From Nitrososphaerota archaeon (lineage in GTDB: Archaea > Thermoproteota > Nitrososphaeria > Nitrososphaerales > Gagatemarchaeaceae): a stretch of DNA of 64,000 nt. The translations under genes were made by a program, and so were the position numbers. Location: the NCBI GenBank assembly GCA_029785825.1, contig JAFLYY010000001.1, positions 899,374-963,373 of the forward strand, written 5' to 3'. Under the pieces are notes generated by a model. The model was not told where the DNA came from. It saw nothing but the letters and a program-made list of their open reading frames with translations, and did not search any database. Each line of letters begins with the position of its first letter. Within the stretch, counting starts at the first letter, position 1. This document shows, piece after piece, positions 1 to 64,000 of this stretch.

Positions 1-1
1 C

Positions 2-550
2 GAGAGCTTCAGGGACATGCTCGCCACCTTGAGGTTCTCGCACCACCTCGCGGACGCGGGCGCCGACGGGGTGCAGTTCACGACCTACACCCCGCTCCCG
101 GGGACGAGGATATTCGACGACGCCCTGAAGAACGACAGGCTCTTCACGCTCGACTGGAGCAGGTACGATGTCCTGACGCCTGTCATGAAGACCAGGGTCA
201 ACCCGGCAATCATACAGATGCTCCAATTCTATGGGAACTATTCTTTCTACGTCCTGAAGTGGCTGGAGGGGAAGCTTAGGCGCGGCGGAGGGCGTGAACC
301 CAAGGAGTTCAAGCGGGACCTGATGTCCAACGGCCAGAAGTTCGTCTTTGAAATGATCCCGGCCTATCTGAAGGACGCGGCGGATTTCCCTTCGCAGGTT
401 GGGAGGACGCACAGACTTTACTCGTCCTTGAAGGACATGGCGGATGTCTCCAAGGAGAGAGTCATGGAGCTCAGGGGGTTCTCAAGCAAGGTCATCTACC
501 AGGAGACAGGGGGGAAGAACCCGTACTTCCTCATCAAGGAAGCGGAGTGA
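2..550 (+). CDS. Radical SAM protein, C-terminal part (cut by window edge)
   Basis: The reading frame is open from the first full codon at position 2, so the start lies upstream of the window. The visible part (about 182 residues) begins in a segment reading ADGVQFTTYTPLPGTRIFDD, typical of the last strands of a radical-SAM TIM barrel, where a P-L-P-G-T motif precedes a helical C-terminal region (known for the B12-binding/BchE-like radical SAM superfamily). The Cys triad itself is outside the window, so class and substrate are unknown. The next gene, 21 bp downstream on the same strand, is also a radical SAM protein, which suggests a co-transcribed pair. An internal ATG at 17 exists but would cut off conserved sequence. 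Confidence 0.7.
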   Translation, partial: ESFRDMLATLRFSHHLADAGADGVQFTTYTPLPGTRIFDDALKNDRLFTLDWSRYDVLTPVMKTRVNPAIIQMLQFYGNYSFYVLKWLEGKLRRGGGREPKEFKRDLMSNGQKFVFEMIPAYLKDAADFPSQVGRTHRLYSSLKDMADVSKERVMELRGFSSKVIYQETGGKNPYFLIKEAE

Positions 551-571
551 AAGGGAGAGGGTCTGAGGACC

Positions 572-2284
572 ATGCCGAACCCCAGGTACCTGCTCGTCTC
601 CGACACGACGCTCACCCACGACTACAGGAACTTCCCGTTGCTTGACTTTCTGCCGAGCGCGCCATTCCAGGCAGTGCCCAGGCCCTTCTACTCCTTCCTG
701 AAGGGAAAAGTCCCTTCCCCCCTTGCTGACGGCCAAGCGTCGATAGCGCCTTACTCCGTCAGAAAGATGGAGTCGGCGCTCCTGAAGGAGCTCAAGGAAG
801 AGGAGGTGGCGGTCCCGCACGAGGACTACATCGAGAGGTTCGTCACTCCTGAGACCGAAGTGATAGGCGTAAGCACGATGGACCCGCTGGGGCTCGGTCC
901 CCTGACCATGTCATACGCGGTGCTCTTCGGCCGCCCGGACTTTACGCCGTGGGTCAGGAGAGAGTTCGAGGAGCTCATGGCCAGGATAAGCAGGGCGAAG
1001 GCCAGGGTCAACTCAAAGGCGAAGGTGCTCGTAGGAGGGCCGGGCGTATGGGAGTTCACGGTGATGCCCGAGGAGCTCGACAGGCTCGGCATAGACTGCG
1101 CGTTCCAAGGGGAGGCAGACGACATCGCGTGCGAGCTGTTCGACAGTGCGCGAGAGGGATTCACCAGCGGCGCCCGGGAGGAGAGTCCTTTCTTCGCGGG
1201 GTTCCAGACCTTCGACCCCGGGTTCCACAAGTCCTGGGTAGGGCATGGAAGGTTCCTGACACGGGCAAAGTTCTCGAATCAGTCTCCCACCCTGGACGAG
1301 ATTCCCGAGATACGCAGGCCCGCTGCGAAGGCCATCACTGAGGTGATGCGGGGGTGCGGCATCGGATGCGACTTCTGCGAGGTGACGCTCAGGCCGCTAC
1401 GATACTATCCCTACGACAAGGTCCAGAGGGAGATCGAGGTGAACGCCAAGCAGGGGGGGTTCCCCAACGCGTGGCTACACACAGACGAGGTATTCGCCTA
1501 CGAGCACGGGAGGAACTACGAACCCAACTTCGAAGCGCTCACCGGCCTGTTCAGCGCCGTGATGTCGGTCAGGGGGATAGAGAAGACGAATCCGACTCAT
1601 GGGAGGATATCCATCCCTGCAGCGCATCCGGAGTTGCTCAGGAGCCTCTCCCGGATTGCGAGGGCCGGCCCGTCCAACTGGATAGGGGTTCAGGTCGGCA
1701 TAGAGACCGGGAGCGAGAGGCTCGCGAAGCTGCACATGCCGAACAAGACCCTCCCCCTGAAGGTGGGAGCAGACGGCTCCTGGCCGGAGATAGTGTGGAG
1801 GGGCACGTACACCTTGAACAAGTACTACTGGCGACCGGCGTTTACTGTTCAAGTGGGACAGTCCGGAGAGACAGACGAGGACAACTGGGACACGGTCGCC
1901 CTGGTCAACATGATGAGCAATTCGTCGCTGGACGGAGGAAGGCCGTTCGAGTTCACCGTGACCCCGATGCAGAACGTCCCTCTGGGCATGATTAAGGGGA
2001 GGCGCTTCTCTATAGGCATGCTCAAAGAGTCGCAGCTGGCGGTCTACTACGCCTGTTACAGGCACCTCGCCAAGATGGCGCTGAGGGATGCAGCGAAAGA
2101 CAGCGAGGGAGGCGCTCTCGGGAGACTAGCGACCACTGCGCTGCTGAGCCTCGGCGGGGAGACGCTGCTGCACGCCATTTCGACGGTGTGCAGGAGAAAG
2201 GGGCTCGACCTCGAGAGGGCGTCCAGGCACGGCGCCGGGGAGAGGGTCAGGAGTCAGATCTCCCTTGAGGCGCCCGCTTCGTAG
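572..2284 (+). CDS. B12-binding-type radical SAM protein
   Basis: A 570-residue protein. The N-terminal part (about residues 95-195) looks like a cobalamin-binding Rossmann domain with VIGVSTMD, KVLVGGPGVWEF and FQGEADD; the radical-SAM core follows with the iron-sulfur triad C262-x3-C266-x2-C269 (CGIGCDFC), then GVQVGIETGSERL late in the barrel. It is known that members of this superfamily use S-adenosylmethionine radicals, often for methylation or ring chemistry; the substrate here cannot be read from sequence. It starts at an ATG after the end of another radical SAM gene and is followed 9 bp later by an MFS exporter, so a small biosynthesis-and-export operon is a reasonable inference. Confidence 0.82.
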   Translation: MPNPRYLLVSDTTLTHDYRNFPLLDFLPSAPFQAVPRPFYSFLKGKVPSPLADGQASIAPYSVRKMESALLKELKEEEVAVPHEDYIERFVTPETEVIGVSTMDPLGLGPLTMSYAVLFGRPDFTPWVRREFEELMARISRAKARVNSKAKVLVGGPGVWEFTVMPEELDRLGIDCAFQGEADDIACELFDSAREGFTSGAREESPFFAGFQTFDPGFHKSWVGHGRFLTRAKFSNQSPTLDEIPEIRRPAAKAITEVMRGCGIGCDFCEVTLRPLRYYPYDKVQREIEVNAKQGGFPNAWLHTDEVFAYEHGRNYEPNFEALTGLFSAVMSVRGIEKTNPTHGRISIPAAHPELLRSLSRIARAGPSNWIGVQVGIETGSERLAKLHMPNKTLPLKVGADGSWPEIVWRGTYTLNKYYWRPAFTVQVGQSGETDEDNWDTVALVNMMSNSSLDGGRPFEFTVTPMQNVPLGMIKGRRFSIGMLKESQLAVYYACYRHLAKMALRDAAKDSEGGALGRLATTALLSLGGETLLHAISTVCRRKGLDLERASRHGAGERVRSQISLEAPAS

Positions 2285-2293
2285 AGTCAGAGC

Positions 2294-3730
2294 GTGAAAG
2301 ACCGTTTGGAGTACAAGTGGAAGGCGTTCTCGGTTACTTCCCTCGGTTCGATGATGTCGGCGGTTGACAGCACGATCGTGATCCTGGCCCTGCTTCCGAT
2401 AGCAGCGGACCTGCATTCAGACTTCGTCACCGTCGTATGGGTCGTGGTCGCCTATCTGCTCGTCAACACGGCGCTTGTGCTGAGCCTCGGCCGGATAGCC
2501 GACGTCTATGGCAGAAAGAGGATGTACAACGTCGGATTCGTAGTCTTCACCGTCGGATCTGTCTTGTCCGGGCTCGCGCCGAGCGGTCCGGCGCTGATTG
2601 GGTTCAGGGCCCTGCAGGGGATGGGTGCGGCGCTGCTCACCGCGAACTCCTTCGCGATACTCTCCGAGGCATTCCCGCAGGAAGAGAGGGGGAAGGCCTT
2701 CGGCGCGACGGCGATACTCTGGGGAGCCGGTTCCACGCTCGGAATCGTGCTCGGCGGCGTAATCATAGCCTACACGACTTGGAGGCTGATATTCCTCATC
2801 AACCTGCCCATAGGAGCATTCGGGACGGCTTGGGCATACAGGGCCCTGAGGGAGCCGAAGAGCCTCGCGTCAAAGGAGTCCTTTGACATCCCAGCCGCCC
2901 TGCTGTTCACAGCGGGTCTGTTCTCCCTCCTCTTCGGGGTCACGTGGGGCCTGCTATACTCTTGGAGCGACCCCGTGACGTACGCAACGGTGGCCGCCTC
3001 TCCGCTCTTCTTCGCCCTGTTCGTACTGTGGGAGTCGAGGTACAGCAAGTCCCCGATAGTTGACTTTTCCATCTTCCGCAACAGGGTCTTCTCGTTCTCT
3101 GTCATCACCGCGCTGCTCCAGTCGCTGGCCCTGTTCAGCGTGAACTTCCTGCTGATATTCTACCTGGAGGGGATCGGCGGATTTTCGGTCCTGACCGCGT
3201 CCTACCTGATACTGCCGATGGCGGCCGTCACGGCTTTCGTCGGCCCTTTCGCGGGGTCCCTCTCAGACAAGATTGGAGCGAGGATAGTAGCATCCGCCGG
3301 CCTCGCGCTTCAACTGCTTGTCCTGATACTCCTCAGTCGGCTCAGCGTCTCCACCCCCTTGCTTTACATAGCGATGGCGGAGGCGGTCTACGGCTTCGGA
3401 GGAGGGCTCTTCTGGCCGGCCAACACGAGCACGATCATGTCGTCGTCCCCAGTGGGAAGGTACGGCGTCGGCTCCGGCCTGATGAACACGTTCAGGAACA
3501 CCGGGATGGTGCTGAGTTTCGCGCTCTCTCTCGTGGCGGCCACCAGCGTCATCCCGAGCCAAGTCGTCTACCAGCTCTTCATCGGCAGCCTGGGACACAA
3601 GCTCTCTCCTGACTTGGCTGCAGGATACCTCTCCGGCCAGAGCTTCGCCTTCGAAGTCTCCGCTCTCCTGCTCGTGGCCGCCACCGTATTCTCAGCGGTG
3701 AGGGGAAAGGTCGGAGCCGCGAGGTACTGA
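2294..3730 (+). CDS. MFS transporter, DHA2-like (14 membrane helices)
   Basis: A 478-residue membrane protein with about 14 hydrophobic segments, longer than 12-helix MFS carriers and matching the drug:H+ antiporter-2 group. The loop between helices 2 and 3 carries the MFS motif A (GRIADVYGRKRMY, about residues 66-78). It starts at GTG 10 bp after the stop of the radical SAM gene, so it is probably in the same operon and may export that pathway's product or protect against it. The export role is inferred from family and context; the substrate is unknown. No truncation is seen. Confidence 0.85.
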   Translation: MKDRLEYKWKAFSVTSLGSMMSAVDSTIVILALLPIAADLHSDFVTVVWVVVAYLLVNTALVLSLGRIADVYGRKRMYNVGFVVFTVGSVLSGLAPSGPALIGFRALQGMGAALLTANSFAILSEAFPQEERGKAFGATAILWGAGSTLGIVLGGVIIAYTTWRLIFLINLPIGAFGTAWAYRALREPKSLASKESFDIPAALLFTAGLFSLLFGVTWGLLYSWSDPVTYATVAASPLFFALFVLWESRYSKSPIVDFSIFRNRVFSFSVITALLQSLALFSVNFLLIFYLEGIGGFSVLTASYLILPMAAVTAFVGPFAGSLSDKIGARIVASAGLALQLLVLILLSRLSVSTPLLYIAMAEAVYGFGGGLFWPANTSTIMSSSPVGRYGVGSGLMNTFRNTGMVLSFALSLVAATSVIPSQVVYQLFIGSLGHKLSPDLAAGYLSGQSFAFEVSALLLVAATVFSAVRGKVGAARY

Positions 3731-3760
3731 GTTCGACCGGTCGCGTCTCTCGTGCCGCGC

Positions 3761-3945
3761 CTACCGGCCCGCCTGAACGTCTCCTTCCGCCGAGGCCAGC
3801 CCGAGCTCCCGGGAGAGGATGCCACAGGCGCATGCGTACGCAAGCCCGACCTTCGATCTCCACCCATGAAGCTGGCCACGGAGCCCGCCAACGCTTCCTC
3901 CTCGTCCTTCGCGTCGCAGTCCGCCAAGACCTCGAACCGCTTCAC
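3761..3945 (-). pseudogene. Frameshifted small ORF behind the DUF4143 ATPase gene
   Basis: A GTG start at 3945 overlaps the ATPase stop (GTGA) and opens a frame beginning MKRFEVLADCDA. After about 28 codons (ending SFMG) the likely continuation moves to another frame, WRSKVGLAYACACGILSREL, and ends at a TAG at 3761-3763. The 185-bp span is not a multiple of three, which agrees with a single indel. A second copy of the first dozen codons, MKRFEVWTDCDAA, follows the ATPase fragment near 6409, so this partner ORF was once duplicated with it. I do not recognise the family. Confidence 0.3.
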
Positions 3946-5234
3946 GCCTTCGCCCCCTCTCTTGGGGCGCCGGGCCGCAGGAACCATTTCCACGCCGGGA
4001 CCACTTCCACCTCTCTCCCCCCCTCGCGGAAGACCTTCTCCTCCTTCGAGGTGACGACCGTGAGCCTTTCCGCCCCCAGCTCGCCCGCCGCCTCCTTCAG
4101 CGCCCCCACCTCCCTGTCGTAGGTGGCCGGGTCGGCGACACTCCATGCGGCCTGCACCAGCTCCGGCCTCCGCCCACCGACGACGAAGTCCACCTCCTTC
4201 CCCGTGGTCTGGCTCCGCCAGTACGACAACGCCCCCCCTCTCCGGACGAGGTCGACGAACACCTGGTTCTCGAGCTTCTTGGACGAGTCCCCCCCGACGA
4301 GGGCGAGGAAGCCGGAGTCGAGGGCGTAGACCTTGGGGCTCACCCTCCTTTCCTTCGGCTTCTTCGAAAAGGGATACGCCCTTTTTATCATGAAGACGTC
4401 TTCGGCGCCGTCCAGGTAGCTCAGCGCGGTCTGCCTTCCGAGCTTCAGCCCTTCGGCGCCGAGCCAGCGGGATATGGAGCGGGCCGAAAGCGGGCGGCAG
4501 GCCGAGCCCAGCACCGCCGAGACGAAGGCCCGTAGCAGCGGGAGGCTCCTCACTTTCAGCCTCTCGATCATGTCCCTCTGAACGACCGTGTCGAAGAGCT
4601 CCTGGAGTATCCTGTGCTTGAGCTGGGCCCCCTCGGCGAGGACCACGGCCGGGTACCCCCCGAATTCGACATACTCGTCGGCGAACGAGGCGAGCGCGCC
4701 CGCCTTCTCCGGGGACGTGAGCCCCTCAGCTTCGGCCCCCTTCGCCCTCAGGAGCTCGGCGAAGGAGAAAGGGAGGACAAGGGTGTTGAGGGCCCTCCCC
4801 CTGAGGACTGAAGGGAGCCTGTCCGTCGACAGCTCGGAGGTCGAGCCGGTGACCATCACCCCGTACTTCCCGGAGTCGTGCAGGGTCCTCACCCACCGCG
4901 CCCAGCTGGGGAACCTCTGGACCTCGTCGATGAAGAGGCGCAGATCCTTCGTCGGGTCAGGCCTGTAGAGCCTGAACACCGCCTCCTCGATCTTCGGCAA
5001 GTCGTCAGCCGTCATGCCTTCGAAGGCGACGTCCTCCCCGTTCACGAAGACCTTGTTGCTCGCCGGGAGGGGAAGGCCGTCCATGAGCTGGAGCATGAAG
5101 GTCGTCTTGCCCGCCCGCCGCGGCCCGATGATCGCGGACATGAAGCTCCCGTCCTCCACGGCCGCGTCTCTCTTGACGGCCCCCCGAGGAGCCGTCGCTC
5201 CCCGATATCGTCCGACCGCCAGGTCGATGTCCAA
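3942..5234 (-). CDS. AAA ATPase with DUF4143 C-terminal domain
   Basis: About 430 residues from a TTG start at 5234. The Walker A is GPRRAGKT (residues 37-44), Walker B is LRLFIDEVQ (98-106), followed by the sensor-like VMVTGSTSEL, and the C-terminal nuclease-like DUF4143 fold has D-x-n-VDFVVGG. These archaeal/bacterial ATPases are common accessory genes with poorly known function, sometimes described as toxin-antitoxin-like. A longer frame begins with ATG at 5309, but the TATA-like ATTATATCC near 5258-5266 lies inside it and 25-32 bp before the TTG, so a leaderless TTG start is preferred. The gene's 3' end is duplicated at 6380-6640. Confidence 0.8.
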   Translation of the reverse strand: MDIDLAVGRYRGATAPRGAVKRDAAVEDGSFMSAIIGPRRAGKTTFMLQLMDGLPLPASNKVFVNGEDVAFEGMTADDLPKIEEAVFRLYRPDPTKDLRLFIDEVQRFPSWARWVRTLHDSGKYGVMVTGSTSELSTDRLPSVLRGRALNTLVLPFSFAELLRAKGAEAEGLTSPEKAGALASFADEYVEFGGYPAVVLAEGAQLKHRILQELFDTVVQRDMIERLKVRSLPLLRAFVSAVLGSACRPLSARSISRWLGAEGLKLGRQTALSYLDGAEDVFMIKRAYPFSKKPKERRVSPKVYALDSGFLALVGGDSSKKLENQVFVDLVRRGGALSYWRSQTTGKEVDFVVGGRRPELVQAAWSVADPATYDREVGALKEAAGELGAERLTVVTSKEEKVFREGGREVEVVPAWKWFLRPGAPREGAKA

Positions 5235-5285
5235 CGGCGTCGGCGTCTGACGGGCAAGGATATAATTGTTGCCCAACGGCGTTGG
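5231..5285 (-). promoter_or_regulatory. Promoter of DUF4143 ATPase with repeated 13-bp operator-like element
   Basis: A TATA-like box (minus strand AATTATATCC, about 5257-5266) is flanked by two copies of one element: CCAACGGCGTTGG at 5273-5285, a perfect palindrome around its central base, and CCAACGGCGTCGG at 5231-5243, one base different. The inner copy overlaps the TTG start. Placement on both sides of the TATA box suggests binding of a repressor, perhaps the ATPase itself. This is inference from pattern only. Confidence 0.4.
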
Positions 5286-5420
5286 ACAGATATGGCGCAA
5301 GGAGCCCATGCGCCCTGGCCTCTAACGCCAGGGTCGAAGCGCCGCCTGAGCGGGTCCCCGGGCGGCGCGCTGCCTCAAACCCCCGGGAGAAAGAGCCGGG
5401 AGGGAAAGAGGCCCTACACT

Positions 5421-5450
5421 AATCGTGTTTAGTACCAATCGTGATTAGTA
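5421..5450. repeat. Two tandem copies of AATCGTG(T/A)TTAGTA
   Basis: Copies at 5421-5434 and 5437-5450 differ by one base and are spaced 16 bp apart. Each contains an inverted AATC...GATT/GTTT core. They lie just before and across the start of the truncated ATPase-like frame at 5441, so they may be its old operator. Confidence 0.45.
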
Positions 5451-5512
5451 AAATCGCCAACAGGAAGGAGGAGCTCTCGCTTCTGGAAGGTGAGCTATCC
5501 GCTTCTCCTTCG
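5441..5512 (+). pseudogene. Remnant of an archaeal ATPase N-terminus
   Basis: A GTG start opens a frame reading MISKIANRKEELSLLEGEL, which closely resembles the conserved beginning of archaeal P-loop ATPases (F-x-x-R-E-x-E-L-x-x-L-E). The resemblance ends after about 22 codons; the sequence then becomes the 3' end of a flippase on the other strand. No Walker A is present, so this is a fragment joined to foreign sequence. Confidence 0.4.
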
Positions 5513-5516
5513 GCTG

Positions 5517-5567
5517 GTCAGAGCAGCCCGAGGACCCGCTGCATGGCGCCGGGGAGGAAATCGCGAG
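5517..5567 (-). pseudogene. Remnant of a flippase 3' end
   Basis: Read on the minus strand this codes RDFLPGAMQRVLGLL followed by a stop, matching the last residues of the intact flippase at 6642 (HLLPRGLQWVLRLL, stop). The nucleotide match starts exactly at GTCAGAGCAGCC in both places. It marks a duplicated or recombined scar. Confidence 0.5.
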
Positions 5568-5608
5568 GTACCGCCGGCCCAAGCAGAGGGGAAAGGCGCA
5601 ACCGCCAG

Positions 5609-5995
5609 TCACCACTCCGTCTGCACGACGTCTTCGATCGATGCGTCCGTGGTTATCACGCGAGAGCCCGATTCCCTGGCCAGAGCGGCTATCAAGGAGT
5701 CGAAATAGTCCATCCCCATCTTCTGCAGCTCCACCGCCGACCGAACGGAAGAGACCGAGTTGGAGACGACTTTGGTCCCCGGGACCGCGCTCTCTAGTGC
5801 AGCCCAGGACGTCTCCCTTTCGAGGTCGTTGTACCCCCTGACCTTCATCACCAGGTCCGCTTCAACGAGGGAGGTGACAGGGACCAGCACCTCGTCATCT
5901 GAGGTGAGCCTCTCCATGTGATGGACTGACCGTTTATGCGCCCTGTCCCTGGGATTGAGATACCCAATCAGGGCCACGGTGTCAACGAGCTTCAT
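5609..5995 (-). CDS. vapC: PIN-domain ribonuclease toxin (VapC family)
   Basis: A 128-residue PIN domain. The start is the ATG at 5995, whose MKLVDTVALIGYL gives the first acidic residue (D5), with later VEADLV, YFDSLIAALA and ITTDASIEDV carrying the other acidic positions expected of the metal-binding nuclease site. VapC toxins cut RNA and are held inactive by a partner. The start codon overlaps the stop of the upstream AbrB-type antitoxin (ATGA), so the two are translationally coupled. A longer frame up to 6055 exists but would overlap the antitoxin deeply. Target RNA is unknown. Confidence 0.85.
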   Translation of the reverse strand: MKLVDTVALIGYLNPRDRAHKRSVHHMERLTSDDEVLVPVTSLVEADLVMKVRGYNDLERETSWAALESAVPGTKVVSNSVSSVRSAVELQKMGMDYFDSLIAALARESGSRVITTDASIEDVVQTEW

Positions 5996-6243
5996 TCGGG
6001 TTTCCTGAGCGACCTCACGAAGTACCCCGTGGCTTCGTGGTCCTCCTCCCTCCAACCTTCGAGCTTCTCGGCCCCAATCTTCCTTGCCTTCGCGTTCAGG
6101 ACCTCGGGGTCAAACAACTCCACCCTCCCCGCTCCGCTCACCCTCGCCAGGAGCTCCGCCCGCGGTTCTATGCCTGCCGCTTCCCGAACCCTCTTGGGAA
6201 GCACAAGCCTCCCCTTTTCGTCCACGGATACGGTCTCGCCCAT
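5992..6243 (-). CDS. vapB: AbrB/SpoVT-type antitoxin (VapB)
   Basis: An 83-residue protein with the swapped-hairpin AbrB DNA-binding domain at its N-terminus: VSVDEKGRLVLPKRVREAAG is the classic motif. The C-terminal part should bind and block the VapC encoded next. Antitoxins of this type usually repress their own promoter, and the DNA just upstream holds a TATA box enclosed by CCCACT/AGTGGG half sites. Its stop overlaps the toxin start. Confidence 0.87.
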   Translation of the reverse strand: MGETVSVDEKGRLVLPKRVREAAGIEPRAELLARVSGAGRVELFDPEVLNAKARKIGAEKLEGWREEDHEATGYFVRSLRKPE

Positions 6244-6292
6244 GATTGCCGGACACGTGTCCCACTATATAAAAAGTGGGAAAAAGTGGGCT
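6244..6292 (-). promoter_or_regulatory. VapBC promoter with CCCACT/AGTGGG half sites
   Basis: On the plus strand GTCCCACT (6259-6266) is followed by TATATAAAAA and then AGTGGG at 6275-6280 and again at 6285-6290. The TATA-like stretch is about 24-31 bp from the ATG at 6243, fitting leaderless transcription. The dyad encloses the TATA box, the expected place for autorepression. The same GTCCCACT word stands in front of the second VapBC pair. Confidence 0.5.
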
Positions 6293-6379
6293 GATTTCCC
6301 AGTTCCAGGGTTCTGGGACCACTCAGAGGTTGATTGTGGAATGGCCCGCTCAGGAAGCAGGCGGCGCTCGTGAGCTGCA

Positions 6380-6640
6380 TCGCAGTCCGTCCAGACCTCG
6401 AACCGCTTCATGCCCTCGCGCCCTCTCTTGGAGCGCCGGGGCGCAGGAACCGCTTCCGCGCCGGGACCGCTTCCACCCCTTTCCCCCTACGCGGAAGACA
6501 TCCCCCTCCCTCGAGGTGACGACGGTGAGCTTGTCCGCACCCAGTTCCTCCGCCACCTCCTTCGGCGCCCCCGTCTCCCTGCCGCAGGTGGCAGGGTCGG
6601 AGACGCTCCGCGCGACCTGCACCAGCTCGGGCCCCCGCCA
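6380..6640 (-). pseudogene. Duplicated, frameshifted 3' end of a DUF4143 ATPase gene
   Basis: This stretch matches 3913-4174, the last part of the intact DUF4143 gene, at roughly four bases in five by eye. Translated, it gives VARSVSDPATCGRETGAPKE and ADKLTVVTSREGDVFR, paralogous to the intact AAWSVADPATYDREVG and AERLTVVTSKEEKVFR. Near 6495 the copy is one base shorter than the intact gene, which shifts the frame before the normal end. It abuts the flippase stop codon at 6642 directly. Confidence 0.7.
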
Positions 6641-6641
6641 G

Positions 6642-8156
6642 TCAGAGCAGCCGGAGGACCCACTGCAGTCCCCTCGGGAGGAGATGCGAGAGGAACGACC
6701 TGTCCTCGTCGCTGATGAGCTTCAGTGCCTTGGCGCAGGCGGCGAAGAGGACGAGGCCGAGGGCGGCGTAGGGGACGATGGTGATCACCCTGGACGAGAC
6801 CAGCTCCGAGGGGAGGTACACCGCGAGGGCGGGGACAGCCGAGGCGACCAGGGCCTTGCCGAGGAAGCGGTAGTCGAAGGGGCGGGGGAGGTAGCGCCGG
6901 ATGTAGTAGAGCGAAAGGGCGCACCCGCCCGCGAACATCCCCACGCGGCTGTAGGCGGCCCCCGCGAGGCCGATGCTGGGGACCAGGGCGGCAGAGAGGA
7001 CCACCTCCCCTATCGCCGTGACGGCGCCGATGACGAGGACCCGGCGGGTCAGCCCGACCCCCTGGAGGACGTAGATGGCGACCGTCTCGACCGACTGGAA
7101 CCCGTAGAAGAGCGTGATGAGCTGCAGGTATGGGACCCCGCCTGCGTAGGCACCGCCCCCAGAGAAGAGGTCGAAGAGCTGGGGCGCCATGGCGGCCGCG
7201 AAGAAGGAGGCAGGGAGGACCGTGAGGAAGGTGAACCGGAGGGCGAGGCCGGTCCCTCTGGAGACCTCGGCCGAGGTCTCGGCGCTGAAAGACGTCTCCG
7301 CGAAGAGGGCCGTGGCGAGGGGGGTGACGAAGAGGGCGGAGACCACGCCGGAGATGACCACGGCCGCGTTGTACACCCCAAGGGAGGTGGGGCTCAGGTA
7401 CCCCCCGACGACGACGATGTCGGCGTTGCTCGCCACCGCGGCGACGATCCCCGCCACGGCGAGGGGGGCGGCGTACCTGAGGACGGGCGAATAGTACGGC
7501 CGAGCGACCCCCGACGCAAGGAGCTTCCTGTACCTGAGGAAGGCCACGGAGCCGATTATCGCGTAGTAGAGGGCCCACGAAGCGATGGCGACCGCCAGGC
7601 TGCGGAAGGCGACGAGCCCCACGACGGCGACCCCGACCCCGGCGAACCTGGCGATCACGGTCAGCCTGGCCATGAGCGAGTACCTCCGCAGCGCCTGGAG
7701 GACCCCCAGGAGGACCGACGAGACGGAGGCCGAGAAGAGCCAGAGGGCGCCGAGGTCGAAGAGCCACGCGGACGAGGGCCCCTTCAGAAAGTAGTCGGAG
7801 AGGGAGGGGGCGAGCAGGGCGAGGCCGGCGGAGGTTGCGGCGGTGAAGAGGAGGGTCAGCAGGACGGACGCCTTGGCCGCCCCCCACCCCTCGCTCCCCT
7901 CGGCCGACGACCTGGGGGCGAGGAACTTCACGAGGGACGCCGCCAGGCCGAACCCTCCGACCACCGAGGCGAGCCCGACCGACACCGAGACCGCCGAGTA
8001 GGCCCCGTATTCGTGGGATGGGAGGAACCTGAGGAGGGAGGCGAGGAGGACGAAGCCGAAGAGGGAGGTGAGCACCCCCTGGGCCGCGAGGGAGCCGATC
8101 CCCCTGACTATGTTCTTGGTCCTGTCTCCGCCGTCAGTTCTCTCGGGTTGAGCCAT
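6642..8156 (-). CDS. Polysaccharide/lipid-linked oligosaccharide flippase (Wzx/MOP family)
   Basis: A 504-residue membrane protein with about 14 hydrophobic segments, starting NIVRGIGSLAAQGVLTSLFG and containing the F-L-P-S-H-E-Y-G-A-Y-S pattern typical of this family (compare F-x-G-x-x-x-Y-G). Family members move lipid-linked sugars across the membrane for surface polysaccharide or glycoprotein assembly. No glycosyltransferase gene lies beside it here. A TATA-like TTATATC (about 8200-8207 on minus) lies 45-50 bp upstream. A scar of its last codons is found at 5517-5567. Confidence 0.8.
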   Translation of the reverse strand: MAQPERTDGGDRTKNIVRGIGSLAAQGVLTSLFGFVLLASLLRFLPSHEYGAYSAVSVSVGLASVVGGFGLAASLVKFLAPRSSAEGSEGWGAAKASVLLTLLFTAATSAGLALLAPSLSDYFLKGPSSAWLFDLGALWLFSASVSSVLLGVLQALRRYSLMARLTVIARFAGVGVAVVGLVAFRSLAVAIASWALYYAIIGSVAFLRYRKLLASGVARPYYSPVLRYAAPLAVAGIVAAVASNADIVVVGGYLSPTSLGVYNAAVVISGVVSALFVTPLATALFAETSFSAETSAEVSRGTGLALRFTFLTVLPASFFAAAMAPQLFDLFSGGGAYAGGVPYLQLITLFYGFQSVETVAIYVLQGVGLTRRVLVIGAVTAIGEVVLSAALVPSIGLAGAAYSRVGMFAGGCALSLYYIRRYLPRPFDYRFLGKALVASAVPALAVYLPSELVSSRVITIVPYAALGLVLFAACAKALKLISDEDRSFLSHLLPRGLQWVLRLL

Positions 8157-8338
8157 GTCGCCCGGCTGGTTTCAGGAGCATCTGCAACCGGCCGCGATAT
8201 AAGCTGCGGGACGCTCGCGGGGCCCCCTGCGGCGCCAGGCGCACGTCGCTTTGGGAGGGGGCGCCACCCAGGGCCAGAGGGACCCGTCGACGGTCCCGAC
8301 CGCCTGCCCTGCCTCCGCGCGCATCGACCCCTCCAGGG

Positions 8339-9121
8339 TCAGCCGGCGACAGAAAACTCGCAGGCAGGGTCGCCGCGGGATATGCACTTCACCTCAGACA
8401 CCCTCATGTCGTCCGTGTCGAACACGGTCGAGAAGAGCCCGGACAGGTGCCCTCTGACGAAGTTGCACCCCGACTTCACCTCGTCTGGCTTGACGAGCCC
8501 CTCGAAGTTGTCCCAGACCTTCACGGACGCCTTCTTCTCCTTCCTGTCGAAGGCCATGACCTCGATCCTCCCCCACCCCGCGGCGGAATAGATGTAGGAG
8601 ATCTCCTGGAGGTCCTCGGCGCTGTCGACCCTGTAGTTGGAGAGGAGTTCGGTCCACGACGGCCTGCCGTGGTTGTAACCCATCTGATAGAGGACGACGT
8701 CCGCCCCCGACGAGAGGATGGACCTTATCCCCTGCTCCATCACGGTGAAGAAGTGCGTCCGGAAGAGTATCGCCCTGTCCCCCGAGCTCCACCTCAGGGG
8801 GAAACTGAGAGACTCCACCAGCATCCCTTTGTGCGCCTCCTTCACCTCGACCTCCTTCGCGAAGGGGGACTTGCCCAGGACATCCGCCAGCTCCTTCGCG
8901 GAGTGGCGCCCATCGTTCGCGAGAACATAGAAGCTGCACCGGCCGTACCTCCCTTCCCCGGCCGAGCTGATGAACCCGGACTGGATGCTCAGCTTCGCCT
9001 TCTCCAGCCTCGACGCAACATCGGCGATAGACCCGACCCTGTTCTCGAGCATGAGGGCCACCAGGAACAGCTTCTTCCCATTCTCTCCATGGTAGACCAG
9101 GACGTCCTTCCCTTTGGACAC
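8339..9121 (-). CDS. ACT domain plus V4R domain sensor protein
   Basis: A 260-residue two-domain protein. Residues about 15-95 form an ACT-like domain (LFLVALMLENRVGSIADVAS), the small-ligand sensor fold. The C-terminal half is a V4R (4-vinyl reductase-like) domain, recognisable from MEQGIRSILSSGADVVLYQMG and the final CISRGDPACEF. V4R domains bind small hydrophobic ligands or hydrocarbons in regulators. No DNA-binding domain is visible, so it probably acts by protein contact; the ligand is unknown. The GTG start at 9121 is 25-32 bp from a TATA-like TATTTATA (9147-9154), fitting a leaderless transcript. Confidence 0.75.
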   Translation of the reverse strand: MSKGKDVLVYHGENGKKLFLVALMLENRVGSIADVASRLEKAKLSIQSGFISSAGEGRYGRCSFYVLANDGRHSAKELADVLGKSPFAKEVEVKEAHKGMLVESLSFPLRWSSGDRAILFRTHFFTVMEQGIRSILSSGADVVLYQMGYNHGRPSWTELLSNYRVDSAEDLQEISYIYSAAGWGRIEVMAFDRKEKKASVKVWDNFEGLVKPDEVKSGCNFVRGHLSGLFSTVFDTDDMRVSEVKCISRGDPACEFSVAG

Positions 9122-9155
9122 GCTGACCGGCTAACGCATCTTCGGGTATAAATAT

Positions 9156-9427
9156 CTAGTCATGGGAATTCGAACCCCGGGAGCCCCGCGAAAGCGCGAG
9201 CCTGCCACAGAGCCGCATCGGGGCTACTTTCCGGTGGCAGGGTTGGCCGCAGCTGCACGCAGCCCAGGAACAAGAGCCCTGATGCCAGCGCGCCCCGATA
9301 CCGTCGGCCTTGGGGCCGGACTGAGGGACCGTTCCCAGGTCTACGCTCTCGCTCCCCTGATGCGCCCCGTCAAGACCTCAGGAGGCAGACCGCCCTGCGT
9401 CGGGTCAGAGAGAGACCGCCGAACCCG
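9156..9427. other. Gene-free stretch
   Basis: Apart from the promoter of the ACT-V4R gene at its left edge I see no supported gene. GGGGTTCGAATTCCC on the minus strand near 9165-9179 recalls a tRNA T-arm, but no full cloverleaf can be drawn. Confidence 0.4.
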
Positions 9428-9949
9428 TCAGGCCCGCCCCGGGTCCGCCTCGCCTGACCTTTCCGAGACCCCCCTCGCACCGTCCCCGGCCCGGCCCCGT
9501 CGCCACTTGGCGAGGTCGGACGCCCGGACGCCGAGCCTCGAGGCGTTCTTTACGATGTAGCCGTCGCTCGTGAGGAGGACCAGGTCCAGGCTCTTCGCGG
9601 TGGCGACGTGGAAGGAGTCGAAGTAGCTCAGCCTCCCCCTCCCTCCGAACTCCATGTACAGGGCGACCGCCTCGGCGGCGGCCTGGGCGCTCATCGGGAC
9701 CGAGACGTGGGGGATGGACATCATGTCGCTCAGAAACTCCCGTATCCCCTCGAGGGGAAACTCGTCTGACCTCAAGGCGAGTATCGCGTCGTCGTACACT
9801 TCGGACGACGTCCTGAGGGAGAGCGTCCCTGCCTCGGCGTCCTTGACGACATCTTCCGCCTGCCTTTCCAGCGCGCCTCCTCGCAGGTAATAGAAGAAGA
9901 GGTCCGTGTCTACGAGAAGCGCCCTCGGGGCGCTACCTCTTCCAGACAA
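9428..9949 (-). CDS. vapC: PIN-domain ribonuclease toxin (VapC family), second pair
   Basis: A 173-residue PIN protein starting at TTG 9949, overlapping the antitoxin end by 17 bp. ALLVDTDLFFYYLRGG supplies the first acidic site, SLRTSSEVYDD the second, and YFDSFHVATAKSLDLVLLTSD the later ones. The PIN fold ends near residue 150; the last 20 or so residues are low-complexity and charged and may be an extension caused by loss of an earlier stop. It is not closely similar to the first VapC, so the pairs are probably independent systems. Confidence 0.8.
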   Translation of the reverse strand: MSGRGSAPRALLVDTDLFFYYLRGGALERQAEDVVKDAEAGTLSLRTSSEVYDDAILALRSDEFPLEGIREFLSDMMSIPHVSVPMSAQAAAEAVALYMEFGGRGRLSYFDSFHVATAKSLDLVLLTSDGYIVKNASRLGVRASDLAKWRRGRAGDGARGVSERSGEADPGRA

Positions 9950-10157
9950 GGGCCTCGCTCTTCTCCTCCAGCGCCTCCCAGTCCGACTTGATCAGGTGCC
10001 TGTACTTGCCTCTGAGCTCCGCCAGGGTGGCCAGAGGCTCCAGCTCCACGACGTCCCCTCGCGTGCTGACCTTGAAGCGCCTACCCCTTATCTTGCGCCT
10101 TATCTCCGCGGGGATCAGCACCCTTCCCTTGTCGTCGAACTCCACTATCGCGCTCAT
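9933..10157 (-). CDS. vapB: AbrB-type antitoxin (VapB), second pair
   Basis: A 74-residue AbrB-fold protein: IVEFDDKGRVLIPAEIRRKI is the DNA-binding motif. The ATG at 10157 is preferred over the GTG at 10172, because the latter lies inside the palindromic operator and only about 10 bp from the TATA-like box. The C-terminal helix (RHLIKSDWEALEEKSEALV) should contact the toxin encoded next. Confidence 0.83.
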   Translation of the reverse strand: MSAIVEFDDKGRVLIPAEIRRKIRGRRFKVSTRGDVVELEPLATLAELRGKYRHLIKSDWEALEEKSEALVWKR

Positions 10158-10191
10158 GTCCCACTCTCCCACTAGTGGGAGATATTTAAGC
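10158..10191 (-). promoter_or_regulatory. VapBC promoter with perfect 16-bp palindrome
   Basis: CTCCCACTAGTGGGAG (10166-10181) is a perfect palindrome, preceded by GTCCCACT at 10158-10165 and followed by the TATA-like ATATTTAAG (10182-10190), 25-33 bp from the ATG. The palindrome covers the expected transcription start, so an autorepressor would block it. Confidence 0.6.
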
Positions 10192-10843
10192 TACGGGCAT
10201 CTGGAAGCATCTCCTGTGGTCGGGCTCCGGTGCAGGTGAGCCGACAGCGCTCTAGAAAGCGGCGTGACAATGGGACGCAGGAGGTCCTGTCCAGGGCAAG
10301 ACGGGCAGGCCCGGACGCCGACAGGGACAGCCGGCAAGGTCGTCATGGCGATGTCCGCCTGTACCGGAGCACTCCGCCCCCTCTGGGGCCGGTGCCTGGA
10401 TGGCGTCCAGGGACTGCCGGCTCAGGCTTTCCCGATTGCCGCGTCCCTGCCGGGGGCTCTTCCACTCTCGCATCGGGCATGCCTCCCCTCCTTGGCCGAG
10501 CTGACGGACCCTGACCGGATGCTCCGCGCCCTTGGACACGAAAGACGATGTCTGATAGATCGGAACGGCTCTCGCCCCGGTCGCGGGGTCGGGGACTCCT
10601 GACCGGCGTGGAGGGCGGTCGTGTTCGGTCCCGGCTTTGGCATGGAGAAGACCCGTCATCCACACCACGCAATGTGCGCTGACACGACCGTCCCTACGAG
10701 CGCCGACGGCGGGGGCCGACCCGCGGCATCTGCGGCATTTCCATGTCAGTCGTCAAGGGTGTGGAGCAGCAAAAGGGGGAAGTGGTCGACCCTGAAGATC
10801 GACCAACAACAGCTCGGCGGCCTAGGCCGCTAGTCAGCGGACG
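10192..10843. other. Decayed, gene-poor stretch
   Basis: No intact gene is supported. The only recognisable item is a remnant of a MetY-type gene on the minus strand; the rest shows no conserved protein or clear regulatory structure. Confidence 0.45.
10500..10643 (-). pseudogene. Remnant of O-acetylhomoserine sulfhydrylase-type gene (MetY-like)
   Basis: The minus strand reads NTTALHAGQES from an ATG at 10643, then after a one-base shift DPATGARAVPIYQTSSFV followed by KGAEH. Together these match the conserved N-terminus of PLP-dependent O-acetylhomoserine (thiol)-lyases, where LHAGQ-x-PDP-x-TGARAVPIYQT-x-S is nearly invariant. Homology is lost after about 50 residues of a family that is normally about 430 residues long, and no PLP-lysine region follows, so it is a truncated, frameshifted relic. 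The family makes homocysteine from sulfide, fitting the sulfur theme. Confidence 0.6.
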
Positions 10844-10844
10844 T

Positions 10845-11126
10845 TCAACTGGACTCGGAGGCTGGCGCCGCTGAACCCTCTACGACCTGCCCAGACGCGA
10901 ATCGTTCGGAGACCTGTGTCACCTTTATCCTGACATTCTGGCCGACCTTCGTGCCAGGGACAAAGACGATGAACCCCTCGACCTTGGCGATGCCCTCTCC
11001 TCGCCTGCTGGTGTCGGAGATGCTTACGTTGTACTCCTTCCCGACCTCGACCGGCTTCTTGAAGGACCCAGAACCTCTTCCGAACCCTCCCCTATTGCCG
11101 TATCCTCCTCGTTGACCGAAACTCAA
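10845..11126 (-). CDS. Small TRAM-domain RNA-binding protein
   Basis: A 93-residue protein. An N-terminal Gly/Arg-rich tail (GQRGGYGNRGGFGRGSGS) is followed by a single TRAM beta-barrel (VGKEYNVSISDTSRRGEGIA ... GFIVFVPGTKVGQNVRIKVT). Stand-alone archaeal TRAM proteins bind RNA and act as cold-shock-like RNA chaperones. The start is TTG at 11126, supported by an AGGTGA ribosome-binding site 6 bp upstream. A TATA-like TTTTAATAG lies near 11184-11192, giving a short leader. The Gly/Arg tail may add RNA affinity. Confidence 0.85.
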   Translation of the reverse strand: MSFGQRGGYGNRGGFGRGSGSFKKPVEVGKEYNVSISDTSRRGEGIAKVEGFIVFVPGTKVGQNVRIKVTQVSERFASGQVVEGSAAPASESS

Positions 11127-11458
11127 TAGAAATCACCTGTCCCACCGTTATTCCGCCCGATAGGCCGGCGTCCGTTGGCGCCCTATTAAAAGGGGCGAAA
11201 CGGCCACATCACTGGGCCGGGCTGCCTTCGGTCATTCCCTGCCCTTCAGAGCCAACAGCTCGGCCGTGATCAGCCGCCTGACGTCCTCGCCCCCGCGACC
11301 GTCTCGTCTCCCGCGTCCGATGTCAGGGTTCACGCGGGCTCGAAGCTTAAGGAACCCGAGGGACTCTGGCGGTTCTGCAAGCGCGACGGACCGTCGGCCC
11401 ATGCGCCGGTCTATGCTCAGCGCTCGGCGGGAAGGCGGAAGCTCGTACTCTCAGCGGC
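11127..11458. other. Gene-free stretch with TRAM promoter
   Basis: Holds the TATA-like TTTTAATAG (minus strand, about 11184-11192) and the ribosome-binding site of the TRAM gene. I see no other supported feature. Confidence 0.4.
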
Positions 11459-11914
11459 CTAGATGAAGAGGGTGAGAGCGTTGGGATCTCTGGCGAGTTC
11501 GAGGAAGCCGGACGCACCGATCACGTCGTCGCACACGTCCACGAGTGCGTTCTTTTCCATCCCGTAGAGGTTCATGGTCGGCGAGCATGCGTGGATGTGC
11601 ACCCCGGCTTCACTGGCTCCCTTCAGCATGTCGTAGAGGCTCGGCATCCCCCCCTTCGCCAGGAGCCCTTTCAGCTCCTCGGCGGAGAGGCCCAGGTCGA
11701 CCGACGGCTTGATGCTCTCCGCGGCTCCTTTGGTCAGGAGCTTCATTCCGCCGAAGGTGAAGTAGATGTCGACGGGCATGTCTTGCGCGGCGGCCGTCGT
11801 GGCCAAGATGAGTGCCGGGTAGAGGCTGTCGGCTGTCCCCTTGCTCACCACCATCACGAGTTTCTGTTTTCCTCGCAGTGACTTTTCAGTCTGCGTCCCA
11901 CTAGTCTGTGACAA
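11459..11914 (-). CDS. DsrE-family sulfur-carrier-like protein
   Basis: A 151-residue DsrE/TusD-fold protein. KLVMVVSKGTADSLYPALIL is the first strand-helix of the fold, and VHIHACSPTMNLYGM carries the conserved cysteine (C110) that binds persulfide in active members. It ends LTLFI, and shares this ending, HACSPTM and the IYFTF segment with the DsrE2-like protein at 21947, so the two are paralogues. It is expected to pass sulfane sulfur to or from TusA or DsrC in the cytoplasm. The TTG start at 11914 lies 30-38 bp from a TATA-like TTTAAATAT. It is oriented away from the main dsr genes. Confidence 0.8.
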   Translation of the reverse strand: MSQTSGTQTEKSLRGKQKLVMVVSKGTADSLYPALILATTAAAQDMPVDIYFTFGGMKLLTKGAAESIKPSVDLGLSAEELKGLLAKGGMPSLYDMLKGASEAGVHIHACSPTMNLYGMEKNALVDVCDDVIGASGFLELARDPNALTLFI

Positions 11915-12052
11915 TGGGCAGCGGCACGTATTCGGATATCTGCATATTTAAAGTGCGCCAGGCCTCAGACCAGACGCCGAGCGCCGTCGGTTTCGATCCG
12001 AGCCTGGAGCAGGGAGATGCGCCGCGGGACCTGTGCTGTCGGTCTCCTCGAA

Positions 12053-13426
12053 TCAGCCTCGCGTGCCACGGAGGAAATGGTCGACCATCGCCCCGACGAA
12101 GTCGTAGGTGACAGGGTGCAGGTGCATGTAGTGCGCGTACGCGTTCCCGACGCATATCCCGTCCCGCCCCCCCACGATCCCGGTCCCCTTCTCGTAGGAC
12201 AGCGCGAGCTCGTATTCCTTCCCCAGGGTGATCCGCGAGTAGTGGAACTCGTGCCCCCGGAGCGTGGTCCCCGCCGCGGCTATGGGGGTGTCTTTCAGTA
12301 CTTTCGCGACCGCGTACCCGTGGGCCATGGGGCGCCCTGTGACCGTCGTGACCCCCTGGATCGCGCCGACCATGTCATACTCCTGGTTGTCGTAGGCCAG
12401 CGACTCGGTCAGGTACATCAGGCCCCCGCACTCGGCGTAGACGTGCCCTCCGGCCTCGACGAATCTCTTGACGTCGGACCTGAGCGCCTTGTTGGCCTCC
12501 AGCTCGCGGGCATATATCTCTGGGAAGCCGCCGCCGATGAAGAGCAGGTCCACATCCGGCAGGCTCTGGTCATTCTCCGGGTCCACGAAGGCCACGGAGC
12601 CCAGGGCGCCGAGCCTCTCGATGGTTTCTGGATAGTAGAATGTGAAGGACTTCCCCGTGAGCACCCCTGCCTTCACCGGCGTCGCTGTCCTGGGCGGTTC
12701 CCCCAACGAAGGGACCTGCAGCGCCCCTGACGCCTCCTTGGCGATGCCTGTCAGCTTGTCCACGTCCAGGGCTGAGACGACTTCCGGCCTTAGCACCCCG
12801 GTCAGCCGCGTCCCGTTGAATTCAGCCGCGTGAGTCAGGCCCAGATGCCTGTACGCCATGGCTTCCCGTATCCTGTCGTCCCTGAGTATGTGCCCGACCA
12901 CGGTCAGACCCTCGGCCTCGACGGCCCGCGTGAGCTTCTCCACCTGCCGTTCGACCAAGTTCGTCAGGATCGCGCCTGCGACGTTCACCCCCGGGTCGAA
13001 GAGCTTGAGCCCTCTCACCAAGGCCCCCGCGGTCCGGTTGATCCGTTCCCCGTCGACTACGAGGACGACGGGCGCGCCGAGAAGCTTTGCGACCTGGGCG
13101 GTGCTCCCCAGTTCCGACGAGCCGTCCACGCTGTCGTAGAGCCCGTGGTCGCCCTCGATGAGGGCGATGTCGCTGCCAAGCGAGCATTTGCAGAACCTGC
13201 TGACCACGTCGTCTCCCATGAGAAAGTAGTCCAGGTTTCTGCTGGGAGACCCGGACACCGACCGATGGTAGCTCGGGTCGGTGAAGTCCGGCCCGACCTT
13301 GAAGACAGAGACCTTGAGCCCCTTCTTTGAGAGCGCGTAGATGAGGGCCATGACCGCGAGCGTCTTGCCCGACTTGCCCTTCCACGAGGAGATCACGACC
13401 CGTGGAGGCGCTACGTCTGCTTCCAT
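12053..13426 (-). CDS. dsrN: CbiA-family amidase, probable siroheme amidase DsrN
   Basis: About 457 residues from the ATG at 13426, preceded by GGTGA 3 bp upstream of the start. The N-terminal ATPase domain has the P-loop KGKSGKT (residues 16-22) and ALIEGDHGLYDS; the C-terminal class-I glutamine amidotransferase domain has GGGFPEIYA and AECGG with the catalytic cysteine (C333). This is the architecture of cobyrinate a,c-diamide synthase. In dsr clusters the homologue is DsrN, which amidates siroheme for DsrAB, and two siroheme genes and dsrAB lie just downstream on the other strand, with no other cobalamin genes in sight. A role in B12 or F430 synthesis cannot be excluded. A longer frame to 13531 has no family similarity. 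Confidence 0.75.
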   Translation of the reverse strand: MEADVAPPRVVISSWKGKSGKTLAVMALIYALSKKGLKVSVFKVGPDFTDPSYHRSVSGSPSRNLDYFLMGDDVVSRFCKCSLGSDIALIEGDHGLYDSVDGSSELGSTAQVAKLLGAPVVLVVDGERINRTAGALVRGLKLFDPGVNVAGAILTNLVERQVEKLTRAVEAEGLTVVGHILRDDRIREAMAYRHLGLTHAAEFNGTRLTGVLRPEVVSALDVDKLTGIAKEASGALQVPSLGEPPRTATPVKAGVLTGKSFTFYYPETIERLGALGSVAFVDPENDQSLPDVDLLFIGGGFPEIYARELEANKALRSDVKRFVEAGGHVYAECGGLMYLTESLAYDNQEYDMVGAIQGVTTVTGRPMAHGYAVAKVLKDTPIAAAGTTLRGHEFHYSRITLGKEYELALSYEKGTGIVGGRDGICVGNAYAHYMHLHPVTYDFVGAMVDHFLRGTRG

Positions 13427-13589
13427 GTAGTCACCAGCTTCCCCTCGAAGTCTGGGCCCTCCGCCTGATAAAGTGAGCCTGGGACAGGAAGGCGTCCGCA
13501 GGAGTTCCGGATGCGACGGGGCCGTCCGCAACCCCCAGTCACGACCTCGCGTCCGGACCGTCGGCGCCTGTCGTCCAGTAGGGAGCAGT

Positions 13590-13623
13590 CTTATCTAACC
13601 GGCGTAGCGCGGCAGGAGAAGAC
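13590..13623 (+). promoter_or_regulatory. Leaderless promoter of DsrE-like gene
   Basis: TCTTATCTAA at 13590-13599 lies 25-34 bp before the GTG start at 13624, matching the TATA spacing used throughout this window. Confidence 0.4.
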
Positions 13624-14001
13624 GTGGCTTCGACAGGGGAGGAGAAGAAGGCGAGAAGGGTGGCCTTTCTGGCCACGATGGCACCGGCAGACACGCCGCG
13701 GCTGGAGACGATGCTCGGTTATGCGACGGCCGCCGCTGCGATGGAATACGAGACGCTGATATTCTTCGCATTGGATTCTGCCCTGGTCGCGAAGAAGCAG
13801 ATCTTTGAGAAGATGGACCAGAAGGTGAAGGACAGGATAAGGGAGTCCGTCAGCCTCGGCATAAAGCTCGACGTCTGTTCCGCCTCGGCCAATACGTTCG
13901 GGATAAAGAGCGAGGACCTGATAGAGGGGGTCCAGATCTCGGGGATCGCGTCGTTCTATTCGTATGCCCAAGACGCGGACATCGTGCTCAGCTGGAGCTG
14001 A
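13624..14001 (+). CDS. DsrE-family protein
   Basis: A 125-residue small protein with the DsrE fold: RRVAFLATMAPADTPRLETM, a central YETLIFFALDSALVAKK, and KLDVCSASANTFGI with a cysteine (C85) at the usual persulfide position. It differs clearly from the other two DsrE proteins of the window, so it may fill another slot of a DsrE-type complex. It starts at GTG 13624, divergent from the DsrN gene, and precedes the siroheme genes. The role in sulfur transfer is inferred from family and neighbours. Confidence 0.75.
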   Translation: MASTGEEKKARRVAFLATMAPADTPRLETMLGYATAAAAMEYETLIFFALDSALVAKKQIFEKMDQKVKDRIRESVSLGIKLDVCSASANTFGIKSEDLIEGVQISGIASFYSYAQDADIVLSWS

Positions 14002-14148
14002 AGCTCGGCAGCAGGCAGGCTCCGTCCATCAACAGCTGGAACGGCTGACGCCGGTTCGGGGAGCAGACATCGGTCCCGTCATCCTGAAATCTCGGCCTTC
14101 CTGCCCCTTCCGGATTGAGCTCGCCGGCTCCGGACGAGTGAATCGAGA

Positions 14149-14820
14149 ATGCTGCTGGACCTGACCGTCGGCGGGAGCAACGTGGTCGTGGTCGGCGGGC
14201 AGAGCCTGTCAGAGCTGAGGGTCAGGTCGCTCGTCGCACAGGGGATAAGGGTCCACGTCGTCGCCCCCCGATTTGCGCCGGAGCTCAGGTCGTTTGACCC
14301 GCTGCTGGTCCGGTTGGTCAGAGCGGGACCGTCGGACTATCTCAGAGCCATCAGGCGGCTCAGGCCCCTGATAGTCATGTCGACTCTGCGCAGCCATAGA
14401 GTCAACCTGCGGATCGTCAGGCTCGCCCATTCCATCGGGTCCCTGGTGAACGTCGTCGACACTCCTGCGCTGTGCGACTTCACGATGCCTGCGGTGGGGA
14501 ACGTCGGCGCGATAAGAGTAGCAGTGGCGACGGGAGGGCTGAGTCCCGCGATGGCGCGGCTCGTGAGGGACCGCATCCTGAGGGCCGTAAGGCCGGAAGA
14601 CGCCCTCCAGGTCGAGCTGCAGGGACGAGTCAGAAAGGCGATGCTCGAGCGGGTCCCGAGCGCGGCGGAGCGGAGGGAGCTCGTGTACAGGATCGTCAGC
14701 GACAAGGGGATATCCCGCCTCCTGCGCGGAGACAAGCTCGACCTGGCGCTGGCCAGGGCCCTTCGGCTGGTCGAGGCCGCTGCTGCGACCGAAAGACCCG
14801 GGGGGAGCGGTGGACCGTGA
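14149..14820 (+). CDS. Precorrin-2 dehydrogenase / sirohydrochlorin ferrochelatase-like (Met8/SirC)
   Basis: A 223-residue protein with an N-terminal NAD-binding Rossmann domain (NVVVVGGQSLSELRVRSL), VNVVDTPALCDFTMPAV in the position of the conserved N-x-x-D-x-P-x-x-C-x-F segment, and the dimerisation helix GLSPAMARLVRDRI. Family members oxidise precorrin-2 to sirohydrochlorin and some insert iron, making siroheme for sulfite reductases. The usual G-G-G of the nucleotide loop is GGQ here, a mild departure. The stop overlaps the next gene's GTG (GTGA), so the two siroheme enzymes are coupled. Confidence 0.85.
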   Translation: MLLDLTVGGSNVVVVGGQSLSELRVRSLVAQGIRVHVVAPRFAPELRSFDPLLVRLVRAGPSDYLRAIRRLRPLIVMSTLRSHRVNLRIVRLAHSIGSLVNVVDTPALCDFTMPAVGNVGAIRVAVATGGLSPAMARLVRDRILRAVRPEDALQVELQGRVRKAMLERVPSAAERRELVYRIVSDKGISRLLRGDKLDLALARALRLVEAAAATERPGGSGGP

Positions 14821-15653
14821 AAGCCAAGGTCTGCGTGGTAGGAGCCGGCCCCGGCGACCCGGGGCTCCTTACGCTGAGGGCGCTGGAGGTCATCAGAAGG
14901 GCGGACGTCGTCCTCTATGACCGCCTGGTCGGCAAGGAGGTGCTCGGCCTCATACCGAAGCGCGCGAGGAAGGTGTTCGTAGGAAGGTCTCCGACAGGCA
15001 AGCCCGTGGTGCCGCAGTCGACCATAGACGAGATCCTGGTGACCGAAGCCAGACGGGGGAAGAACGTGGTGCGCCTGAAGGGGGGCGACCCGTTCATCTT
15101 CGGCCGGGGGGGCGAGGACATCGAGGCGCTGAGGAAGGAAGGGGTGGAGTTCGAGGTGGTCCCGGGCCTGACCTCCGCGGCGGCGGCGCCAGCTTACGCA
15201 GGCATACCCCTCACCGACAGAAGATACTCCTCTTCGGTGGCGATCATCACCGGACACGAGGCCGAATCGAAGGGGGTCCCCGGCGTCAGGCTCGGGAAGA
15301 TAGCGTCGGGGGTGGACACGCTCGTCATCCTCATGGGCGTCTCCACCCTGTCCCGGACGGCGAAGAGCCTGATCCGGGGCGGCCTGGACCGAGACACCCC
15401 TCTCGCCGCGGTGGAGTGGGGGACGACCCCGCGCCAGGTCACCACCCTCATGACGGTCGGGGAAGCCGCAGACGGAGAAGCGAAGGGGAGGCTCAGGCCT
15501 CCGAGCGTCATCGTCGTCGGAAGGACGGCCGAGTTCGCGGGCAGGCTCGGCTGGTTCCCCCAGGGAAGGGTCCGTCTCTCCCGCAGGTTCAAGGCTGCCT
15601 GGGGCGCAGAGACGGGCAGGCCGGGGGTCAAGAAGCTCGGGCCGCGCCCGTGA
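14817..15653 (+). CDS. cobA: Uroporphyrinogen-III C-methyltransferase (SUMT)
   Basis: A 278-residue tetrapyrrole methylase. It starts at GTG 14817 inside the previous gene's stop codon; the frame extends upstream but only as a shadow. KVCVVGAGPGDPGLLTLRA is the N-terminal signature, VVRLKGGDPFIFGRGGED the central one, and GLTSAAAAPAYAGIPLTDR follows as in SUMTs. The enzyme methylates uroporphyrinogen III twice with S-adenosylmethionine to give precorrin-2. With the neighbouring dehydrogenase/ferrochelatase it completes siroheme supply for DsrAB. Length is normal. Confidence 0.93.
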   Translation: MKAKVCVVGAGPGDPGLLTLRALEVIRRADVVLYDRLVGKEVLGLIPKRARKVFVGRSPTGKPVVPQSTIDEILVTEARRGKNVVRLKGGDPFIFGRGGEDIEALRKEGVEFEVVPGLTSAAAAPAYAGIPLTDRRYSSSVAIITGHEAESKGVPGVRLGKIASGVDTLVILMGVSTLSRTAKSLIRGGLDRDTPLAAVEWGTTPRQVTTLMTVGEAADGEAKGRLRPPSVIVVGRTAEFAGRLGWFPQGRVRLSRRFKAAWGAETGRPGVKKLGPRP

Positions 15654-15713
15654 GCGACCGCCACAATACTTATCTCGCGACGCTCTCTGTCTCAGGGACG
15701 GAGCGACAGGCAA

Positions 15714-16052
15714 TTGGGAGACGTGACTTATCCGGGAGAATACGAGGTCAACGGCAAGAAGATTTCGCTGGATGAAGACGGTTTCATCCAGAACCCGGAG
15801 CTGTGGGACGAGGCGGTCGCCGACTGGGTCGCCAAGAACCTTGCGGGCGTCCAGACGATGACTGAAGACCACTGGAAGTTCGTGAAGTACCTCAGGCAGT
15901 ATTGGGAGACATACGGAGTTTGCCCGCCCCTGAGGATGATCACCAAGGTCACAGGGATAACGCTGGAAAAGATGTACGAGCTGTTTCCAGACGGACCGGC
16001 CAACGGGGCGTGCAAGGTCGCAGGGGCTCCGAAGCCGACCGGGTGCGTCTGA
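15714..16052 (+). CDS. dsrC: DsrC, sulfur-carrier partner of dissimilatory sulfite reductase
   Basis: A 112-residue DsrC/TusE-fold protein. The flexible C-terminal arm has both functional cysteines, C100 and the penultimate C111, ten residues apart (ACKVAGAPKPTGCV), so it is a true DsrC rather than a TusE-like form lacking one of them. DsrC carries sulfur from DsrAB as a trisulfide and is thought to be reduced or oxidised at DsrK of the membrane complex. It starts at TTG 15714, with a TATA-like AATACTTATC at about 15665-15674. It stands directly before dsrA but appears to have its own promoter. Confidence 0.93.
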   Translation: MGDVTYPGEYEVNGKKISLDEDGFIQNPELWDEAVADWVAKNLAGVQTMTEDHWKFVKYLRQYWETYGVCPPLRMITKVTGITLEKMYELFPDGPANGACKVAGAPKPTGCV

Positions 16053-16124
16053 GCAGGCCGCAGCTCACCTTTCTGAAACCGGTTCCTGTCCCTTCGTCAG
16101 ACCCGGTTCTGACCATGAAATCGA

Positions 16125-16160
16125 ATATTATAATATAAGAAGATGACTCAACCTTAAATC
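16125..16160 (+). promoter_or_regulatory. dsrA promoter with 12-bp AT palindrome
   Basis: CCTTAAATC (16152-16160) lies 24-32 bp before the TTG start of dsrA. Just upstream is ATATTATAATAT (16125-16136), a perfect palindrome that could be an operator or a second TATA element. Confidence 0.45.
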
Positions 16161-16183
16161 ACCTGTAATCCCTGTGCGCGAGG

Positions 16184-17425
16184 TTGCCTGAGGCAGGCGA
16201 ACCGGCCGCCGGGGACTCCGAGGACGAAGCCCTGAAGAAGGGGAGGGAGCTGCTTCGGCGCTACGAGACCGGCCCGTGGCCCAGCCACGTGTCTGAGATC
16301 AAGAAGACGAAGTACCCGATAGAGGCTTACGCGCGGGGCCTGGCGAACGGCCAGTCAGAGTGGCACGGCGGCGCCGCGAAAGTCAGGTACGTGTACACAG
16401 GGTTCATCGCCAGGCGGACGAAGGACGGAAAGAGCACGGAACTGCACTTCAGGGTCTATCAGCCCTCCGGCCAGTTCTACACGACGAAGGCGCTCCGGGG
16501 ACTGCTGGACTTCGCCGACGAGTACGGTCTGGGGCTCATAGAGACGACCGGCCAGACGGGCGGGATGATAATCTCGATGAAGCCGGAGCTCGCCGACCCT
16601 GCAGTGGACAAGCTCAGGACGCTGAAGACGGACATAGGGAACACGGGCGACACCTTCAGGGACTTCCCTTCGTGCGTCGGCCCGGCTCTCTGCGAGTACG
16701 CGCTGTATGACTCGCTGGCCGCAAGGGACCACTACATGACGTACCCGCCCATCTACGAGAACCTTGGGAACCAGATGTTCCCTTTCAAGGTGAAGCTCAA
16801 GTTCAGCGCCTGCCCGATGGACTGCTCCAGGGCGGTCCATAGGTCGGACTTCGGGTTCGTGGGGGTCTGGGAGGGCGCCCCTGAAGTCGACCAGACCCTC
16901 CTGAAAACGAAGGCGGAAGGCAAAGAAGTGGACGTCCCTGGCATCGTCCGAGGCTGTCCTTCGAAAGCCATCCAGTGGGACGAAGCGAAGGAGGAGCTTC
17001 GGATAGACGGCGACAGGTGCCAGAAGTCCATGAACTGCATCCGGCGAGCATTCCCCGCCATAGCGCCGGGTAAGAAGAGGAAGGTCGCGCTCCTAGCCGG
17101 CGGCAACTCCAAGGGGAGGTTCGGGCCGAAGATGGCGAAGCCGGTCACCCTCCTCGACGACTACAGGGACGCGAAGGACTTCGTCCTGAAGATCATAGAC
17201 GAATGGGCCGAGACGTCCCCCCACAAAGACAGGATAGGGGACATGCTGACAAAAACCGGGTTCAGCAAGGTCATGGACGGCGCCAAAGACACTCTCCCCG
17301 GGAAGTCGGTCCAGGGGCACGCCGTAGGCCAGACAAGGATCGTCAACAGCGCGGTGCTCAGCGACGACGAGAGGAAGGAGTACGCCGAGTGGGCCGAAGG
17401 GGTGGCCAGGGAGTTCGACGCCTGA
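16184..17425 (+). CDS. dsrA: Dissimilatory sulfite reductase subunit alpha, DsrA
   Basis: A 413-residue DsrA. The siroheme-4Fe4S motif is complete: C164-x5-C170 (CVGPALC) and C210-x3-C214 (CPMDC). The inserted ferredoxin domain has GCPSKAI (C258) and then C279-QK-S282-MN-C285, where canonical DsrA has C-x2-C-x2-C, so one cluster ligand appears replaced by serine. With DsrB it forms the cytoplasmic alpha2beta2 enzyme that interconverts sulfite and sulfide-level sulfur on DsrC. The TTG start follows a leaderless-type promoter. dsrB follows 7 bp after its stop. Direction of catalysis cannot be read from this gene alone. Confidence 0.95.
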   Translation: MPEAGEPAAGDSEDEALKKGRELLRRYETGPWPSHVSEIKKTKYPIEAYARGLANGQSEWHGGAAKVRYVYTGFIARRTKDGKSTELHFRVYQPSGQFYTTKALRGLLDFADEYGLGLIETTGQTGGMIISMKPELADPAVDKLRTLKTDIGNTGDTFRDFPSCVGPALCEYALYDSLAARDHYMTYPPIYENLGNQMFPFKVKLKFSACPMDCSRAVHRSDFGFVGVWEGAPEVDQTLLKTKAEGKEVDVPGIVRGCPSKAIQWDEAKEELRIDGDRCQKSMNCIRRAFPAIAPGKKRKVALLAGGNSKGRFGPKMAKPVTLLDDYRDAKDFVLKIIDEWAETSPHKDRIGDMLTKTGFSKVMDGAKDTLPGKSVQGHAVGQTRIVNSAVLSDDERKEYAEWAEGVAREFDA

Positions 17426-17432
17426 TGGCCGG

Positions 17433-18584
17433 GTGGCAGGATTGAGCAGTCCGTCAGAGAGGATGAAGAAGAGACTCCCCGTCCCCTACACCGACTTTCT
17501 GCCCGAGGAGATACGGCGGAACGTAGGGAAGTGGGCGGACAGGAGATTCCACGGGGAAGGGATAATCGAGCACATATCGAACACAGGCGAGAGCGTCTTC
17601 ACGGTCAAGGTCGGCTCGCCGCCGAACGTCAGGTTCAGCACCCAGACGCTGAGGAAGCTCTCAGACATCGCGGACAAGCATGGGATCGGCGCACTGAGGT
17701 TCACCAGAGCGGGGAACGTGGAGCTGCTCGCCCACAGCCTGGAAGGCGCGCTGGAGATGAAACGGTCCGTGGAGGGGCTCGGGTACTACACCGGAGGGTG
17801 GGGGAACACGCTCTGGTCCATAGGCTCCTGCACCGCTTACCTGACGTGCACCACCGCGGTGGTCGACTCGCCGTCGCTCACCAAGGTGCTGTATGACAGG
17901 CTGACGCCATACTTCACAGGCGAGGCGTCCTTGCCTGCGAAGCTGAGGATCAACGTCGGGGGGTGCCCCACGGGGTGCGGCGGCCTGGTCGCCGACATAG
18001 TGGTGATAGGGCACTACGGAGACGCTCCGTCCTACGACCCCGAGAAGATAAAGAGATGCCTGCCTATGAACGCGGACGCGCTCGACAAGGCCGTGCCGGA
18101 GCTCGTGATGGTCTGCCCCGTCAACGCGATCAGAGCGTACAAGAAACCGGACAACACGGTGGGGATCGACATCATACGGGACAAGTGCATAGCCTGCGGC
18201 AGATGCAGGGACGTCTGCGACCACATCACGTGGGACCAGAGCAAGATAGGGGTGTCTGTGCTTGTCGGGGGGAAGAGCAGCAACACCGGAGACGGCCCTG
18301 CCCTGGCCAGGGTGCTCGTGCCCTGGGTGCCGGCGAGGCCACCGGACTTCAGGGAGGTCGTCGCTGTGGTCCAGAAGCTGATAGACGTGTGGAAGAGCGA
18401 CGCAGGGCCCGGGGAGAGGCTCGCCGACTACGCCCACCGGGTCGGGCTGCAGGCGCTGCAGGAGACCATGCGCGTGCCGATAACAAGATGGAACAAACCG
18501 ACGGCCTTCGGCACCGGCTTCGGGGTGAGACAGTTCTTCCCCTCCTTTGCAGGCACCCCGCCTCGGGAAAGAGGAAGCAGGTGA
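17433..18584 (+). CDS. dsrB: Dissimilatory sulfite reductase subunit beta, DsrB
   Basis: A 383-residue DsrB (start GTG 17433; TTG 17442 is an alternative). Siroheme-region cysteines are C133-x5-C139 (CTAYLTC) and C178-x3-C182 (GGCPTGCGG). Many DsrB proteins instead have a lone first cysteine and a C-C-x3-C pair, so this subunit looks more DsrA-like at the cofactor site. The ferredoxin domain is intact: C228 in VCPVNAI and C252-x2-C255-x2-C258-x3-C262. It partners the DsrA encoded just before it. dsrM follows within 5 bp, so dsrABMK form one operon. Confidence 0.94.
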   Translation: MAGLSSPSERMKKRLPVPYTDFLPEEIRRNVGKWADRRFHGEGIIEHISNTGESVFTVKVGSPPNVRFSTQTLRKLSDIADKHGIGALRFTRAGNVELLAHSLEGALEMKRSVEGLGYYTGGWGNTLWSIGSCTAYLTCTTAVVDSPSLTKVLYDRLTPYFTGEASLPAKLRINVGGCPTGCGGLVADIVVIGHYGDAPSYDPEKIKRCLPMNADALDKAVPELVMVCPVNAIRAYKKPDNTVGIDIIRDKCIACGRCRDVCDHITWDQSKIGVSVLVGGKSSNTGDGPALARVLVPWVPARPPDFREVVAVVQKLIDVWKSDAGPGERLADYAHRVGLQALQETMRVPITRWNKPTAFGTGFGVRQFFPSFAGTPPRERGSR

Positions 18585-18588
18585 GGAG

Positions 18589-19488
18589 ATGGAGGGACAC
18601 GCGTACGCGCTGAAAGGCGCACGTGCCCTCCTCGGGGCGACCGCGGTGGCCGTCCCCGTCCTTCTTGCGGTGCTCTTCGCTTCTGATTCCATCGTCAACG
18701 CCCTCGTCTTCCTCGTGTTCCCTTACGTCGCGGCCTTGCTGTTCGTCGTGGGGCTGGTCTACGACGGCGCGGGCTGGCTCGCCCCAAGGCGGCTCACGGG
18801 CCTCAAGACGGTCGCCATCGTGCCGAACACCTTCAGCCGCGCTGGCACGGCGAAAGACATACTGAAGAGGGTCTTCGGGTTCTACACCCTGCCGAAGATG
18901 GAGGGGGACAGGACCCTGATCGCAGGTTCGGTGATGTTCCACTATGGTATGTGGGCGTGGATCGTCAGCCACCTCGTGCTCGTGCTCGGGATGTACACGC
19001 TCCCGTCTTCGCTCTATGACCCCGTCGGAGACTTCGTGGCGAGGCCGGCGGGGATCCTCGCGCTCCTCGGCGTCCTGGTCCTCACGGGGAGAAGGGTCGC
19101 GACCCCCAAGATGCGGTCGATAAGCTCGGTCGGCGACTACCTGCCTCTGGGCCTGCTGATCCTGATACTCTCGGCTGGACTGACTCAGGTCATGACCGGG
19201 GGGGTGGGGAACATGGACACGGTGGCGGCATGGCTGCTTTCGCTCCTGAGCTTCACCCCCGCCCCGGCCCTGATGACGGGCGTGAGCCCGCTGACGATGC
19301 TGTATGTGGTCCCGTCCTTGATCTTCGTGGCGTCGGTCCCCTTCAGCAAGATGGTGCACATAGTCTCCTACCTCTTCAACCCCACGGTCGCGAAGAGCAG
19401 CTATCGCGTGGGGGAGGTCGGTTTCCCCTTGGCGTCCGGCAAGGCGGGTCGCGGACCCGCACCCGGTGGTGGGCACAACGAGTCATAA
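18589..19488 (+). CDS. dsrM: DsrM-like membrane cytochrome b subunit (NarI family)
   Basis: About 299 residues from ATG 18589, which has GGTGAGGAG just upstream (the frame extends back to 18547 inside dsrB). Hydrophobic segments include LLGATAVAVPVLLAVLF, ALVFLVFPYVAALLFVVGLV, HYGMWAWIVSHLVLVLGMY, PAGILALLGVLVLTG and a C-terminal pair ending FSKMVHIVSYLF. Histidines in HYGMWAWIVSH and FSKMVHI are in the positions that bind heme b in NarI/DsrM proteins. It should exchange electrons between the quinone pool and DsrK. The last 23 bp overlap the DsrK-Rieske gene. Confidence 0.85.
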   Translation: MEGHAYALKGARALLGATAVAVPVLLAVLFASDSIVNALVFLVFPYVAALLFVVGLVYDGAGWLAPRRLTGLKTVAIVPNTFSRAGTAKDILKRVFGFYTLPKMEGDRTLIAGSVMFHYGMWAWIVSHLVLVLGMYTLPSSLYDPVGDFVARPAGILALLGVLVLTGRRVATPKMRSISSVGDYLPLGLLILILSAGLTQVMTGGVGNMDTVAAWLLSLLSFTPAPALMTGVSPLTMLYVVPSLIFVASVPFSKMVHIVSYLFNPTVAKSSYRVGEVGFPLASGKAGRGPAPGGGHNES

Positions 19489-21523
19489 GAACGAGTTCAA
19501 GTTCGGCGACACCTCGGCCGTCGAGCCCATCTGGGCGAAGAAGGAGCTCGTGCAGAAGCTCGGGGAGAGGACGGGGGAGGCGAAGGCGCTCGAAGACCAG
19601 GTCCAGGGGTTCAGGCTCGGCCTGAAGAGAGAGGTCGCGCGGAACAGGAACGTCAAGCTCGCCGTGGAGACGTGCGTCCACTGCGGGGCATGTCTCAACG
19701 CCTGTCCCACCTACATCTCGTCCGGGGACATCCGGAATTCGCCCGTCGGCAGAGCAGACCTGATAAGAAAGGTGGCCAAGGCAGACTCGCTGGCGGGGAG
19801 GGCGCTCGGCGACCTCGCGGGCGGGAAAAAGCTGGACGAGTCGGGCCTGAAAGACGTCGCCACGTACTACTATCAGTGCCTCGAGTGCAGAAGGTGCGGC
19901 GAGATCTGCCCGTTCGGGATAGACCAGGCGGACCTGACGAGGACCGTCAGGTCTGTGCTCCTCGACGTCGGGATAGTCGCAAGGTACCCGGCCACGGTCA
20001 TCGACAACGCGGAGAAGACAGGGAACAACATGGGGCTCCCTCCCCCCGCGCTGAAGGCGACCCTGGATTTCGTCAAAGAGGAGATCGAGGCAGAGAAGGG
20101 GGTCAAGGTCGACGTCAAGGTGGACGAGCCCGCCCAGGTGCTCCTCGTCCCGCCGTCGGCAGACTTCTTCTCCAACCTGGACACGCTGAAGGGATACATC
20201 TACTTCCTGCACTCGACCGGGGTCGACTATACCTTCACGACCGAGCATACCGAGGTCGCGAACTTCGGGCTCTTCATAGACGAGAAGCACCTGAGGATAA
20301 TCGGAGACCATCTGGTCGGCGTAGCCGAGAAGCTGGGGGTCAGCTACGTCGTCGCAGGCGAGTGCGGCCACGGGTGGAGGGCGTTCAAGAACTACGTCAT
20401 CCCGGAGCTCGAGAAGCGCGGGATCGAGGGCCTTCACATCTTCCACCTGGTGATCGCCGCCATGAAGGCGGGCGCGGTGGTGATCGACCCCGAGAAGAAC
20501 GGCGACAGGGCCTACGTCTACCAGGACCCGTGCAACTATGCGAGAGGAGGGGACCTGATCGACGAGCCCAGATACATCCTCAGGTCCGTCGTGAAGAACT
20601 ACCAAGACTCCCCGCACAGCAGAGAGAGGACGTGGTGCTGCGGCGGCGGGGGCGGCCTGCTGACCGACGAGCTGATCCCCCTCAGGCTCGAATACGCCAA
20701 GCTCTGGTACAACGACGCGCTGTCGGTCTCAGGCGCCCACGTGGTGAGGCCGTGCGCCATCTGCAAGGCGCAGCTCAACCACACGCTTCCCCTCCTGAAC
20801 AAGGCACAGGGCCGCAGCGTGACGTATTCCGGGATGATGGACCTGGTCTACACGTCCATCCCCGCCGGGCTCGGCCCGAAGGCCCCGCTCGGGGGCGGCG
20901 CGCAGCCCGGGGGGGCGCTCGAGTCCAGAAGGACGTTCCTGGAGCTGGCGCTGGGGGCCAGCGCGGCCCTCATGGCCGCCGGCGTCGCAGCTGCGGCGCG
21001 CCCGCTCCTGTTCCCTCCCGCGAGCCCCTCGGGGAGCGGAGCCGCAGCGGCCTCCTTTCCGAGGGTGAAGGTCGCCAACGTCTCCGACCTGAGCCTCAAC
21101 GCCCCTCTCGCGTTCAGCTACCCGCTCGGCAACGAGCCCAACATCCTGGTGAAGGTCGGCCAGAGGGCCGCCGGAGGCGTCGGGCCCGACGGGGACATCG
21201 TGGCGTTCAGCGCCATATGCCAGCACCAGGGGTGCCACTGGGGGTACCAGGCGACAGGGACGTCGCCGTCCTGCAGCTCCTCGTTCAAGGCCGCGGGACC
21301 GGTCGGGTACTGCTGCTGCCATGACAGCGTCTATGACCTGGTGAACGGCGGGAAGGTGATCGGGGGCCCTGCTCCGCGCCCCGAGCCCCAGGTGCTCCTT
21401 GAAGTCGATGGGACGACAGGCGACATCTACGCCACGGGGATGGGTCCCCCGGCGATCTTCGGGCACCACACCGGCTCTTCTGACGTCTCCTACGACCTGC
21501 AGGGCGGGACGCCCGTGGCCTAG
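19466..21523 (+). CDS. dsrK: DsrK-Rieske fusion protein
   Basis: A 685-residue fusion in one open frame. Residues 1-465 are DsrK-like: two ferredoxin motifs (C70-x2-C73-x2-C76-x3-C80 and C138-x2-C141-x2-C144-x3-C148), and a heterodisulfide-reductase CCG domain with C300, C356, C391-C392-G and C430-x2-C433 around a possible noncubane cluster. Residues 487-512 hold a twin-arginine-like SRRTFLEL and a hydrophobic helix. Residues 535-660 are a Rieske domain with C585-x-H587-x-G-C590 and C616-x2-H619. Inferred topology is DsrK inside, one anchor helix, Rieske outside. It starts at GTG 19466 overlapping dsrM. DsrK normally works on DsrC disulfide; a fused Rieske centre is unfamiliar to me and may replace the DsrJO side of the complex. 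Confidence 0.9.
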   Translation: MVGTTSHKNEFKFGDTSAVEPIWAKKELVQKLGERTGEAKALEDQVQGFRLGLKREVARNRNVKLAVETCVHCGACLNACPTYISSGDIRNSPVGRADLIRKVAKADSLAGRALGDLAGGKKLDESGLKDVATYYYQCLECRRCGEICPFGIDQADLTRTVRSVLLDVGIVARYPATVIDNAEKTGNNMGLPPPALKATLDFVKEEIEAEKGVKVDVKVDEPAQVLLVPPSADFFSNLDTLKGYIYFLHSTGVDYTFTTEHTEVANFGLFIDEKHLRIIGDHLVGVAEKLGVSYVVAGECGHGWRAFKNYVIPELEKRGIEGLHIFHLVIAAMKAGAVVIDPEKNGDRAYVYQDPCNYARGGDLIDEPRYILRSVVKNYQDSPHSRERTWCCGGGGGLLTDELIPLRLEYAKLWYNDALSVSGAHVVRPCAICKAQLNHTLPLLNKAQGRSVTYSGMMDLVYTSIPAGLGPKAPLGGGAQPGGALESRRTFLELALGASAALMAAGVAAAARPLLFPPASPSGSGAAAASFPRVKVANVSDLSLNAPLAFSYPLGNEPNILVKVGQRAAGGVGPDGDIVAFSAICQHQGCHWGYQATGTSPSCSSSFKAAGPVGYCCCHDSVYDLVNGGKVIGGPAPRPEPQVLLEVDGTTGDIYATGMGPPAIFGHHTGSSDVSYDLQGGTPVA

Positions 21524-21654
21524 GCAGACGGGCAGAACAGACGACGGCTCCGAAGGCGCTCGAGCGCCTGGGCCGGACGCCGGCGAGCATGCAGCCTGCC
21601 AGGACGGGAGCGCCGATGACGGGGCCCGCGGGACTGTCAGGGAGACCAATCAGG

Positions 21655-21689
21655 CTTAAATATTCTATTATCCTAATGTCTTATGCGAG
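21655..21689 (+). promoter_or_regulatory. tusA promoter with CTTATGCGA element
   Basis: TTAAATATT (21656-21664) lies 26-34 bp before the tusA ATG, and CTTATGCGA (21680-21688) fills the space between box and start. The same 9-mer, inverted, occurs at 22888-22896 in the ArsR/apr intergenic region, so both may bind the ArsR protein. Confidence 0.45.
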
Positions 21690-21941
21690 ATGGCCTCGCC
21701 AACGCAGAAACCAGCGCTGTCACTCGACACGAAGGGCCTGCTCTGCCCAGCACCTGTCGTAAAGACGAGCCAGGCAGTCAAGCAGATCAAGGTGGGAGAG
21801 ATACTCGAAGTGCTCGCGACGGACCCCGGGTCGAAGCCGGACCTCAGCGCCTGGGCGAGAATGACGGGGAACGACCTCGTCGACGTGTCTGAAGGGGGGG
21901 ACCCGAAGGTTTACACCTTCCACATCAGGAGGGCGAGGTAG
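21690..21941 (+). CDS. tusA: TusA-family sulfur carrier
   Basis: An 83-residue SirA/TusA fold with the C-P-x-P signature at the first helix (GLLCPAPVVK, C19) and the EILEVLATDPGSKPDLSAWA segment normal for the family. The cysteine carries sulfur as a persulfide between donor proteins and acceptors such as DsrE or DsrC. It is followed 5 bp later by a DsrE2-like gene, the usual pairing. An ATG at 21683 in another frame is a shadow. A leaderless promoter precedes it. Confidence 0.93.
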   Translation: MASPTQKPALSLDTKGLLCPAPVVKTSQAVKQIKVGEILEVLATDPGSKPDLSAWARMTGNDLVDVSEGGDPKVYTFHIRRAR

Positions 21942-21946
21942 CCGGT

Positions 21947-22450
21947 TTGACGCTCGTGACCCCGCAGACCGCCGAAGCCGAGAAGGAGCAGAGGGCCAAC
22001 CACCTGGTCTTGGTGGTCACTAACTACACCCTCGACAAGCTGTACCCGCCGTTCATCCTCGCTACCACTGCGGCAGCCTCTGGCATGGCCGTCGACATGT
22101 ACTTCACGTTCTGGGGCCTCTTGGTCCTGGACAAGCGGAAGAAGAACATCAAGCTGGCACCTGTCGGGAACCCGGCGCTCCCGATGCCGAACATCATGGG
22201 GATGCTCCCGGGGATGACGAGCATGGCCACCAACATGATGAAGGGGAAGATCAAGAAGTACTGGCCGACCATCGCCGAGATGATGCAGCAAGCGAAGGAC
22301 CTGGGCGTGAAGTTCCATGCGTGCTCTCCGACCATGGGCCTCATGGGGATGAAGAGCGACGACCTCAACCCCATTGTGGATGGCGTCTGCGGCGCTTCGA
22401 CGTTCCTCGAGTGGGCTACTTCGCCTCGGACCGTCACCCTATTCATCTAG
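21947..22450 (+). CDS. DsrE2-like protein
   Basis: A 167-residue protein of the DsrE/DsrF-like (DsrE2) group, starting at TTG 21947. LVLVVTNYTLDKLYPPFILA and AVDMYFTFWGLLVLD form the first half; a Met-rich linker (PNIMGMLPGMTSMATNMMKG) is typical of DsrE2; VKFHACSPTM holds the conserved cysteine C126. TusA-DsrE2 pairs handle persulfide in many sulfur oxidisers and some reducers. It is a paralogue of the DsrE-like gene at 11459, sharing HACSPTM and the LTLFI/VTLFI ending but with a longer central loop. Confidence 0.85.
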   Translation: MTLVTPQTAEAEKEQRANHLVLVVTNYTLDKLYPPFILATTAAASGMAVDMYFTFWGLLVLDKRKKNIKLAPVGNPALPMPNIMGMLPGMTSMATNMMKGKIKKYWPTIAEMMQQAKDLGVKFHACSPTMGLMGMKSDDLNPIVDGVCGASTFLEWATSPRTVTLFI

Positions 22451-22492
22451 GCCCGCCTGCGTCTTGTTCCCGATGGCCAGCGTCGGTCGGAG

Positions 22493-22816
22493 CTACGCGA
22501 GGATCCTTGCCTGGTCCGTGGTGGTCTCTTTGACCACTGCGTCGACGAGGTCGTAGGCCTTCAGGACCCTCTTGTCGGTCAGCCGGTAGTAGACGCGCCT
22601 CCCGTCCCTCCTGGGCCTGACGATGCCGAGCCTCCGCAGGAGGGAAAGCTGCTGGGAGACCGTGGACTGGGTCACCCCTGTCTCGTCTACGAGGTCAGAG
22701 ACCGTCTTCTCTCCCCCTCTGAGGCCGTCGAGCATGGCGAGCCGCACTGGGTGCGAGAACGTCTTGCAGAACTCCGCGTGAGCCAGATATACCTCCCAGG
22801 TCCTGCGCCCCCTCAT
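22493..22816 (-). CDS. ArsR-family transcriptional regulator
   Basis: A 107-residue winged-helix protein: CKTFSHPVRLAMLDGLRGGE, VSDLVDETGVTQSTVSQQLS as recognition helix region, and RRDGRRVYYRLTD as the wing. Only one cysteine is present (in FCKTFSHP), so a two-cysteine persulfide switch like SqrR is not evident and the sensed signal is unknown. It is divergent from the apr-sat operon and follows the tusA-dsrE2 pair, so it most likely regulates these. A TATA-like TATTAATAA near 22842-22850 gives a leaderless start. Confidence 0.88.
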   Translation of the reverse strand: MRGRRTWEVYLAHAEFCKTFSHPVRLAMLDGLRGGEKTVSDLVDETGVTQSTVSQQLSLLRRLGIVRPRRDGRRVYYRLTDKRVLKAYDLVDAVVKETTTDQARILA

Positions 22817-22818
22817 CG

Positions 22819-22898
22819 GCCGATGAAAATCGGCGGTCGTTTATTAATAGTTCTCCGCGGACTAGAAGCAATAAATAATTCACATATTCGCATAAGTG
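22819..22898. promoter_or_regulatory. Divergent ArsR/apr control region
   Basis: Contains the ArsR TATA box (about 22842-22850 on minus), the apr-side TATA-like ATAAATAATT (22871-22880), the imperfect 18-bp dyad CACATATTCGCATAAGTG (22881-22898, 7 of 9 positions symmetric) between that box and the predicted start, and a perfect GCCGAT-GAAA-ATCGGC inverted repeat (22819-22834) next to the ArsR start. The dyads are good candidates for ArsR binding. Confidence 0.5.
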
Positions 22899-22903
22899 CG
22901 CCG

Positions 22904-22951
22904 ATGGTGGCGTCGCCGGAGCCGGCCGGGCGGGAGGATGGGATAGTCTGA
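22904..22951 (+). CDS. Putative leaderless 15-codon mini-ORF before the apr operon
   Basis: ATG at 22904 sits 24-33 bp downstream of the TATA-like ATAAATAATT, exactly where leaderless genes start in this window. It encodes MVASPEPAGREDGIV and stops 5 bp before the ATG of the membrane-protein gene. It may be a leader peptide that couples translation, or simply the leader of that gene. Confidence 0.3.
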   Translation: MVASPEPAGREDGIV

Positions 22952-22956
22952 CGTTC

Positions 22957-23697
22957 ATGGGCCTTCCCGTAGCCAACGAGCTCATCGACCTGGGGAGCAT
23001 CGTGGTCTTGGCTGTCGTCGTCGCCGGGGTGCTATACAAGATAAGGGGGGGCGCGATGCACCACTTCGACCGCTGGCAGGTGCTGAAGGCCCCCATGAAC
23101 GTGGTGGAGGCGGCAGCCCCCGCAGGGGCGGGGCTGAGGAGCTTCCCGACCGTCCTGTTCCGGGACGTGTTCGCCGCCAAGGTCCTGGACACGTGCAGCA
23201 GGCTGAAGCGCGCGTCGCACCTCCTCCTCTTCTGGGGCTTCGTGTCCCTCGCCATATCAACCACGCTGGCGTTCATCACGAATCCGACCAACGTGGTCCT
23301 CCCGTTGACGGACCCGGTGAAGCTGTTCGGGAACGCCGGAGGGATACTGATCGTGGCCGGGTTCGTCTTCATGTTCTACGTCAGGTACCGCGAGCAGGCC
23401 CCGATATGGCGCCTGACCCGTTCGGACGTCTTCATGACCACCCTCCTCCTGACAGTCGTGACGGGGTTCGTCACTCAGCAGGCGGTCTACGCCGCCGGCG
23501 GCTCGTTCTGGGTCTCTGACACCTTCTGGTTGCACATGATATTCGTGACGGTCCTGCTCGCGACCGCCCCCTTCACGAAGTTCTTCCACGCCATCTCGAA
23601 GCCCGTCTCGATCCTGCACGACGAGGTCGACGCCAGGCTGGGGAGGGAGCCTGCCATCCCTGTCGCGGGGGCGGGGAGCAAGGAGGAGTCGAAGTAG
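22957..23697 (+). CDS. NarI/DsrM-like membrane protein, AprM/QmoC-type anchor
   Basis: A 246-residue membrane protein with five hydrophobic helices (starting IVVLAVVVAGVLY, SHLLLFWGFVSLAIS, GGILIVAGFVFMFYV, VFMTTLLLTVVTGF, FWLHMIFVTVLLATAPF). Histidines in RASHLLLFW, WLHMIF and KFFHAI suit heme b binding as in the QmoC membrane half and NarI. It overlaps aprB by the TAGTG junction, so it is probably the quinone-linked partner of AprBA, replacing QmoABC, which is not seen here. This role is inferred from position; sequence alone only says NarI-like. The predicted promoter leaves a short leader containing a mini-ORF. Confidence 0.75.
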   Translation: MGLPVANELIDLGSIVVLAVVVAGVLYKIRGGAMHHFDRWQVLKAPMNVVEAAAPAGAGLRSFPTVLFRDVFAAKVLDTCSRLKRASHLLLFWGFVSLAISTTLAFITNPTNVVLPLTDPVKLFGNAGGILIVAGFVFMFYVRYREQAPIWRLTRSDVFMTTLLLTVVTGFVTQQAVYAAGGSFWVSDTFWLHMIFVTVLLATAPFTKFFHAISKPVSILHDEVDARLGREPAIPVAGAGSKEESK

Positions 23698-24149
23698 TGC
23701 CGACCTACGTCAACCCCAGCAAGTGCGACGGCTGCGGCAAGTGCGTGGACATCTGTCCAAGCGACATCATGCACCTTTCCCACAGCGTCTTCAACGGCAG
23801 GAAGGCGTACAACATCGAGCCGAACTACTGCTGGGAGTGCTACTCCTGCGTGAAGGAATGCCCCCAGCACGCCATCGACATGAGAGGGTACGCCGACTTC
23901 AACCCCCTCAACCACAAGCTGACCGTCCTGAGGGACAAAGAAAGGAACGTGGTGAGCTGGAAGCTGAAGTACAGGGACGGCACGAAGAACGAGTTCTCGT
24001 TCGCGATCCGCACCACCGCCTGGGGCTCGATCTCGCCTCCCCAGAGCCAGAAGGCCCCCACAAAAGAGCAGTTCGACTCCCAGCTCCTCGCCCACGAGCC
24101 TGAATACCTGAAGTCTGACAGAGGCCTGGTGACGGTGACAAAGAAATGA
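23697..24149 (+). CDS. aprB: Adenylylsulfate reductase beta subunit, AprB
   Basis: A 150-residue ferredoxin-type subunit. Two clusters are bound by C10-x2-C13-x2-C16-x3-C20 (CDGCGKCVDIC) and C45-x2-C48-x2-C51-x3-C55 (CWECYSCVKEC); the C-terminal tail that wraps around AprA is present (FAIRTTAWGSISPP). AprB passes electrons to the FAD of AprA in the cytoplasm. It starts at GTG overlapping the previous stop, and its own TGA overlaps the aprA ATG (ATGA), so the three genes are coupled. Confidence 0.95.
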   Translation: MPTYVNPSKCDGCGKCVDICPSDIMHLSHSVFNGRKAYNIEPNYCWECYSCVKECPQHAIDMRGYADFNPLNHKLTVLRDKERNVVSWKLKYRDGTKNEFSFAIRTTAWGSISPPQSQKAPTKEQFDSQLLAHEPEYLKSDRGLVTVTKK

Positions 24150-25978
24150 AGACGAAGTTCGTCGACAGCGACGTCCTCGTCGTAGGGGGCGGGATGGCCG
24201 GGTGCGGCGCGGCGTACGAGGCGAGGTACTGGGGGAGGGACCTCAAGATCGTCGTGGTCGAGAAGGGGAACATCGAGAGGAGCGGCGCGGTGGCCATGGG
24301 GCTCTCCGCCATCAACTGCTACATGGGGATGAGGTGGAACGAGAACACCCCGGAGGACTTCGTCAGGTACACGCGGAACGACCTCATGGGGCTCGTCAGG
24401 GAGGACCTGGTCTACGACATCGCGAGGCACGTCGACTCGACCGTCCACCTTTTCGAGGAGTGGGGGCTCCCGATAATATACGACGAACAGACGAAGAGGT
24501 ACAAGCGGGAAGGGAGATGGCAGATATTGATACACGGGGAGTCGTACAAGCCGATCGTCGCCGAAGCAGCCACCAAGGCCGCGACTGAGGTCTACAACAG
24601 GGTCATGATCACGCATCTGCTGAGGGACGCCCAGGACGGCAACAGGGTGGCGGGGGCGGTCGGGATCGGGGTGAGGGACGGCGCCTTCTACGTGTTCCGG
24701 GCCAAGGCGGTGATCGTGGCGGCGGGGGGCGCGACCCATGTGTTCAGGCCGAGGTCCGTCGGCGAGGGCGCCGGGAGGACGTGGTACTCGCCCTGGAGCA
24801 CAGGCTCAGCATATGCCCTGCTGGTCGAGGCGGGAGCCGAGATGACCCAGATGGAGAACAAGCTCGTCGTCACGCGCTTCAAGGACGGCTACGGCCCGGT
24901 CGGGGCGTGGTTCCTGGCCCTGAAGGCCAAGGCCTCCAACGCCTACGGGGAGGACTACGAGCTGAAGTACAAGGAGGAGCAGAGGAAGATCTACGGTGAC
25001 TACGTCGACGCCAAGCCGTTCCCCACCTGCCTCAGGAACGACGCGATGCTCAGGGAGATAAAGGCCGGGCGCAGCCCCATCTTCATACACACCGAGAACG
25101 TCTTGGACACCAGGGAGAAGGAGGAGCTCGGCCAGGAGGACTTCCTGGACATGACCATGAGCCAGACCATCGTGTGGGCCTCGCAGAACATCGACCCCAA
25201 GAAGAGGCCCTCCGAGCTCCAACCTTCGGAACCGTACATCATGGGCTCTCACGCGACCTGCTCCGGGGCCTGGACGAGCGGGCCCGCCGACCTTTCTTCA
25301 GGGGACTACTTCTGGGGGTACAACAGGATGACCACCGTGCAGGGGCTCTTCGGCGCCGGAGACACGGTCGGCGGCTCGGCGCACAAGTTCTCGTCAGGGT
25401 CATTCACCGAGGGAAGGATGGCCGGGAAGGCAGCGGTGGCCTACATCCGGGAGAAGCTCGCGGGGACCAGCCCGGCGTTCGCCGAAGGGAAGGTCGAGGC
25501 AGCCAGGGACGAGGTCTTCAAGCCGATGGAGACGTACAGCATGGGGAAGAACATGATCACGAAGGGGACCGTGTCCCCGTCGTACTTCTATGCGGACCAG
25601 GGGGTGGTGCGGCTCGAGAAGATAATGGACGAGTACGTCGGGGGATGGGGCGCCTTTTACATGACCAACGAGGTGCTGCTGAACAGGGGGCTGGAGCTGC
25701 TGACGATGCTGAAGGAGGACCTGGGCCACGTGGGGGCCGAGAACCTGCACCAGCTCCAACGCGCGTGGGAGCTCCAGCACAGGGTGTTGACGGCCGAGGC
25801 GGTCCTCCGCCATACGCTCTACAGGAAGGAGACCAGGTGGCCCGGCTACTGCTACAGGTCCGACTATCCCAACCTCGACGACAAGAACTGGCACGTCTTC
25901 GTCAACTCGAAGTACGACTCACGGACAGGCGAGTGGTCGATGTTCACCCGTCCTTATGTACAGCTCGTGGGCGGGTGA
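24146..25978 (+). CDS. aprA: Adenylylsulfate reductase alpha subunit, AprA
   Basis: A 610-residue flavoprotein of the fumarate-reductase/AprA family. The FAD-binding start is DVLVVGGGMAGCGAAYEARY; family-specific segments include RSGAVAMGLSAINCYMG, WGLPIIYDEQTKRY, GRTWYSPWSTGSAYAL and GSHATCSGAWTSGP, followed by LFGAGDTVGGSAHKFSSGSF. It reduces APS to sulfite and AMP or runs the reverse reaction. Length is slightly short for the family but all core blocks are present. sat starts at or just past its stop, giving aprM-like/aprB/aprA/sat as one operon. Confidence 0.96.
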   Translation: MKTKFVDSDVLVVGGGMAGCGAAYEARYWGRDLKIVVVEKGNIERSGAVAMGLSAINCYMGMRWNENTPEDFVRYTRNDLMGLVREDLVYDIARHVDSTVHLFEEWGLPIIYDEQTKRYKREGRWQILIHGESYKPIVAEAATKAATEVYNRVMITHLLRDAQDGNRVAGAVGIGVRDGAFYVFRAKAVIVAAGGATHVFRPRSVGEGAGRTWYSPWSTGSAYALLVEAGAEMTQMENKLVVTRFKDGYGPVGAWFLALKAKASNAYGEDYELKYKEEQRKIYGDYVDAKPFPTCLRNDAMLREIKAGRSPIFIHTENVLDTREKEELGQEDFLDMTMSQTIVWASQNIDPKKRPSELQPSEPYIMGSHATCSGAWTSGPADLSSGDYFWGYNRMTTVQGLFGAGDTVGGSAHKFSSGSFTEGRMAGKAAVAYIREKLAGTSPAFAEGKVEAARDEVFKPMETYSMGKNMITKGTVSPSYFYADQGVVRLEKIMDEYVGGWGAFYMTNEVLLNRGLELLTMLKEDLGHVGAENLHQLQRAWELQHRVLTAEAVLRHTLYRKETRWPGYCYRSDYPNLDDKNWHVFVNSKYDSRTGEWSMFTRPYVQLVGG

Positions 25979-25986
25979 CCCCGGCG

Positions 25987-27150
25987 ATGGCGTCAGCGCT
26001 CGGGGAACCCTATGGCGGCAGGCTGGTCGACCTCGCTGTCCCTGAAGGACGGGCCGAGGCCAGGCTGAAGGAGGCTGGCGAGCTCCCCAAGGTCGCTCCC
26101 TTCGTCGACTTCGTCTACGACGTCGAGAAGATAGCCGTCGGAGCATACTCCCCGTTGGACGGCTTCATGGACTCCTCGACCCTCAGGTCGGTGATAGCGG
26201 AGAGCCGGCTTCCAGGAGGGCTCCCGTGGACCATGCCGATCATCCTGTCGGTCCCCGGGGAGCAGGCCAGGGAGATCCGCGAGGGGAGCGAGGTGGCGCT
26301 GCTCGACTGGAACGGGAAGGCGTTCGCCACGCTCGCGGTCTCGGAGACGTACCCCCTCCCCAAGGACGAGCTGGCGAAGGGAGCGTATGGCACCACCGAC
26401 CCGAACCACCCCAACGTCGCTGACATCTACAACAGCTATGGCGATACAGCGCTGGCCGGGAGGGTGAGCCTCCTGAGGCGCCTGGAGCTCCCGACGGTCT
26501 CGCACGAGATGACGCCGAAGGAGACCCGCGAGCTCTTCAAGAGCAAGGGGTGGAAGAACGTCGTAGCCTACCAGTGCAGGAACCCTCCGCACACGGCGCA
26601 CGAGTACATCCAGAAGGTCTCGCTCGAGAACTCGGACGTCGACGGGCTGCTGGTCCAGCCGGTCATAGGCCGCCTGAAGAAGGGGGACTACAAGCCCCAG
26701 GTGATAATGGACGCGTACAGGCAGGTCGTCGAAGGATACTACCCCAAGGACAGGGTGGTCCTGTCTTCGCTCTCCATCACGATGCGCTATGCCGGCCCGA
26801 AGGCCGCCCTCTTCCTGGCGATAGTCCGCAAGAACTACGGGGCGACGCACTACATAGTCGGGAGGGACCAGGCAGGGGTGGGGAAGTACTACGACCCGTA
26901 CGCGTGCCACAGGGTCTTCGACCAGTTCGACATCGGCGTAATCCCCATGAGGTACATGGAGACGTTCTACTGCAGGGTATGCAAGGCCATGGCGACGGCG
27001 AAGACCTGCCCCCACCCTGAAGAGGACCATCTGGCGGTCAGCCAGACGAGGATGAGGCAGCTCCTCCAGGAGGGGAAGGAGCTGCCGACGGAGATCCTCA
27101 GGCCTGAAGTGATCGCGGTCCTCAAGAAAGGGGACGTCGTGCTGACCTGA
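25987..27150 (+). CDS. sat: Sulfate adenylyltransferase (ATP sulfurylase), Sat
   Basis: A 387-residue monomeric-type Sat. The nucleotide-binding motif QCRNPPHTAHEY (residues 196-207) is intact; the second motif reads GRDQAGVG (292-299) where most Sats have GRDHAG, so a usually conserved histidine is glutamine. C329, C332, C341 and a nearby histidine (CRVCKAMATAKTCPH) form the zinc site of archaeal and SRB Sats. The enzyme links sulfate and ATP with APS and pyrophosphate. ATG 25987 is chosen because GGGTGA lies 8 bp upstream; GTG 25975, overlapping the aprA stop, is an alternative adding four residues. Confidence 0.94.
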   Translation: MASALGEPYGGRLVDLAVPEGRAEARLKEAGELPKVAPFVDFVYDVEKIAVGAYSPLDGFMDSSTLRSVIAESRLPGGLPWTMPIILSVPGEQAREIREGSEVALLDWNGKAFATLAVSETYPLPKDELAKGAYGTTDPNHPNVADIYNSYGDTALAGRVSLLRRLELPTVSHEMTPKETRELFKSKGWKNVVAYQCRNPPHTAHEYIQKVSLENSDVDGLLVQPVIGRLKKGDYKPQVIMDAYRQVVEGYYPKDRVVLSSLSITMRYAGPKAALFLAIVRKNYGATHYIVGRDQAGVGKYYDPYACHRVFDQFDIGVIPMRYMETFYCRVCKAMATAKTCPHPEEDHLAVSQTRMRQLLQEGKELPTEILRPEVIAVLKKGDVVLT

Positions 27151-27445
27151 GGGAAGGCGGGAGCCAGCCTGGCGGGCGAGCTTGATGGACCGCCAGCGCT
27201 GACGGAGGGACGCCTTCGCCCAGATGACCGTCCGGGCCGGGCATGAAAGCGGCCGTGGTCATGGACGATCTGCAGAATTCCTTCCGCCCCCTTCCTCTGG
27301 GCGCGTCTCGCCCGAAAGCCGTTTCAGAAGCTAGCGAGGGTGAGAGGTCGAGGACGGAGGTCGACGTCTGACTTTCGACAGGCACCCGGCGCCGGTTCGT
27401 CCCTCGCCTTCGGACTTCAGGCCCACGCTCTCCCTTGCCGGGGTG

Positions 27446-27841
27446 TTACCCCCCTTGCGCCTTCGAAGAGTTCAGCTTCCCGGCTCGGAGGATGAGCGCC
27501 TTCAGCGCGGCCTCGTCCACGGGGTCGCCTTCGCGGAAGTCGATGGCGCGGACGGCGTTGCTGTCAAGGCGCGTGTTGAACATCCGCTTCGGGTCGTCTA
27601 CGCTCGCCCCCTTCGGGAACGTCAGCCTCACGGCGCCCTTGAGGACGTTTCCAAAGCACACTATCCCGTCCCGGGACCAGACCGGGACCCCCATCGGGTT
27701 GGAGGGCCTCTTCCACTTCACTTCTTCGACGATGCCGGGGTCTGCCTTCCTTATCAGGGCCCGGAGCCGTGAAAGCATCCTCCCACGCCACCCGTCTGAC
27801 CCCTCGACTATGGCGTCTATCTCCTGGGAAGGAGACTTCAA
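27446..27841 (-). CDS. DUF1801 (YdhG-like) protein
   Basis: About 131 residues from a TTG at 27841 that overlaps the stop of the next DUF1801 gene (TTGA). Domain signs are [40 protein letters not shown] and [15 protein letters not shown], all typical of DUF1801, a small fold related to iron-sulfur/YdhG proteins of unknown biochemistry. The frame continues upstream to 28330 without a start that makes sense. It is transcribed toward sat, convergently, and shows no clear link to sulfur metabolism. Confidence 0.75.
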
Positions 27842-28266
27842 CTCACCGCTCGCTTCAGGAGGGCGACTATCTTCGATTCCTCGGCGGCTGTCAGCTCCGT
27901 CAGCGCGTAAGAGATTGGCCACATGCGGCCTTCGTCGAGTTTCGCCCTGTCGCTGAAGCCCAGGGTCGCGTACCTGGCCTTGAACTTGGCCGCGTCCTGG
28001 AAGAAGCAGACCACCTTGCCTTCCGCGTCGGCATAGGCGGGCATCCCGTACCAGGTCTTGGGCGAGAGGCTCGGAGCGTTGGCCTTGACGATGGCGTGTA
28101 TCCGCTGCGCCAGGGCGCGGTCTGACCCCTTCATCGCGGCGATCTTGGCGAGGACGGCCCTTTCCCCGTCCTCCCCCGCCGCCTTGGCCTCCCGGGCGCG
28201 CTCCCTCATGGCCGCCTTCTCCTCTTCCGTGAACCCCCTGGACTTGCTCTTCTGCTGGGGCGACAT
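27838..28266 (-). CDS. DUF1801 domain protein
   Basis: A 142-residue protein. A charged, helical N-terminus ([17 protein letters not shown], possible coiled coil) precedes a DUF1801 domain with [40 protein letters not shown] and [17 protein letters not shown]. It is translationally coupled to the second DUF1801 gene. Paired DUF1801 genes suggest a heteromer; function unknown. Confidence 0.78.
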
Positions 28267-28382
28267 GGTCGGCCCCTCCTGGGGCCCCTGACGTTAAAGA
28301 GGTTCCCGCCGTGGTCGGGGAAGGCGGCAACCCGATCCGAGGCCGTCCCTACATGGATGCGCACCGCGGGCACAGGTCAGCC

Positions 28383-29312
28383 TCAGGGGTAGTAGGCGAC
28401 GAAGGGGAGCGGGACCGCCTCGAGGGCCTGAAGGAAGGCAGGGTGCATGTCCCTCAGGACCGTAGCCGATGCCTTCCGGAGGAACCCCGACCTGCGCCTC
28501 CCTCCCCTCACGCACTTCTCGGCGTCCATGACCGCCTGCATTATCCCTGAGCCGGTGTAGGGGTCACAGGAGCCGTTCGCCTCCCCCGCGACGAGGAGGT
28601 TCCTCACCGGGACGTCGCGCGCGTACCCCAGGAACATCTTCGAGCCTTTCCTCTCTATCCGTCTTGCGTCCCCCAGCCCCAGGTCCCGGCCGAGATGGGC
28701 GAGCCTCTCCTTCAGGGCGCCGGCCCAGGGCCAGGCGAGGAGACCCAGGTACGCCGTCCCGTCTCCCCGGGGGAAGACCCAGCCGTAGCCTCCGGGGATG
28801 ACTTGGGGGTCGTAGACCACGAGGGGGACGTCGAAGCCGTCGGTCGCCACGGTCTCCTCGTAGCACGACGCGTACTCCCTCAGGGAGGCGCCGGTCAGGT
28901 GCGAGACCAGGGCGCGGGCGGGCCCGGTGCAGTCGTAGGTGGCGCTTGCTGTATACTCCCTGTCCGCGCGGACCCCGTAGCAGGTCCCTCCTCTGACGAC
29001 CGGATGCCTCGCCGCCTTCGAGATGAGCTCCGCCCCTGACTCCGCCAGCCGCCGCCGGAGCCACCCGGCCTTGTCTATCATCGCCGTCTCCACCTTGAAC
29101 TCCCTCCTCCCGTACCTCGTCCTCACCTCGACCGCGCCCGCCCTGTGCGTCACGTCAGCCCCCAGCGCCTTCGCCTCTGTGAGGAGGACCAGCTCGCCGC
29201 AGGGCCTGTAGAAGGGGTTGCTGTCGAAGACGGCCACCCGACGGCCGCGGAGGAGCGAGGCGACGGTCGTCCCCGCGGGCCCGGCGCCGCAGACGATGGC
29301 GTCGTAGGCCAA
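28383..29312 (-). CDS. Geranylgeranyl-reductase-like FAD oxidoreductase
   Basis: About 309 residues from TTG 29312, chosen because a TATA-like CTTTAACT lies about 25 bp upstream and the FAD motif follows at once (AIVCGAGPAGTTVASLL, GxGxxG at residues 9-14). FYRPCGE and the late GWVFPRGDGTAYLGLLAW and LLVAGEANGSCDPYTGSGI are the family marks of archaeal geranylgeranyl reductases, which saturate lipid or quinone side chains. The protein is shorter than the usual 390-450 residues, so the C-terminal substrate domain is reduced and another electron-transfer role is possible. A long upstream extension of the frame is not family-like. Confidence 0.75.
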   Translation of the reverse strand: MAYDAIVCGAGPAGTTVASLLRGRRVAVFDSNPFYRPCGELVLLTEAKALGADVTHRAGAVEVRTRYGRREFKVETAMIDKAGWLRRRLAESGAELISKAARHPVVRGGTCYGVRADREYTASATYDCTGPARALVSHLTGASLREYASCYEETVATDGFDVPLVVYDPQVIPGGYGWVFPRGDGTAYLGLLAWPWAGALKERLAHLGRDLGLGDARRIERKGSKMFLGYARDVPVRNLLVAGEANGSCDPYTGSGIMQAVMDAEKCVRGGRRRSGFLRKASATVLRDMHPAFLQALEAVPLPFVAYYP

Positions 29313-29447
29313 CCTGGGCCCGGTGTGGTCCCGGTCAGTTAAAGCAGACTGAGGACTCGATGCGGCCCCCTTGGAGGGAGATGGAGACGGAGGCCTTGCC
29401 TTCCGGTGTCGGATGCTTATTAGACCCCCGCGAGCGCCGAAGCCCGG

Positions 29448-29933
29448 TTGCAGACAAGCACTAGGCTCCGCCTTGCTGCGGTTGCCCTGGTCGCCATGAC
29501 ATTCGCGTCGGCGGCTGCCCAGGCCTCGGCTGCGAGCCCGGCGACCTTCAGCTCCGCCTCGGGGGCCATTTCCACCGCGTTCACGGCAATCGACCATGCG
29601 GCCAAAGACGGGGGGAACGTGACGAAGCTGATCGCCAGCTTCAACGTCGCCCTCGCGCTCTATGCGAAGGCGCAAGGGGTGAACTCCACGCAGCCAGGGG
29701 CCGCCACTTCGGACCTGCAGAACGCCACACAGATCGCCGACGCGATCTCAGCCGACGCTCCCCTCGTCGGCCAGCAGGGGGCGGCTGCCCGCCAGACCCA
29801 GCTCGAGCTCTCCGTCGGGTCGGCCGCCGCGGTCGTCGCGCTCGCTGCCCTGATCTACGTCTACGGTGACAGGATCTACAGAAGGGCGTGGCTGAGGCTG
29901 TATTCCGGATACCTGGTGAAGAAGATTGGATAG
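29448..29933 (+). CDS. Small secreted/membrane-anchored protein
   Basis: A 161-residue protein with an N-terminal signal (LRLAAVALVAMTFASAAAQA), an Ala/Ser-rich helical middle (FNVALALYAKAQGV), and one C-terminal membrane helix (SVGSAAAVVALAALIYVYG) followed by a basic tail. It starts at TTG 29448, 27-37 bp after TATA-like GCTTATTAG, so it opens the operon that leads to MoxR/DUF58. Its stop overlaps the next start. I do not recognise a domain; it probably is an outside-facing component of this envelope operon. Confidence 0.65.
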   Translation: MQTSTRLRLAAVALVAMTFASAAAQASAASPATFSSASGAISTAFTAIDHAAKDGGNVTKLIASFNVALALYAKAQGVNSTQPGAATSDLQNATQIADAISADAPLVGQQGAAARQTQLELSVGSAAAVVALAALIYVYGDRIYRRAWLRLYSGYLVKKIG

Positions 29934-30408
29934 AGAGACGGCCATCCTGGCGCTGGCTGTGGTGACGATCCTGGCGGTCTTCGCCGCGATCTACCCCGTC
30001 ATACCGTCGAACTCGGAGCGGTTCTCCGAGCTCGGGGTGCTCGGACCCACCCAGCAGATCGGCGGGTACCCGTCGACGGAGCCCGCGGGGCAGAGCTTCC
30101 TGCTCTACGTCTACGTCGGGAACCACGAAGCGGCACCGAGCTACTACCAGGTGGAGGTGAAGGCGGGGAACCTGAGCACCGCGGTGAGCAATTCTACGGC
30201 GGCAGCCGCGCCGGTGATACTCACCCGCTCTCTTGCGCTCGCCGACAACTCCTCCAGCGTCTTCCCCGTGACGGTCGCGATGCCGACGGCCGGGCTGAAC
30301 CAGCGGCTGATATTCGAGCTGTGGATGTTCAACTCGACGGATGCACAGTTCTATTACACCGGCCTTTGGAACCAGATTTTCATCAATGTAACGAGCACGT
30401 CGGGGTAA
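29926..30408 (+). CDS. DUF1616 C-terminal (extracellular) half as a separate protein
   Basis: A 160-residue protein with one N-terminal membrane helix (ETAILALAVVTILAVFAAIY) and an extracytoplasmic domain containing LLYVYVGNHEAAPSYYQVEV, the hallmark of the outer domain of DUF1616 proteins, plus Asn-x-Ser/Thr sites. The usual DUF1616 protein has the membrane part first and this domain second; here the two parts are separate genes in reversed order (the membrane part is the next gene). TTG start inside the previous gene's end. Confidence 0.7.
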   Translation: MDRETAILALAVVTILAVFAAIYPVIPSNSERFSELGVLGPTQQIGGYPSTEPAGQSFLLYVYVGNHEAAPSYYQVEVKAGNLSTAVSNSTAAAAPVILTRSLALADNSSSVFPVTVAMPTAGLNQRLIFELWMFNSTDAQFYYTGLWNQIFINVTSTSG

Positions 30409-30412
30409 GAGC

Positions 30413-30988
30413 ATGAGCAAGAAGTCCCCCAACGTCTCTCTCCTCGACAAGCTCGGCGGCAGGCAGCTCGCGGCAGGCGCCCTCGTGGGCGAGCTGGCCG
30501 GAGAGGGGGTCACGAGAGACGAGGCGGTGAAGTCTCTGATCGAGCTGCAGGGGAGGCGGCTGCTGGCCGTCGAAGAGCCCGGGCCCTACTCGAGCCTCTG
30601 GTCCTATGCGGCGTCTCCCTATTCGCTCTGGTTCTGGGGGGCGGTGGCGGCGGTGGCGGTTTCGGTGGGGCTCATATCAGTCACCGCGGGGGTGGTCCTC
30701 TACGCCAGGTACGTCTTCGGGAGCGCGCTGGTGCTGTTCCTGCCGGGGTACGCGCTGATAGAGGCCCTCTACCCCAAGAGGGAACTGGACGAGCTGACGA
30801 GGTTCGCCCTCTCCATCGGGCTGAGCCTGGCCCTCGTCCCGCTCACGGGGCTCGTGCTGAACTACACCCCCTTCGGGATCAGGCTGCTGCCGGTGACCAT
30901 CTCCATCGCGGGGCTGACCGTCGCCTTCCTCTGCGTGGCGCTTTACAGGCGGCACCAGTACTACAGGCTGGCGAAAGGCGTAGTCTAG
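30413..30988 (+). CDS. DUF1616 N-terminal membrane half
   Basis: A 191-residue protein. Residues 1-60 look like a small helical, winged-helix-like domain (GALVGELAGEGVTRDEAVKS), then four membrane helices with the DUF1616 signature LFLPGYALIEALYPKRELDE and ALSIGLSLALVPLTGLVLNY. Function of DUF1616 is unknown; archaeal members are often beside surface-protein or MoxR genes. ATG start 4 bp after the previous stop. Confidence 0.72.
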   Translation: MSKKSPNVSLLDKLGGRQLAAGALVGELAGEGVTRDEAVKSLIELQGRRLLAVEEPGPYSSLWSYAASPYSLWFWGAVAAVAVSVGLISVTAGVVLYARYVFGSALVLFLPGYALIEALYPKRELDELTRFALSIGLSLALVPLTGLVLNYTPFGIRLLPVTISIAGLTVAFLCVALYRRHQYYRLAKGVV

Positions 30989-31055
30989 AAGCGGCCCTCG
31001 ATCTAGGAGGGCTGATGAAGCATTTAAGCCCCCTTCGCTTCTCGCCCGCGTCGCA

Positions 31056-31778
31056 TTGGAGCGCAACACCCTCGTCGGGCTCGACTTCCTCCTGATGGGA
31101 GCGGTGATATCGGCCCTGGGGTTCTTCCTCGCCGACAGCGTCCCCATCGCATCCTTCGGGTTCGCGCTCGCCGTCATCGGCGCGCTCGTCCTGCTCGTCG
31201 TCCCGGAGCCGGTCCCCCAGGACGCGCTGAAGGCCCTCCTGAAGGACGCGGTGAGGAACGTGGAGGTCATCCTCGAAGAGTCGGGGCTGAGGAACAGGGC
31301 GCACTTCATGCAGATGGCGGACGGGGAGGTGAGGGCCTTCGTCCCGATGTCGGGCGCCGGGGGCGAGGCGGTCAGGGTAGAAGAGCTCGACCGGGCGCCC
31401 AGGAGGTTCGTGATGAGCCAGGGCGGGTCGCAGGGGCTGCTGGTGATCCCTCCAGGGAACGAGATAGCCAGGCTCGCGAAGGTGGAGAAGGGGTCGGACA
31501 TGGAGGAGTCGCTCCGTTCGGCCCTGGTCGAGTACTCCGACCTCGCCCGGGGGGTGCTCGCGGTGGTGGAGGAAGAGGGGAAGCTGGTCAAGGTCCAGAT
31601 CTCGAAGCCTCAGCTGAGCTCCGAGTCGCCGTACTTCAACGACGTGCTGGGGACCCCTGTGAGCTGCGTCGCCGCCTGCGTGGCCGCCGTCGCGGCTGGG
31701 GCCCCGGTCAGGATAGAAGAGGAGAGGTACGACCCGGCTTTCATCCGCCTGACGCTGCGCGCCACCGGTGAAGGGTAG
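31056..31778 (+). CDS. Membrane-anchored protein of unknown function
   Basis: A 240-residue protein with two N-terminal membrane helices (VGLDFLLMGAVISALGFFLA and FGFALAVIGALVLLVV) and a long cytoplasmic domain (ALKALLKDAVRNVEVILEES, VSCVAACVAAVAAGAPVRIE). TTG start 31056 follows TATA-like CATTTAAGC (31020-31028) by about 28 bp, so a second promoter lies in the operon. Similar two-helix proteins accompany archaeal MoxR/DUF58 loci, but I cannot name the family. Confidence 0.65.
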   Translation: MERNTLVGLDFLLMGAVISALGFFLADSVPIASFGFALAVIGALVLLVVPEPVPQDALKALLKDAVRNVEVILEESGLRNRAHFMQMADGEVRAFVPMSGAGGEAVRVEELDRAPRRFVMSQGGSQGLLVIPPGNEIARLAKVEKGSDMEESLRSALVEYSDLARGVLAVVEEEGKLVKVQISKPQLSSESPYFNDVLGTPVSCVAACVAAVAAGAPVRIEEERYDPAFIRLTLRATGEG

Positions 31779-32033
31779 ATGGACTCCAGGCAGCGGTTCG
31801 TGATGCTGTACGCGGCCCTGGCCATGGTCCCGTTCACGGTCTTCACCTTCCTGAACACCAACGACCTTGGGATCTACGTCAGCTCCTACACCATAGAGTA
31901 CTTCGCCCTCCGGCTGATAATGAACCCGAAGCTCAGGCTGAAGGTCGACGCCCTCGGCCTGCTTCTCCTGGCGATGTTCGTCTACTTCGTCGCGCTTCGG
32001 GTGGCAGGGATACTAGGGGTGGCGCTCCCCTGA
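31779..32033 (+). CDS. Small membrane protein
   Basis: An 84-residue protein with three hydrophobic stretches (MLYAALAMVPFTVFTFL, YTIEYFALRLIM, ALGLLLLAMFVYFVALRVAG). ATG follows directly on the previous stop codon, so translation is coupled. No family recognised; position suggests a subunit of the envelope complex made by this operon. Confidence 0.6.
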   Translation: MDSRQRFVMLYAALAMVPFTVFTFLNTNDLGIYVSSYTIEYFALRLIMNPKLRLKVDALGLLLLAMFVYFVALRVAGILGVALP

Positions 32034-33937
32034 AGCGGTCCAACCAGCTGGTCCTGGAGTCGGCTGTGATCGCCTCGGTCCTCGTCATGCTCACGCTGGG
32101 CGGGTCGGTGGCGACCACTTACGTCCCCCCTTCGTTCGTCCCCCTCCTGAACCCGGCCAAGGTGAACGTGAGCCACGATTCGAGCGCCCTCGCGGCGTAC
32201 TACAACGCCACCCTGACCCAGATAGGCTCAGGGAACTTCGGGAACGCCTCGTTCCTGCTCGAGACATTCCCATTCGTGAACATCGCCCCGGCGGTGAACG
32301 CCACGGCCCAGCTCGCGAACTCGGACCTGGCCACGGTGAACGCCTCGGCGGCCAATGCGACGGCGGCGTTCAGTCAGGCGGAGACGCTGGTGAAGTCGAA
32401 GCAGTACATCAACGCCACGGTTTTCACCCTCGAAGGGTGCGCGCTTGCTCGGCAGGCCAGCGAGAGCCTGGCGGACTTCCAGGGGCCGCAGACCTCCAAG
32501 TTCAAGTCAGAGTCCATCCCTGTGTCTCAGTACAGCAAGGGGTCGGCAGCGGCCAGTGGCCGCATAGACGGCCTGCTGGCGGAGTGCGACCGCCTGGGCG
32601 GGGCCCTCGGGTTGAGCGGGTCCACGTCGGGGACGGCACCCATACTGCTGATCGGGTCGCCACAGACCGCGATCGAGACGGGGGGGACCGTGGAGCTGGT
32701 CGGGAACCTCACGCTGCAGGGCTCGGGGATCTCGGGCCAGGAGGTGCTCTTCTACTTGGACGGGTCGTACTTCGGGTCGATCGCGACAGGGCCCGGGGGA
32801 GACCTCGCTGGGAGCCTCCGGATACCCTTCGTCTACAACAGCACAGTCGTGGTGCAGGCCTTCGTGGCGGCCAACTCGTCTGCCGGGATAGGAGGAGCAT
32901 CTTCAAACGTCCTCACGTTCGAGATACTGTTCAACCAGACGTCGATAGTCGTCGGCGACCCGCCGGCGGTCCTCCCGACGTTCGGGTTCGACGTGACGGG
33001 GAACCTGACGACGGTGTCGGGGGTCGCTCTCCCGTACGCGCCCGTCAGGGTGACGTTCCTGGGCGAGTCACAGATGTTGTACACGGACGCGGAAGGGTCT
33101 TTTGCGACGAGGCTCACCGTCCCTGCCAACGCGACGAACGGGGTCTACTACGTCTACGCGAGCTTCGCCCCCCAGGGAGTGTTCGGCCCTTCGGTCAACT
33201 TCACCTCGGTCCAGGTGGTGCACCTCCCGATGACCCTGAAGGTCAGCGTCCCCTCGCTTGTCTTGGCGGGGTTCTCGGCCACGCTGACGGGGACGGCGGC
33301 GGCCAACGGGAGCGCGGTCGCGGGCGCGAGCGTCGTCCTGAGGTCCCCCTGGGGGACTTTCAGTACAACGACCAATTCGGCCGGCGGCTTCGACTTCACC
33401 TTGCCCGTCTCTCCTCTTGAGTTCGCCTTCAGCAGGAGCGTCTCGGTGGACGCGAGCGCCGCTCAGCCGTACATCGCGCCCGGAGCCGTCGCAGAGTCCA
33501 TCGGTCTGTTCAACCTCCTCCTCGTTGTACTGCCGGTGGCGGCGGTCGGGATAGTCGGGTACGAAGCGGACAGGCTCGGGGTGCTCGAGGGGCTGAAGAG
33601 ACGCAGGGGAAGGCAGGAAGAGGCCTGGCCGGAGGAAGCCGGAGCAGAAGAGACGAGCGTGGAGGCCCTTGGCGTCGCCGGGGGCCCTGAGCTGGTCCAG
33701 GCCTACCGAAAGGCGCTCGCGATGGCGTCGAGGAGGCATTCGATCAGGTTCCGGCGGAGCCAGACCATCAGGGAGATCGTGTCGTCGGTGAAGGCCAAGG
33801 ACGCAGGGGAAGGGTCTCGCATCTTCGGCGAGGTGATGCTCGCAGTTGAAGACTTCATCTATTCCGAGACATTCGACCAGGCGCGGCTCGGCGAGGTCAA
33901 AGGGCTGCTCTCGCGGCTGGAGGAGGTCTGGAGATGA
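32030..33937 (+). CDS. Ig-like secreted protein with C-terminal DUF4129-like domain
   Basis: About 635 residues. After an N-terminal hydrophobic helix (LVLESAVIASVLVMLTLGGS) comes a large outside region rich in Asn-x-Ser/Thr with at least two beta-sandwich repeats (ETGGTVELVGNLTLQG; GFDVTGNLTTVSGVALPYAP), a membrane helix (FNLLLVVLPVAAVGIVG), and a cytoplasmic DUF4129-like end (VQAYRKALAMASRRHSIR ... RLEEVWR). The first conventional start is GTG 32066, but that loses the basic residues of the signal anchor; a CTG at 32030, overlapping the previous stop as CTGA, gives a normal K-R-S-N start. DUF4129 usually sits with MoxR and DUF58, as here. Confidence 0.7.
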   Translation: MKRSNQLVLESAVIASVLVMLTLGGSVATTYVPPSFVPLLNPAKVNVSHDSSALAAYYNATLTQIGSGNFGNASFLLETFPFVNIAPAVNATAQLANSDLATVNASAANATAAFSQAETLVKSKQYINATVFTLEGCALARQASESLADFQGPQTSKFKSESIPVSQYSKGSAAASGRIDGLLAECDRLGGALGLSGSTSGTAPILLIGSPQTAIETGGTVELVGNLTLQGSGISGQEVLFYLDGSYFGSIATGPGGDLAGSLRIPFVYNSTVVVQAFVAANSSAGIGGASSNVLTFEILFNQTSIVVGDPPAVLPTFGFDVTGNLTTVSGVALPYAPVRVTFLGESQMLYTDAEGSFATRLTVPANATNGVYYVYASFAPQGVFGPSVNFTSVQVVHLPMTLKVSVPSLVLAGFSATLTGTAAANGSAVAGASVVLRSPWGTFSTTTNSAGGFDFTLPVSPLEFAFSRSVSVDASAAQPYIAPGAVAESIGLFNLLLVVLPVAAVGIVGYEADRLGVLEGLKRRRGRQEEAWPEEAGAEETSVEALGVAGGPELVQAYRKALAMASRRHSIRFRRSQTIREIVSSVKAKDAGEGSRIFGEVMLAVEDFIYSETFDQARLGEVKGLLSRLEEVWR

Positions 33938-34857
33938 AGGTCGGGAATGGGAACGCGGCGAGGGCGCTGCTGGCCGCGGTGCTGCTCGGGCTGGTGTGTT
34001 TCGTGCTGCTGGTGCAGTACGCCCCAGACAGCGTCGCTTTCAGCCCGAACAACTACGGGTGGAACGGGCTGCAAGGGGTCGCGTCCGCCTACAAAGTGCG
34101 GTTCACCACCAGCCTTTCCACGGTCCCGCAGAAGTCGGTCCTCGTCGTCGCCCAGCCCAGCATCGACTTCAGCGCCTCTGAGGCGGGGAAGGTCAAGGGA
34201 TTCCTGCTTGGAGGCGGGACGGTCCTAGTCGCAGACAACTCAGGGGTGGCGAACTCCTTGCTCGCTGAGATAGGCTCGGCGATCTCGATCGAAGAGCAGC
34301 ACACCATAAGCGACCAGACCTACAACTGGAAGTCGAGCAGCGTCCCCACCGCCCTGGTGCTCCCCGGCGTCAAGCCCAGGTTCGGGTTCCTCGCGAACGT
34401 CACCGGGATCGCGCTGGACACGCCGTCGCCCCTGCTCGTATCGGGAGGGGCGACCGGGCTGGCGATCACGAGCCAGTTCAGCGGCTACTCTACCCCGAAG
34501 GGGACGGTCAGGGGGCCGTTCGTGGTCATGGCCGAGCAGAAGTTCGGAAGCGGCACCCTGATCGTGATCGGGGACTCGCAGGTCCTGCTCAACTCCGAGT
34601 GGACGGTCGCGGACAACAAAGTCCTGATCGGAAACCTGTTTGCAAACGCCCCGGTTTACATCGACGCGTCCCACTGGGGGGTCAGCTCGACGGCGCAGGT
34701 GAAGGCGGAGCTCGCCCAGTTCTACGGGTCGGTCTCCGGGTCTCCCTCCAGGTACATCGCGACCCTGTTCATGGTGGGCCTCGCTCTCGCGCTCGTGCCC
34801 GCGAAGGGTACGGGCCCTACACCTATTAACGAACGGCGAAGGGGCGTAAGCGATTGA
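33934..34857 (+). CDS. DUF4350-like membrane-anchored protein
   Basis: A 307-residue protein with an N-terminal helix (ALLAAVLLGLVCFVLLVQ), a ThuA/GATase-like soluble domain recognised from KSVLVVAQPSIDFSASEAGK, VKGFLLGGGTVLVADNSG and FGSGTLIVIGDSQVLLNSEW, and a C-terminal helix (YIATLFMVGLALALVP). DUF4350 proteins are standard members of MoxR/DUF58/DUF4129 operons. Start ATG overlaps the previous stop, and its TGA overlaps the moxR TTG (TTGA). Confidence 0.75.
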   Translation: MKVGNGNAARALLAAVLLGLVCFVLLVQYAPDSVAFSPNNYGWNGLQGVASAYKVRFTTSLSTVPQKSVLVVAQPSIDFSASEAGKVKGFLLGGGTVLVADNSGVANSLLAEIGSAISIEEQHTISDQTYNWKSSSVPTALVLPGVKPRFGFLANVTGIALDTPSPLLVSGGATGLAITSQFSGYSTPKGTVRGPFVVMAEQKFGSGTLIVIGDSQVLLNSEWTVADNKVLIGNLFANAPVYIDASHWGVSSTAQVKAELAQFYGSVSGSPSRYIATLFMVGLALALVPAKGTGPTPINERRRGVSD

Positions 34858-35798
34858 CCGAGACCAAGCGGTCCAACCTGGAGAGCTGGTTCGTTTCAGA
34901 GATCTCGAAGCGGGTCGTGGGCCGGGAAGACGTGGTCAGGCTGATGCTTGTGTCGCTGGTAAGCCAGGGGCACATCCTCCTCCAGGGCAACCCGGGCCTT
35001 GGGAAGACCACGCTCGCGAAGGCGTTCTCGGAGACCATAGGGGGGGACTTCCACAGGGTCCAGATGACCCCCGACACCCTCCCGGCGGACATACTCGGGA
35101 CCTACGTGTTCGACCAGAGGAACTCCAGCTTCGAGCTTAGGAAGGGGCCGATCTTCGGGAACGTGATACTGGTGGACGAGCTGAACAGGGCGACCCCGAA
35201 GGCGCAGGCCGCCCTCCTCGAGGCGATGCAGGAGAGGCAGGTCAGCCTCGAGGGCCAGACGATGCAGCTGAACGAACCATTCATGGTGCTCGCGACCCAG
35301 GTCCCGTTCGGCGCGCCGGGGACCTATCCGCTCAGCGAGGTGCAGGCGGACAGGTTCGCATTCTCGCTCAACCTGGGCTATCCGCCGTTTGAAGAGGAGC
35401 TGAAGGTCCTTGGCTCGATAGACAAGATCGAGGCCGGGCACTGCGACGTGGTCATGACCGCGAAGGAGGTGATGAGGACCGTCGAGGCGGGGAAGAAGGT
35501 CTTCGTCTCCGACCCCGTGCAGAGGTACATCGTCTCCATCATAGGGCACCTCCGGGAGTCGCCGATGTTCAGGGTCAAGCCCAGCGCCAGGGCGTCCATC
35601 GCGCTCCTGAAGGGGGCGAGGGCCCTCGCGCTCCTGGATGGGAGGGACCACGTGCTGCCTGACGACGTGAAGGCCCTCGCGATCTACGTGCTCCAGCACA
35701 GGGCGTTCCTTTCTGCGGAGGCGCTGTCGGAGGAGGTCAGCCCGGAGTCGCTCCTGAAGGAGGCGCTGGAGAAGGTCCCTGTGCCGAAGGAACCGTAG
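34854..35798 (+). CDS. MoxR-family AAA+ ATPase
   Basis: A 314-residue MoxR ATPase. Walker A is GNPGLGKT (residues 45-52), followed by RVQMTPDTLPADILGTYVFD, Walker B region NVILVDELNRATPKAQAALL, and the sensor segment VLATQVPFGAPGTYPLSEVQ. MoxR proteins are chaperone-like ATPases that activate partner complexes through vWA/DUF58 proteins. It overlaps the upstream gene and precedes a DUF58 gene by 32 bp. All catalytic elements are present. Confidence 0.92.
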   Translation: MTETKRSNLESWFVSEISKRVVGREDVVRLMLVSLVSQGHILLQGNPGLGKTTLAKAFSETIGGDFHRVQMTPDTLPADILGTYVFDQRNSSFELRKGPIFGNVILVDELNRATPKAQAALLEAMQERQVSLEGQTMQLNEPFMVLATQVPFGAPGTYPLSEVQADRFAFSLNLGYPPFEEELKVLGSIDKIEAGHCDVVMTAKEVMRTVEAGKKVFVSDPVQRYIVSIIGHLRESPMFRVKPSARASIALLKGARALALLDGRDHVLPDDVKALAIYVLQHRAFLSAEALSEEVSPESLLKEALEKVPVPKEP

Positions 35799-35830
35799 GA
35801 AGAGGACAGGCAGACTGGTCGGGCGAAGGG

Positions 35831-37156
35831 TTGAGAGTCACTCGGGCCGGCCAGGGGGCTGCGCTCCTTGTCCTGGCGCTCGTCGTCGGCGCGGCGCTGT
35901 TCAGGGACTTCATCATCGAGTCCGTCCTGCTGGTGGCTCTGCTGGCGCTCGCAGCCGAGGCTGCCTGGGTGATGCTGGCGACCCGGAGGCCTGAGACGAA
36001 GTTCGTGCTGAGGAGGAGGGACGCCGAGGCAGGCGAGCACAGGGCCGTGCTCTACCCCGGCGACGGTTCGTCGGAGACCGTTGTCCTGACCAAGAAGGTC
36101 GGGGGGAGCGCGGAGCTTGAGAGCAGGGTCAGCTTCCTCGAGATCGACCCAGGGGTGGTCAGGGGGGCGGGGAGGTCCATGCTCGAGTTCAGGTTCAGGA
36201 CCGAGTTCGCGGGGGAGTATTCCGGGGACCGGGTGGGGGTAGTGGCGAGCGGGCCGCTCGGGCTCTTTTCGGCGTCGACGTCGGTCCCGTTCCCCCGCAG
36301 GTACGTCGTGTACCCGCGGGTGCTGCAGGTGGCTGCGGCCACGGTCAGGCTGCTCGGGAGGGCGGAGCTGGGGGAGACGCCGGTCGAGATGCCCGGGGTG
36401 GGGAGCGAACACTACGAGATGAGGGCGTACCAGGCAGGGGACGACTACCGGAACGTGAACTGGAAGGCGACCGCGAGGGAGGGGGAGCTGATCGTGACGG
36501 AGCGCATGAGGGAGGTGGGGTCGTCGTTCCTCCTGGTGCTGGACGCCAGGGCGCCAGGGTTCAGGGAGACCGACGCCCTCGCGTCCACGTTCCTTTCGGT
36601 AGCCAACAGCCTCGGAGCGGCAGGGATGAACTTCGGGGTCATCGTCCACGACGGGCACAGGGTGGTCGCGGAGTCGCCGCAGCAGGACCCGAGGACGAGC
36701 CTCGCCATGGCGCTCAAGGCGGCGGTGGGCATCACGAAGCTCGACGCCAGCCCGGAGTTCCTGGAGCTGGTCCCCGTCGGGGCGACGAGCAGGTTCGCCG
36801 CCGGGGCGGGCTCGGGCGAGGGGTGGACAGCCCAGATGGCAGGGGTGCGGCGGGCCGAGCTCAGGTCGGTGCTGCAGACCCAGGACCCGTGGTCGACGGC
36901 AGCCAGGTATGTGCGGGACTCGCAGGCGAGGAGCGTCGTCTACGTGTCAGGGCTCTTCGGCGAGGTCCAGCCCCTGATAGAATTGGCCTGGGAGGCGCGG
37001 CACTACAGGGACGCGGTGTTCGCCGTCGCCAACCCGTGCGACCGCGGGGAGGAAGGTTCGCCGTATCGGAGGCTGGCGAAGGCGCTGAGCACCACCGGGG
37101 TGGGATACCACCGGGGCGAACCGGTGGAGCTGGCGCGCAGGGTCCTGGCCTACTAG
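35831..37156 (+). CDS. DUF58 protein (vWA-like MoxR partner)
   Basis: A 441-residue protein: two membrane helices at the N-terminus (GAALLVLALVVGAALF, SVLLVALLALAAEAAWVML), a beta-rich middle, then the DUF58 core EHYEMRAYQAGDDYRNVNWK, the family's R-x-Y-x-x-G-D-x-x-R-x-x-N-W-K motif, and a vWA-like SSFLLVLDARAPGF. It is the standard partner of MoxR. TTG start. It ends the operon that began at 29448; a strand switch follows. Confidence 0.88.
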   Translation: MRVTRAGQGAALLVLALVVGAALFRDFIIESVLLVALLALAAEAAWVMLATRRPETKFVLRRRDAEAGEHRAVLYPGDGSSETVVLTKKVGGSAELESRVSFLEIDPGVVRGAGRSMLEFRFRTEFAGEYSGDRVGVVASGPLGLFSASTSVPFPRRYVVYPRVLQVAAATVRLLGRAELGETPVEMPGVGSEHYEMRAYQAGDDYRNVNWKATAREGELIVTERMREVGSSFLLVLDARAPGFRETDALASTFLSVANSLGAAGMNFGVIVHDGHRVVAESPQQDPRTSLAMALKAAVGITKLDASPEFLELVPVGATSRFAAGAGSGEGWTAQMAGVRRAELRSVLQTQDPWSTAARYVRDSQARSVVYVSGLFGEVQPLIELAWEARHYRDAVFAVANPCDRGEEGSPYRRLAKALSTTGVGYHRGEPVELARRVLAY

Positions 37157-37294
37157 GTCCAGGGTCTGCCCCTGGCCTTCACGCCTTCAGGCTCGGAAGC
37201 CAGGCAGGCGTAGTAGTGATTCACGCCGAGGGACGGGGCCATGACCTGTAAGGCGCGGGACTTCCGCTCCACCCCGTGCGCATACGGGCTGGGC

Positions 37295-39598
37295 CTAGTA
37301 CACGTCGAATGTGATGGTGTACTGCGCGTAGACGGCGCTCGTGCTCGACAGGACCTTCAGCGAGACGACCACCACCGAGGGCGTGTTCGAGGCCGTGGGG
37401 ACCGCGGTGGCCGTGCCGACGACCGCGATGTCGAGGGTGGACGAGGAGCCCAGCGTTACCGGAGTCCCGCCGCTCTGGCTGACGGCGCCGTTCAAGACGA
37501 TGACCTGGTCGCTCGCCGGCGCAGTGGTGAATGAGACCGTGAGGTTTGAGAGCCTGCCCAGGTTCGTCGAGCTCGCTACGCCGAGGCTGATGTTCCAGCT
37601 GACGGCGACCCCGTCGGCTATCGCGAGGACGTAGTTGTAGTTGCTTGGGCTCCGGAAGTTTGTTAGCTGGCCGGTCCCCCAGTAGATGGTGACGGCCGTC
37701 CCTCCGATCGGGTCGGTGTAGACGGTCAGGACCATGCCGTTCGACGGGATAGTAGCGCCTGAACCGGAGAACAGGGCGACTGTCTCGACCGCCTTAACGG
37801 ACTTCGCCAACGAGATGGGACCGCTGCCCAGCACCGTCCCCACGATCCCGCCGGCGGAGTTGACCACGTATACCGAGGCGGTTACTGTGCCGGCGGCGCT
37901 CGTAGACTCCCAGATGTCTTGGGTCCAGCTCCCGCCGTAGAGGGTGCCGCCGGCGGGGTAGGCAGGCGTCCAAAGGAAGGCTGAGGCTCCGGGGTTCAGC
38001 GTGATGGAGCCGCTCGTGGCAGGAGCGGCCAGGCTGGTGTCGGCGCTCGGGGGGGACGTCCCAGCGGAGATGGCGTCTGCCACGATCACCCAGTTCTCCG
38101 ACGAGCCGAGGGTCACGGACACGGTCGCGCTAGACTGCAGCGAGGTGACCGCCTGATATTCGGCCCCGGCCTTGACTGTCCCGGTCACCGGGGAGACGGT
38201 GGCGACCGTGGTGAATCCCGTCCCTGCCGTGAACGTGGGGCTGTTCTGCGAGACCACGACCCCCACCAGGAAGTCGTTGGGGAAGGCGGTGGTGACGGTG
38301 GTGGACGCCGACGTCCCGGTCCCGGAGGTCGTGCTGGGGGACGCGAGGTTCGGGTCGAAGGGGAAGGCGGTGTCGGCCCCGCTTATCCCCATGGCTATCA
38401 CGACTGCGTCCGCCGGCGAATTGAGGCCCACCGTGATGGTGTCGGAGCTCAGTGCCGAACTAGTGACTGCGTACCAGGTCTCGATCCTTACGCTTGTCCC
38501 AAGGTTCTGTGAGCCCCTCAGGGTGTATGTCAGCGCTGACGAGTCCGTAACCGAGAGGACGGTTTGGCTCTTAGAGTTGAGGATTCCGACGATGACGTAT
38601 ATCACGTCCGACGTCCCGGTGGTCGTGAGGACGGCCGAGAGGGTCTTGCTGTTGGACACCACGGCCGGGAACGCGCAGCCTATCCCCGCCCAGTCGACCT
38701 TGACGCTCCCGGTGGCTGGGAAGGTGGTAGGCGAAGCCACCCCGGCGGTGGCGTACTCTCCGGAGCCGCCGTCGTTCGCCGAGGATGTGTCGGACAAGGT
38801 GAATCCGGTTCCTGCGGTGAGCGTTTCGCTCTTGGTTCCGGCAGAGTTAGCCGCGTAGGCGGCGACCAGGAAGGAGGACGCTGTGAAAGCGGTGGAAGAT
38901 ACGGCCAGCGAAGTTCCCCTGCCCGTCCCCGTGCCGCAGGTCAACCCGGTGGTGGTGAACCCGCTGGTCTCGTAGATGTCGAGCTTGGAGACCACCTGCG
39001 TGGTCCATGAGACAGTGGGCGTCATAGCCCCGGCGGAGCTCGTGGTGCAGTACCACATCGCGGTCTCCACGGTGTTGGTGACCGGGCTCCCTGATGCCGG
39101 GGTGAAGCTCGCGCACCTCTTCCCACCCTGCCCGTCGTTGATGGAGGGCGAGGACACGGCGCCAAGCCACTCGATGGATACGACGACTATGTCCCCTGAT
39201 GCTACGCTGCTGGCGAACGCCTTCGAGCACGTGGTCCCTGAGGCGCAGGCGTTGTACGTGTTCTGTATCAGCGTCCCTGAGGCCGACACCGAAGTGCCGC
39301 TGGCGGAGCCGTCGAGGGCGGGCGAAGCCGTCGGCGCGTTGGCGCTCTCGTAGAACTCGAGGCCTGCAGTAGCCGTCACCGTGGCCGAGTTCGAGAGGGT
39401 CGTGGTAGATGCGCCCGCAGTCCCCGGCTGAAGCGAGACGGAGGGGCTCTGCACGGTCGCTGCTTGGTCCGAGTACTCGTAGCCGTATATGCTGGCTAAC
39501 GCTGGAAGGGCAGCGGTTACGACCAGGAGAAGGAGGAAAAGGGCGGAAAGTCGCCGGACCCTCGACGGAGCCCTGTCATCCGAGGCAGTTACGCCCAC
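37295..39598 (-). CDS. Large secreted Ser/Thr-rich surface protein
   Basis: A 767-residue secreted protein (GTG start) with signal helix SALFLLLLVVTAALPALA. The mature start, AATVQSPSVSLQPG, resembles the ATVxTPDVxLxxG stretch after the signal of the two small proteins at 41023 and 41769. The middle contains at least two related beta-domains of about 170 residues (DIVVVSIEWLGAVSSPSIND / DVIYVIVGILNSKSQTVLSV); four cysteines in the first may form disulfides. Very high Ser/Thr content suggests glycosylation. No membrane anchor at the end (TITFDVY). Probably a surface-layer or filament-associated protein handled by the adjacent signal peptidase. Confidence 0.72.
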   Translation of the reverse strand: MGVTASDDRAPSRVRRLSALFLLLLVVTAALPALASIYGYEYSDQAATVQSPSVSLQPGTAGASTTTLSNSATVTATAGLEFYESANAPTASPALDGSASGTSVSASGTLIQNTYNACASGTTCSKAFASSVASGDIVVVSIEWLGAVSSPSINDGQGGKRCASFTPASGSPVTNTVETAMWYCTTSSAGAMTPTVSWTTQVVSKLDIYETSGFTTTGLTCGTGTGRGTSLAVSSTAFTASSFLVAAYAANSAGTKSETLTAGTGFTLSDTSSANDGGSGEYATAGVASPTTFPATGSVKVDWAGIGCAFPAVVSNSKTLSAVLTTTGTSDVIYVIVGILNSKSQTVLSVTDSSALTYTLRGSQNLGTSVRIETWYAVTSSALSSDTITVGLNSPADAVVIAMGISGADTAFPFDPNLASPSTTSGTGTSASTTVTTAFPNDFLVGVVVSQNSPTFTAGTGFTTVATVSPVTGTVKAGAEYQAVTSLQSSATVSVTLGSSENWVIVADAISAGTSPPSADTSLAAPATSGSITLNPGASAFLWTPAYPAGGTLYGGSWTQDIWESTSAAGTVTASVYVVNSAGGIVGTVLGSGPISLAKSVKAVETVALFSGSGATIPSNGMVLTVYTDPIGGTAVTIYWGTGQLTNFRSPSNYNYVLAIADGVAVSWNISLGVASSTNLGRLSNLTVSFTTAPASDQVIVLNGAVSQSGGTPVTLGSSSTLDIAVVGTATAVPTASNTPSVVVVSLKVLSSTSAVYAQYTITFDVY

Positions 39599-39842
39599 TG
39601 AGCAGCCACCCTGGAGGAGATGGTGCGCTTCCTTCCGAGGCTTTCCCGCACAACGAAGCTCGAGCCCCAGGCCCCTTGGGCAAAGTGCCTCGACTCCGCA
39701 GAAGCAGAGAGCAGTGGAGGCGGGGCGACAGCTGCGTCAGGGCGGGGCCCGACCTCTGGATGGCGGCTCTCTGACACGAGAGTCGAGCCGGAGCTCTGCC
39801 GCGCGGAGTCACACATAGTCCCGGCGACGACCTGCCCGTCGG

Positions 39843-40370
39843 TCACGGACCGGCCTCTCCCTTTGCGTTCGCGGCTTGGGCTCCCTTTGCCTTCCTCCCG
39901 AACACGACGAGCAGGAACACGACCAAGCCGATGCTCAGGGCGAACAGCGCGTATACACCCTCGATCGGGATTACGGGGACGAAGGGGAGGCTCACGGGAA
40001 GGCCGTTGACGAAGGCGCTTGTGAAGTAGAGGACCCCGAGCCCTGACGGTATGGTCCCGCATGTTGCGAGGATCGCGCTCTCGAAGGGCCTCCTGCGCAC
40101 GAAGAGGAGGTAGAGGTTGGTCGCGAACAGGGTGAGCACGGAGAGCATCGCGTAGGCGAAGCTGTAGTAGAACTGCAGCTCCGTCGAGAGCGAGGTCAAG
40201 AGCGAGGGGCCGGAGACCAGCTCCGCGAAGCCGATCAAAGCCGCGGCGTCGAGGACGTAGGGGTACGGCGCAGGGAAGTGCCTGTCAAGCAGGACAGTGA
40301 GGATGCTCGCGCCCAGGAATATGTCGATTCCTATGAGGATGAGGAACTCGGGAGCGAAACCGCTAGTCAT
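39843..40370 (-). CDS. Membrane protein beside signal peptidase
   Basis: About 175 residues from ATG 40370, which overlaps the signal-peptidase stop by 8 bp. Five hydrophobic segments (FLILIGIDIFLGASILTVLL, YVLDAAALIGFAELV, AYAMLSVLTLFATNLYLLF, PSGLGVLYFTSAFVNGLPV, GVYALFALSIGLVVFLLVVF). No family recognised. Tight coupling to the peptidase suggests a helper in exporting or anchoring the neighbouring surface proteins. Confidence 0.65.
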   Translation of the reverse strand: MTSGFAPEFLILIGIDIFLGASILTVLLDRHFPAPYPYVLDAAALIGFAELVSGPSLLTSLSTELQFYYSFAYAMLSVLTLFATNLYLLFVRRRPFESAILATCGTIPSGLGVLYFTSAFVNGLPVSLPFVPVIPIEGVYALFALSIGLVVFLLVVFGRKAKGAQAANAKGEAGP

Positions 40371-40917
40371 GCTTCTCCTCCTTGCCGGCCTCCTCTGCAG
40401 CCTGGGCATTCCTCCCGTACCATACGAAGAAGAGGAGCAGCGCCACGAAAGCGTAGGGGAGCATCACGTATGCCCCTTCGAACCCCCAGAGCGCCGGAGA
40501 CAGGTAGCCCAGGGCCGGGACGACGAGCATGACCTGCGAGAGGTAGTAGGGAGCGGTGAGGTTCCAGGGGTCCGGCGCAGGGTTGGTCGCGTTGTTGTCC
40601 CCCTTGGTGCGATAGCAGACCTGCCCCCCGCAGGTTCCAGCCCAGACTATCCTGTGGACCACTGTCGCGGGGTTCCCCTCCGGGTCGTGGAACACGACTA
40701 TGTCCCCCACGCGCAAGCTTGAGAACGGGGCCCTGTAGGTCAGCACCAAGCCGCCGTAGTTGATCGTAGGAGACATGCTGCTCGGGTTGTCGCTGATCAC
40801 GTACAGGGTCTGGACGCCGAAGGCGTAGCTCACCCCCACGTAGAGCGAAAGGACCAGCAAGGCGGTAAACGCGACAGACTCCGCGTACTTGAGCCCCACC
40901 CGAGCCTTCGGGTTCAA
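40363..40917 (-). CDS. Signal peptidase I, archaeal/ER (SEC11) type
   Basis: A 184-residue membrane protease. Catalytic blocks: NPSSMSPTI (serine S47), TVVHRIV (H88 in place of bacterial lysine, as in archaea and the ER), and RTKGDNN (D107 region). Two membrane helices flank an outside domain (VAFTALLVLSLYVGVSYAF; VMLPYAFVALLLFFVWYG). The TTG start is supported by GGTGA 4 bp upstream. Like SipW with TasA in bacilli, a dedicated peptidase beside its secreted substrates is inferred here. Confidence 0.88.
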   Translation of the reverse strand: MNPKARVGLKYAESVAFTALLVLSLYVGVSYAFGVQTLYVISDNPSSMSPTINYGGLVLTYRAPFSSLRVGDIVVFHDPEGNPATVVHRIVWAGTCGGQVCYRTKGDNNATNPAPDPWNLTAPYYLSQVMLVVPALGYLSPALWGFEGAYVMLPYAFVALLLFFVWYGRNAQAAEEAGKEEKHD

Positions 40918-41022
40918 AGCTCACCGTGCAACCCCTCGTCGTTTCGTACGGACGCAGCGGCGTCCGGCCGGCGCGCGGGCGGAGAGGCCGTTACGTCGGC
41001 GGAGGGCAAGATCGGCATCTTC

Positions 41023-41682
41023 TCACGCCCATTGCACCGCTATCTGGAACGTCACCGACGAGCTTGCGGAGGCGCCAGACGCCGCGTATGCGGCTATCTC
41101 GATGTACTGGGTGGCACCGCTCGCTATCGACTGTGGAAACGTCCCTGACACGCTTCCGCCAGAGAGTGTAGACGATGTTATCGCGAAGCTCCCCACGCAA
41201 TTGGCCGGAGTCACCAGAGCCCCTGCGGCCGTGAACTCGGTCTGAGTCGTGCAGTAGTAGATCGTAATCGAACCGAGGTCAGCCGTCGTCCCTGCTATGT
41301 TGAGGACCTGGACGCTCTTGATGCTGTGAGCGGCAGAGGGGGACGTGTTCTTTACCTCAGTGAAGTTGGAGTAATACGTCGCTGGCACGGGTGAGGCCCC
41401 GGTCGACGCAGGGAAGAGACTCAGGGTAGCGGTCATGACGTCGAATGTGGAAGAGACCGAGCCGCTCGCGCACGGATATGCAGTGCAGGAACCGCTGATG
41501 TCGCCCCCGACGACAAGTTGGACGTCGGGAGTTCGTACCGTCGCACTGCCGTTGGTGTAGAAGAAGACAGACACCGTGGCGCTGGCTGTCGCCACCACCG
41601 CTGCAAGGAAGAGCACCAAGAGGGCTCTTCCCCATCTCTCATGGTAAAGGTGCCTCAGGGTCCGTTTTACGAATCTAAACAT
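41023..41682 (-). CDS. Secreted TasA/camelysin-like small surface protein
   Basis: About 219 residues from ATG 41682 (FRFVKRTLRHLYHERWGRA then signal helix LLVLFLAAVVATASATVSVF). The mature part is all beta with a motif ATVRTPDVQLVVGG at the start and SVTFQIAVQWA at the end. It is a paralogue of the next protein (ATVATPDVKFAVG ... TVTFDLQVSWA). The A-T-A-S-A cleavage region and beta fold recall TasA/camelysin proteins processed by SipW-type peptidases, and such a peptidase is encoded nearby. A role as filament or surface subunit is inference. Confidence 0.68.
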   Translation of the reverse strand: MFRFVKRTLRHLYHERWGRALLVLFLAAVVATASATVSVFFYTNGSATVRTPDVQLVVGGDISGSCTAYPCASGSVSSTFDVMTATLSLFPASTGASPVPATYYSNFTEVKNTSPSAAHSIKSVQVLNIAGTTADLGSITIYYCTTQTEFTAAGALVTPANCVGSFAITSSTLSGGSVSGTFPQSIASGATQYIEIAAYAASGASASSSVTFQIAVQWA

Positions 41683-41768
41683 AAAGAAGTGGCCAGACTG
41701 AGCCCTACCCTGAGGGTTCCATGCAGCCTGGCCGCTGGGGAAGTGGGCTCCAAGAGGTGACATCCCCC

Positions 41769-42392
41769 TTACGCCCACGATACTTGTAGGTCGAAGGTCA
41801 CGGTATTCGCAGCTGTCGCGCCGGACGCAGCGTGGGCAACCACTTCGATGTAGTTGCTGGTGCTAGCAGTTAGCGAATACGGGAAAGTAACTGCTCCGGT
41901 CCCGGTGGGAGGTGTGGTTGACGTTATCGCATAAAGCTCGCAATTCGATGATGTTGGAGCGTTTGTTTGGGTAGGACAGTAGTAGACATCGATCACGCCT
42001 AGTGAAGAACTTGCGTCCACTATGTTTGAGATGCTGAAAGAGACGATGTTATGTGCGGATGATCCCGCGTTGGTGACGTTCAGGAGGTCGGTGTAGTATA
42101 TGCTAGGCTGCGGACTTTCAGTTGCCGATGGGAAGAAGGTGATTCCGATGGTCGCGAAGTCGTTCGTTGGCGAGAGGGTGACCGTAGGGTGGTAGGACGA
42201 GGCGCTCGAGGCGTCAAACCCAACCGCGAACTTGACGTCGGGTGTGGCGACTGTTGCTGTCGCGCTTCCGTAGTAGATGACGAAGACTGATGCGCTGGCT
42301 GTGGCTACTAGTCCGGTTATGATGAGGACGGGAAGGATCTTCCCGAGCTTCGAACCGTACAGTGCTTTGATTGCCTTCTTGAAGGAGGCCAT
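41769..42392 (-). CDS. Secreted TasA/camelysin-like small surface protein, paralogue
   Basis: A 207-residue protein with a basic start (SFKKAIKALYGSKLGKI), signal helix LPVLIITGLVATASASVF and a beta-rich mature part rich in Ser/Thr/Ala, with two cysteines in DVYYCPTQTNAPTSSNC. Clear paralogue of the next gene downstream, 86 bp away. ATG 42392 has a TATA-like CATAAAAGTTTATC about 33-46 bp upstream, so this promoter probably drives both small genes. Confidence 0.7.
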   Translation of the reverse strand: MASFKKAIKALYGSKLGKILPVLIITGLVATASASVFVIYYGSATATVATPDVKFAVGFDASSASSYHPTVTLSPTNDFATIGITFFPSATESPQPSIYYTDLLNVTNAGSSAHNIVSFSISNIVDASSSLGVIDVYYCPTQTNAPTSSNCELYAITSTTPPTGTGAVTFPYSLTASTSNYIEVVAHAASGATAANTVTFDLQVSWA

Positions 42393-42873
42393 GAATTCGT
42401 CAATCGCCCATTCTGGTTCGCTGATAAACTTTTATGGAGGGATAGTCAAGATTTTTCCTCGATTATTTGGTGGGTTCAGCAAACGCGTAGGCTCTGGCTT
42501 ATTGTCTCATGTGATATTCAGTTCATGGACGAAGCTTTGCGAGCCTCGCGCAGCAGTAAACTCAGGCCAATGACTCAACTTACTTTGACAATGGGTTTAC
42601 AAGTTTCGCGAGCAAGCGTCAGGCCAGGTTTCGGTCGCGACCTCCTCGACCAGATCCAGTACGAGGCCCTGCTGCACCGAGTCCTGGCGCGCGTCAAGAA
42701 CCGTCCCCAGGGCTTTGGTCGGAGCGCGGAACCCGTCGCCTCGACCCTGCAGCCAAAGAAGGGCGGGACCCCCCGACCCCCTGCTGGATCCCTCCTCTGT
42801 CCGCGTCTCTGTTGACGGTTGGGTTCCCCGACCACTCCTCTTCCATGCTGGCCGGAGCGTCGACGGCGCACAG
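42393..42873. other. Gene-free stretch at the border of the glycan island
   Basis: Contains the TATA-like CATAAAAGTTTATC (about 42425-42438) of the surface-protein gene on the minus strand. The rest has frames on both strands with no family resemblance. Base composition becomes visibly more AT-rich from here on. Confidence 0.4.
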
Positions 42874-43310
42874 CCTGAAGGGTTCGTGCTCTGGATGACA
42901 GGGCTACCCGGCTCGGGCAAGTCGACCATAGCGCAACTCCGGAGCAGGCGGCTCAGAGAGGATCATGGGCGGAACGTGGAGGTCCTCGACGGGGATGAAG
43001 TCAGGAAGGGCTTGTCATGTGACCTCGGCCTTTCCAAAGAGGACAGAGAGGAGCACAAACGAAGGGCATCCACGTTGCCAAAGTCCTTTCCAGGAACAGG
43101 GCGATCGTGATCTCGGCCCTCATCGCGTCCTACAGGGCCTCGAGGGCGGCCGCCAAGGAGATAATAGAGCCAGAGAGGTTTCTCGGGGCATACATCAAGG
43201 CGCCCCTTGAGGTCTGCGAGGCGAGGAACCCGAAGGGACTGTATGCGAAGGTCTTCTTGCCCAGAGGAACACACACTCAAACCCTTTTCTACCGTCGTTC
43301 TGAGCTTCAG
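42874..43310 (+). pseudogene. cysC: Broken APS kinase gene (cysC)
   Basis: The first part codes GFVLWMTGLPGSGKSTIAQL (Walker A GLPGSGKST) and VRKGLSCDLGLSKEDREEHK, diagnostic of adenylylsulfate kinase. Around 43062-43070 the frame shifts by one base; the continuation AKVLSRNRAIVISALIASYR and APLEVCEARNPKGLYAKV matches the rest of CysC in another frame. After GLYAK the normal end (about 25 residues) is replaced by unrelated residues. So the gene is frameshifted and truncated. APS kinase makes PAPS for sulfation; it stands immediately before the sulfoquinovose synthase gene. Confidence 0.8.
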
Positions 43311-43315
43311 CACCC

Positions 43316-44506
43316 TTGAGGATACTCATTGCTGGGATGGACGGGTATCTTGGATGGTCGCTCGCATTGCATCTAGCCAAGCGAGGACACGAGGTGGCTG
43401 GCTTCGACAACTTATCCCGCAGGTCGCTGGTCGCCGAGATCGGTTCGCAGAGCATGACCCCAATACTGGGTATGGAGAACAGGCTGGAGGCGGCCAAGGA
43501 GGTTCACGATTTCGACATCGGGTTTGGGCACGGGAGCACGCTCGACTATGGGTACCTCAGAGATGTCTTGAAGGAGTTCAAGCCGGAGGCAATCGTTGAT
43601 CTCGCGGAGATGCCTTCTGCACCCTACAGCATGATAGACAGGGAGCATGCAGTCTTCACTCAGACGAACAACGTCATCGGGACCCTCAATCTGCTCTTCG
43701 AGATGAAAGAGAACACAAGGGGTGCCCACCTAGTCAAGCTTGGGACGATGGGGGAGTACGGCACCCCAAACGTAGCTATCCCTGAGGGGTTCTTCGAAGT
43801 CGAGTACCGTGGAAGAAAGGACATACTGACCTTCCCGCGTCAGGCTGGATCGTGGTATCACTGGAGCAAAGTCCATGACACCGGGAACATCGCGTTCGCA
43901 TGTAAAATCTGGGGGCTACGTTCGACAGACATAATGCAAGGGGTCGTCTACGGGACGCGTACCCCCGAAATGACCGATGACAGGCTTCTAACAAGATTCG
44001 ATTTCGATGAAGCATTTGGAACCGCGATTAACAGGTTCTGCGCCCAAGCCGCAATCGAATACCCAATCAGCCCCTACGGGACCGGCCAGATGCGACGGGG
44101 GTTCATTGCCCTGGTAGATTCTATCCAGTGCATGACTATAGCCATCGAGCACCCACCCGAGGAGGAGGAATACAGAGTATTCAACCAACTGGATGAGGTC
44201 TATGGGATCGGCGAGTTGGCCAACAAGGTGGCCACGGTGGCAAGAAACAAGTTCGGCCTGAAGGGCGAAATATCGTACGTTAAGGACCCGAGAATGGAGG
44301 CCCAAGAGCACTTTTATGAAGTGGACCACGAACAACTGAAGAACTTGGGGTTCAAGCCCACCAGGACTTTGTTGGCTGAGCTTGAGATTATACTTGGAGA
44401 CTGTATGAAGTACAAGAGTCGGATAGTTGAGAAGAAGGAGCACATCAATCCTACAATCACTTGGAATAAGGGAAAAGAACAAGGCAATCTGCTAGGCCAT
44501 ATATGA
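43316..44506 (+). CDS. UDP-sulfoquinovose synthase (SQD1/Agl3-like)
   Basis: A 396-residue extended short-chain dehydrogenase. The NAD motif is AGMDGYLGWSLALHLAKRGH with GxxGxxG at residues 7-13, catalytic SWYHWSKVHD (Y-x3-K), and the family-specific DLAEMPSAPYSMID, KLGTMGEYGTPNVAIPEGFF and YGTGQMRRGFIALVDS. SQD1 enzymes join UDP-glucose and sulfite to give UDP-sulfoquinovose; in Sulfolobus the homologue Agl3 supplies sulfoquinovose to the S-layer N-glycan. TTG start. It heads the glycan island here, so a sulfonated surface sugar is likely. Sulfite could come from AprBA in the upstream sulfur island. Confidence 0.9.
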   Translation: MRILIAGMDGYLGWSLALHLAKRGHEVAGFDNLSRRSLVAEIGSQSMTPILGMENRLEAAKEVHDFDIGFGHGSTLDYGYLRDVLKEFKPEAIVDLAEMPSAPYSMIDREHAVFTQTNNVIGTLNLLFEMKENTRGAHLVKLGTMGEYGTPNVAIPEGFFEVEYRGRKDILTFPRQAGSWYHWSKVHDTGNIAFACKIWGLRSTDIMQGVVYGTRTPEMTDDRLLTRFDFDEAFGTAINRFCAQAAIEYPISPYGTGQMRRGFIALVDSIQCMTIAIEHPPEEEEYRVFNQLDEVYGIGELANKVATVARNKFGLKGEISYVKDPRMEAQEHFYEVDHEQLKNLGFKPTRTLLAELEIILGDCMKYKSRIVEKKEHINPTITWNKGKEQGNLLGHI

Positions 44507-44893
44507 CTCTCGTCAAACTACATTCAGAGAATGGACCTTTTGAGGAAGCAACGTCCGCTTCACCTCGCTCGTAAAAGAAAAGGAGTGCCACGGTGGGCAC
44601 GTTCTCTTGCAGGGCCCGGACTGACACCAAGGTTAGTAGGTTGGAGAGATATAGGCGAGAGGGAGACACCCAGCGCTCAGGGGTTCATTCCCTGTCCGCA
44701 TTGGGGAGTACGAATCCGCAGTTGAACTGTCCGCTTCCCCTCTCACGCTTCGCTTGGGAATCAGACTCGTCGCAGGCACGACCAAGTCCAACCTTACACG
44801 AGGTGCTCCGCGCTATCTTAGCAGCTACTACAGTCACTACTGGTAAGCACGCACATTGGAACATTTAACTCATGGTACGTTGACAAATCACGA
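44507..44893. other. Gene-free stretch
   Basis: No supported gene. Near its right end CATTTAACT (about 44860-44868) is a TATA-like box 26-34 bp before the ATG of the methyltransferase gene. Confidence 0.4.
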
Positions 44894-45733
44894 ATGCAAG
44901 AAGAGAGCACCAGGTACACAGGAGTACCCAATTGGTCTGACTTCCGGGCATTGAGAAGGAGTCAAACGCTCAGAATCTTAGAGGAATATTCGAACGAATT
45001 CTTACGAGCCAATGCGAGCGTTACCAACTTGTACAAATGGTCTCTTGATCCGTTACATCACTGGAGCCGTCTCTGGGAGTATCCCTACTGTTGGCGGATT
45101 CTTCGCGCTTACTCTGCCGGTCGAACCGTTCGCATCCTAGATGCGGGGTGTGGTTGGACATTCTTCCCGTATTTTCTCAGCGCCAAACTGCCACGCAGCA
45201 CCGTCGTCGGATGTGATTCTGACAGCAACCTCAGCCAGTTGTTCAATTACTCCAACGCTAGAATGAGATGCACCGTCGACTTTGATGTCGAGAGTCTTGA
45301 AGAACTTGCATACCCCGATGCTAGTTTTGACGTCGTGTACTGCATTTCGGTCCTCGAACACCTTAGAGAGCGCAACAAAGCGCTAGGGGAACTAAAGAGG
45401 GTGCTGAGAAAGGGCGGGTTGCTTCTGCTTACTTATGACATTTCACCGGATGGCTTGAGTGACATACCAATTGCCGAAGCAAGACAGCTTCTAGAGCGGC
45501 TGCAGAAAGAATTTTCCCCTGTCGGTAACTATTCCTTGCGACTCATTTCAACGCAAAAAGGAATCTTGGGCAGATTCCCCATGCGGACCCCTTCTGAACT
45601 CTTTGCAACTTGCGTCCGCTTCGTTAATCGCGATATCAGATGGGATCACTTGGTCAGTTCATTCGGCCTCACCTTTCACCGGCGTGGTTTCCAAGGAAAG
45701 ACTATCTTCGCAGGCGCGTTTCTCCGCGACTAG
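44894..45733 (+). CDS. Class I SAM-dependent methyltransferase
   Basis: A 279-residue protein. Motif I is ILDAGCGWTFFPYFL, followed by VVGCDSDSNLSQL (acidic loop), FDVVYCISVLEHL (motif IV region) and LKRVLRKGGLLLLTYD, the usual Methyltransf_11 order. The substrate is unknown; position inside the glycan island suggests a sugar or lipid-linked intermediate. Its codon use is more AT-rich than the sulfur island. A leaderless-type promoter precedes it. Confidence 0.82.
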   Translation: MQEESTRYTGVPNWSDFRALRRSQTLRILEEYSNEFLRANASVTNLYKWSLDPLHHWSRLWEYPYCWRILRAYSAGRTVRILDAGCGWTFFPYFLSAKLPRSTVVGCDSDSNLSQLFNYSNARMRCTVDFDVESLEELAYPDASFDVVYCISVLEHLRERNKALGELKRVLRKGGLLLLTYDISPDGLSDIPIAEARQLLERLQKEFSPVGNYSLRLISTQKGILGRFPMRTPSELFATCVRFVNRDIRWDHLVSSFGLTFHRRGFQGKTIFAGAFLRD

Positions 45734-45982
45734 CTCTAGCTTTTGGCAGTTGGATAAGACGCCCGATCGTGAGCAAGCCTGGGCCCTCGAGTTCAATAAA
45801 CGAAAAGTTGATGTAGAGAACTCTCAAATTGGTCTGGCCAGCTGTTCTAGGGCGTTGATGCTCGGGTTAGGTGGACAAGAGCCCTGGCTATGCCGGCAAG
45901 GAAAGCCACGATCGTAGCACGCAATACCTAGAACTCGGACTCTAGCTCTTCTATCAGTCGAATTTGCCTTTACAAGCTTATG

Positions 45983-47006
45983 CAAGGCCGTGCTGTGTTG
46001 CACGATTTGACTTCATGAACGAGTAATCATGGTTCAAGTGTGCTTGTACGTATCAGACGCTCTCCGAACTCATGTCGACGACAGACAGGGACTGGCACAG
46101 GTACAACGAGGCTCTGGTGAGGAGGGGGGAGCTGAACCTCGACTCCTCCGTCGTGGAGGAGTGGAAGACCGAGCTGAAGAAGGCTAACGACGGCAAGGTG
46201 GGGGAGCCCTACCGCTACCCCGAGTCGTACATCAGGTTCCTGGCGTTCGTCCGGCTGCTCTTCCACCAGCCCTACAGGCAGACCGAGGGGTTCGTCCACT
46301 CCCTCTCCAGGTTCGTGGACGGCCTCCACGCTCCTGACTACTCCACCATAGACAGGAGGGCGAACCGCCTTCGGGTCGACCTGGACGAGTCGCTCGTCAG
46401 GTCGAACGACCCCGTCAGCATCGCGGTGGACGCATCAGGGGTCAAGGTCCACAACGGAGGGGACTGGATCCGACGCGTCTGGAAGGTGAAGAAGGGGCAC
46501 CTGAAGATACACTTCGCAGTCGACGTGAAGACAGGGCAGGTGGTATCCATGGACGTGTCGTCGGAGAAGGTCGGTGACGGGAGACGGCTGAAGAGGCTGG
46601 CGAGGAGGGTCCTGGCGGACGAGGCGTACGACTCGAAGGCCAACTTCAACTTCCTCGCTGGGGAAGGGATCGAGCCCGTCATCAGGCTGGCCAAGAACTC
46701 GGTCCCGAAGTGCAACGGCTCCTACGCCAGGAAGAAGGCAGTCATAGAGCAGCAGGCCTTCAGACCGAAGGCCTGGTCGAGGATACACAGGTTCGGGCAT
46801 AGGTGGATGGTCGAGGGGGCCTTCTCGTGCATCAAACGCATCTTCGGGGAGTACGTCACGGCCAGGGAGTTCGTCAACATGGCCAGGGAGATGGCCATGA
46901 AGGCGTACATCTACAACGGGTTCATCGCGGCGAGGTAGAGCGAGGGGCCAGAAGCCCAGCCACGACCATGCCCGGTCATGGATTCGTGCAACGCAGCACA
47001 AGTCCG
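45983..47006. mobile_element. IS5-family (ISH1-like) insertion sequence, decayed copy
   Basis: The element spans 45991-46998 (1008 bp). Terminal inverted repeats are TGCTGTGTTGCACGA (left) and, inverted at the right, TGCTGCGTTGCACGA, 14 of 15 matching. The flanks CAAGGCCG (45983-45990) and CAAGTCCG (46999-47006) look like an 8-bp target duplication with one later mutation, so the insertion is not recent. Confidence 0.7.
46072..46938 (+). CDS. IS5/ISH1-like DDE transposase
   Basis: A 288-residue transposase. Catalytic residues lie in VSIAVDASGVKVH (first D), VLADEAYDSKANF (second D) and HRWMVEGAFSCIKRIFGEYV (E, with the R-x-x-x-E pattern Y/R...E of IS5-type enzymes). Compared with the relative at 60819 it lacks about nine residues between the first and second aspartate (DGRRLKRLARRVLADEAY against DGKMLEPLVQ...MIGDGAY), which may impair it. 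The gene is GC-rich, unlike the AT-richer genes around it. Confidence 0.85.
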   Translation: MSTTDRDWHRYNEALVRRGELNLDSSVVEEWKTELKKANDGKVGEPYRYPESYIRFLAFVRLLFHQPYRQTEGFVHSLSRFVDGLHAPDYSTIDRRANRLRVDLDESLVRSNDPVSIAVDASGVKVHNGGDWIRRVWKVKKGHLKIHFAVDVKTGQVVSMDVSSEKVGDGRRLKRLARRVLADEAYDSKANFNFLAGEGIEPVIRLAKNSVPKCNGSYARKKAVIEQQAFRPKAWSRIHRFGHRWMVEGAFSCIKRIFGEYVTAREFVNMAREMAMKAYIYNGFIAAR

Positions 47007-47018
47007 GCGTAAGGTTTA

Positions 47019-48071
47019 CTACTCTAGTACGGACTCGTACACAGCCCTGAGCGATTCTGCCACGGCTTCCCATCTGCATCGGGTAAGAATGCTGGCCTTC
47101 AATGCGAGATTCCTGGGAGCCGACCTCGCTTCCTTAAGGCCATTCATTATAGACTCGACAGACCCAGGATTGACATAGATAGCTTTGTCAGAGAAATACT
47201 CGGTAGTGCTTCCTCGATTCGTCAGCACGAGTTTGCAGCCTGCGACTGCGGCCTCAAGCGCAGCAAGGCCCGGCGTCTCGAGCCAGCTGGGTAGAGCAAA
47301 CACTGATGCGGCTGCATAACAAGACAAAAGGAGGGGAGAGTCGTGCTCGATGTCAGTAAGAAAGAGAACTTTACCACCTTGAGCTTCGCGGAGGCACCGG
47401 TCGTAGTACGCGTGTTCTATTGGTTTTCCAACAACAACCAGAGGGATTCCCAGCCTCTTGCACGCATTAATCAGTCGAAGTGTATTCTTTCTAGCACAGA
47501 TATTCGCAACGGTAAGAACAAATTCTTCGAGATTGTACTGATTTCTGAATACATCTGGTCTGGCGTCGGCAAACCTAGCATCCACACCCGCCGGAATCAC
47601 CTCAAATTGCGCGGAAGTGGGGAATTCCGCGCGCAAGACTTCTTCTTCCAGTCGTGAATTGGTCGTAATGACGCGGGAATACGACATCAGCATGGCTGCC
47701 GGGTCAAATGGCAAAGGTTCCGCAATTCTGAAGTAAAGGCGACTCCGACGTCCTAGACGCAGGGCCCTCTGAATCAACCGACTTAACCTGGCATTAGGAT
47801 ATTCATTGAGGAGTTCGTCTGTCGGCCAATATACGGGCTGAAGGATTATAGGAATCCCTAATCTGCGTGTGAACCGTGCGATTTCAAGGTTCGAGAGCCT
47901 GAACTGGTAGAGATGAACCAAGTCAAAGTCCCGGATTTTGTCGGCAACAGGGTTGAATAGTTCGACTTCAACGCCTATTCTTGAAAGATAATCCTTCTTC
48001 TTCAGAACCGCAACTTCTCCCCCACCTGCCACCTGGAAGTCTGATGTGCCAGTTACGAACAAGACCCTCAT
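47019..48071 (-). CDS. Glycosyltransferase family 4
   Basis: A 350-residue GT-B enzyme. N-terminal MRVLFVTGTSDFQVAGGGEV and DFDLVHLYQF mark the acceptor half; FEVIPAGVDARFA and FALPSWLETPGLAALEAAVA (the E-x7-E donor-binding motif) mark the GT4 donor half. It should add a sugar from a nucleotide donor to a growing glycan at the inner membrane. The 3' end lies only 13 bp from the insertion site of the IS element, which has not interrupted it. Confidence 0.88.
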   Translation of the reverse strand: MRVLFVTGTSDFQVAGGGEVAVLKKKDYLSRIGVEVELFNPVADKIRDFDLVHLYQFRLSNLEIARFTRRLGIPIILQPVYWPTDELLNEYPNARLSRLIQRALRLGRRSRLYFRIAEPLPFDPAAMLMSYSRVITTNSRLEEEVLRAEFPTSAQFEVIPAGVDARFADARPDVFRNQYNLEEFVLTVANICARKNTLRLINACKRLGIPLVVVGKPIEHAYYDRCLREAQGGKVLFLTDIEHDSPLLLSCYAAASVFALPSWLETPGLAALEAAVAGCKLVLTNRGSTTEYFSDKAIYVNPGSVESIMNGLKEARSAPRNLALKASILTRCRWEAVAESLRAVYESVLE

Positions 48072-48269
48072 ACGCAGGATGTTGCTGCAGAACGGCGTTA
48101 TGAAAAGGGTTCCTACGCCGCGAGCACAGCCCCGGTTACTCCCGTGAATCGCTTAGAGAAACCATAACAGGGAGAATTACCAATTCCAGACGGAGTCTCA
48201 TTTGGGCAAGCCTCGTCTCTGGCCAGACGCCAACCCATGGTGGAACGGCAAGTCTCACTGCTGACATGG

Positions 48270-49430
48270 TCACGCTTTACTCACTCGTCCGTCGTGCATG
48301 TGCCGTCCTCCGAATAGTTCGTTGTCTAGAATTGACACAATTCTCTTCGCAGCACCAGGGGCATAAGGGTTGCGCCACGAACGGTCGTTCAGCATTTGAT
48401 TCCTGCATCCGTCAAGGAATGGAGTTCGATCTAGACCCGTGACAACATTAGCCCCCACTTTGACGGTCTCAGGACGTTCCGTATTATCACGGATTGTCAC
48501 ACAAGGGACGCGTAGGATGCACGCTTCTTCCTGGATTCCACCGCTATCAGTGATAACGAACGAAGCGTTGTCAAGAAGGTTCAGAAAATCCAAGTATCCT
48601 AGGGCAGGGAGCACAACCACGGATTGGGGAACCGATAAGTTGAATTGTTTGATTCTCCTCTCGGTTCTGGGATGAACACTGAAGATAACTGGTAGTTTGA
48701 TATGGTCGACTAATTCAGCAAGAAGAGAAGACAAGAGCCTTAGTCTTTGCGGGTTGTCCACGTTTTCTTCCCGATGCGCGGTAAGGACGATGAACTCTTT
48801 TGGTGAGAGATGTAAATGCGTCAAGATTGTGCTCTTCGCTTGAGCCGTTTCTCTGTTTTGGATGACTGCATCAGCTATAGTATTCCCAACCACGTAGATG
48901 CGTCCACGTACCCTATCTCTGATTAGATTTTGACGGGCCCCTGTGGTTGGGGCAAACAAGTATTCGGAGATGTGGTCAAGCATTACACGATTGTGTTCTT
49001 CAGGCATCCGCCAGTCGTTACTTCGTAACCCGGCCTCGATGTGACCAACCATTATGCCAAGTTTCCGCGCCGCGAGACCTCCCGCCAGATTCGTGTTAGC
49101 GTCGCCTCCCACCAACGTACACGTAGGTCTTTCTTTCAGGAGAGCGTTCTCGACACCAGTGAGCATTATTGACGTCTGTTCTCCATGGAAATACGACTCG
49201 TCGACACCTTCAACGTGATACTCAGGGCGTGGCAATTCGAGGTCTGAGAATAGATCTTCGCTCATGTTGCGCGAATAGTGTTGACCTGTGTGGACGACGA
49301 AAAACTTCATTCCGCGATTATCAAGTTCCTTGATGATTGGGCTCATCTTGATTATTCCAGGACGGGTCCCTAGTACCACGCAGATGGAATCACCTAGTTC
49401 GTCCCGAGTCAAGACTTTCATTACTTTCAT
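48270..49430 (-). CDS. wecB: UDP-GlcNAc 2-epimerase (WecB-like)
   Basis: About 386 residues from ATG 49430 (the frame extends to 49493). Family blocks are CVVLGTRPGIIKMSPIIKEL, FVVHTGQHYSRNMSEDLF, VGHIEAGLRSNDWRMPEEHN, LTAHREENVDNPQRL and ITDSGGIQEEACILRVPCVT. The enzyme makes UDP-ManNAc or a related sugar. One of two such genes in the island; this one keeps the catalytic D-x-x-x and E residues but shows RPGIIK where RPEIIK is usual, so an acidic residue near the N-terminus is lost. Confidence 0.87.
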   Translation of the reverse strand: MKVMKVLTRDELGDSICVVLGTRPGIIKMSPIIKELDNRGMKFFVVHTGQHYSRNMSEDLFSDLELPRPEYHVEGVDESYFHGEQTSIMLTGVENALLKERPTCTLVGGDANTNLAGGLAARKLGIMVGHIEAGLRSNDWRMPEEHNRVMLDHISEYLFAPTTGARQNLIRDRVRGRIYVVGNTIADAVIQNRETAQAKSTILTHLHLSPKEFIVLTAHREENVDNPQRLRLLSSLLAELVDHIKLPVIFSVHPRTERRIKQFNLSVPQSVVVLPALGYLDFLNLLDNASFVITDSGGIQEEACILRVPCVTIRDNTERPETVKVGANVVTGLDRTPFLDGCRNQMLNDRSWRNPYAPGAAKRIVSILDNELFGGRHMHDGRVSKA

Positions 49431-49600
49431 TGATCGTAGTCGCTTGTCCTCGCAGTTCCCCTGAAAAAAAGATAATCCGACCCATTTCGCCACGGACCCG
49501 TTCCTATTGTAGAACTACCGTGTCGTGGGTCTAGCGGGTTACGATACCGACTCCCGATGCTGCCTTCGTTGAGCATGACGTGAATAAGATGTCACTGCCC

Positions 49601-50389
49601 CTATTGATTCGTGGGAGTCACATAATTGAAGGCTCGGCCAATCATATATTGGGACCCCAGAACGGGATAGGGCACTAATTTACCCATACCCTCCGAGTTA
49701 AACTCGTTTACTGCTGCTAGGACCCCCCTTCGGGGGTCGCCTCTGAAGACCCAAATGCCATCGAAGTAGAACGGAGTGCCGTCTCTGAGAATCGGCCGAA
49801 GCCAGCTCAACACTTCTTTCGCGGAGCTGTAGTAGTCTACATCCACTGTGACGACCGAGGGAGGACGGCTCCTCAGGGTCTCACTCAGAGCAGGTGTGAG
49901 AGAGTCAGTAAAGAAACCGGGGACAAAATGGACGTTGTCTTGTTCGGGGCCAATCCCAAGCCGCCTGAGCAGTCGTTTAATTTCAGGGACAGAATGCCGA
50001 AACGCTCCTGGGCCGAAGTACGCGAAGTCGCCCTTCCAGTCCATCTTCGGGGGAAGACCTTGGAAGCTGTCAAAGAGGTAGATGTGGCAGTCGCGGGTAT
50101 TTACTATCGAGTCATAGCAGAGAGACTGAAGCGCCTTAATATATCTGAAAAGCGTTCCTCCCCACCCGACTCCGAACTCGTAATAGATGGGCGTCAAGTC
50201 ACCCAGTATGGCCTGATCTCTCAATGCCTCATAGAACCACGACCTCAGAGGGTCGATGTCCAGCCTCTTACCGACGCATTCGGCTAGCCGGACACCTACA
50301 ATGGGACTTGAAGTACTCACGAGAGATGATAAGAGCCCAGAATAGAAACTGATTCTTTGGCGAGAGCCACTGTCATAAGGTTCGGACAT
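49601..50389 (-). CDS. TylF/MycF-type O-methyltransferase
   Basis: A 262-residue macrocin-O-methyltransferase-family protein: YYEFGVGWGGTLFRYI binds S-adenosylmethionine, HIYLFDSFQGLPPKM and VVTVDVDYYSSAKEVLSWLR hold the metal/sugar-binding acidic residues. Such enzymes O-methylate sugars, so it probably caps or decorates the surface glycan. No close neighbour on either side. Confidence 0.85.
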   Translation of the reverse strand: MSEPYDSGSRQRISFYSGLLSSLVSTSSPIVGVRLAECVGKRLDIDPLRSWFYEALRDQAILGDLTPIYYEFGVGWGGTLFRYIKALQSLCYDSIVNTRDCHIYLFDSFQGLPPKMDWKGDFAYFGPGAFRHSVPEIKRLLRRLGIGPEQDNVHFVPGFFTDSLTPALSETLRSRPPSVVTVDVDYYSSAKEVLSWLRPILRDGTPFYFDGIWVFRGDPRRGVLAAVNEFNSEGMGKLVPYPVLGSQYMIGRAFNYVTPTNQ

Positions 50390-50956
50390 GGGCGCCTTAG
50401 TAGTATCCCATGCCTGCCCAAGGTATAACCTTTGACCTTCCTGGCGCCCTCAGAAGATTCGCCCTACTCTGTCCGCAAAGCGCCAGGAAGGCCAGTTCCA
50501 ATAGCTCTAGTTAGACCTCGACCTTTGCACTCCTCCGGCATAGCCCATATCCACCAAGAGGTGGATAGCGCGCTGCTTCTCCTCAAGGAGTTGCTCCCTC
50601 GGCCCGCGGACATCCTTCTTGACCTGCTTGAGATCCCTAGTCTCCAGCATTTCGGATGGAAAGACACGTGGTGACGTTGTCGGAGCCTTGATTTGACCCT
50701 ACATCCTTGGCGGTCCAGAGAACCCCGGAGTCAGAGAAACAAGATGTCGACTTGTTGCGTGGAATTCACGGCATTAGAGAGCCACCAAGACTCTCACAGT
50801 GGTGGGGAAGGAGAGACAACCACCGAGCTCCCAAAGCTACTTGGCTCTCTTCGTCTTCCATTGATATGAACAGCTGAATTGTTCACTCATTCAACCTGAA
50901 TGAAGATGTATTGAAAAACTGCCTGATTGTCAGAAAAGTTGCGGAGAACATACCTT
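50390..50956. other. Gene-free stretch
   Basis: No supported gene. A minus-strand frame from about 50652 reads MLETRDLKQVKKDVRGPREQ and then LLVDMGYA before a stop; it looks protein-like but I cannot assign it, and it may be a relic. Confidence 0.35.
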
Positions 50957-52762
50957 TTACGAAGACCAAAGGAAGATTTTCGTGCCAGAATTGTCATAAA
51001 CAAGCGACGAGTTGGCCAAATGGTCGGATATTCGTTCGTAAGAGTAGATGACCATGTAGTTCTGATATGACTTGGTAACCAACACACTTCCGCTCTGTAT
51101 GTTGAAGGATCCCAAGAGAATTTCGGAACCAACTGGGATATCTAGGAAGTTGATCGGAATCTGGAGCGAACTATTTCCCTCATAGTCTGCCAAGAGGAGC
51201 CTTCGATAGACATCAGCGAACATGTGTCCGCCATTCGGCGTGTGTCCGACCATCCAAGTAGCGCCAGATACTTCAAGCAGGTTGAAAGCGGCGTAGTCCA
51301 CGTTGCTTGTAAGGGAAATGGCCGTACCTCCTGAAGTAAGCTGCCCACTCGCCAAGTAAGCCACACCGCTGTTGAATAAGAAGAAGACCGACAGAAAAAC
51401 TGCGACAATCTTTAGGGCGGCCGTGTGACTCAAACTGAACTTGGTGAACTTCGCGACGCAAACTCTGGCGATGGTAATCAACCCCACTATTGTGAGTGGA
51501 GCATACAACAACTGTGAGACGTGATAAATACGCTCAATGTTCAACGCCGCACCAAAATCAGGAACTATGAATGTCAGACCAAAAAGAATCAAAGCCGACA
51601 CAGAAAGAGCAGTGTATTCAGCCTGGAAACCAGCGGTTCTATGGGAACGCGCAACCCAAACCAGACCAATAACAGCGAAGACCACGGCGCTTCCGGTGAG
51701 ATAACGCGAAACAGTCTGGAGCGGAAATGAAGGAGATGAAATCACACCAACTCCTTGAACTGTAAGTGGGTTCAAGAATGAATTAACGAACGCCTGCTCT
51801 GCGTGGCGAATCAACCCGACGAAGTCCGAAAATGAAATTGAGGCAGCTACAGCGATGTTCCACGAGAGAACCAAGAGCGTGAGCAAGAGAAGAAACCGCC
51901 AATTCGCTAATCTAGCCCGTACCGTTTGGCCATTCTTCCAAGTTTCGCCGCTCGAGTTCGGGGTCGACGCTCGGTCCTGATTGGGTCGACGCACAATCAT
52001 GGAAGGAAGCCTTGATCGCGCAATAAGCAACACAACCCAAGCGATAATGGTCAGGAGCAAAGTCAGGTACGCGATGCTGTAGTCTGAAATGACCACACCA
52101 ATTGTTAACAAACTGACAACCAAAGGTGCGCGTCCTAGCCGCTTCTCTACGATGAAGAGTACAAGCATGACCAGCAGCAACTCCGCGATTTCCTGCGAGG
52201 CAACGGCGAGTATTTCAGTATAGAAAACGTACGTTACAACAATATAATAAGATCCTAGAAACGCAACTGGCTCACTGGTCTGGCTGCGGAAGACCCGATA
52301 AAGGACAAGCGGAACTAGGGAGAAAAGGAAAGGGTAGGTCAACTTGAAGGTCCAGATTAGGGGCACGTGACTGACGAGAGAATACGCAGGTGCAAGTAAA
52401 ACGACGCTCAGAGCCCCGTTGTCAATCAATGCAGTTGCAGCATGCCAACTCGAGTGTGACAACACGAGATTCGCGACATAGTATTCTCCTTGGATGTCAA
52501 ACCCCACGAGGCCATTCGAAAAAAGGGATGTGTGCCAGACCAAGGCAACAGCGGCCGTCCACAATGCCATTGGGTAAACTCGAGCATCTGGAGGTCGAAA
52601 TACCATCATCATTGGAAGCGCAAGTACTGAAAGAAGAAAGATAATTTCGAGCCAATTTTCCGAATAAGCATTCATCAGGGAAATACCTGCGACAGAGGTC
52701 GCGACCAAGCCAATGCCGAACACCGCACCTGCGGCCAATCCACTTGACCTCGAGCGGGTCAT
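50957..52762 (-). CDS. DUF2206-type multi-span membrane protein
   Basis: A 601-residue protein with about twelve membrane helices and an outside C-terminal segment after the last helix (TSNVDYAAFNLLEVSGATWM). The tail and helix pattern match archaeal DUF2206 proteins, which are found in surface-polysaccharide clusters and resemble GT-C glycosyltransferases or ligases in topology. A clear catalytic acidic motif is not obvious to me (FDIQGEYYVANLVL in the first loop could serve). Function unproven. Confidence 0.72.
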   Translation of the reverse strand: MTRSRSSGLAAGAVFGIGLVATSVAGISLMNAYSENWLEIIFLLSVLALPMMMVFRPPDARVYPMALWTAAVALVWHTSLFSNGLVGFDIQGEYYVANLVLSHSSWHAATALIDNGALSVVLLAPAYSLVSHVPLIWTFKLTYPFLFSLVPLVLYRVFRSQTSEPVAFLGSYYIVVTYVFYTEILAVASQEIAELLLVMLVLFIVEKRLGRAPLVVSLLTIGVVISDYSIAYLTLLLTIIAWVVLLIARSRLPSMIVRRPNQDRASTPNSSGETWKNGQTVRARLANWRFLLLLTLLVLSWNIAVAASISFSDFVGLIRHAEQAFVNSFLNPLTVQGVGVISSPSFPLQTVSRYLTGSAVVFAVIGLVWVARSHRTAGFQAEYTALSVSALILFGLTFIVPDFGAALNIERIYHVSQLLYAPLTIVGLITIARVCVAKFTKFSLSHTAALKIVAVFLSVFFLFNSGVAYLASGQLTSGGTAISLTSNVDYAAFNLLEVSGATWMVGHTPNGGHMFADVYRRLLLADYEGNSSLQIPINFLDIPVGSEILLGSFNIQSGSVLVTKSYQNYMVIYSYERISDHLANSSLVYDNSGTKIFLWSS

Positions 52763-52955
52763 CTACATCGCTTGTATCCATACCAGGGAATATTCAACGC
52801 TTTGTGACTGCGCCTGCTACGACCACAAGTCTGGTTCCCATTCTCCCGATTACAATCGACTTCAGTCAACCTTTCCGTCACCCCTCTTGAGCTGTTCAAA
52901 TGACTTTGGTCCCCCAACTGACTTCATTACCTTGAGTCACCATAACAGAATCGTT

Positions 52956-54149
52956 TCATAGGCCGCGCAACAGCACTTGAACCTGCTCAGCGGAAGTTCG
53001 CCGAGAGTACTCAGTAGTGAGGAGATTGAGGGCATTCCTTGCGAGAGAAATTCGTTTGCTTTCAGATTTTGCTAAACTAATCACCGAATCCAGGAAAGTC
53101 TCGTCTACTGACTCGCATATGACCGCGTGGACACCGTTAACCAAGCCGATTCCTTCCACTCCCTTTACAGTGGATACAATTGGGATTCCATGGGAGATAT
53201 AATCAAAGACTTTAGTCCGGATGCCAGTACCGCTTGTAGTCGGAACAATTGCAACATCACCAAGAGCGAGAAAGGCTTCCAGATTTGGCACGTGCCCATA
53301 AGATCTTATGTTCCCTCGTTCATAAGGTGGAAGATCTGTACCAGCAAGGAGGACGCGGATCGTGTTGTCTCTCTTCTGCAATTCAGGCGCTATGTACTCT
53401 TCAATAGTCTTGAACGCTTCGAGATTAGAGGGATGCCGATAGATGCCGTGAAACACAACGTTAGTCACCAGGTTATCCTTGGTCCCGATTAGTTTTTGCT
53501 TTGGCTCGTACCATGGTTTTACCAGGACGGTCCGTTCGGGTGGTACGCGGTAGAGCGTACAGAACCTCTGCTGGTCTAGTGGGCTCAAAACAGCAATCCT
53601 ATTGCTCCTGCGGCAGCTAATCAATTCGATGACTCTGACGAGACCGATAAATATCTCCCTTAGGAACTGACGCACAATTGGTAGCCTCGCCAGCCTGAAG
53701 TCTAGACTGACCCTCTTCCAAGCGATGTTGGCGTGATCCGCGACCACATCATGTGCGTCATAGATGATAGGGACACCTAATGACACAAGAGAAGCCGAGC
53801 CAATCCCATATGGTTCGCTGACTATCACCAAGTCAATCGAGTTCCTGACTATCGACCTCCGCAGAGCCATCAGGTAGAGCGGATTCAAGTCTGTAAGAAA
53901 CATGAGACATTTCCCCCCAAGAAATAACTGGCGGAATGATGACTCCCATGGTCCATATCGATTTCCAGGCTCCACACGGCTTGGTTTTCTCCGCGCGTTC
54001 AAGAAGAACAGGTGATTGTTTTCGCTTAGCAGCCCTATCAACTTTGATCTCGTTGCAGTCGTACCTCCATCAATGTTACCAATGTTGGGACTCGTGGTAA
54101 CGAGTAGTATGTTTCTTTCTTTAGAGGGCAACTTATTGGGTCCGGACAA
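52956..54149 (-). CDS. Glycosyltransferase family 4
   Basis: A 397-residue GT-B enzyme. IDGGTTATRSKLIGLLSENN lies near the N-terminus, PIIYDAHDVVADHANIAWKR is typical of GT4, and VPTTSGTGIRTKVFDYISHG with LGDVAIVPTT replaces the usual E-x7-E region, as in the subgroup that has G-x-x-x-K. It should act with the other glycosyltransferases of the island. ATG start. Confidence 0.83.
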   Translation of the reverse strand: MSGPNKLPSKERNILLVTTSPNIGNIDGGTTATRSKLIGLLSENNHLFFLNARRKPSRVEPGNRYGPWESSFRQLFLGGKCLMFLTDLNPLYLMALRRSIVRNSIDLVIVSEPYGIGSASLVSLGVPIIYDAHDVVADHANIAWKRVSLDFRLARLPIVRQFLREIFIGLVRVIELISCRRSNRIAVLSPLDQQRFCTLYRVPPERTVLVKPWYEPKQKLIGTKDNLVTNVVFHGIYRHPSNLEAFKTIEEYIAPELQKRDNTIRVLLAGTDLPPYERGNIRSYGHVPNLEAFLALGDVAIVPTTSGTGIRTKVFDYISHGIPIVSTVKGVEGIGLVNGVHAVICESVDETFLDSVISLAKSESKRISLARNALNLLTTEYSRRTSAEQVQVLLRGL

Positions 54150-54278
54150 GCCTTGTTGTTATTCGGTTTTCAGGGGCCTTTGAGACCATTGTGGTTTTCC
54201 TCTTCGTCAGAGTCTGATTGGTATCTGCAATCTGTCAGCACCACCACGAATCTGCCAAATTTGAGTTGAGATTGCACG

Positions 54279-55313
54279 TCAATTATCTTCTGAGTTCGCA
54301 GAAGGGTGGCTAAAGTAGGCGACTCGTAACGCTTCCTTGGTCCACGAGATAGGTCTTACCGCATAGTGGTCGAGTACATATCTTGATAGTCCCACTCGTG
54401 GGGTTGCTTTATCAATCAGTTCCAGATCGGAACGCGACAAGAAGAGTTCAGCAGCAACCGCATTCTCCTCGGCTTCTGCGGGTTTTAGTGAAGCCGGGAT
54501 CGGAACGCATTGTCTGTGTGAAGCAATCCACGCGAGAGCGATTTGGGAAATCGACGCGCCCTTCTTATCTGCAATCTCCTTCAGGACATCAAGCAACCGT
54601 TCTAACCTACCTATGAACCCGATGTTCGAAAGGAAGTTGAATGCCCTTGCCCGGTCGTTAGGAGGAGACTTGCTGTTGTACCTCCCCGTGAGGAGGCCCC
54701 CCGCGAGGGGACTGAACGCTATGACACCAATCTTGTTCCTTAAACAATAAGGAATTGTGTATTTCTCAGAGAACCGAGAGACCACATTGTACTCGACTTC
54801 ATTCACCGAGAGCTCCGTATTCCTGAGGGCTCGGATTACCTTGTTCAGCTGAATCGGGTGATAGTTGCTCGTCCCAATGTACCTCACCTTGCCCAGTTCT
54901 ACGAGTTTCTCGAGCGCACCGAAGGTTTCCCGCGTTCGTATGAGCGGATTGGGGTAATGCACGAGGTACAAGTCAATATATCTCAAGCCCATCCTCTCCA
55001 GGGTTCTGTCAGCAGCCTTCAACACATTCTCGTACCTTAGGTTCCAGGGTGCCACCTTGGAGACCACGACATAGTCGTCGCGCCTGTATTTTTGTAAACA
55101 CGCTCCCAGCAACCTCTCCGACTGGCCGTCGCCGTAGGTTTCAGCTGTATCAAACATGTTGACCCCGTTTCTCATAGCTGCATCGACCGTCTCGAAGACG
55201 TCTTGCCTTCTGAACGTCGTGCCGTAACCCCAAGGGGGGGTTCCAAACTGGCCCGTCCCTTGTCCCACGCGGGACACTCGAAGTCCGTTGCTGCCCAACA
55301 TGACATATCTCAT
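54279..55313 (-). CDS. Aldo/keto reductase
   Basis: A 344-residue TIM-barrel oxidoreductase. The catalytic tetrad is visible: NMFDTAETYGDGQSE (D and Y), VVSKVAPW (K) and YLVHYPNP (H); IGTSNYHP and AFSPLAGGLLTGRY are also typical. It reduces a keto or aldehyde group with NADPH; in a glycan island a keto-sugar step is plausible but the substrate is unknown. ATG start, 5 bp after the next gene's end region. Confidence 0.87.
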   Translation of the reverse strand: MRYVMLGSNGLRVSRVGQGTGQFGTPPWGYGTTFRRQDVFETVDAAMRNGVNMFDTAETYGDGQSERLLGACLQKYRRDDYVVVSKVAPWNLRYENVLKAADRTLERMGLRYIDLYLVHYPNPLIRTRETFGALEKLVELGKVRYIGTSNYHPIQLNKVIRALRNTELSVNEVEYNVVSRFSEKYTIPYCLRNKIGVIAFSPLAGGLLTGRYNSKSPPNDRARAFNFLSNIGFIGRLERLLDVLKEIADKKGASISQIALAWIASHRQCVPIPASLKPAEAEENAVAAELFLSRSDLELIDKATPRVGLSRYVLDHYAVRPISWTKEALRVAYFSHPSANSEDN

Positions 55314-55318
55314 CTGTC

Positions 55319-56638
55319 TTAAACCGAACCTGGCCAGAGTGATGGTGTCAGCGGGTCTGGCTCCGTTACACCCTGTGCAGTTTGGCGAACTAGTATCTTG
55401 CGAACCTTGAACTTCCTGTTCAACGCCTCGATCAGTGTAATGAGACTTCTTCCAACGGCTTCCATTGTGTAATTCTGCTGGACGACGCCTCTTCCTCTTG
55501 TGCCAAGTCTAATCGCTTCGGCCTTATGTGAGTACAAGAACAGAACTGCCTTGGCCACGGCTTTGTAGTCCCCAGGCTCCACAACGAACCCAGAACGGGT
55601 AGCCGCCACGTAGATTCCAGCCACTCCACGCGAACAGCAAATAATCGGTCTACCCGCAGCCTGGTACTCGTAAATCTTCGACGAGAAACCCTTCTCGATG
55701 TTCCCTGTGCCAGCCAGGGGTACAATAAGCACATCTGAACTCATCATCATGGAAGCTGCTTCCTTTCGTGGAACGACATTGTCGGAGACAAGGACGTTCG
55801 TGAGCCCCATGCTTTTAACGACAGACTTCAGATGAGCCGACATCTCACCCGCGCCTTGAAACACGAACCTAATCTCAGGGTGAACGGCGAGGTCGGCAGC
55901 CGCATGAAGTACTTGGTCGAAGTCGTAGGCTTTGGAGAAGGCCCCAACGTAGAGAACCTGAAAGGTTTCCGAGTCCCTCTCCTTATTCCATCCGTCGAAC
56001 AACCTCATGTCCACTCCTCCGGGAATGACCTCAATCTTGGATCGGGCAATCGAATACTTTTCAGTTAGAGTCTCGACGTACCCAGAGCTGATGGGGGTGA
56101 TACAGTCAACCAGTGAGTAGGCTGTCCTCGCAACCAAATCACCCACTAAATGGCCCGTGCCTGACTTCAGCATTCCAAGATCATATAGGGACTCAGGCCA
56201 GAGGTCGTCCACGTTCAGAACCAGGACGCCCCCCACGAGTCGAGCATAGACTGATCCTGGGAAAGCTACAAGAGTCTGAGGATTCGAGGCAAAGACCGCG
56301 TCTGCCTTCCTCACAAAGGGATATGCGAAGAAAGAAGTGAACATGAAGCACATGAACATAATGAGCCTCCTCCCGAAACCCTTCGACGGTAGAGGAGGCA
56401 AGAAGGTGCGAATAACTCTGAGACCTCGCTGGTTCTCGACTGCCAGTGGCTTCCACCTATACTCTGATGGCACTTTCCCATCCGGGTAGTGCGGCACGCC
56501 AGCGACCACTGTGACCGAGACGCCGTTTGCTACTAATCCCTTCGCCACATTAAACGCCCTTGTCGCGCTCCCTGCAAGGTCAGGAGGATAGATTTGTGAT
56601 AGAATGAGTACACGTAGCCTAGAACTTGGCGCTTGCAC
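55319..56638 (-). CDS. Glycosyltransferase family 4 (WbuB-like)
   Basis: A 439-residue GT-B enzyme. LRVLILSQIYPPDLAGSATR is the N-terminal G-x-x-x-R segment, PHYPDGKVPSEYRWKP is characteristic of WbuB-type fucosamine/GlcNAc transferases, and SSKIYEYQAAGRPIICCSRG the donor-site motif. It overlaps the preceding epimerase gene by 20 bp, so the block from 58546 down to 54279 is probably one operon. Confidence 0.87.
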   Translation of the reverse strand: MQAPSSRLRVLILSQIYPPDLAGSATRAFNVAKGLVANGVSVTVVAGVPHYPDGKVPSEYRWKPLAVENQRGLRVIRTFLPPLPSKGFGRRLIMFMCFMFTSFFAYPFVRKADAVFASNPQTLVAFPGSVYARLVGGVLVLNVDDLWPESLYDLGMLKSGTGHLVGDLVARTAYSLVDCITPISSGYVETLTEKYSIARSKIEVIPGGVDMRLFDGWNKERDSETFQVLYVGAFSKAYDFDQVLHAAADLAVHPEIRFVFQGAGEMSAHLKSVVKSMGLTNVLVSDNVVPRKEAASMMMSSDVLIVPLAGTGNIEKGFSSKIYEYQAAGRPIICCSRGVAGIYVAATRSGFVVEPGDYKAVAKAVLFLYSHKAEAIRLGTRGRGVVQQNYTMEAVGRSLITLIEALNRKFKVRKILVRQTAQGVTEPDPLTPSLWPGSV

Positions 56639-57626
56639 CTATGTTCTCCCAGTTTTCCAGAAACCACTGATGAACCTTGCTAAGAGAGTCTCTCACGGTA
56701 GCCTTGGGACTGTATCCTAGAAGCCGTTTGGCTTTAGAGATTGAAGCTCGCCTTCGAGTTGACTTGTCCCAGTCTCTCTTTTCTCTGTAGAGGATTCCTG
56801 TTTTGTTCTTCGTGATTTCATTAACCCATTTAGCCAAGTCAATCACTTTCGTCTCTTCACCTGATGCAAGATTAAACGCCTCGCCCACGGCTTCTGGAAC
56901 TACACCTAGCCGGAGAGTACCGTCAGTGATATCATCTACGAATGTGAAATCACGCGTTTCGTCTCCGGTGCCCATGATTGGAAGTGGTCTGTTGTTCATG
57001 GACCAGAACATGAAGTTGGGAATTACGTTTCGATAGAGACCAGGTACCTCGCCGGGTCCATAGACGTTAAAGTACCGGGCAATCGCGATGGGCGTCTTGT
57101 AATAGTTACTGAAGTAGTTACAGTAGAGTTCTCCGACGAGCTTATTGATTTGATATGGGGTGTCCAGGTGAATCGACATGAAGTCTTCCTTAAGAGGCAA
57201 TGGTGCTGTGCTGCCGTATACCGAGCATCCTGACGACGCATAAACAATCCTCTTTACTCCCACTTCTCTGGAATGCTGGAGAACCCGCAAGGTACCTGTC
57301 CCGTTGACGGCGAGGTCGGCTTCGGGATGATCAACGCTGTTTTGATTGGCGAAGTGGGCAGCCAAGTGGAACACATAAAATGGTTTGAATGAATAAGCCT
57401 GTTTCATAATGGCCTCATCAAGAATACTCCCTTTGATGAAGACAACACGGTTATCCTTTGGGATGTTCCATTCGTATGCTGCGGACAGATCGTCGAGAAC
57501 AATAACGCGAGCCGCACCCGCTCGAAGCAGTGCCTTGGTCAGATTGCTGCCGATGCAGCCAGCCCCTCCAGTCACTAAGATAGTCGCGTCCGCGTAGCCA
57601 CCGAGCACTTCTTTTGAATTCAACAC
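56619..57626 (-). CDS. NAD-dependent sugar epimerase/dehydratase
   Basis: A 335-residue extended SDR. ILVTGGAGCIGSNLTKALL has GxxGxxG, SSGCSVYGSTAPLPLKED and TPYQINKLVGELYC give the catalytic Ser and Y-x3-K, and IARYFNVYGPGEVPG is the sugar-binding block. Acts on a UDP- or GDP-sugar; the product cannot be told. Overlaps both neighbours. Confidence 0.87.
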   Translation of the reverse strand: MLNSKEVLGGYADATILVTGGAGCIGSNLTKALLRAGAARVIVLDDLSAAYEWNIPKDNRVVFIKGSILDEAIMKQAYSFKPFYVFHLAAHFANQNSVDHPEADLAVNGTGTLRVLQHSREVGVKRIVYASSGCSVYGSTAPLPLKEDFMSIHLDTPYQINKLVGELYCNYFSNYYKTPIAIARYFNVYGPGEVPGLYRNVIPNFMFWSMNNRPLPIMGTGDETRDFTFVDDITDGTLRLGVVPEAVGEAFNLASGEETKVIDLAKWVNEITKNKTGILYREKRDWDKSTRRRASISKAKRLLGYSPKATVRDSLSKVHQWFLENWENIGASAKF

Positions 57627-58546
57627 TCGCGCCCTCCGTCATAGGTATCTTTGAACCATTCTGCGGTTCTCGCGATTCCATCCTGGACCGTCATCGTTGC
57701 CTTGAAGCCAAGGTCACGGCTGGCCTTCGACGAATCTGGAGTCTTGACCTTCGTGGTGAAACCCTCCTCTTTCCTGTACGTGACCTTCGAATCAGTCTTC
57801 CCCAGTGCCTTCAGGATCATATCAGACACTTGTTTTATCTCATAAGTCGTCTCTCCTCCGAGGTTGTAAACCTCGCCTGGCTTGAATGTGTCCGTTAAGT
57901 TCGACAAGGCAGAACAGATGTCGTTCACATATTCTAGAGTTCTCTTATGGCCCAAATATACCGTGTAAGGCAGGTCGTGTATTCCACTGTAGATGAATTT
58001 CGGGACGAAACCTCGATATGGGGTATAGTGTTCGCCTGGCCCGTAAACGTTGAACGGTCGAATCCTGACTGTCTCCGTTCCGAACATGCTCGCTGAGTTG
58101 AGGACCTGCATCTCTCCGACCCACTTCGTCATTGCATAATCGTTCATCTGCTTTATCGGAACTTTGTCCATGACATCCTCCGACATCCTGCCACTGTAGT
58201 CCCCGTACACTTCGGCACTACTAAAGAATACCATGCGAAAGTGCTTCTTCTCTTGCATCCTAATCAGATTCTTGGTTCCCACGGCATTTGTGTTCCAGAG
58301 GTTCTCGTAGTAGTCTTCTCCGTTCCACCTTCCATATTCTGCCGCAAGGTGGTATACTAGGGCGTAATCATTATGGTCAAACAACTTCTCAACCTGTCTG
58401 AACTCGCTGACGTCGCACCGAATGAACTGGGAGTCGTCACAATTAAGAAGGTCCGAGACCCAGGTCTCATGTCCGTGTTTTCGCAACTCGCTCACTAGGT
58501 GAGTTCCGATGAACCCCCGTCCGCCAGTAACCAAGATCCGATTCAA
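57620..58546 (-). CDS. NAD-dependent sugar epimerase/dehydratase, second
   Basis: A 308-residue extended SDR: RILVTGGRGFIGTHLVSEL, FSSAEVYGDYSGRMSEDV, NDYAMTKWVGEMQVL (Y-x3-K) and IRPFNVYGPGEHYTPYRG. It is a distant paralogue of the neighbouring epimerase. Overlaps the WecB gene upstream by 4 bp and the other epimerase downstream by 7 bp, so these make nucleotide-sugars as one transcriptional unit. Confidence 0.87.
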   Translation of the reverse strand: MNRILVTGGRGFIGTHLVSELRKHGHETWVSDLLNCDDSQFIRCDVSEFRQVEKLFDHNDYALVYHLAAEYGRWNGEDYYENLWNTNAVGTKNLIRMQEKKHFRMVFFSSAEVYGDYSGRMSEDVMDKVPIKQMNDYAMTKWVGEMQVLNSASMFGTETVRIRPFNVYGPGEHYTPYRGFVPKFIYSGIHDLPYTVYLGHKRTLEYVNDICSALSNLTDTFKPGEVYNLGGETTYEIKQVSDMILKALGKTDSKVTYRKEEGFTTKVKTPDSSKASRDLGFKATMTVQDGIARTAEWFKDTYDGGREC

Positions 58547-59625
58547 GGCCCCTTGACCTCGGTTTTCGTGAGTATATTGACTATGCGCTCACCAGCGTGA
58601 CCGTCACCGAAGGGGTTGCTCCACTTTCTCGGTTTGCTCCTCATCAGTTTTACAGACTCCAACAAGTTCTTGGGGTCCGCTTTGGTAAGCATGTTTGAGC
58701 CCACCAGGAGGGTTTCTGGGCGTTCGGTATTGTCTCGGATTGTAACACACGGAACCTTTAGCACACATGTTTCTTCCTGAACACCACCCGAATCGGTGAG
58801 AACAAGGTCTGCGTTCTTCATCAGCCTCACAAACTGGAAGTACCCTAGAGGCGGGATAACTTGGAGGCGCTTGTCCAGCTCAAGTCCGAATTGTGAGATA
58901 CGCTTCTTGGTTCGAGGGTGCATGGGGTATACGATTGGGTATCCTAAATTGTCGCCAGTAGTAGTGATGGCTTGGAGAATTTGTTTCAGTCTACCCTTGT
59001 CATCAACGTTTTCCTGCCTGTGCAGCGTGAGAAGGAAGTAACCCTCCGTCGGAACCTCGACCCCAAGCTCTGACTTGCTTGCGGCTGGTAAGTCATGCTC
59101 AATCGCGTCAACCACCGTGTTCCCAGTTACGTGAATTGAGTCCTTCTTGATGCCTTCCTGAAGGAGATTTCGCCTCGAGAAGCGGGTGGGAGCGAACAAG
59201 AGATTTGATAGGTGATCAGCCACAATGCGATTTGTCTCCTCGGGCATTCGTGTGTCCCCACTTCTGAGGCCCGCTTCCACATGACCCAAGATGACCCCAG
59301 ACTTTGACGAGGCCAAACTGCCTCCCAGTACTGTATTCGTGTCACCCTCAACTAGGACCGAATCAGGTTTCTGGGCTTGAAGAAACTTCTCAACGCCGAT
59401 GAGTATTCTCGCGGTCTCTTCGGCATGGGTGCCCGACCCAGAATTGAGATTGTGCTCTGGTTCTGGCAGCCCTAACTGCTCGAAGAGCGCTTGGTCCATG
59501 TTGTAAGAATAGTGCTGACCTGTATGCAGAAGAAGAAAGTCGATTCTTCGCCTCTTGAGTGCCCTGATTATCGGAGACATTTTGATGATTTCGGGGCGAG
59601 TACCAAGAATGACTGCTGGTTTCAA
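58543..59625 (-). CDS. wecB: UDP-GlcNAc 2-epimerase (WecB-like), second copy
   Basis: About 360 residues from TTG 59625, preferred because GGAGGGA lies 9 bp upstream and the family begins here (AVILGTRPEIIKMSPII); the frame is open to 59670. HTGQHYSYNMDQALFEQLGL, GHVEAGLRSGDTRMPEETNR, LHRQENVDDKGRL and LTDSGGVQEETCVLKVPCVT are canonical. Unlike the copy at 48270 it keeps RPEIIK. It starts a five-gene operon of sugar and transfer enzymes. Confidence 0.88.
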   Translation of the reverse strand: MKPAVILGTRPEIIKMSPIIRALKRRRIDFLLLHTGQHYSYNMDQALFEQLGLPEPEHNLNSGSGTHAEETARILIGVEKFLQAQKPDSVLVEGDTNTVLGGSLASSKSGVILGHVEAGLRSGDTRMPEETNRIVADHLSNLLFAPTRFSRRNLLQEGIKKDSIHVTGNTVVDAIEHDLPAASKSELGVEVPTEGYFLLTLHRQENVDDKGRLKQILQAITTTGDNLGYPIVYPMHPRTKKRISQFGLELDKRLQVIPPLGYFQFVRLMKNADLVLTDSGGVQEETCVLKVPCVTIRDNTERPETLLVGSNMLTKADPKNLLESVKLMRSKPRKWSNPFGDGHAGERIVNILTKTEVKGP

Positions 59626-59695
59626 GACGTTCTGTCCCTCCCGTCTCGTGTCATTTCCCTGGCACTTCAACTCACTTATGGCTTGAGCGGTTGCC

Positions 59696-60685
59696 TCAAC
59701 CGGAGTGTCTCAGCCTGACTTCCAAGTTGTTAATCGAATAGAGCAGCATCGCTGCAATTATAAGAAGGACTCCGAGTATGAGGCTGCCGGTGCTGAGGAG
59801 CGCGAAGGGAAGGCTGAAGTAGCGGGAGCCGTCATAGAGTTGAACTAGAAAGAACACCATGAGAGACCCAAACGTAATGAGGGCCAGACCCGGGACGCCC
59901 AGATACAGAAGAGGGCTTCTCTCCAGTATGGACCTGACGATTGTTCCTGCGACATAGGTGCCGTGCCTCGTCGAACCGTAAGTTGACGTGTCATCTCCGT
60001 AAATCACTGCAACAGGGACCTCGACTACTTTCAGACCTTTCCTAAGAGCGTCGATAATCATCTGTGATTCGACGCCGATTCCGTGCTCAGTCACGGCGAG
60101 TTCATTCAAAGCCTTCTTGGAATAAGCTCTGAATCCACTCTGGCTGTCTCTTAATGCCCCATTGGAAGCTCTGTTGGTCATGTCATTGAGAACCTTGTTC
60201 CCAAACTTGCGGTGGTTGGGCATACCACTCCCCTTCTCTCTAGCCCCGTTGACGACGTCGGCCTTTCCCTGGATGATAGGCTCAATCAAGAGAGGGATTT
60301 CACCAGGGTCATGTTGTCCGTCGCCATCCATGGTAACCACTGCCGTGGCGCCCAAGTCTTTCGCCACACAAAGCAAATCCGCGAGCGCAACACCCTTTCC
60401 CAGATTAGAGTCGTGGCGAATCACCATCGCCCCGAGTCTCTCCGCTATCTTGCTTGTCATGTCAGACGAGCCATCGTCGCAAACGATTACCCGGCGTACA
60501 TGTTCCTGTGCTCTGATTATGACAGAGGCAATATGCTCTTCCTCGTTGAAACAGGGGATGCAGGCCACAAGAAACGGCGTTCCGACTCTTTCTGCATCTT
60601 GGCGATCGCCGCTTGCGACCGTGGGCGAAGCTCTAAGAATCTGCTTGGGTTCCTCAAGTCGAAGCCATGCATCGCCTTCTGACAT
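59696..60685 (-). CDS. Glycosyltransferase family 2 with membrane anchor
   Basis: A 329-residue enzyme. PFLVACIPCFNEEEHIASVI starts the GT-A fold, VIVCDDGSSD and VVTMDGDGQHDP are nucleotide-sugar and metal (D-x-D) sites, and two C-terminal helices (LLYLGVPGLALITFGSLMVF, LLSTGSLILGVLLIIAAMLL) anchor it, as in dolichol-phosphate sugar synthases. It likely makes a lipid-phosphate sugar. ATG 60685 follows TATA-like CTAAATAC (60712-60719) by about 30 bp; the IS element sits just beyond this promoter at 60737 and leaves it intact. Confidence 0.87.
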   Translation of the reverse strand: MSEGDAWLRLEEPKQILRASPTVASGDRQDAERVGTPFLVACIPCFNEEEHIASVIIRAQEHVRRVIVCDDGSSDMTSKIAERLGAMVIRHDSNLGKGVALADLLCVAKDLGATAVVTMDGDGQHDPGEIPLLIEPIIQGKADVVNGAREKGSGMPNHRKFGNKVLNDMTNRASNGALRDSQSGFRAYSKKALNELAVTEHGIGVESQMIIDALRKGLKVVEVPVAVIYGDDTSTYGSTRHGTYVAGTIVRSILERSPLLYLGVPGLALITFGSLMVFFLVQLYDGSRYFSLPFALLSTGSLILGVLLIIAAMLLYSINNLEVRLRHSG

Positions 60686-60728
60686 ACTGAGATGATTATT
60701 GCATCCCCCCTGAGTATTTAGGGGTTTG

Positions 60729-61801
60729 CTGAGCTGTGGGTTGTTGAATAACTGATTCGTCCGTCAGCCTTGCTTGCCCTGCCTTGACACATGATGAAGC
60801 GCCGGTCTACCGTGCAGGATGGCGTCCAAGAAGAAGAGGGACTGGAGGGCGTACAACGAGGAGCTGGTCAGGAGTGGAGAGCTCCTCTTCGACCCAGATT
60901 TTTTATCTGGATGGAGAGGAGAGCTCGAAAGCTCCAACGAGGGGAAGGAGGGGGCGAGGTACCGTTATCCAAGCTCGTTAATGAGTATGCTCGCGGCCAT
61001 CCACGTGTACCTCCTCCCGTACAGGCAGCTCGAAGGGTTCGTGAGGGTCTTCGCAGAGCACGTAGACGTGATCAGAGGGGTCGTCCCTGACTACACGACG
61101 ATCTGGTGGAGGGTCGCCAGGGTGAAGGTCGACATCGACCCCACGGTGGACAGGGCCAAAGACGTCACCATCGCCGTGGACTCCACGGGCATCAAGGTCT
61201 CCAACAGAGGGGAGTGGATACGCCACAAGTGGGCAGTGAAGAGGGGGTTCGTCAAGTTCCACCTCGCGGTGGACGTGAAGACTGGGAAGATGCTCTCAGT
61301 GGAAGTGACAGAGGAGAACGTCCCCGACGGGAAGATGCTGGAACCACTCGTACAGGAGGCGGCGTCAAGAGCCGATGTCAGGCACATGATCGGTGACGGG
61401 GCCTACGGCTCCAGGGCCAACTTCAGGTACCTCGACGACCACGGCGTAGAGCCGGTCATCAGGGTCAGGAAGAACTCCTCGCTCAGGGCGATGGGGTGCA
61501 TGCCCAGGAAGCTCGTGGTCCAGGAGCAGCTCGGGGGCTACGACCGATGGAAGAAGAGGCACAGCTACGGGGACAGGTGGAGGGTGGAGTCTGCGATATC
61601 GTCCTTCAAGAGCGCATTCGGGGAGCACGTGACGTCAGTGAAGTGGAAGTACATGATCAACGAGCTCCTCCTGAAGGCGTCTGTGTACAACATGTTCCTG
61701 TCGGCGAGGGCGTAGGACGAGGCGAGGGAGGGACGGTCGAGGTGTCCGAAGGGGAAAAGGCGCGCCCATCAAACTGGGTTATTCAACAACCCACTGAGCT
61801 G
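60729..61801. mobile_element. IS5-family ISH1-like insertion sequence, intact
   Basis: The element spans 60737-61793 (1057 bp) with perfect 16-bp terminal inverted repeats TGGGTTGTTGAATAAC (60737-60752 and, inverted, 61778-61793). It is flanked by an exact 8-bp target duplication CTGAGCTG (60729-60736 and 61794-61801), the length reported for the ISH1 group of the IS5 family. Perfect ends and target copies suggest a recent insertion. Confidence 0.9.
60819..61715 (+). CDS. IS5/ISH1-like DDE transposase, intact
   Basis: A 298-residue transposase. VTIAVDSTGIKVSNRGEW (first D), HMIGDGAYGSRANFRYLDDH (second D) and DRWRVESAISSFKSAFGEHV (E) supply the catalytic triad. Related over its full length to the transposase at 46072 but with the inter-aspartate segment complete. 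Likely active given the perfect element ends. Confidence 0.92.
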   Translation: MASKKKRDWRAYNEELVRSGELLFDPDFLSGWRGELESSNEGKEGARYRYPSSLMSMLAAIHVYLLPYRQLEGFVRVFAEHVDVIRGVVPDYTTIWWRVARVKVDIDPTVDRAKDVTIAVDSTGIKVSNRGEWIRHKWAVKRGFVKFHLAVDVKTGKMLSVEVTEENVPDGKMLEPLVQEAASRADVRHMIGDGAYGSRANFRYLDDHGVEPVIRVRKNSSLRAMGCMPRKLVVQEQLGGYDRWKKRHSYGDRWRVESAISSFKSAFGEHVTSVKWKYMINELLLKASVYNMFLSARA

Positions 61802-61904
61802 GGAAACAGACTTGGGAAAAGCAGGCAACTGTCGTCTCTTTACCAGTTGAAGGGCAGTTTCATGGGAGAATGTAGGGGACAAGAACGGTGAATTGATGCC
61901 TGGA

Positions 61905-63461
61905 TTAACGCCGCGCTCGGGCCAACGCCTTTTCGTACCTAACAAGCGGTGATAGCAGCTTCCACAGGATGGGCACTTCCCTTATAGACTCGGAGAGCCT
62001 GTCCAAGTCAGCATCGTCAACCGCTCCCAAGATGGGCGCAACCGTGAGGTATATCCCGCCAAAGAGTACCATCTTCACTCCTAGCATTATGATTTTGTGA
62101 CCAATGACCGGAAGGACTAGGCAAGCAAGGAGGGCCATCAACGAAGCGCTGAGCATGCCCAAGAGTGGACGCCAACTCACAGTCCCAAGCTTGTATCGAT
62201 GCACTATGTACAACCCAACGCCTGCAATTGTGCAGTTCGAAGCAAATAAGGCGATGATAAGACCAACGACCCCAAGTCCATTTGAAACAGAGAGCAGCGG
62301 TGCCATGACTAGCAAGACGACCGCTCCAGGCCCCGTCGCCAAGAAGGTCAGTCTTGGCCGCCCTACCCCCAAGAGGAAACTCGAGGATATCGCTTGGCCG
62401 AAAGCCACCGGAGAATATGCAAGAGCCAACAAGAAGAGATAGTTAGATCCGGGAACGAAAGAGGGACCGTAGAAGGTGTAGAGGAGATCAGTTGAAGCAG
62501 CCATGAGGAAGAAAATGACGGGCCCTACGAGGTAGGACACGTACTTAAGAGACATGGCGAATGCCTGCCCGGTATCGGCCTTTAGCCCGTGAAGGCTAGC
62601 GAAGGCGGGATAGAGCGCCCCCGCAGTGGCGCTCGAAAGGAGCGAGAGTGGTACCGTGAGGTTGATTGCGACTGAGTAATATCCGACCAGCTCGTTGTGT
62701 CCAACGGTTACCGCGGCTAGGAGGAGGGAGACGTAGAAGGTTGCTAACCCTGTAAGCAGGCCACCGATGAAAGGGGCGAACCCGAACGTTATCATTTCTT
62801 TGGTGTCTTTAACGAGATATCCTAACCTCTCCCGAGCTACCTTGACCTTAGTAAAGAAGAGGAGGATTGCAGAGAAAGCCCCACCAAAGGCGAAAGAGAG
62901 GGAGTGCCCCAGTACCGCTCCAGTTACGCCAAGTCCCAGCAATATCAGAGCTGGTGACAACAGAAGCTTTAGCACGGACTGCAGGATGTTGGCGAAGGAC
63001 GCCTGCCCCATGGCGTACCACCCAGTGGCTACCGCAATCACGTTTAGAATCACCGACTGACCCAATAGGTAGACCGACATGAGGGCAATGTAAGGGGCGA
63101 GTTCTGGCCTCTGGAAGAGGACAGTGGCAATCCAGTTAGATGCGAAGTAGTTGATTACGGCCAGAACGCTTCCCACCAGAAGAGAGAAGATCATCGCGCT
63201 CTGAGCGAACCGCCGAGCCATCTCCACCTCACCCAGTGCGAGGTGATGGGCGACATACCGAGTAACGGCTGTCCGAGTCCCGAAGTGGGTGAAAATCTGG
63301 AGGAGGGACGGCATAACGAGCGAGAGGCTGAACAATCCGAAGTCGCTCGGTCCGAGGAGCCTGGCGACGATGATGCTTGCTGCCGCAGCTATGACTGCAG
63401 CGAGGACGTTCCCAGAGAAGAGTACAACACTCCCGCGTGCTGATTGCTTGGCTATGTGCAC
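61905..63461 (-). CDS. Polysaccharide flippase (Wzx/MOP family), second
   Basis: A 518-residue membrane protein with about 14 helices: SARGSVVLFSGNVLAAVIAA, LLGPSDFGLFSLSLVMPSLL (the F-G-x-F pattern), GTRTAVTRYVAHHLALGE and so on. It should flip the lipid-linked glycan made by the island's transferases to the outside, completing the pathway. GTG start. Not closely similar to the flippase at 6642. Confidence 0.87.
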   Translation of the reverse strand: MHIAKQSARGSVVLFSGNVLAAVIAAAASIIVARLLGPSDFGLFSLSLVMPSLLQIFTHFGTRTAVTRYVAHHLALGEVEMARRFAQSAMIFSLLVGSVLAVINYFASNWIATVLFQRPELAPYIALMSVYLLGQSVILNVIAVATGWYAMGQASFANILQSVLKLLLSPALILLGLGVTGAVLGHSLSFAFGGAFSAILLFFTKVKVARERLGYLVKDTKEMITFGFAPFIGGLLTGLATFYVSLLLAAVTVGHNELVGYYSVAINLTVPLSLLSSATAGALYPAFASLHGLKADTGQAFAMSLKYVSYLVGPVIFFLMAASTDLLYTFYGPSFVPGSNYLFLLALAYSPVAFGQAISSSFLLGVGRPRLTFLATGPGAVVLLVMAPLLSVSNGLGVVGLIIALFASNCTIAGVGLYIVHRYKLGTVSWRPLLGMLSASLMALLACLVLPVIGHKIIMLGVKMVLFGGIYLTVAPILGAVDDADLDRLSESIREVPILWKLLSPLVRYEKALARARR

Positions 63462-64000
63462 TTGATGGCCCTCGGCTATACGAGCTCTTTGGGTGCCGTC
63501 TTAACGATTCTCGAGGACCTTGTGATGACCATTCAAATCAAGACTTCGGCTTCGGAGTTATTAGTTGGAGTCGCACTTTCGTCCTCGATGCCCAAATCCC
63601 TTGGGATGTCTCTGTGACGTTTGTTTCCGTCAACTGCATGATGGTCGCCACTTGTAGTCACCACAGGCAGGTCCGCAACACAGATGGGGTTGAGAACCTG
63701 ATTTACCCCCACATTCTCCCATGTACTTAGTTCCGGGAAGCTCGGCCCAGCGTGCAATATCACTTTCATGCCTCGCCCAGCCAGAAAAAGCGATGGCTAT
63801 GCGAAGATGACGCTCTGAAGCGCTATTCACGGTTCCAACGCCCAGGTCTACGGCGCCTGTTCTCGCAACTGCTTGGCGGAGACCACCCCGCTCGCTATCG
63901 GTGCCTGGTGTTACCTGATTACCGAGCCCGACTTCGGGGGAGAGCCCCACCTTCAGAGACGATGCCTTATTGGCTGCCCCGAGATAGCTGTTTCGACGAC
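63462..64000. other. Stretch without a supported gene
   Basis: Minus-strand frames start at 63769 (MKVILHAGPSFPELSTWENV, ending at 63533) and 63950, but neither shows a family I can name and they overlap each other in different frames. The first could be the start of a truncated gene. Nothing else is supported up to the window end. Confidence 0.35.

Follow-up and report, generated by a model that had tools for sequence, protein, structure and literature searches.

DsrMK links Dsr-type sulfur metabolism to the membrane, and both its electron exchange and its energy conservation are still debated. In the DNA stretch analysed here (64,000 nucleotides of a Nitrososphaerota archaeon, below called the window), a dsrK gene continues in frame into a membrane anchor and a Rieske domain. 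This raises the questions of whether the fusion is a genuine gene, from where its parts were derived, and what a DsrK with a Rieske head could do. Such an arrangement suggests that sulfur metabolism in this archaeon has gained a connection to a new electron partner at the outer face of the membrane.

The positions 19466–21523 of the plus strand form one open frame of 685 codons without an internal stop, extending from a GTG codon at 19466 to a TAG codon at 21521–21523, which agrees with the single frame reported in the first-pass annotation. The motifs described there were also located as claimed, namely both CX2CX2CX3C [4Fe-4S] motifs of the DsrK part (residues 70–80 and 138–148) together with the CCG-domain cysteines for the catalytic cluster (C300, C356, C391/392, C430 and C433), followed by SRRTFLEL at 487–494, a hydrophobic helix at about 491–515, and a Rieske domain with CQHQGC and CCCH. 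The gene is divided as follows:

19466..20860, plus strand: DsrK domain, residues 1–465, with two [4Fe-4S] ferredoxin motifs and the CCG cysteine-rich domain (Pfam/NCBIfam, motifs)
20861..20923, plus strand: Gly/Pro/Ala linker PAGLGPKAPLGGGAQPGGALE, residues 466–486 (21 residues), absent from both parent families (alignment)
20924..21010, plus strand: twin-arginine motif SRRTFLEL and transmembrane helix, residues 487–515, the signal-anchor of the Rieske half (alignment, model, hydrophobicity)
21053..21520, plus strand: Rieske [2Fe-2S] domain, residues about 530–685 (Pfam/NCBIfam, PDB sequence matches to AioB and SoxF, Foldseek)
21218..21235, plus strand: Rieske box 1 CQHQGC, residues 585–590, with Leu changed to Gln at 588, directly following ligand His587
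21311..21328, plus strand: Rieske box 2 CCCHDS, residues 616–621, with Gly changed to Asp at 620, directly following ligand His619

A domain search of the translated protein, which had been proposed as a check in the first-pass annotation, identified Fer4_8, CCG (350–437) and Rieske (534–639), each above the Pfam cut-off. The NCBIfam model for DsrK yielded 321.5 bits, which is below its equivalog cut-off of 400 bits; no other DsrK from the host class reaches this value either (at most 353.6 bits), and the cut-off seems not to cover these archaea. The DsrK part of the fusion groups with DsrK in the tree described below and lies in a dsrABM operon. Beyond the end of a usual DsrK, which is cytoplasmic and without an anchor, it is followed by 220 extra residues comprising the Tat motif, the helix and the Rieske domain. 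All ligands of the Rieske cluster are intact (C585, H587, C616 and H619), as are the disulfide cysteines C590 and C618. The Rieske half scored 100.8 bits with TIGR02694, the model for AioB-type Rieske proteins (cut-off 95.65), but assignment to AioB was rejected because its ancestry and neighbourhood are of the bc type.

Because both halves have recognised homologues in the same frame, the frame is coding throughout, although long chance frames are common in G+C-rich sequence. The GC content at third codon positions is steady at 0.83–0.95 over the whole gene including the junction. Between 20800 and 21010, ATG, GTG or TTG codons in any frame occur only at 20819, 20834 and 20837, within the end of DsrK, and at 20972 in the middle of the helix. 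No start codon for a separate Rieske gene was therefore found at the junction in any frame, which rules out a model of two genes joined by one indel: for an artefact to produce this junction, a stop as well as a start codon would have to be lost, or a chimeric assembly would have to preserve two complete domains in frame. From these features of the sequence, we consider it very probable that the gene encodes DsrK, anchor and Rieske domain as one polypeptide, represented by a single genome. Because the full-length alignments A1 and A3 placed standalone Rieskes onto the DsrK part, the Rieske half and DsrM were modelled separately, with middling confidence.

No second case of the fusion was found among 400 genomes of the host class, 398 of the host phylum and 46 of the host family, the remaining 45 of which lack it, nor among 61 relatives, in the plasmids searched, or at 21 named archaeal DsrK loci covered by a peptide-pattern scan of GTDB r220 contigs, the scan by which Thermoplasmata were sampled. 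The DsrK matches from the phylum search showed ordinary DsrK ends at the readable loci, and 3 of 11 loci contained, in a simple reading, an in-frame break just past the start of the match. In the literature, represented mostly by titles and abstracts, no description of a DsrK–Rieske join was found. The first-pass annotation had named homologues consistently encoding two separate proteins, with a start near codon 480, as evidence against the fusion. The homologues are indeed separate but occur at unrelated loci, with DsrK in dsr operons and the Rieske in bc operons, and they are never adjacent with a start near codon 480. The fusion is thus a single-genome finding, which limits confidence.

The gene is part of a larger sulfur locus with the order DsrE2-like, DsrN/CbiA, DsrE, CysG-like, CobA, DsrC, DsrA, DsrB, DsrM, fusion, TusA-like, DsrE2, QmoC-like, AprB, AprA and Sat. 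As stated in the first-pass annotation, it adjoins dsrM, which lies directly upstream; the TusA-like and DsrE2 genes follow downstream, and no AioA gene adjoins it. Apart from DsrM, the following neighbours are relevant:

15714..16052, plus strand: DsrC with both C-terminal cysteines (CKVAGAPKPTGCV; PF04358)
16184..17425, plus strand: DsrA (TIGR02064, 331.9 bits; 59–71% identity to Thermoplasmata DsrA)
17433..18584, plus strand: DsrB (TIGR02066, 315.8 bits)
21690..21941, plus strand: putative TusA-like sulfur carrier, named by reading the sequence; similar ORFs lie beside dsrA in Thermoplasmata
21947..22450, plus strand: DsrE2 (PF13686)
22957..23697, plus strand: QmoC-like membrane subunit, membrane part only (NF038018, 68 bits, profile positions 177–358 of 360)
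23697..25978, plus strand: AprB and AprA (PF12139; TIGR02061, 915 bits)
26029..27150, plus strand: Sat, ATP sulfurylase (PF01747)

No DsrL was recognised among these neighbours, and no DsrJ, DsrO or DsrP at the locus. The first-pass annotation had suggested that the Rieske centre replaces DsrJO. This could not be upheld, because the archaeal DsrMK clade is devoid of DsrJOP (PMC10504309) and the Thermoplasmata relatives show only the same order dsrA-dsrB-dsrM-dsrK, and their DsrK stops at the position corresponding to residue 465. The only NrfD-family gene of the genome belongs to an acyl-CoA cluster at a distance of about 850 kb. Therefore, the Rieske domain is an addition which replaced nothing, and a P-side redox head has been added to DsrMK rather than swapped for DsrJO.

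The two halves of the protein differ in ancestry. The DsrK half shares 61–71% identity with DsrK proteins of Thermoplasmata, all of which end at about residue 465, and in a tree of 26 sequences it was placed within Thermoplasmata (support 100/99), apart from the other DsrK of the host class. The Rieske domain was placed inside the bc Rieske clade of the host order in a tree of 25 sequences (97/96), but not in the group formed by the bc Rieskes of the host genus itself, and on a long branch of 0.99 changes per column. Its identity to the bc Rieskes of the host order is 53–63%, compared to 38–43% to Rieskes of the donor-type Thermoplasmata genomes, and with 58–59% identity it is not a copy of the other Rieske of the genome. 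Every close Rieske relative examined is encoded directly upstream of a cytochrome b, which is not the case for the fused one. Because the DsrK is of the Thermoplasmata type and the Rieske is nearest to the host order, the gene is most simply read as a chimera between a dsr operon that was acquired and a Rieske from the wider lineage of the host. New relative to the first-pass annotation is that the Rieske goes back to the cytochrome bc Rieskes of the host order and the DsrK is of the Thermoplasmata type.

The host carries a separate cytochrome bc operon coding for a cupredoxin-like protein (without a Pfam match), a Rieske protein, cytochrome b and a small membrane protein, and it also contains genes for a haem-copper oxidase and for TatC, so that an aerobic chain and Tat export should be available. 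Archaeal AmoA was detected in eight order-level relatives and in no genome of the host family, from which we infer that the order is Nitrososphaerales and the family a non-ammonia-oxidising one, perhaps UBA183/Gagatemarchaeaceae. Two UBA183 genomes with dsrAB have been reported (PMC10833072). The DsrAB and DsrK of the locus belong to the archaeal reductive-type clade (PMC10833072, PMC10504309).

The tip of the fused Rieske domain deviates from its relatives in a very restricted manner. Among 46 columns that are invariant in 22 bc Rieskes, the fusion retains 44; the two that differ are Leu588Gln and Gly620Asp, both of which immediately follow a ligand histidine of the cluster, and no other sequence deviates there. 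The Qo-docking tip signatures CxHLGC and CxCHG are consequently not matched, while the serine after box 2 is retained. The equivalent box of complex III touches cytochrome b through its His and Leu in the docked state (PMC9812224). AioB, whose structures were the best Foldseek matches of the modelled Rieske half, also differs at both positions (CPHKGC and CPCHFS in the PDB sequence matches). Because both residues following the cluster histidines are changed, the fused Rieske probably no longer serves the Qo site of a cytochrome b.

A second set of changes was found in the adjacent membrane subunit:

18589..19488, plus strand: DsrM, a cytochrome b of the NarI type; residues 1–31 form an additional N-terminal helix (PF02665, NF038037; NarI fold; alignment A2)
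19303..19305, plus strand: codon of DsrM Tyr239, which replaces the third haem-ligand His, the equivalent of NarI His187 (alignments)

The model of DsrM showed the NarI fold and also contained the extra N-terminal helix. With 34–44% identity to Thermoplasmata DsrM, the protein is more diverged than the neighbouring DsrK (61–71%). Haem bD of NarI lies on the P side, adjacent to the quinol site. This haem is bound by His187 and His66 (PMC5338063). The DsrM from the window keeps three of the four haem histidines and has Tyr239 as the third, which is His in all 17 other archaeal DsrM; judged by sequence only, it thus deviates from the four-His pattern for two haems b. The alterations of DsrM and of the Rieske tip agree with each other, and at the level of sequence they support the rewired DsrMK complex suggested in the first-pass annotation.

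The first-pass annotation had also placed the two redox modules on opposite faces of the membrane. Such an N-in/C-out topology is plausible, since the genome contains a TatC gene and internal Tat signals ahead of exported Fe-S domains are established (PMC5449189, PMC7317946). The SRRTFLEL motif aligns with the SRRxFLK signal-anchor of the bc Rieske relatives and has become internal in the fusion. An internal Tat signal behind a cytoplasmic enzyme of 480 residues was not found in the passages on internal Tat signals covered here. If the topology is true, it would be an unusual one, with a large Fe-S enzyme that folds in the cytoplasm sharing a single Tat-dependent chain with an Fe-S domain that is exported.

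Based on these observations, we propose that a bc Rieske from the host's order was joined to a dsr operon that had come from a Thermoplasmata-like donor. The DsrK part would stay in the cytoplasm on DsrM and exchange electrons with DsrC, while the Tat signal-anchor would carry the Rieske head, already folded, across to the outer (P) side next to DsrM, where the head would serve as a high-potential electron port. Electrons from DsrC and reduced sulfur would then pass via DsrK and DsrM to the Rieske centre, and from there via a P-side blue-copper protein to the haem-copper oxidase, on a route that circumvents the quinone pool in part. We prefer the oxidative direction, since a Rieske centre of ordinary potential is too high for reducing the DsrC trisulfide. 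To this full mechanism, a Rieske-headed DsrMK passing electrons from DsrC to a P-side carrier, we assign a probability of about 0.42. Several points speak against it. DsrAB and DsrK are of the reductive-type clade, and sat and aprAB permit sulfate reduction, so that the usual direction would be reductive; the failure to recognise a DsrL among the neighbours, the missing Pfam match of the cupredoxin-like protein and the restriction to one genome also count against it. If the missing DsrM histidine means that the P-side haem is absent, the distance from the other haem to the Rieske centre may be too great for direct transfer. The wider idea that a DsrMK with a tethered P-side Rieske links DsrC redox directly to the high-potential part of aerobic respiration, be it as an exit past the quinones or by a quinol bifurcation in which oxygen respiration drives DsrC reduction, appears doubtful to us.

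The same genomic context leaves some room for a complex that has remained reductive, in which DsrMK would reduce the DsrC trisulfide with quinol in the course of sulfite or sulfate reduction, and the Rieske centre would only vent or sense excess electrons under oxygen. The reductive-type DsrABCMK with Sat and AprAB (PMC10833072) and the presence of a haem-copper oxidase and a bc complex in the same genome would fit such a role, but the missing DsrM ligand aligning to the haem bD ligand His187 of NarI would impair a purely quinol-driven function, and we regard this reading as unlikely. It is distinctly improbable that the Rieske half acts chiefly as an inert tether in the membrane, or that it was fused by accident and is now degenerating: a peripheral DsrK could gain from an anchor and the branch of the fused Rieske is long, but this domain has kept the full set of cluster ligands, its disulfide cysteines, the serine that follows box 2 and nearly all invariant positions, and decay is not expected to strike only two positions at the tip. 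Another scheme, which we judge to be more improbable still, is a quinol-bifurcating DsrMK, in which quinol would be oxidised on the P side with one electron going to the Rieske centre and the other via haem b to DsrK, such that aerobic electron flow would drive DsrC reduction in the manner of a Q-cycle. A bc-derived Rieske beside a haem-b membrane subunit in one complex would suit this scheme, but the Qo-docking tip is altered, and DsrM is of the NarI type, which has no known Qo site, and has likely lost a P-side haem ligand. Finally, a dsrK and a Rieske gene joined by misassembly or by a base error deleting the DsrK stop, as might be suspected from the single genome and from G5 and G7 runs at 20891 and 20909 in the G-rich junction, is very improbable, because a complete DsrK and a complete Rieske with its signal-anchor are kept in frame across a new linker, a base error would have had to abolish a Rieske start as well, and the Rieske half has its own specific tip changes. 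The gene is also located well within one assembled piece, a contig of 1.70 Mb in a genome that is 100% complete and consists of 8 contigs.

The preferred reading of a Rieske-headed DsrMK with outward electron flow may be compared with several known systems, and as a natural chimera with an altered docking tip and an altered DsrM haem ligand, the protein offers a testable case of rewiring between quinone and P-side partners. The archaeal DsrMK of Thermoplasmata, Pyrobaculum and Caldivirga, which are reductive and devoid of DsrJOP, have the DsrK sequence, the gene order and the ferredoxin and CCG motifs in common with it, but their DsrK ends without anchor and Rieske domain, and their DsrM retains the complete set of four haem histidines and lacks the additional helix at the N-terminus. 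Bacterial DsrMKJOP likewise has a P-side redox module on the DsrMK complex, but in the form of separate subunits (tri-haem DsrJ and ferredoxin DsrO) with the NrfD-type DsrP, whereas the Rieske is covalently attached to DsrK here. The Rieske proteins of Nitrososphaerales cytochrome bc complexes share the Tat signal-anchor, the cluster ligands and the C-terminal region with the fused domain, which differs in being joined to DsrK, in having no adjoining cytochrome b gene, and in showing CQHQGC and CCCHDS instead of CQHLGC and C[PC]CHG. The Rieske subunit AioB of arsenite oxidase, the best structural and NCBIfam match, also is devoid of Leu and Gly after the cluster histidines and has no cytochrome b partner, but it is a small single protein associated with a molybdenum subunit and not with DsrK. 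A weak Foldseek match of DsrM (E 5.7e-3) was to EtfD of M. smegmatis (PDB 9ojn), which combines a DsrM-like membrane part and an HdrD/DsrK-like part in one chain; EtfD has no Rieske domain, while in the window DsrM is separate and DsrK bears the Rieske. The actinobacterial three-helix Rieske proteins and polytopic polyferredoxins likewise contain an internal Tat signal before an exported cofactor domain (PMC5449189), but in these dual Sec-Tat proteins the signal is preceded by Sec-inserted helices, and in the fusion by the 480 residues of DsrK.

The genome of the host contains nine matches to the Rieske family. One of these (locus L008, C1:621563-624769) adjoins a gene for another cytochrome b, a distant one that shows 28% identity. 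DsrM, the NarI-type cytochrome b encoded directly before the fusion gene, carries a tyrosine at the codon at window 19303-19305, where a histidine is present in all 17 other archaeal DsrM proteins examined, and it also possesses an additional helix at its N-terminal end (window ~18589-18681).

Three Nitrososphaeria relatives (L058, L059 and L060) contain, besides the true dsrK, an extra DsrK-like gene of 24-27% identity, which is located between dsrA and the true dsrK and is divergently transcribed. Further along the window, at 22957-25978, lie a QmoC-like membrane domain and, directly downstream of it, the aprBA genes; neither QmoA nor QmoB was recognised adjoining this segment. Similar QmoC-AprB-AprA sets are found in L059 and in a further compared locus, L077.

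Reading from translations only, we observed a pair of similar transposase-like genes (46072-46938 and 60819-61715), both of which lie among clustered genes for glycosyltransferases and polysaccharides. The tRNA-Asp (anticodon atc) called by ARAGORN at 5070-5165 lies within a long reverse-strand ORF and is probably a false call.

The dsr genes are flanked by three DsrE-family proteins and one TusA-like carrier (window 11459-14001 and 21690-22450), a combination frequently associated with sulfur oxidation. In contrast to this oxidation-associated mix nearby, the DsrAB of the window is of the reductive archaeal type.

Follow-up and report, generated by a model that had tools for sequence, protein, structure and literature searches.

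In this study, we report that an ArsR-type gene of this archaeon probably switches several sulfur-energy genes through a 20-bp operator resembling that of bacterial sulfur sensors. In the 64-kb window (the whole stretch of DNA that was analysed), we read its product, with a probability of roughly 0.65, as a local repressor of the sulfur-relay and APS-reductase genes, acting through predicted operators of the type ATATTC-N8-GAATAT and released by a sulfur signal. A preliminary description of this DNA had proposed an ArsR-controlled sulfur regulon with operators just 3′ of the TATA boxes, and had rested it on a shared 9-mer. The regulon is supported in outline, with a different predicted operator and an extra member, because an operator model trained on paralogs recovers sites there, four apr promoters without a neighbouring ArsR gene have no site, and ArsR is linked to tusA-dsrE2 or to apr in other lineages; the 9-mer on which it was built is not supported. 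Dissimilatory sulfur metabolism in a Nitrososphaerales-type archaeon would thereby gain an operator and a regulon that can be tested.

The host genome comprises 1.97 Mb on 8 contigs. The genes around the regulator follow the order dsrC (15714), dsrA (16184), dsrB (17433), dsrM-like (18547), an HdrD-like/Rieske fusion (19466) and then tusA, which encodes a sulfur carrier (21690-21941, +; Pfam TusA, 77.4 bits). Directly 3′ of tusA lies a dsrE2-type gene (21947-22450, +), scoring 111.5 bits with Pfam DrsE_2 and 114.3 bits with NCBIfam DsrE2, below the cut-off of 210. The arsR gene (22493-22816, −) encodes an ArsR-type repressor of 107 amino acids, whose place in the ArsR/SmtB superfamily is given by Pfam HTH_5 (PF01022, 51.2 bits against 22) and NCBIfam HTH_metalloreg (NF033788, 82.6 bits against a cut-off of 55). 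It diverges, as previously described, from the aprM-aprB-aprA-sat genes. These are an aprM-like membrane subunit gene (22957-23697, +; NCBIfam QmoC, 68 bits, below the cut-off of 300), which stands upstream of aprB in relatives too, aprB for the APS reductase beta subunit (23697-24149, +; PF12139, 88.5 bits), aprA for the alpha subunit (24146-25978, +; NCBIfam aprA, 915.5 bits against a cut-off of 641.75) and sat for ATP sulfurylase (25987-27150, +; Pfam ATP-sulfurylase, 279.6 bits). A second dsrE2-type gene, an open reading frame with a TTG start and 41% identity to the first, is located at 11459-11914 on the reverse strand. A paper on Nitrososphaeria describes dsrAB in seven such genomes, most of them also with aprAB and sat, and proposes sulfate reduction, with sulfur oxidation also possible in one (PMC10833072).

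The 9-mer CTTATGCGA does occur at 21680-21688 (+) and 22888-22896 (−), its sole exact copies in the window, and both copies are preceded by an AT-rich TATA-like box and followed by the first start codon, as had been pointed out; the dyad CACATATTCGCATAAGTG that was said to enclose the apr copy was located at 22881-22898, where 7 of 9 positions pair by eye count. The presence of identical copies at two promoters separated by 1.2 kb would favour the 9-mer itself as the ArsR site at both. However, the 9-mer is not enriched in the genome, which holds 5 exact copies of it and 4 of the reversed control. Nor does it occur at either promoter in G027 and G013, the two congeners in which an ArsR ortholog was found; the corresponding places read ATGTTAGGG at tusA and ATTCAGATAT at apr. 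Allowing one mismatch raises the number of matches in the window to 11; 100 shuffles average 7.5 (sd 2.8), and 16 of these shuffles also attain 11. Moreover, the tusA copy begins at the base that follows the operator predicted below and is thus just outside it; at apr, the copy overlies the greater part of the right half of that promoter's predicted operator. With a genome count near that of the control, no conservation and a position outside the predicted tusA operator, the 9-mer was rejected as an operator, a role for which we see next to no likelihood, and its copy at tusA was judged to be due to chance.

The element that is kept is a 20-bp imperfect palindrome of the ATATTC-N8-GAATAT type, which begins at the 3′ edge of the TATA box. 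Across the host genome, G027 and G013, the kept block is about TTTAAATATTCnAyTATCCTAATrT at tusA and about AGAAGCGATTATTAATTC(AC/GA)ATATTC(AG)ATAT at apr. Paralogous ArsR genes whose products share the same first-helix motif carry palindromes near their own starts, namely ATATTCAAATATTTGAATAT (L144), ATATTAGCATATGCTAATAT (L146) and ATATTCGAATATATGAATAT (L147 and L149), and such palindromes fit ATATT(C/A)-N8-(G/T)AATAT, with near-perfect copies at the promoters of these paralogs. A symmetric matrix was built from 13 autoregulatory sites of paralogs, none of them from the clade of the window ArsR (hereafter own clade), and was scanned over the 64-kb window. The motif was first spotted by eye, and the 13 sites were chosen from 27 arsR promoters outside the own clade, the 14 others being dropped because arsR follows other cluster genes there or no clear palindrome was seen. 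As the training sites were hand-picked, the matrix is sharpened for the training set; the tests quoted here use promoters outside it, with some start codons assigned by alignment. Four paralog loci (L014, L015, L018 and L152) also have, before a divergent SQR (sulfide:quinone oxidoreductase) gene, a copy of the site that formed no part of the training set, with scores of 24-26. A model of the site sequence, searched against 9 genomes, matched at E ≤ 1 in 5 of them, at 9 distinct places in all. Every one of these adjoins an ArsR gene of the group or an SQR gene, 5 being training sites and 4 not. The remaining four genomes, three of which have own-clade orthologs (G554, G724 and G725), gave no match at E ≤ 1 among the 150 scored of 493-1233 candidates; in six of the nine genomes, including these four, the search scored 150 of 468-1233 first-look candidates. 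On these comparisons, the predicted motif is genuine for this ArsR group. The tusA block TTAAATATTCNAYTATCCTAAT was also tried as a wider mark of the regulon and was rejected, matching the host genome at tusA only, even with 3 mismatches. Its shorter form, with up to 2 mismatches, has 1 match in the genome of L071, at tusA, and 2 in that of L072, with no sulfur-gene query match beside either.

Scanning of the window placed the best match (matrix 15.0) in the apr promoter, at 22876-22895 (+), where the predicted operator TAATTC-ACATATTC-GCATAA overlaps the 3′ edge of the TATA-like box AATAAATA; with the covariance model this site has E 0.027 over the window and E 0.83 over the genome, in which it is the third distinct site. 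Second (14.9) is ATATGC-AGATATCC-GAATAC at 11928-11947 (−), in the promoter of the second dsrE2 gene. This site begins 33 bases 5′ of the TTG start, overlaps the gene's TTTAAATA box and reaches 10.1 bits with the covariance model run with filters off over 10000-30000, and we propose the gene as an additional predicted member of the regulon. The predicted tusA operator, ATATTC-TATTATCC-TAATGT at 21660-21679 (+), is a weak fourth (6.7). The third match, likewise weak (8.0; p 0.0035-0.0072), upstream of dsrA at 16125-16144 (+), has A/T at 18 of its 20 bases; it is doubtful and may be due to chance, and is kept as a possible site only. After these four, the next non-overlapping match scores 3.1. 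The apr, tusA and second dsrE2 sites are laid out alike: the first base of each predicted operator falls within the 3′ edge of its TATA box, at a distance of 29-33 bases from the first start codon, which for apr is the ATG at 22905.

These A/T-rich sites run into the edge of the TATA box, and some of the conserved sequence (AGAAGCGATTATTAAT) resembles a core promoter and persists in part where ArsR is absent, as would be seen if the conserved blocks were core promoter only (BRE, TATA and start region) and the palindrome match came from A/T richness. Permutation of the matrix columns, which keeps A/T content, renders this explanation rather improbable, the p values for the three sites ranging from 0.0002 to 0.017: 0.0002-0.0007 for apr and 0.010-0.017 for tusA; with mirror symmetry kept, the values are 0.0007 for apr, 0.0165 for tusA and 0.0002 for the second dsrE2. 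The joint p for the three is 0.0002, the floor of the test, and that of the second dsrE2 site is a post-selection value, since the site came from the scan itself. Among the 1,891 window positions that are as A/T-rich as this site or more so, only 2 score as high, one of them being the apr site. Nor are matches frequent over longer stretches, as just 7 of at least 11 occur in the 1,217,314 bases of 80 apr loci. At E ≤ 10, the covariance model found no tusA site in the host genome, G027 or G013 and no apr site in G027 or G013; its four distinct matches in the host genome are the SQR site, the paralog arsR, apr and one without a clear gene, and G027 and G013 have one match each, at a paralog arsR. 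The one without a clear gene directly 3′ is ATGCATATATACGAAC at G000 C1:1703151-1703165 (L176). Promoters of own-clade arsR genes have no site in the host genome, G027, G013, L071, L072, G554 or G613, and autoregulation of own-clade arsR through the 20-bp motif was rejected on this count of 0 of 7.

Comparison across genomes was used to follow the predicted sites together with the regulator. Matches to the window ArsR below E 1e-23 were confined to the host genome, G027 and G013 among 400 genomes drawn from the order; among 398 genomes of the phylum, four further ArsR matches reach 1e-24, two of which fall in the own clade of the tree. The orthologs in G027 and G013 have 77-79% identity, and the order tusA-dsrE2-ArsR(reverse)-apr is kept. 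In these congeners the matrix scores are 13.3 (G027) and 11.0 (G013) at tusA, and 7.7 and 7.9, respectively, at apr. Scores of 13.9 and 16.3 were obtained at tusA of G554, which has an own-clade ArsR, and at dsrE2 of G504, which has a related two-cysteine ArsR. The four congener apr promoters that have no ArsR beside them (G029, G009, G017 and the second copy of G013, which counts as an ArsR-less locus though the G013 genome holds ArsR) keep the TATA region and score −5.8 to −6.4. Three of the 80 apr loci have an ArsR relative (L063, L071 and L072). Of the 7 matches of at least 11, four belong to L063 and L071: they precede tusA and aprM in one case each, a third is at the start of dsrE2 beside tusA, and a fourth lies elsewhere. 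The other three, of which two come from near-identical records, keep a distance of at least 518 bases from any queried gene start. L072 has no match of at least 11 at its ArsR-bearing apr locus, the score at apr being marginal (4.7), and G613 has ArsR beside tusA, yet no site. The tusA block of L071 scores 1.0, and at its apr the sequence ATATTCAAAGAATCTAATAT lies upstream of the TATA box, not downstream.

A similar association was seen in dsrE2-tusA-SQR clusters. Where ArsR lies downstream, a site scoring at least 8 is found just before dsrE2 in 7 of 10 clusters (L190, L197-L200, L202 and L204), three of the seven (L197-L199) being nearly identical, and no site is found in the ArsR-bearing clusters L185-L187; among clusters without ArsR, the count is 0 of 6 (L183, L188, L189, L191, L192 and L207, the last from the host genome). 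Operator-like matches of 9.1-12.9 were also observed away from starts, inside dsrE2 (L178), about 790 bases before tusA (L180) and about 300 before dsrE2 (L201).

The host genome carries a second ArsR gene of the group, encoding a protein with two cysteines, on contig 3 (L173; G000, 8234-8566, +; C3:8255). Strong operator matches were found at the promoter of this paralog (8204-8223) and, some 1.8 kb off, at an SQR gene (5278-6432, −; match at 6458-6477). The SQR protein matches solved sulfide:quinone reductases with E about 1e-33, and the naming of SQR at other loci rests on similarity to it. With matrix scores of 22.5 at the paralog promoter and 24.5 at the SQR promoter, these rank first and second among the distinct covariance-model sites of the genome and are stronger than those in the window, and the paralog and the window ArsR both have a similar Q..(V/I)SQ.L recognition region; the paralog could bind the same predicted sites. 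If it did so, the apr, tusA and dsrE2 sites would be real and the window ArsR would have another job. We consider this unlikely, as the tusA and apr sites track the own-clade ArsR, being present in the host genome, G027 and G013 and missing at apr of the genomes that yielded no own-clade ortholog (G029, G009 and G017); G029 has another member of the group (L007), yet its apr promoter is without a site. We infer that the window ArsR, rather than its paralog, is the binder at these promoters.

The relatives of the window ArsR were placed in a tree of 37 rows, 35 of them different, chosen by similarity. Its own clade contains 7 rows (the host genome, G027, G013, L071, L072, G554 and G613) with support of 100/99, and ArsR is linked to tusA-dsrE2 or to apr in all seven. 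That the regulator has one cysteine only, as first remarked, was confirmed: Cys17 lies in the predicted first helix, and Tyr88 stands where most of the compared relatives have cysteine. The first-helix cysteine is present in 37/37 rows, a count that describes the chosen group only, since the distant ArsR loci L021-L030, which are without the first-helix xCK motif, were left out. It is the only cysteine in 6 of the 7 own-clade rows, G613 having one more. The last-helix cysteine is present in 28 of the 37 rows and is replaced by Tyr in the seven own-clade rows and by Phe in two others. As an ArsR/SmtB superfamily member located among sulfur genes, the window ArsR might be a metal or arsenic sensor that merely happens to lie there. 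The sulfur-gene linkage of the own clade in 7/7 rows, together with the linkage of many paralogs to SQR and the lack of a conserved second cysteine in the own clade (cysteines being the only ligands compared), makes such a role very improbable.

By sequence score, the closest solved relative is BigR, one cysteine of which, presumably its first sensor cysteine, aligns with Asp30 of the window ArsR; the BigR equivalog NF040642 gives 65.5 bits, below its cut-off of 155. The two conserved cysteines of SqrR, BigR and sHdrR are not present in the window ArsR. By its sequence, the ATTC-N8-GAAT operator near the transcription start is present, near-consensus at paralog arsR and SQR genes and with a degenerate sequence at the apr, tusA and second dsrE2 promoters, and the predicted sites are at sulfide or sulfane-sulfur genes (tusA-dsrE2, apr-sat and the second dsrE2; SQR for the paralogs). 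The window ArsR is thus paired with a SqrR-like predicted operator, but does not pass as a member of this family on its cysteines.

ArsR/SmtB metalloregulators are dimers that bind an operator over the promoter. In the mechanism that we favour, a dimer of the window ArsR would bind the 20-bp operator at apr-sat, tusA-dsrE2 and the second dsrE2, starting within the 3′ edge of the TATA box, and its occupancy would block TBP/TFB or RNA polymerase. Judged from general knowledge of archaeal promoters, an operator placed across the edge of the TATA box and the start region is consistent with steric repression of this kind, and we infer repression rather than activation. Sulfur would be the signal for release, sulfane sulfur acting on the one conserved cysteine (Cys17) being the likeliest form, as suggested by the neighbouring tusA, dsrE2, apr and SQR genes and by the conserved cysteine. 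With Cys17 in 37/37 chosen rows, the signal may be thiol-based, but not through the two-cysteine bridge of SqrR/BigR; with one cysteine in the own clade, other chemistry would be needed, such as a persulfide formed on Cys17, a bridge joining the Cys17 residues of the two dimer subunits, or transfer from TusA. A more specific and quite tentative idea, to which we attach a low likelihood, is that the archaeal group senses sulfane sulfur by its first-helix cysteine in place of the SqrR/BigR pair and that in the own clade, which has Tyr in place of the second, last-helix cysteine, Cys17 is charged directly by the adjacently encoded TusA or DsrE2 when this carrier is loaded with sulfur. If so, the cell would read the load of its sulfur carriers to set the expression of APS reductase and sulfur relay.

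The predicted system has points in common with bacterial persulfide-sensing ArsR repressors (SqrR, BigR and YgaV). It shares with them the ArsR fold, and SQR is a predicted target of the paralogous archaeal members. The layout of the predicted operator is that deduced for Rhodobacter capsulatus SqrR, ATTC-N8-GAAT (PMC9774250). Unlike in the bacterial systems, the predicted targets in the window are tusA-dsrE2 and apr-sat, and the SqrR/BigR cysteine pair is missing, the archaeal group having a first-helix cysteine, mostly together with a last-helix cysteine whose position was judged different from that in BigR. The regulon would be tied to the operator logic of the SqrR family though the cysteines differ, and an archaeal ArsR sulfur regulon of this kind would be a new variant. 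A search of the open-access literature (titles and opening abstract lines, most subscription papers lying outside its scope) found no description of such an archaeal regulator. From ArsR/SmtB metalloregulators (SmtB, CmtR and NmtR), with which it shares the superfamily and the winged helix, the window ArsR differs in its sulfur-gene neighbourhood, metal ligands having been compared at cysteines only.

sHdrR and SoxR of Hyphomicrobium denitrificans are, similarly, ArsR repressors of sulfur-oxidation genes, and two own-clade orthologs (L161 and L162) are flanked by GcvH-like (lipoate-binding) and lipoate-ligase genes, which we take to be marks of the sHdr pathway. According to a 2025 paper on sHdrR, the SqrR-type sensing event is a sulfur bridge between two cysteines, and sHdrR has two conserved cysteines, Cys50 and Cys116 (PMC12423496); the window ArsR has one cysteine, in the first helix. 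In the same paper, many shdr-linked ArsR proteins are without the cysteine pair and may work otherwise, and how they do so was left open (PMC12423496). The archaeal group with its first-helix cysteine is a candidate answer for these proteins.

Some further features were observed at the apr and ArsR loci. A short open reading frame, MVASPEPAGREDGIV, lies at 22905-22952 (+), starting at about the expected start of the apr transcript and ending just 5′ of the aprM start. One of 11-18 codons also precedes aprM in L057, L058, L060, L062, L065 and L068, and none does in L067; its stop ends at −11 relative to aprM in six relatives and at −5 in the host genome. It could be a leader peptide or a coupling reading frame. 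The aprM start position in G027 (L056, about 6691) is ATT, not ATG, which may reflect a rare start codon, a different start or an assembly error. The G013 metagenome-assembled genome has two apr copies (C5 and C20; L057 and L062), one accompanied by ArsR and the operator. The other, which lies at the end of a contig, has no operator, and its upstream region is almost the same as in G017; the two copies could result from duplication or from contamination. Finally, in G554 (L161, about 2860-2900) an inverted repeat, CAAATATTCTGGATGAATATTTG, with a spacing of N5 and not N8, lies between a TATA-like box and the start of a gene beside ArsR, which was named ABC-transporter ATPase-like from reading its translation.
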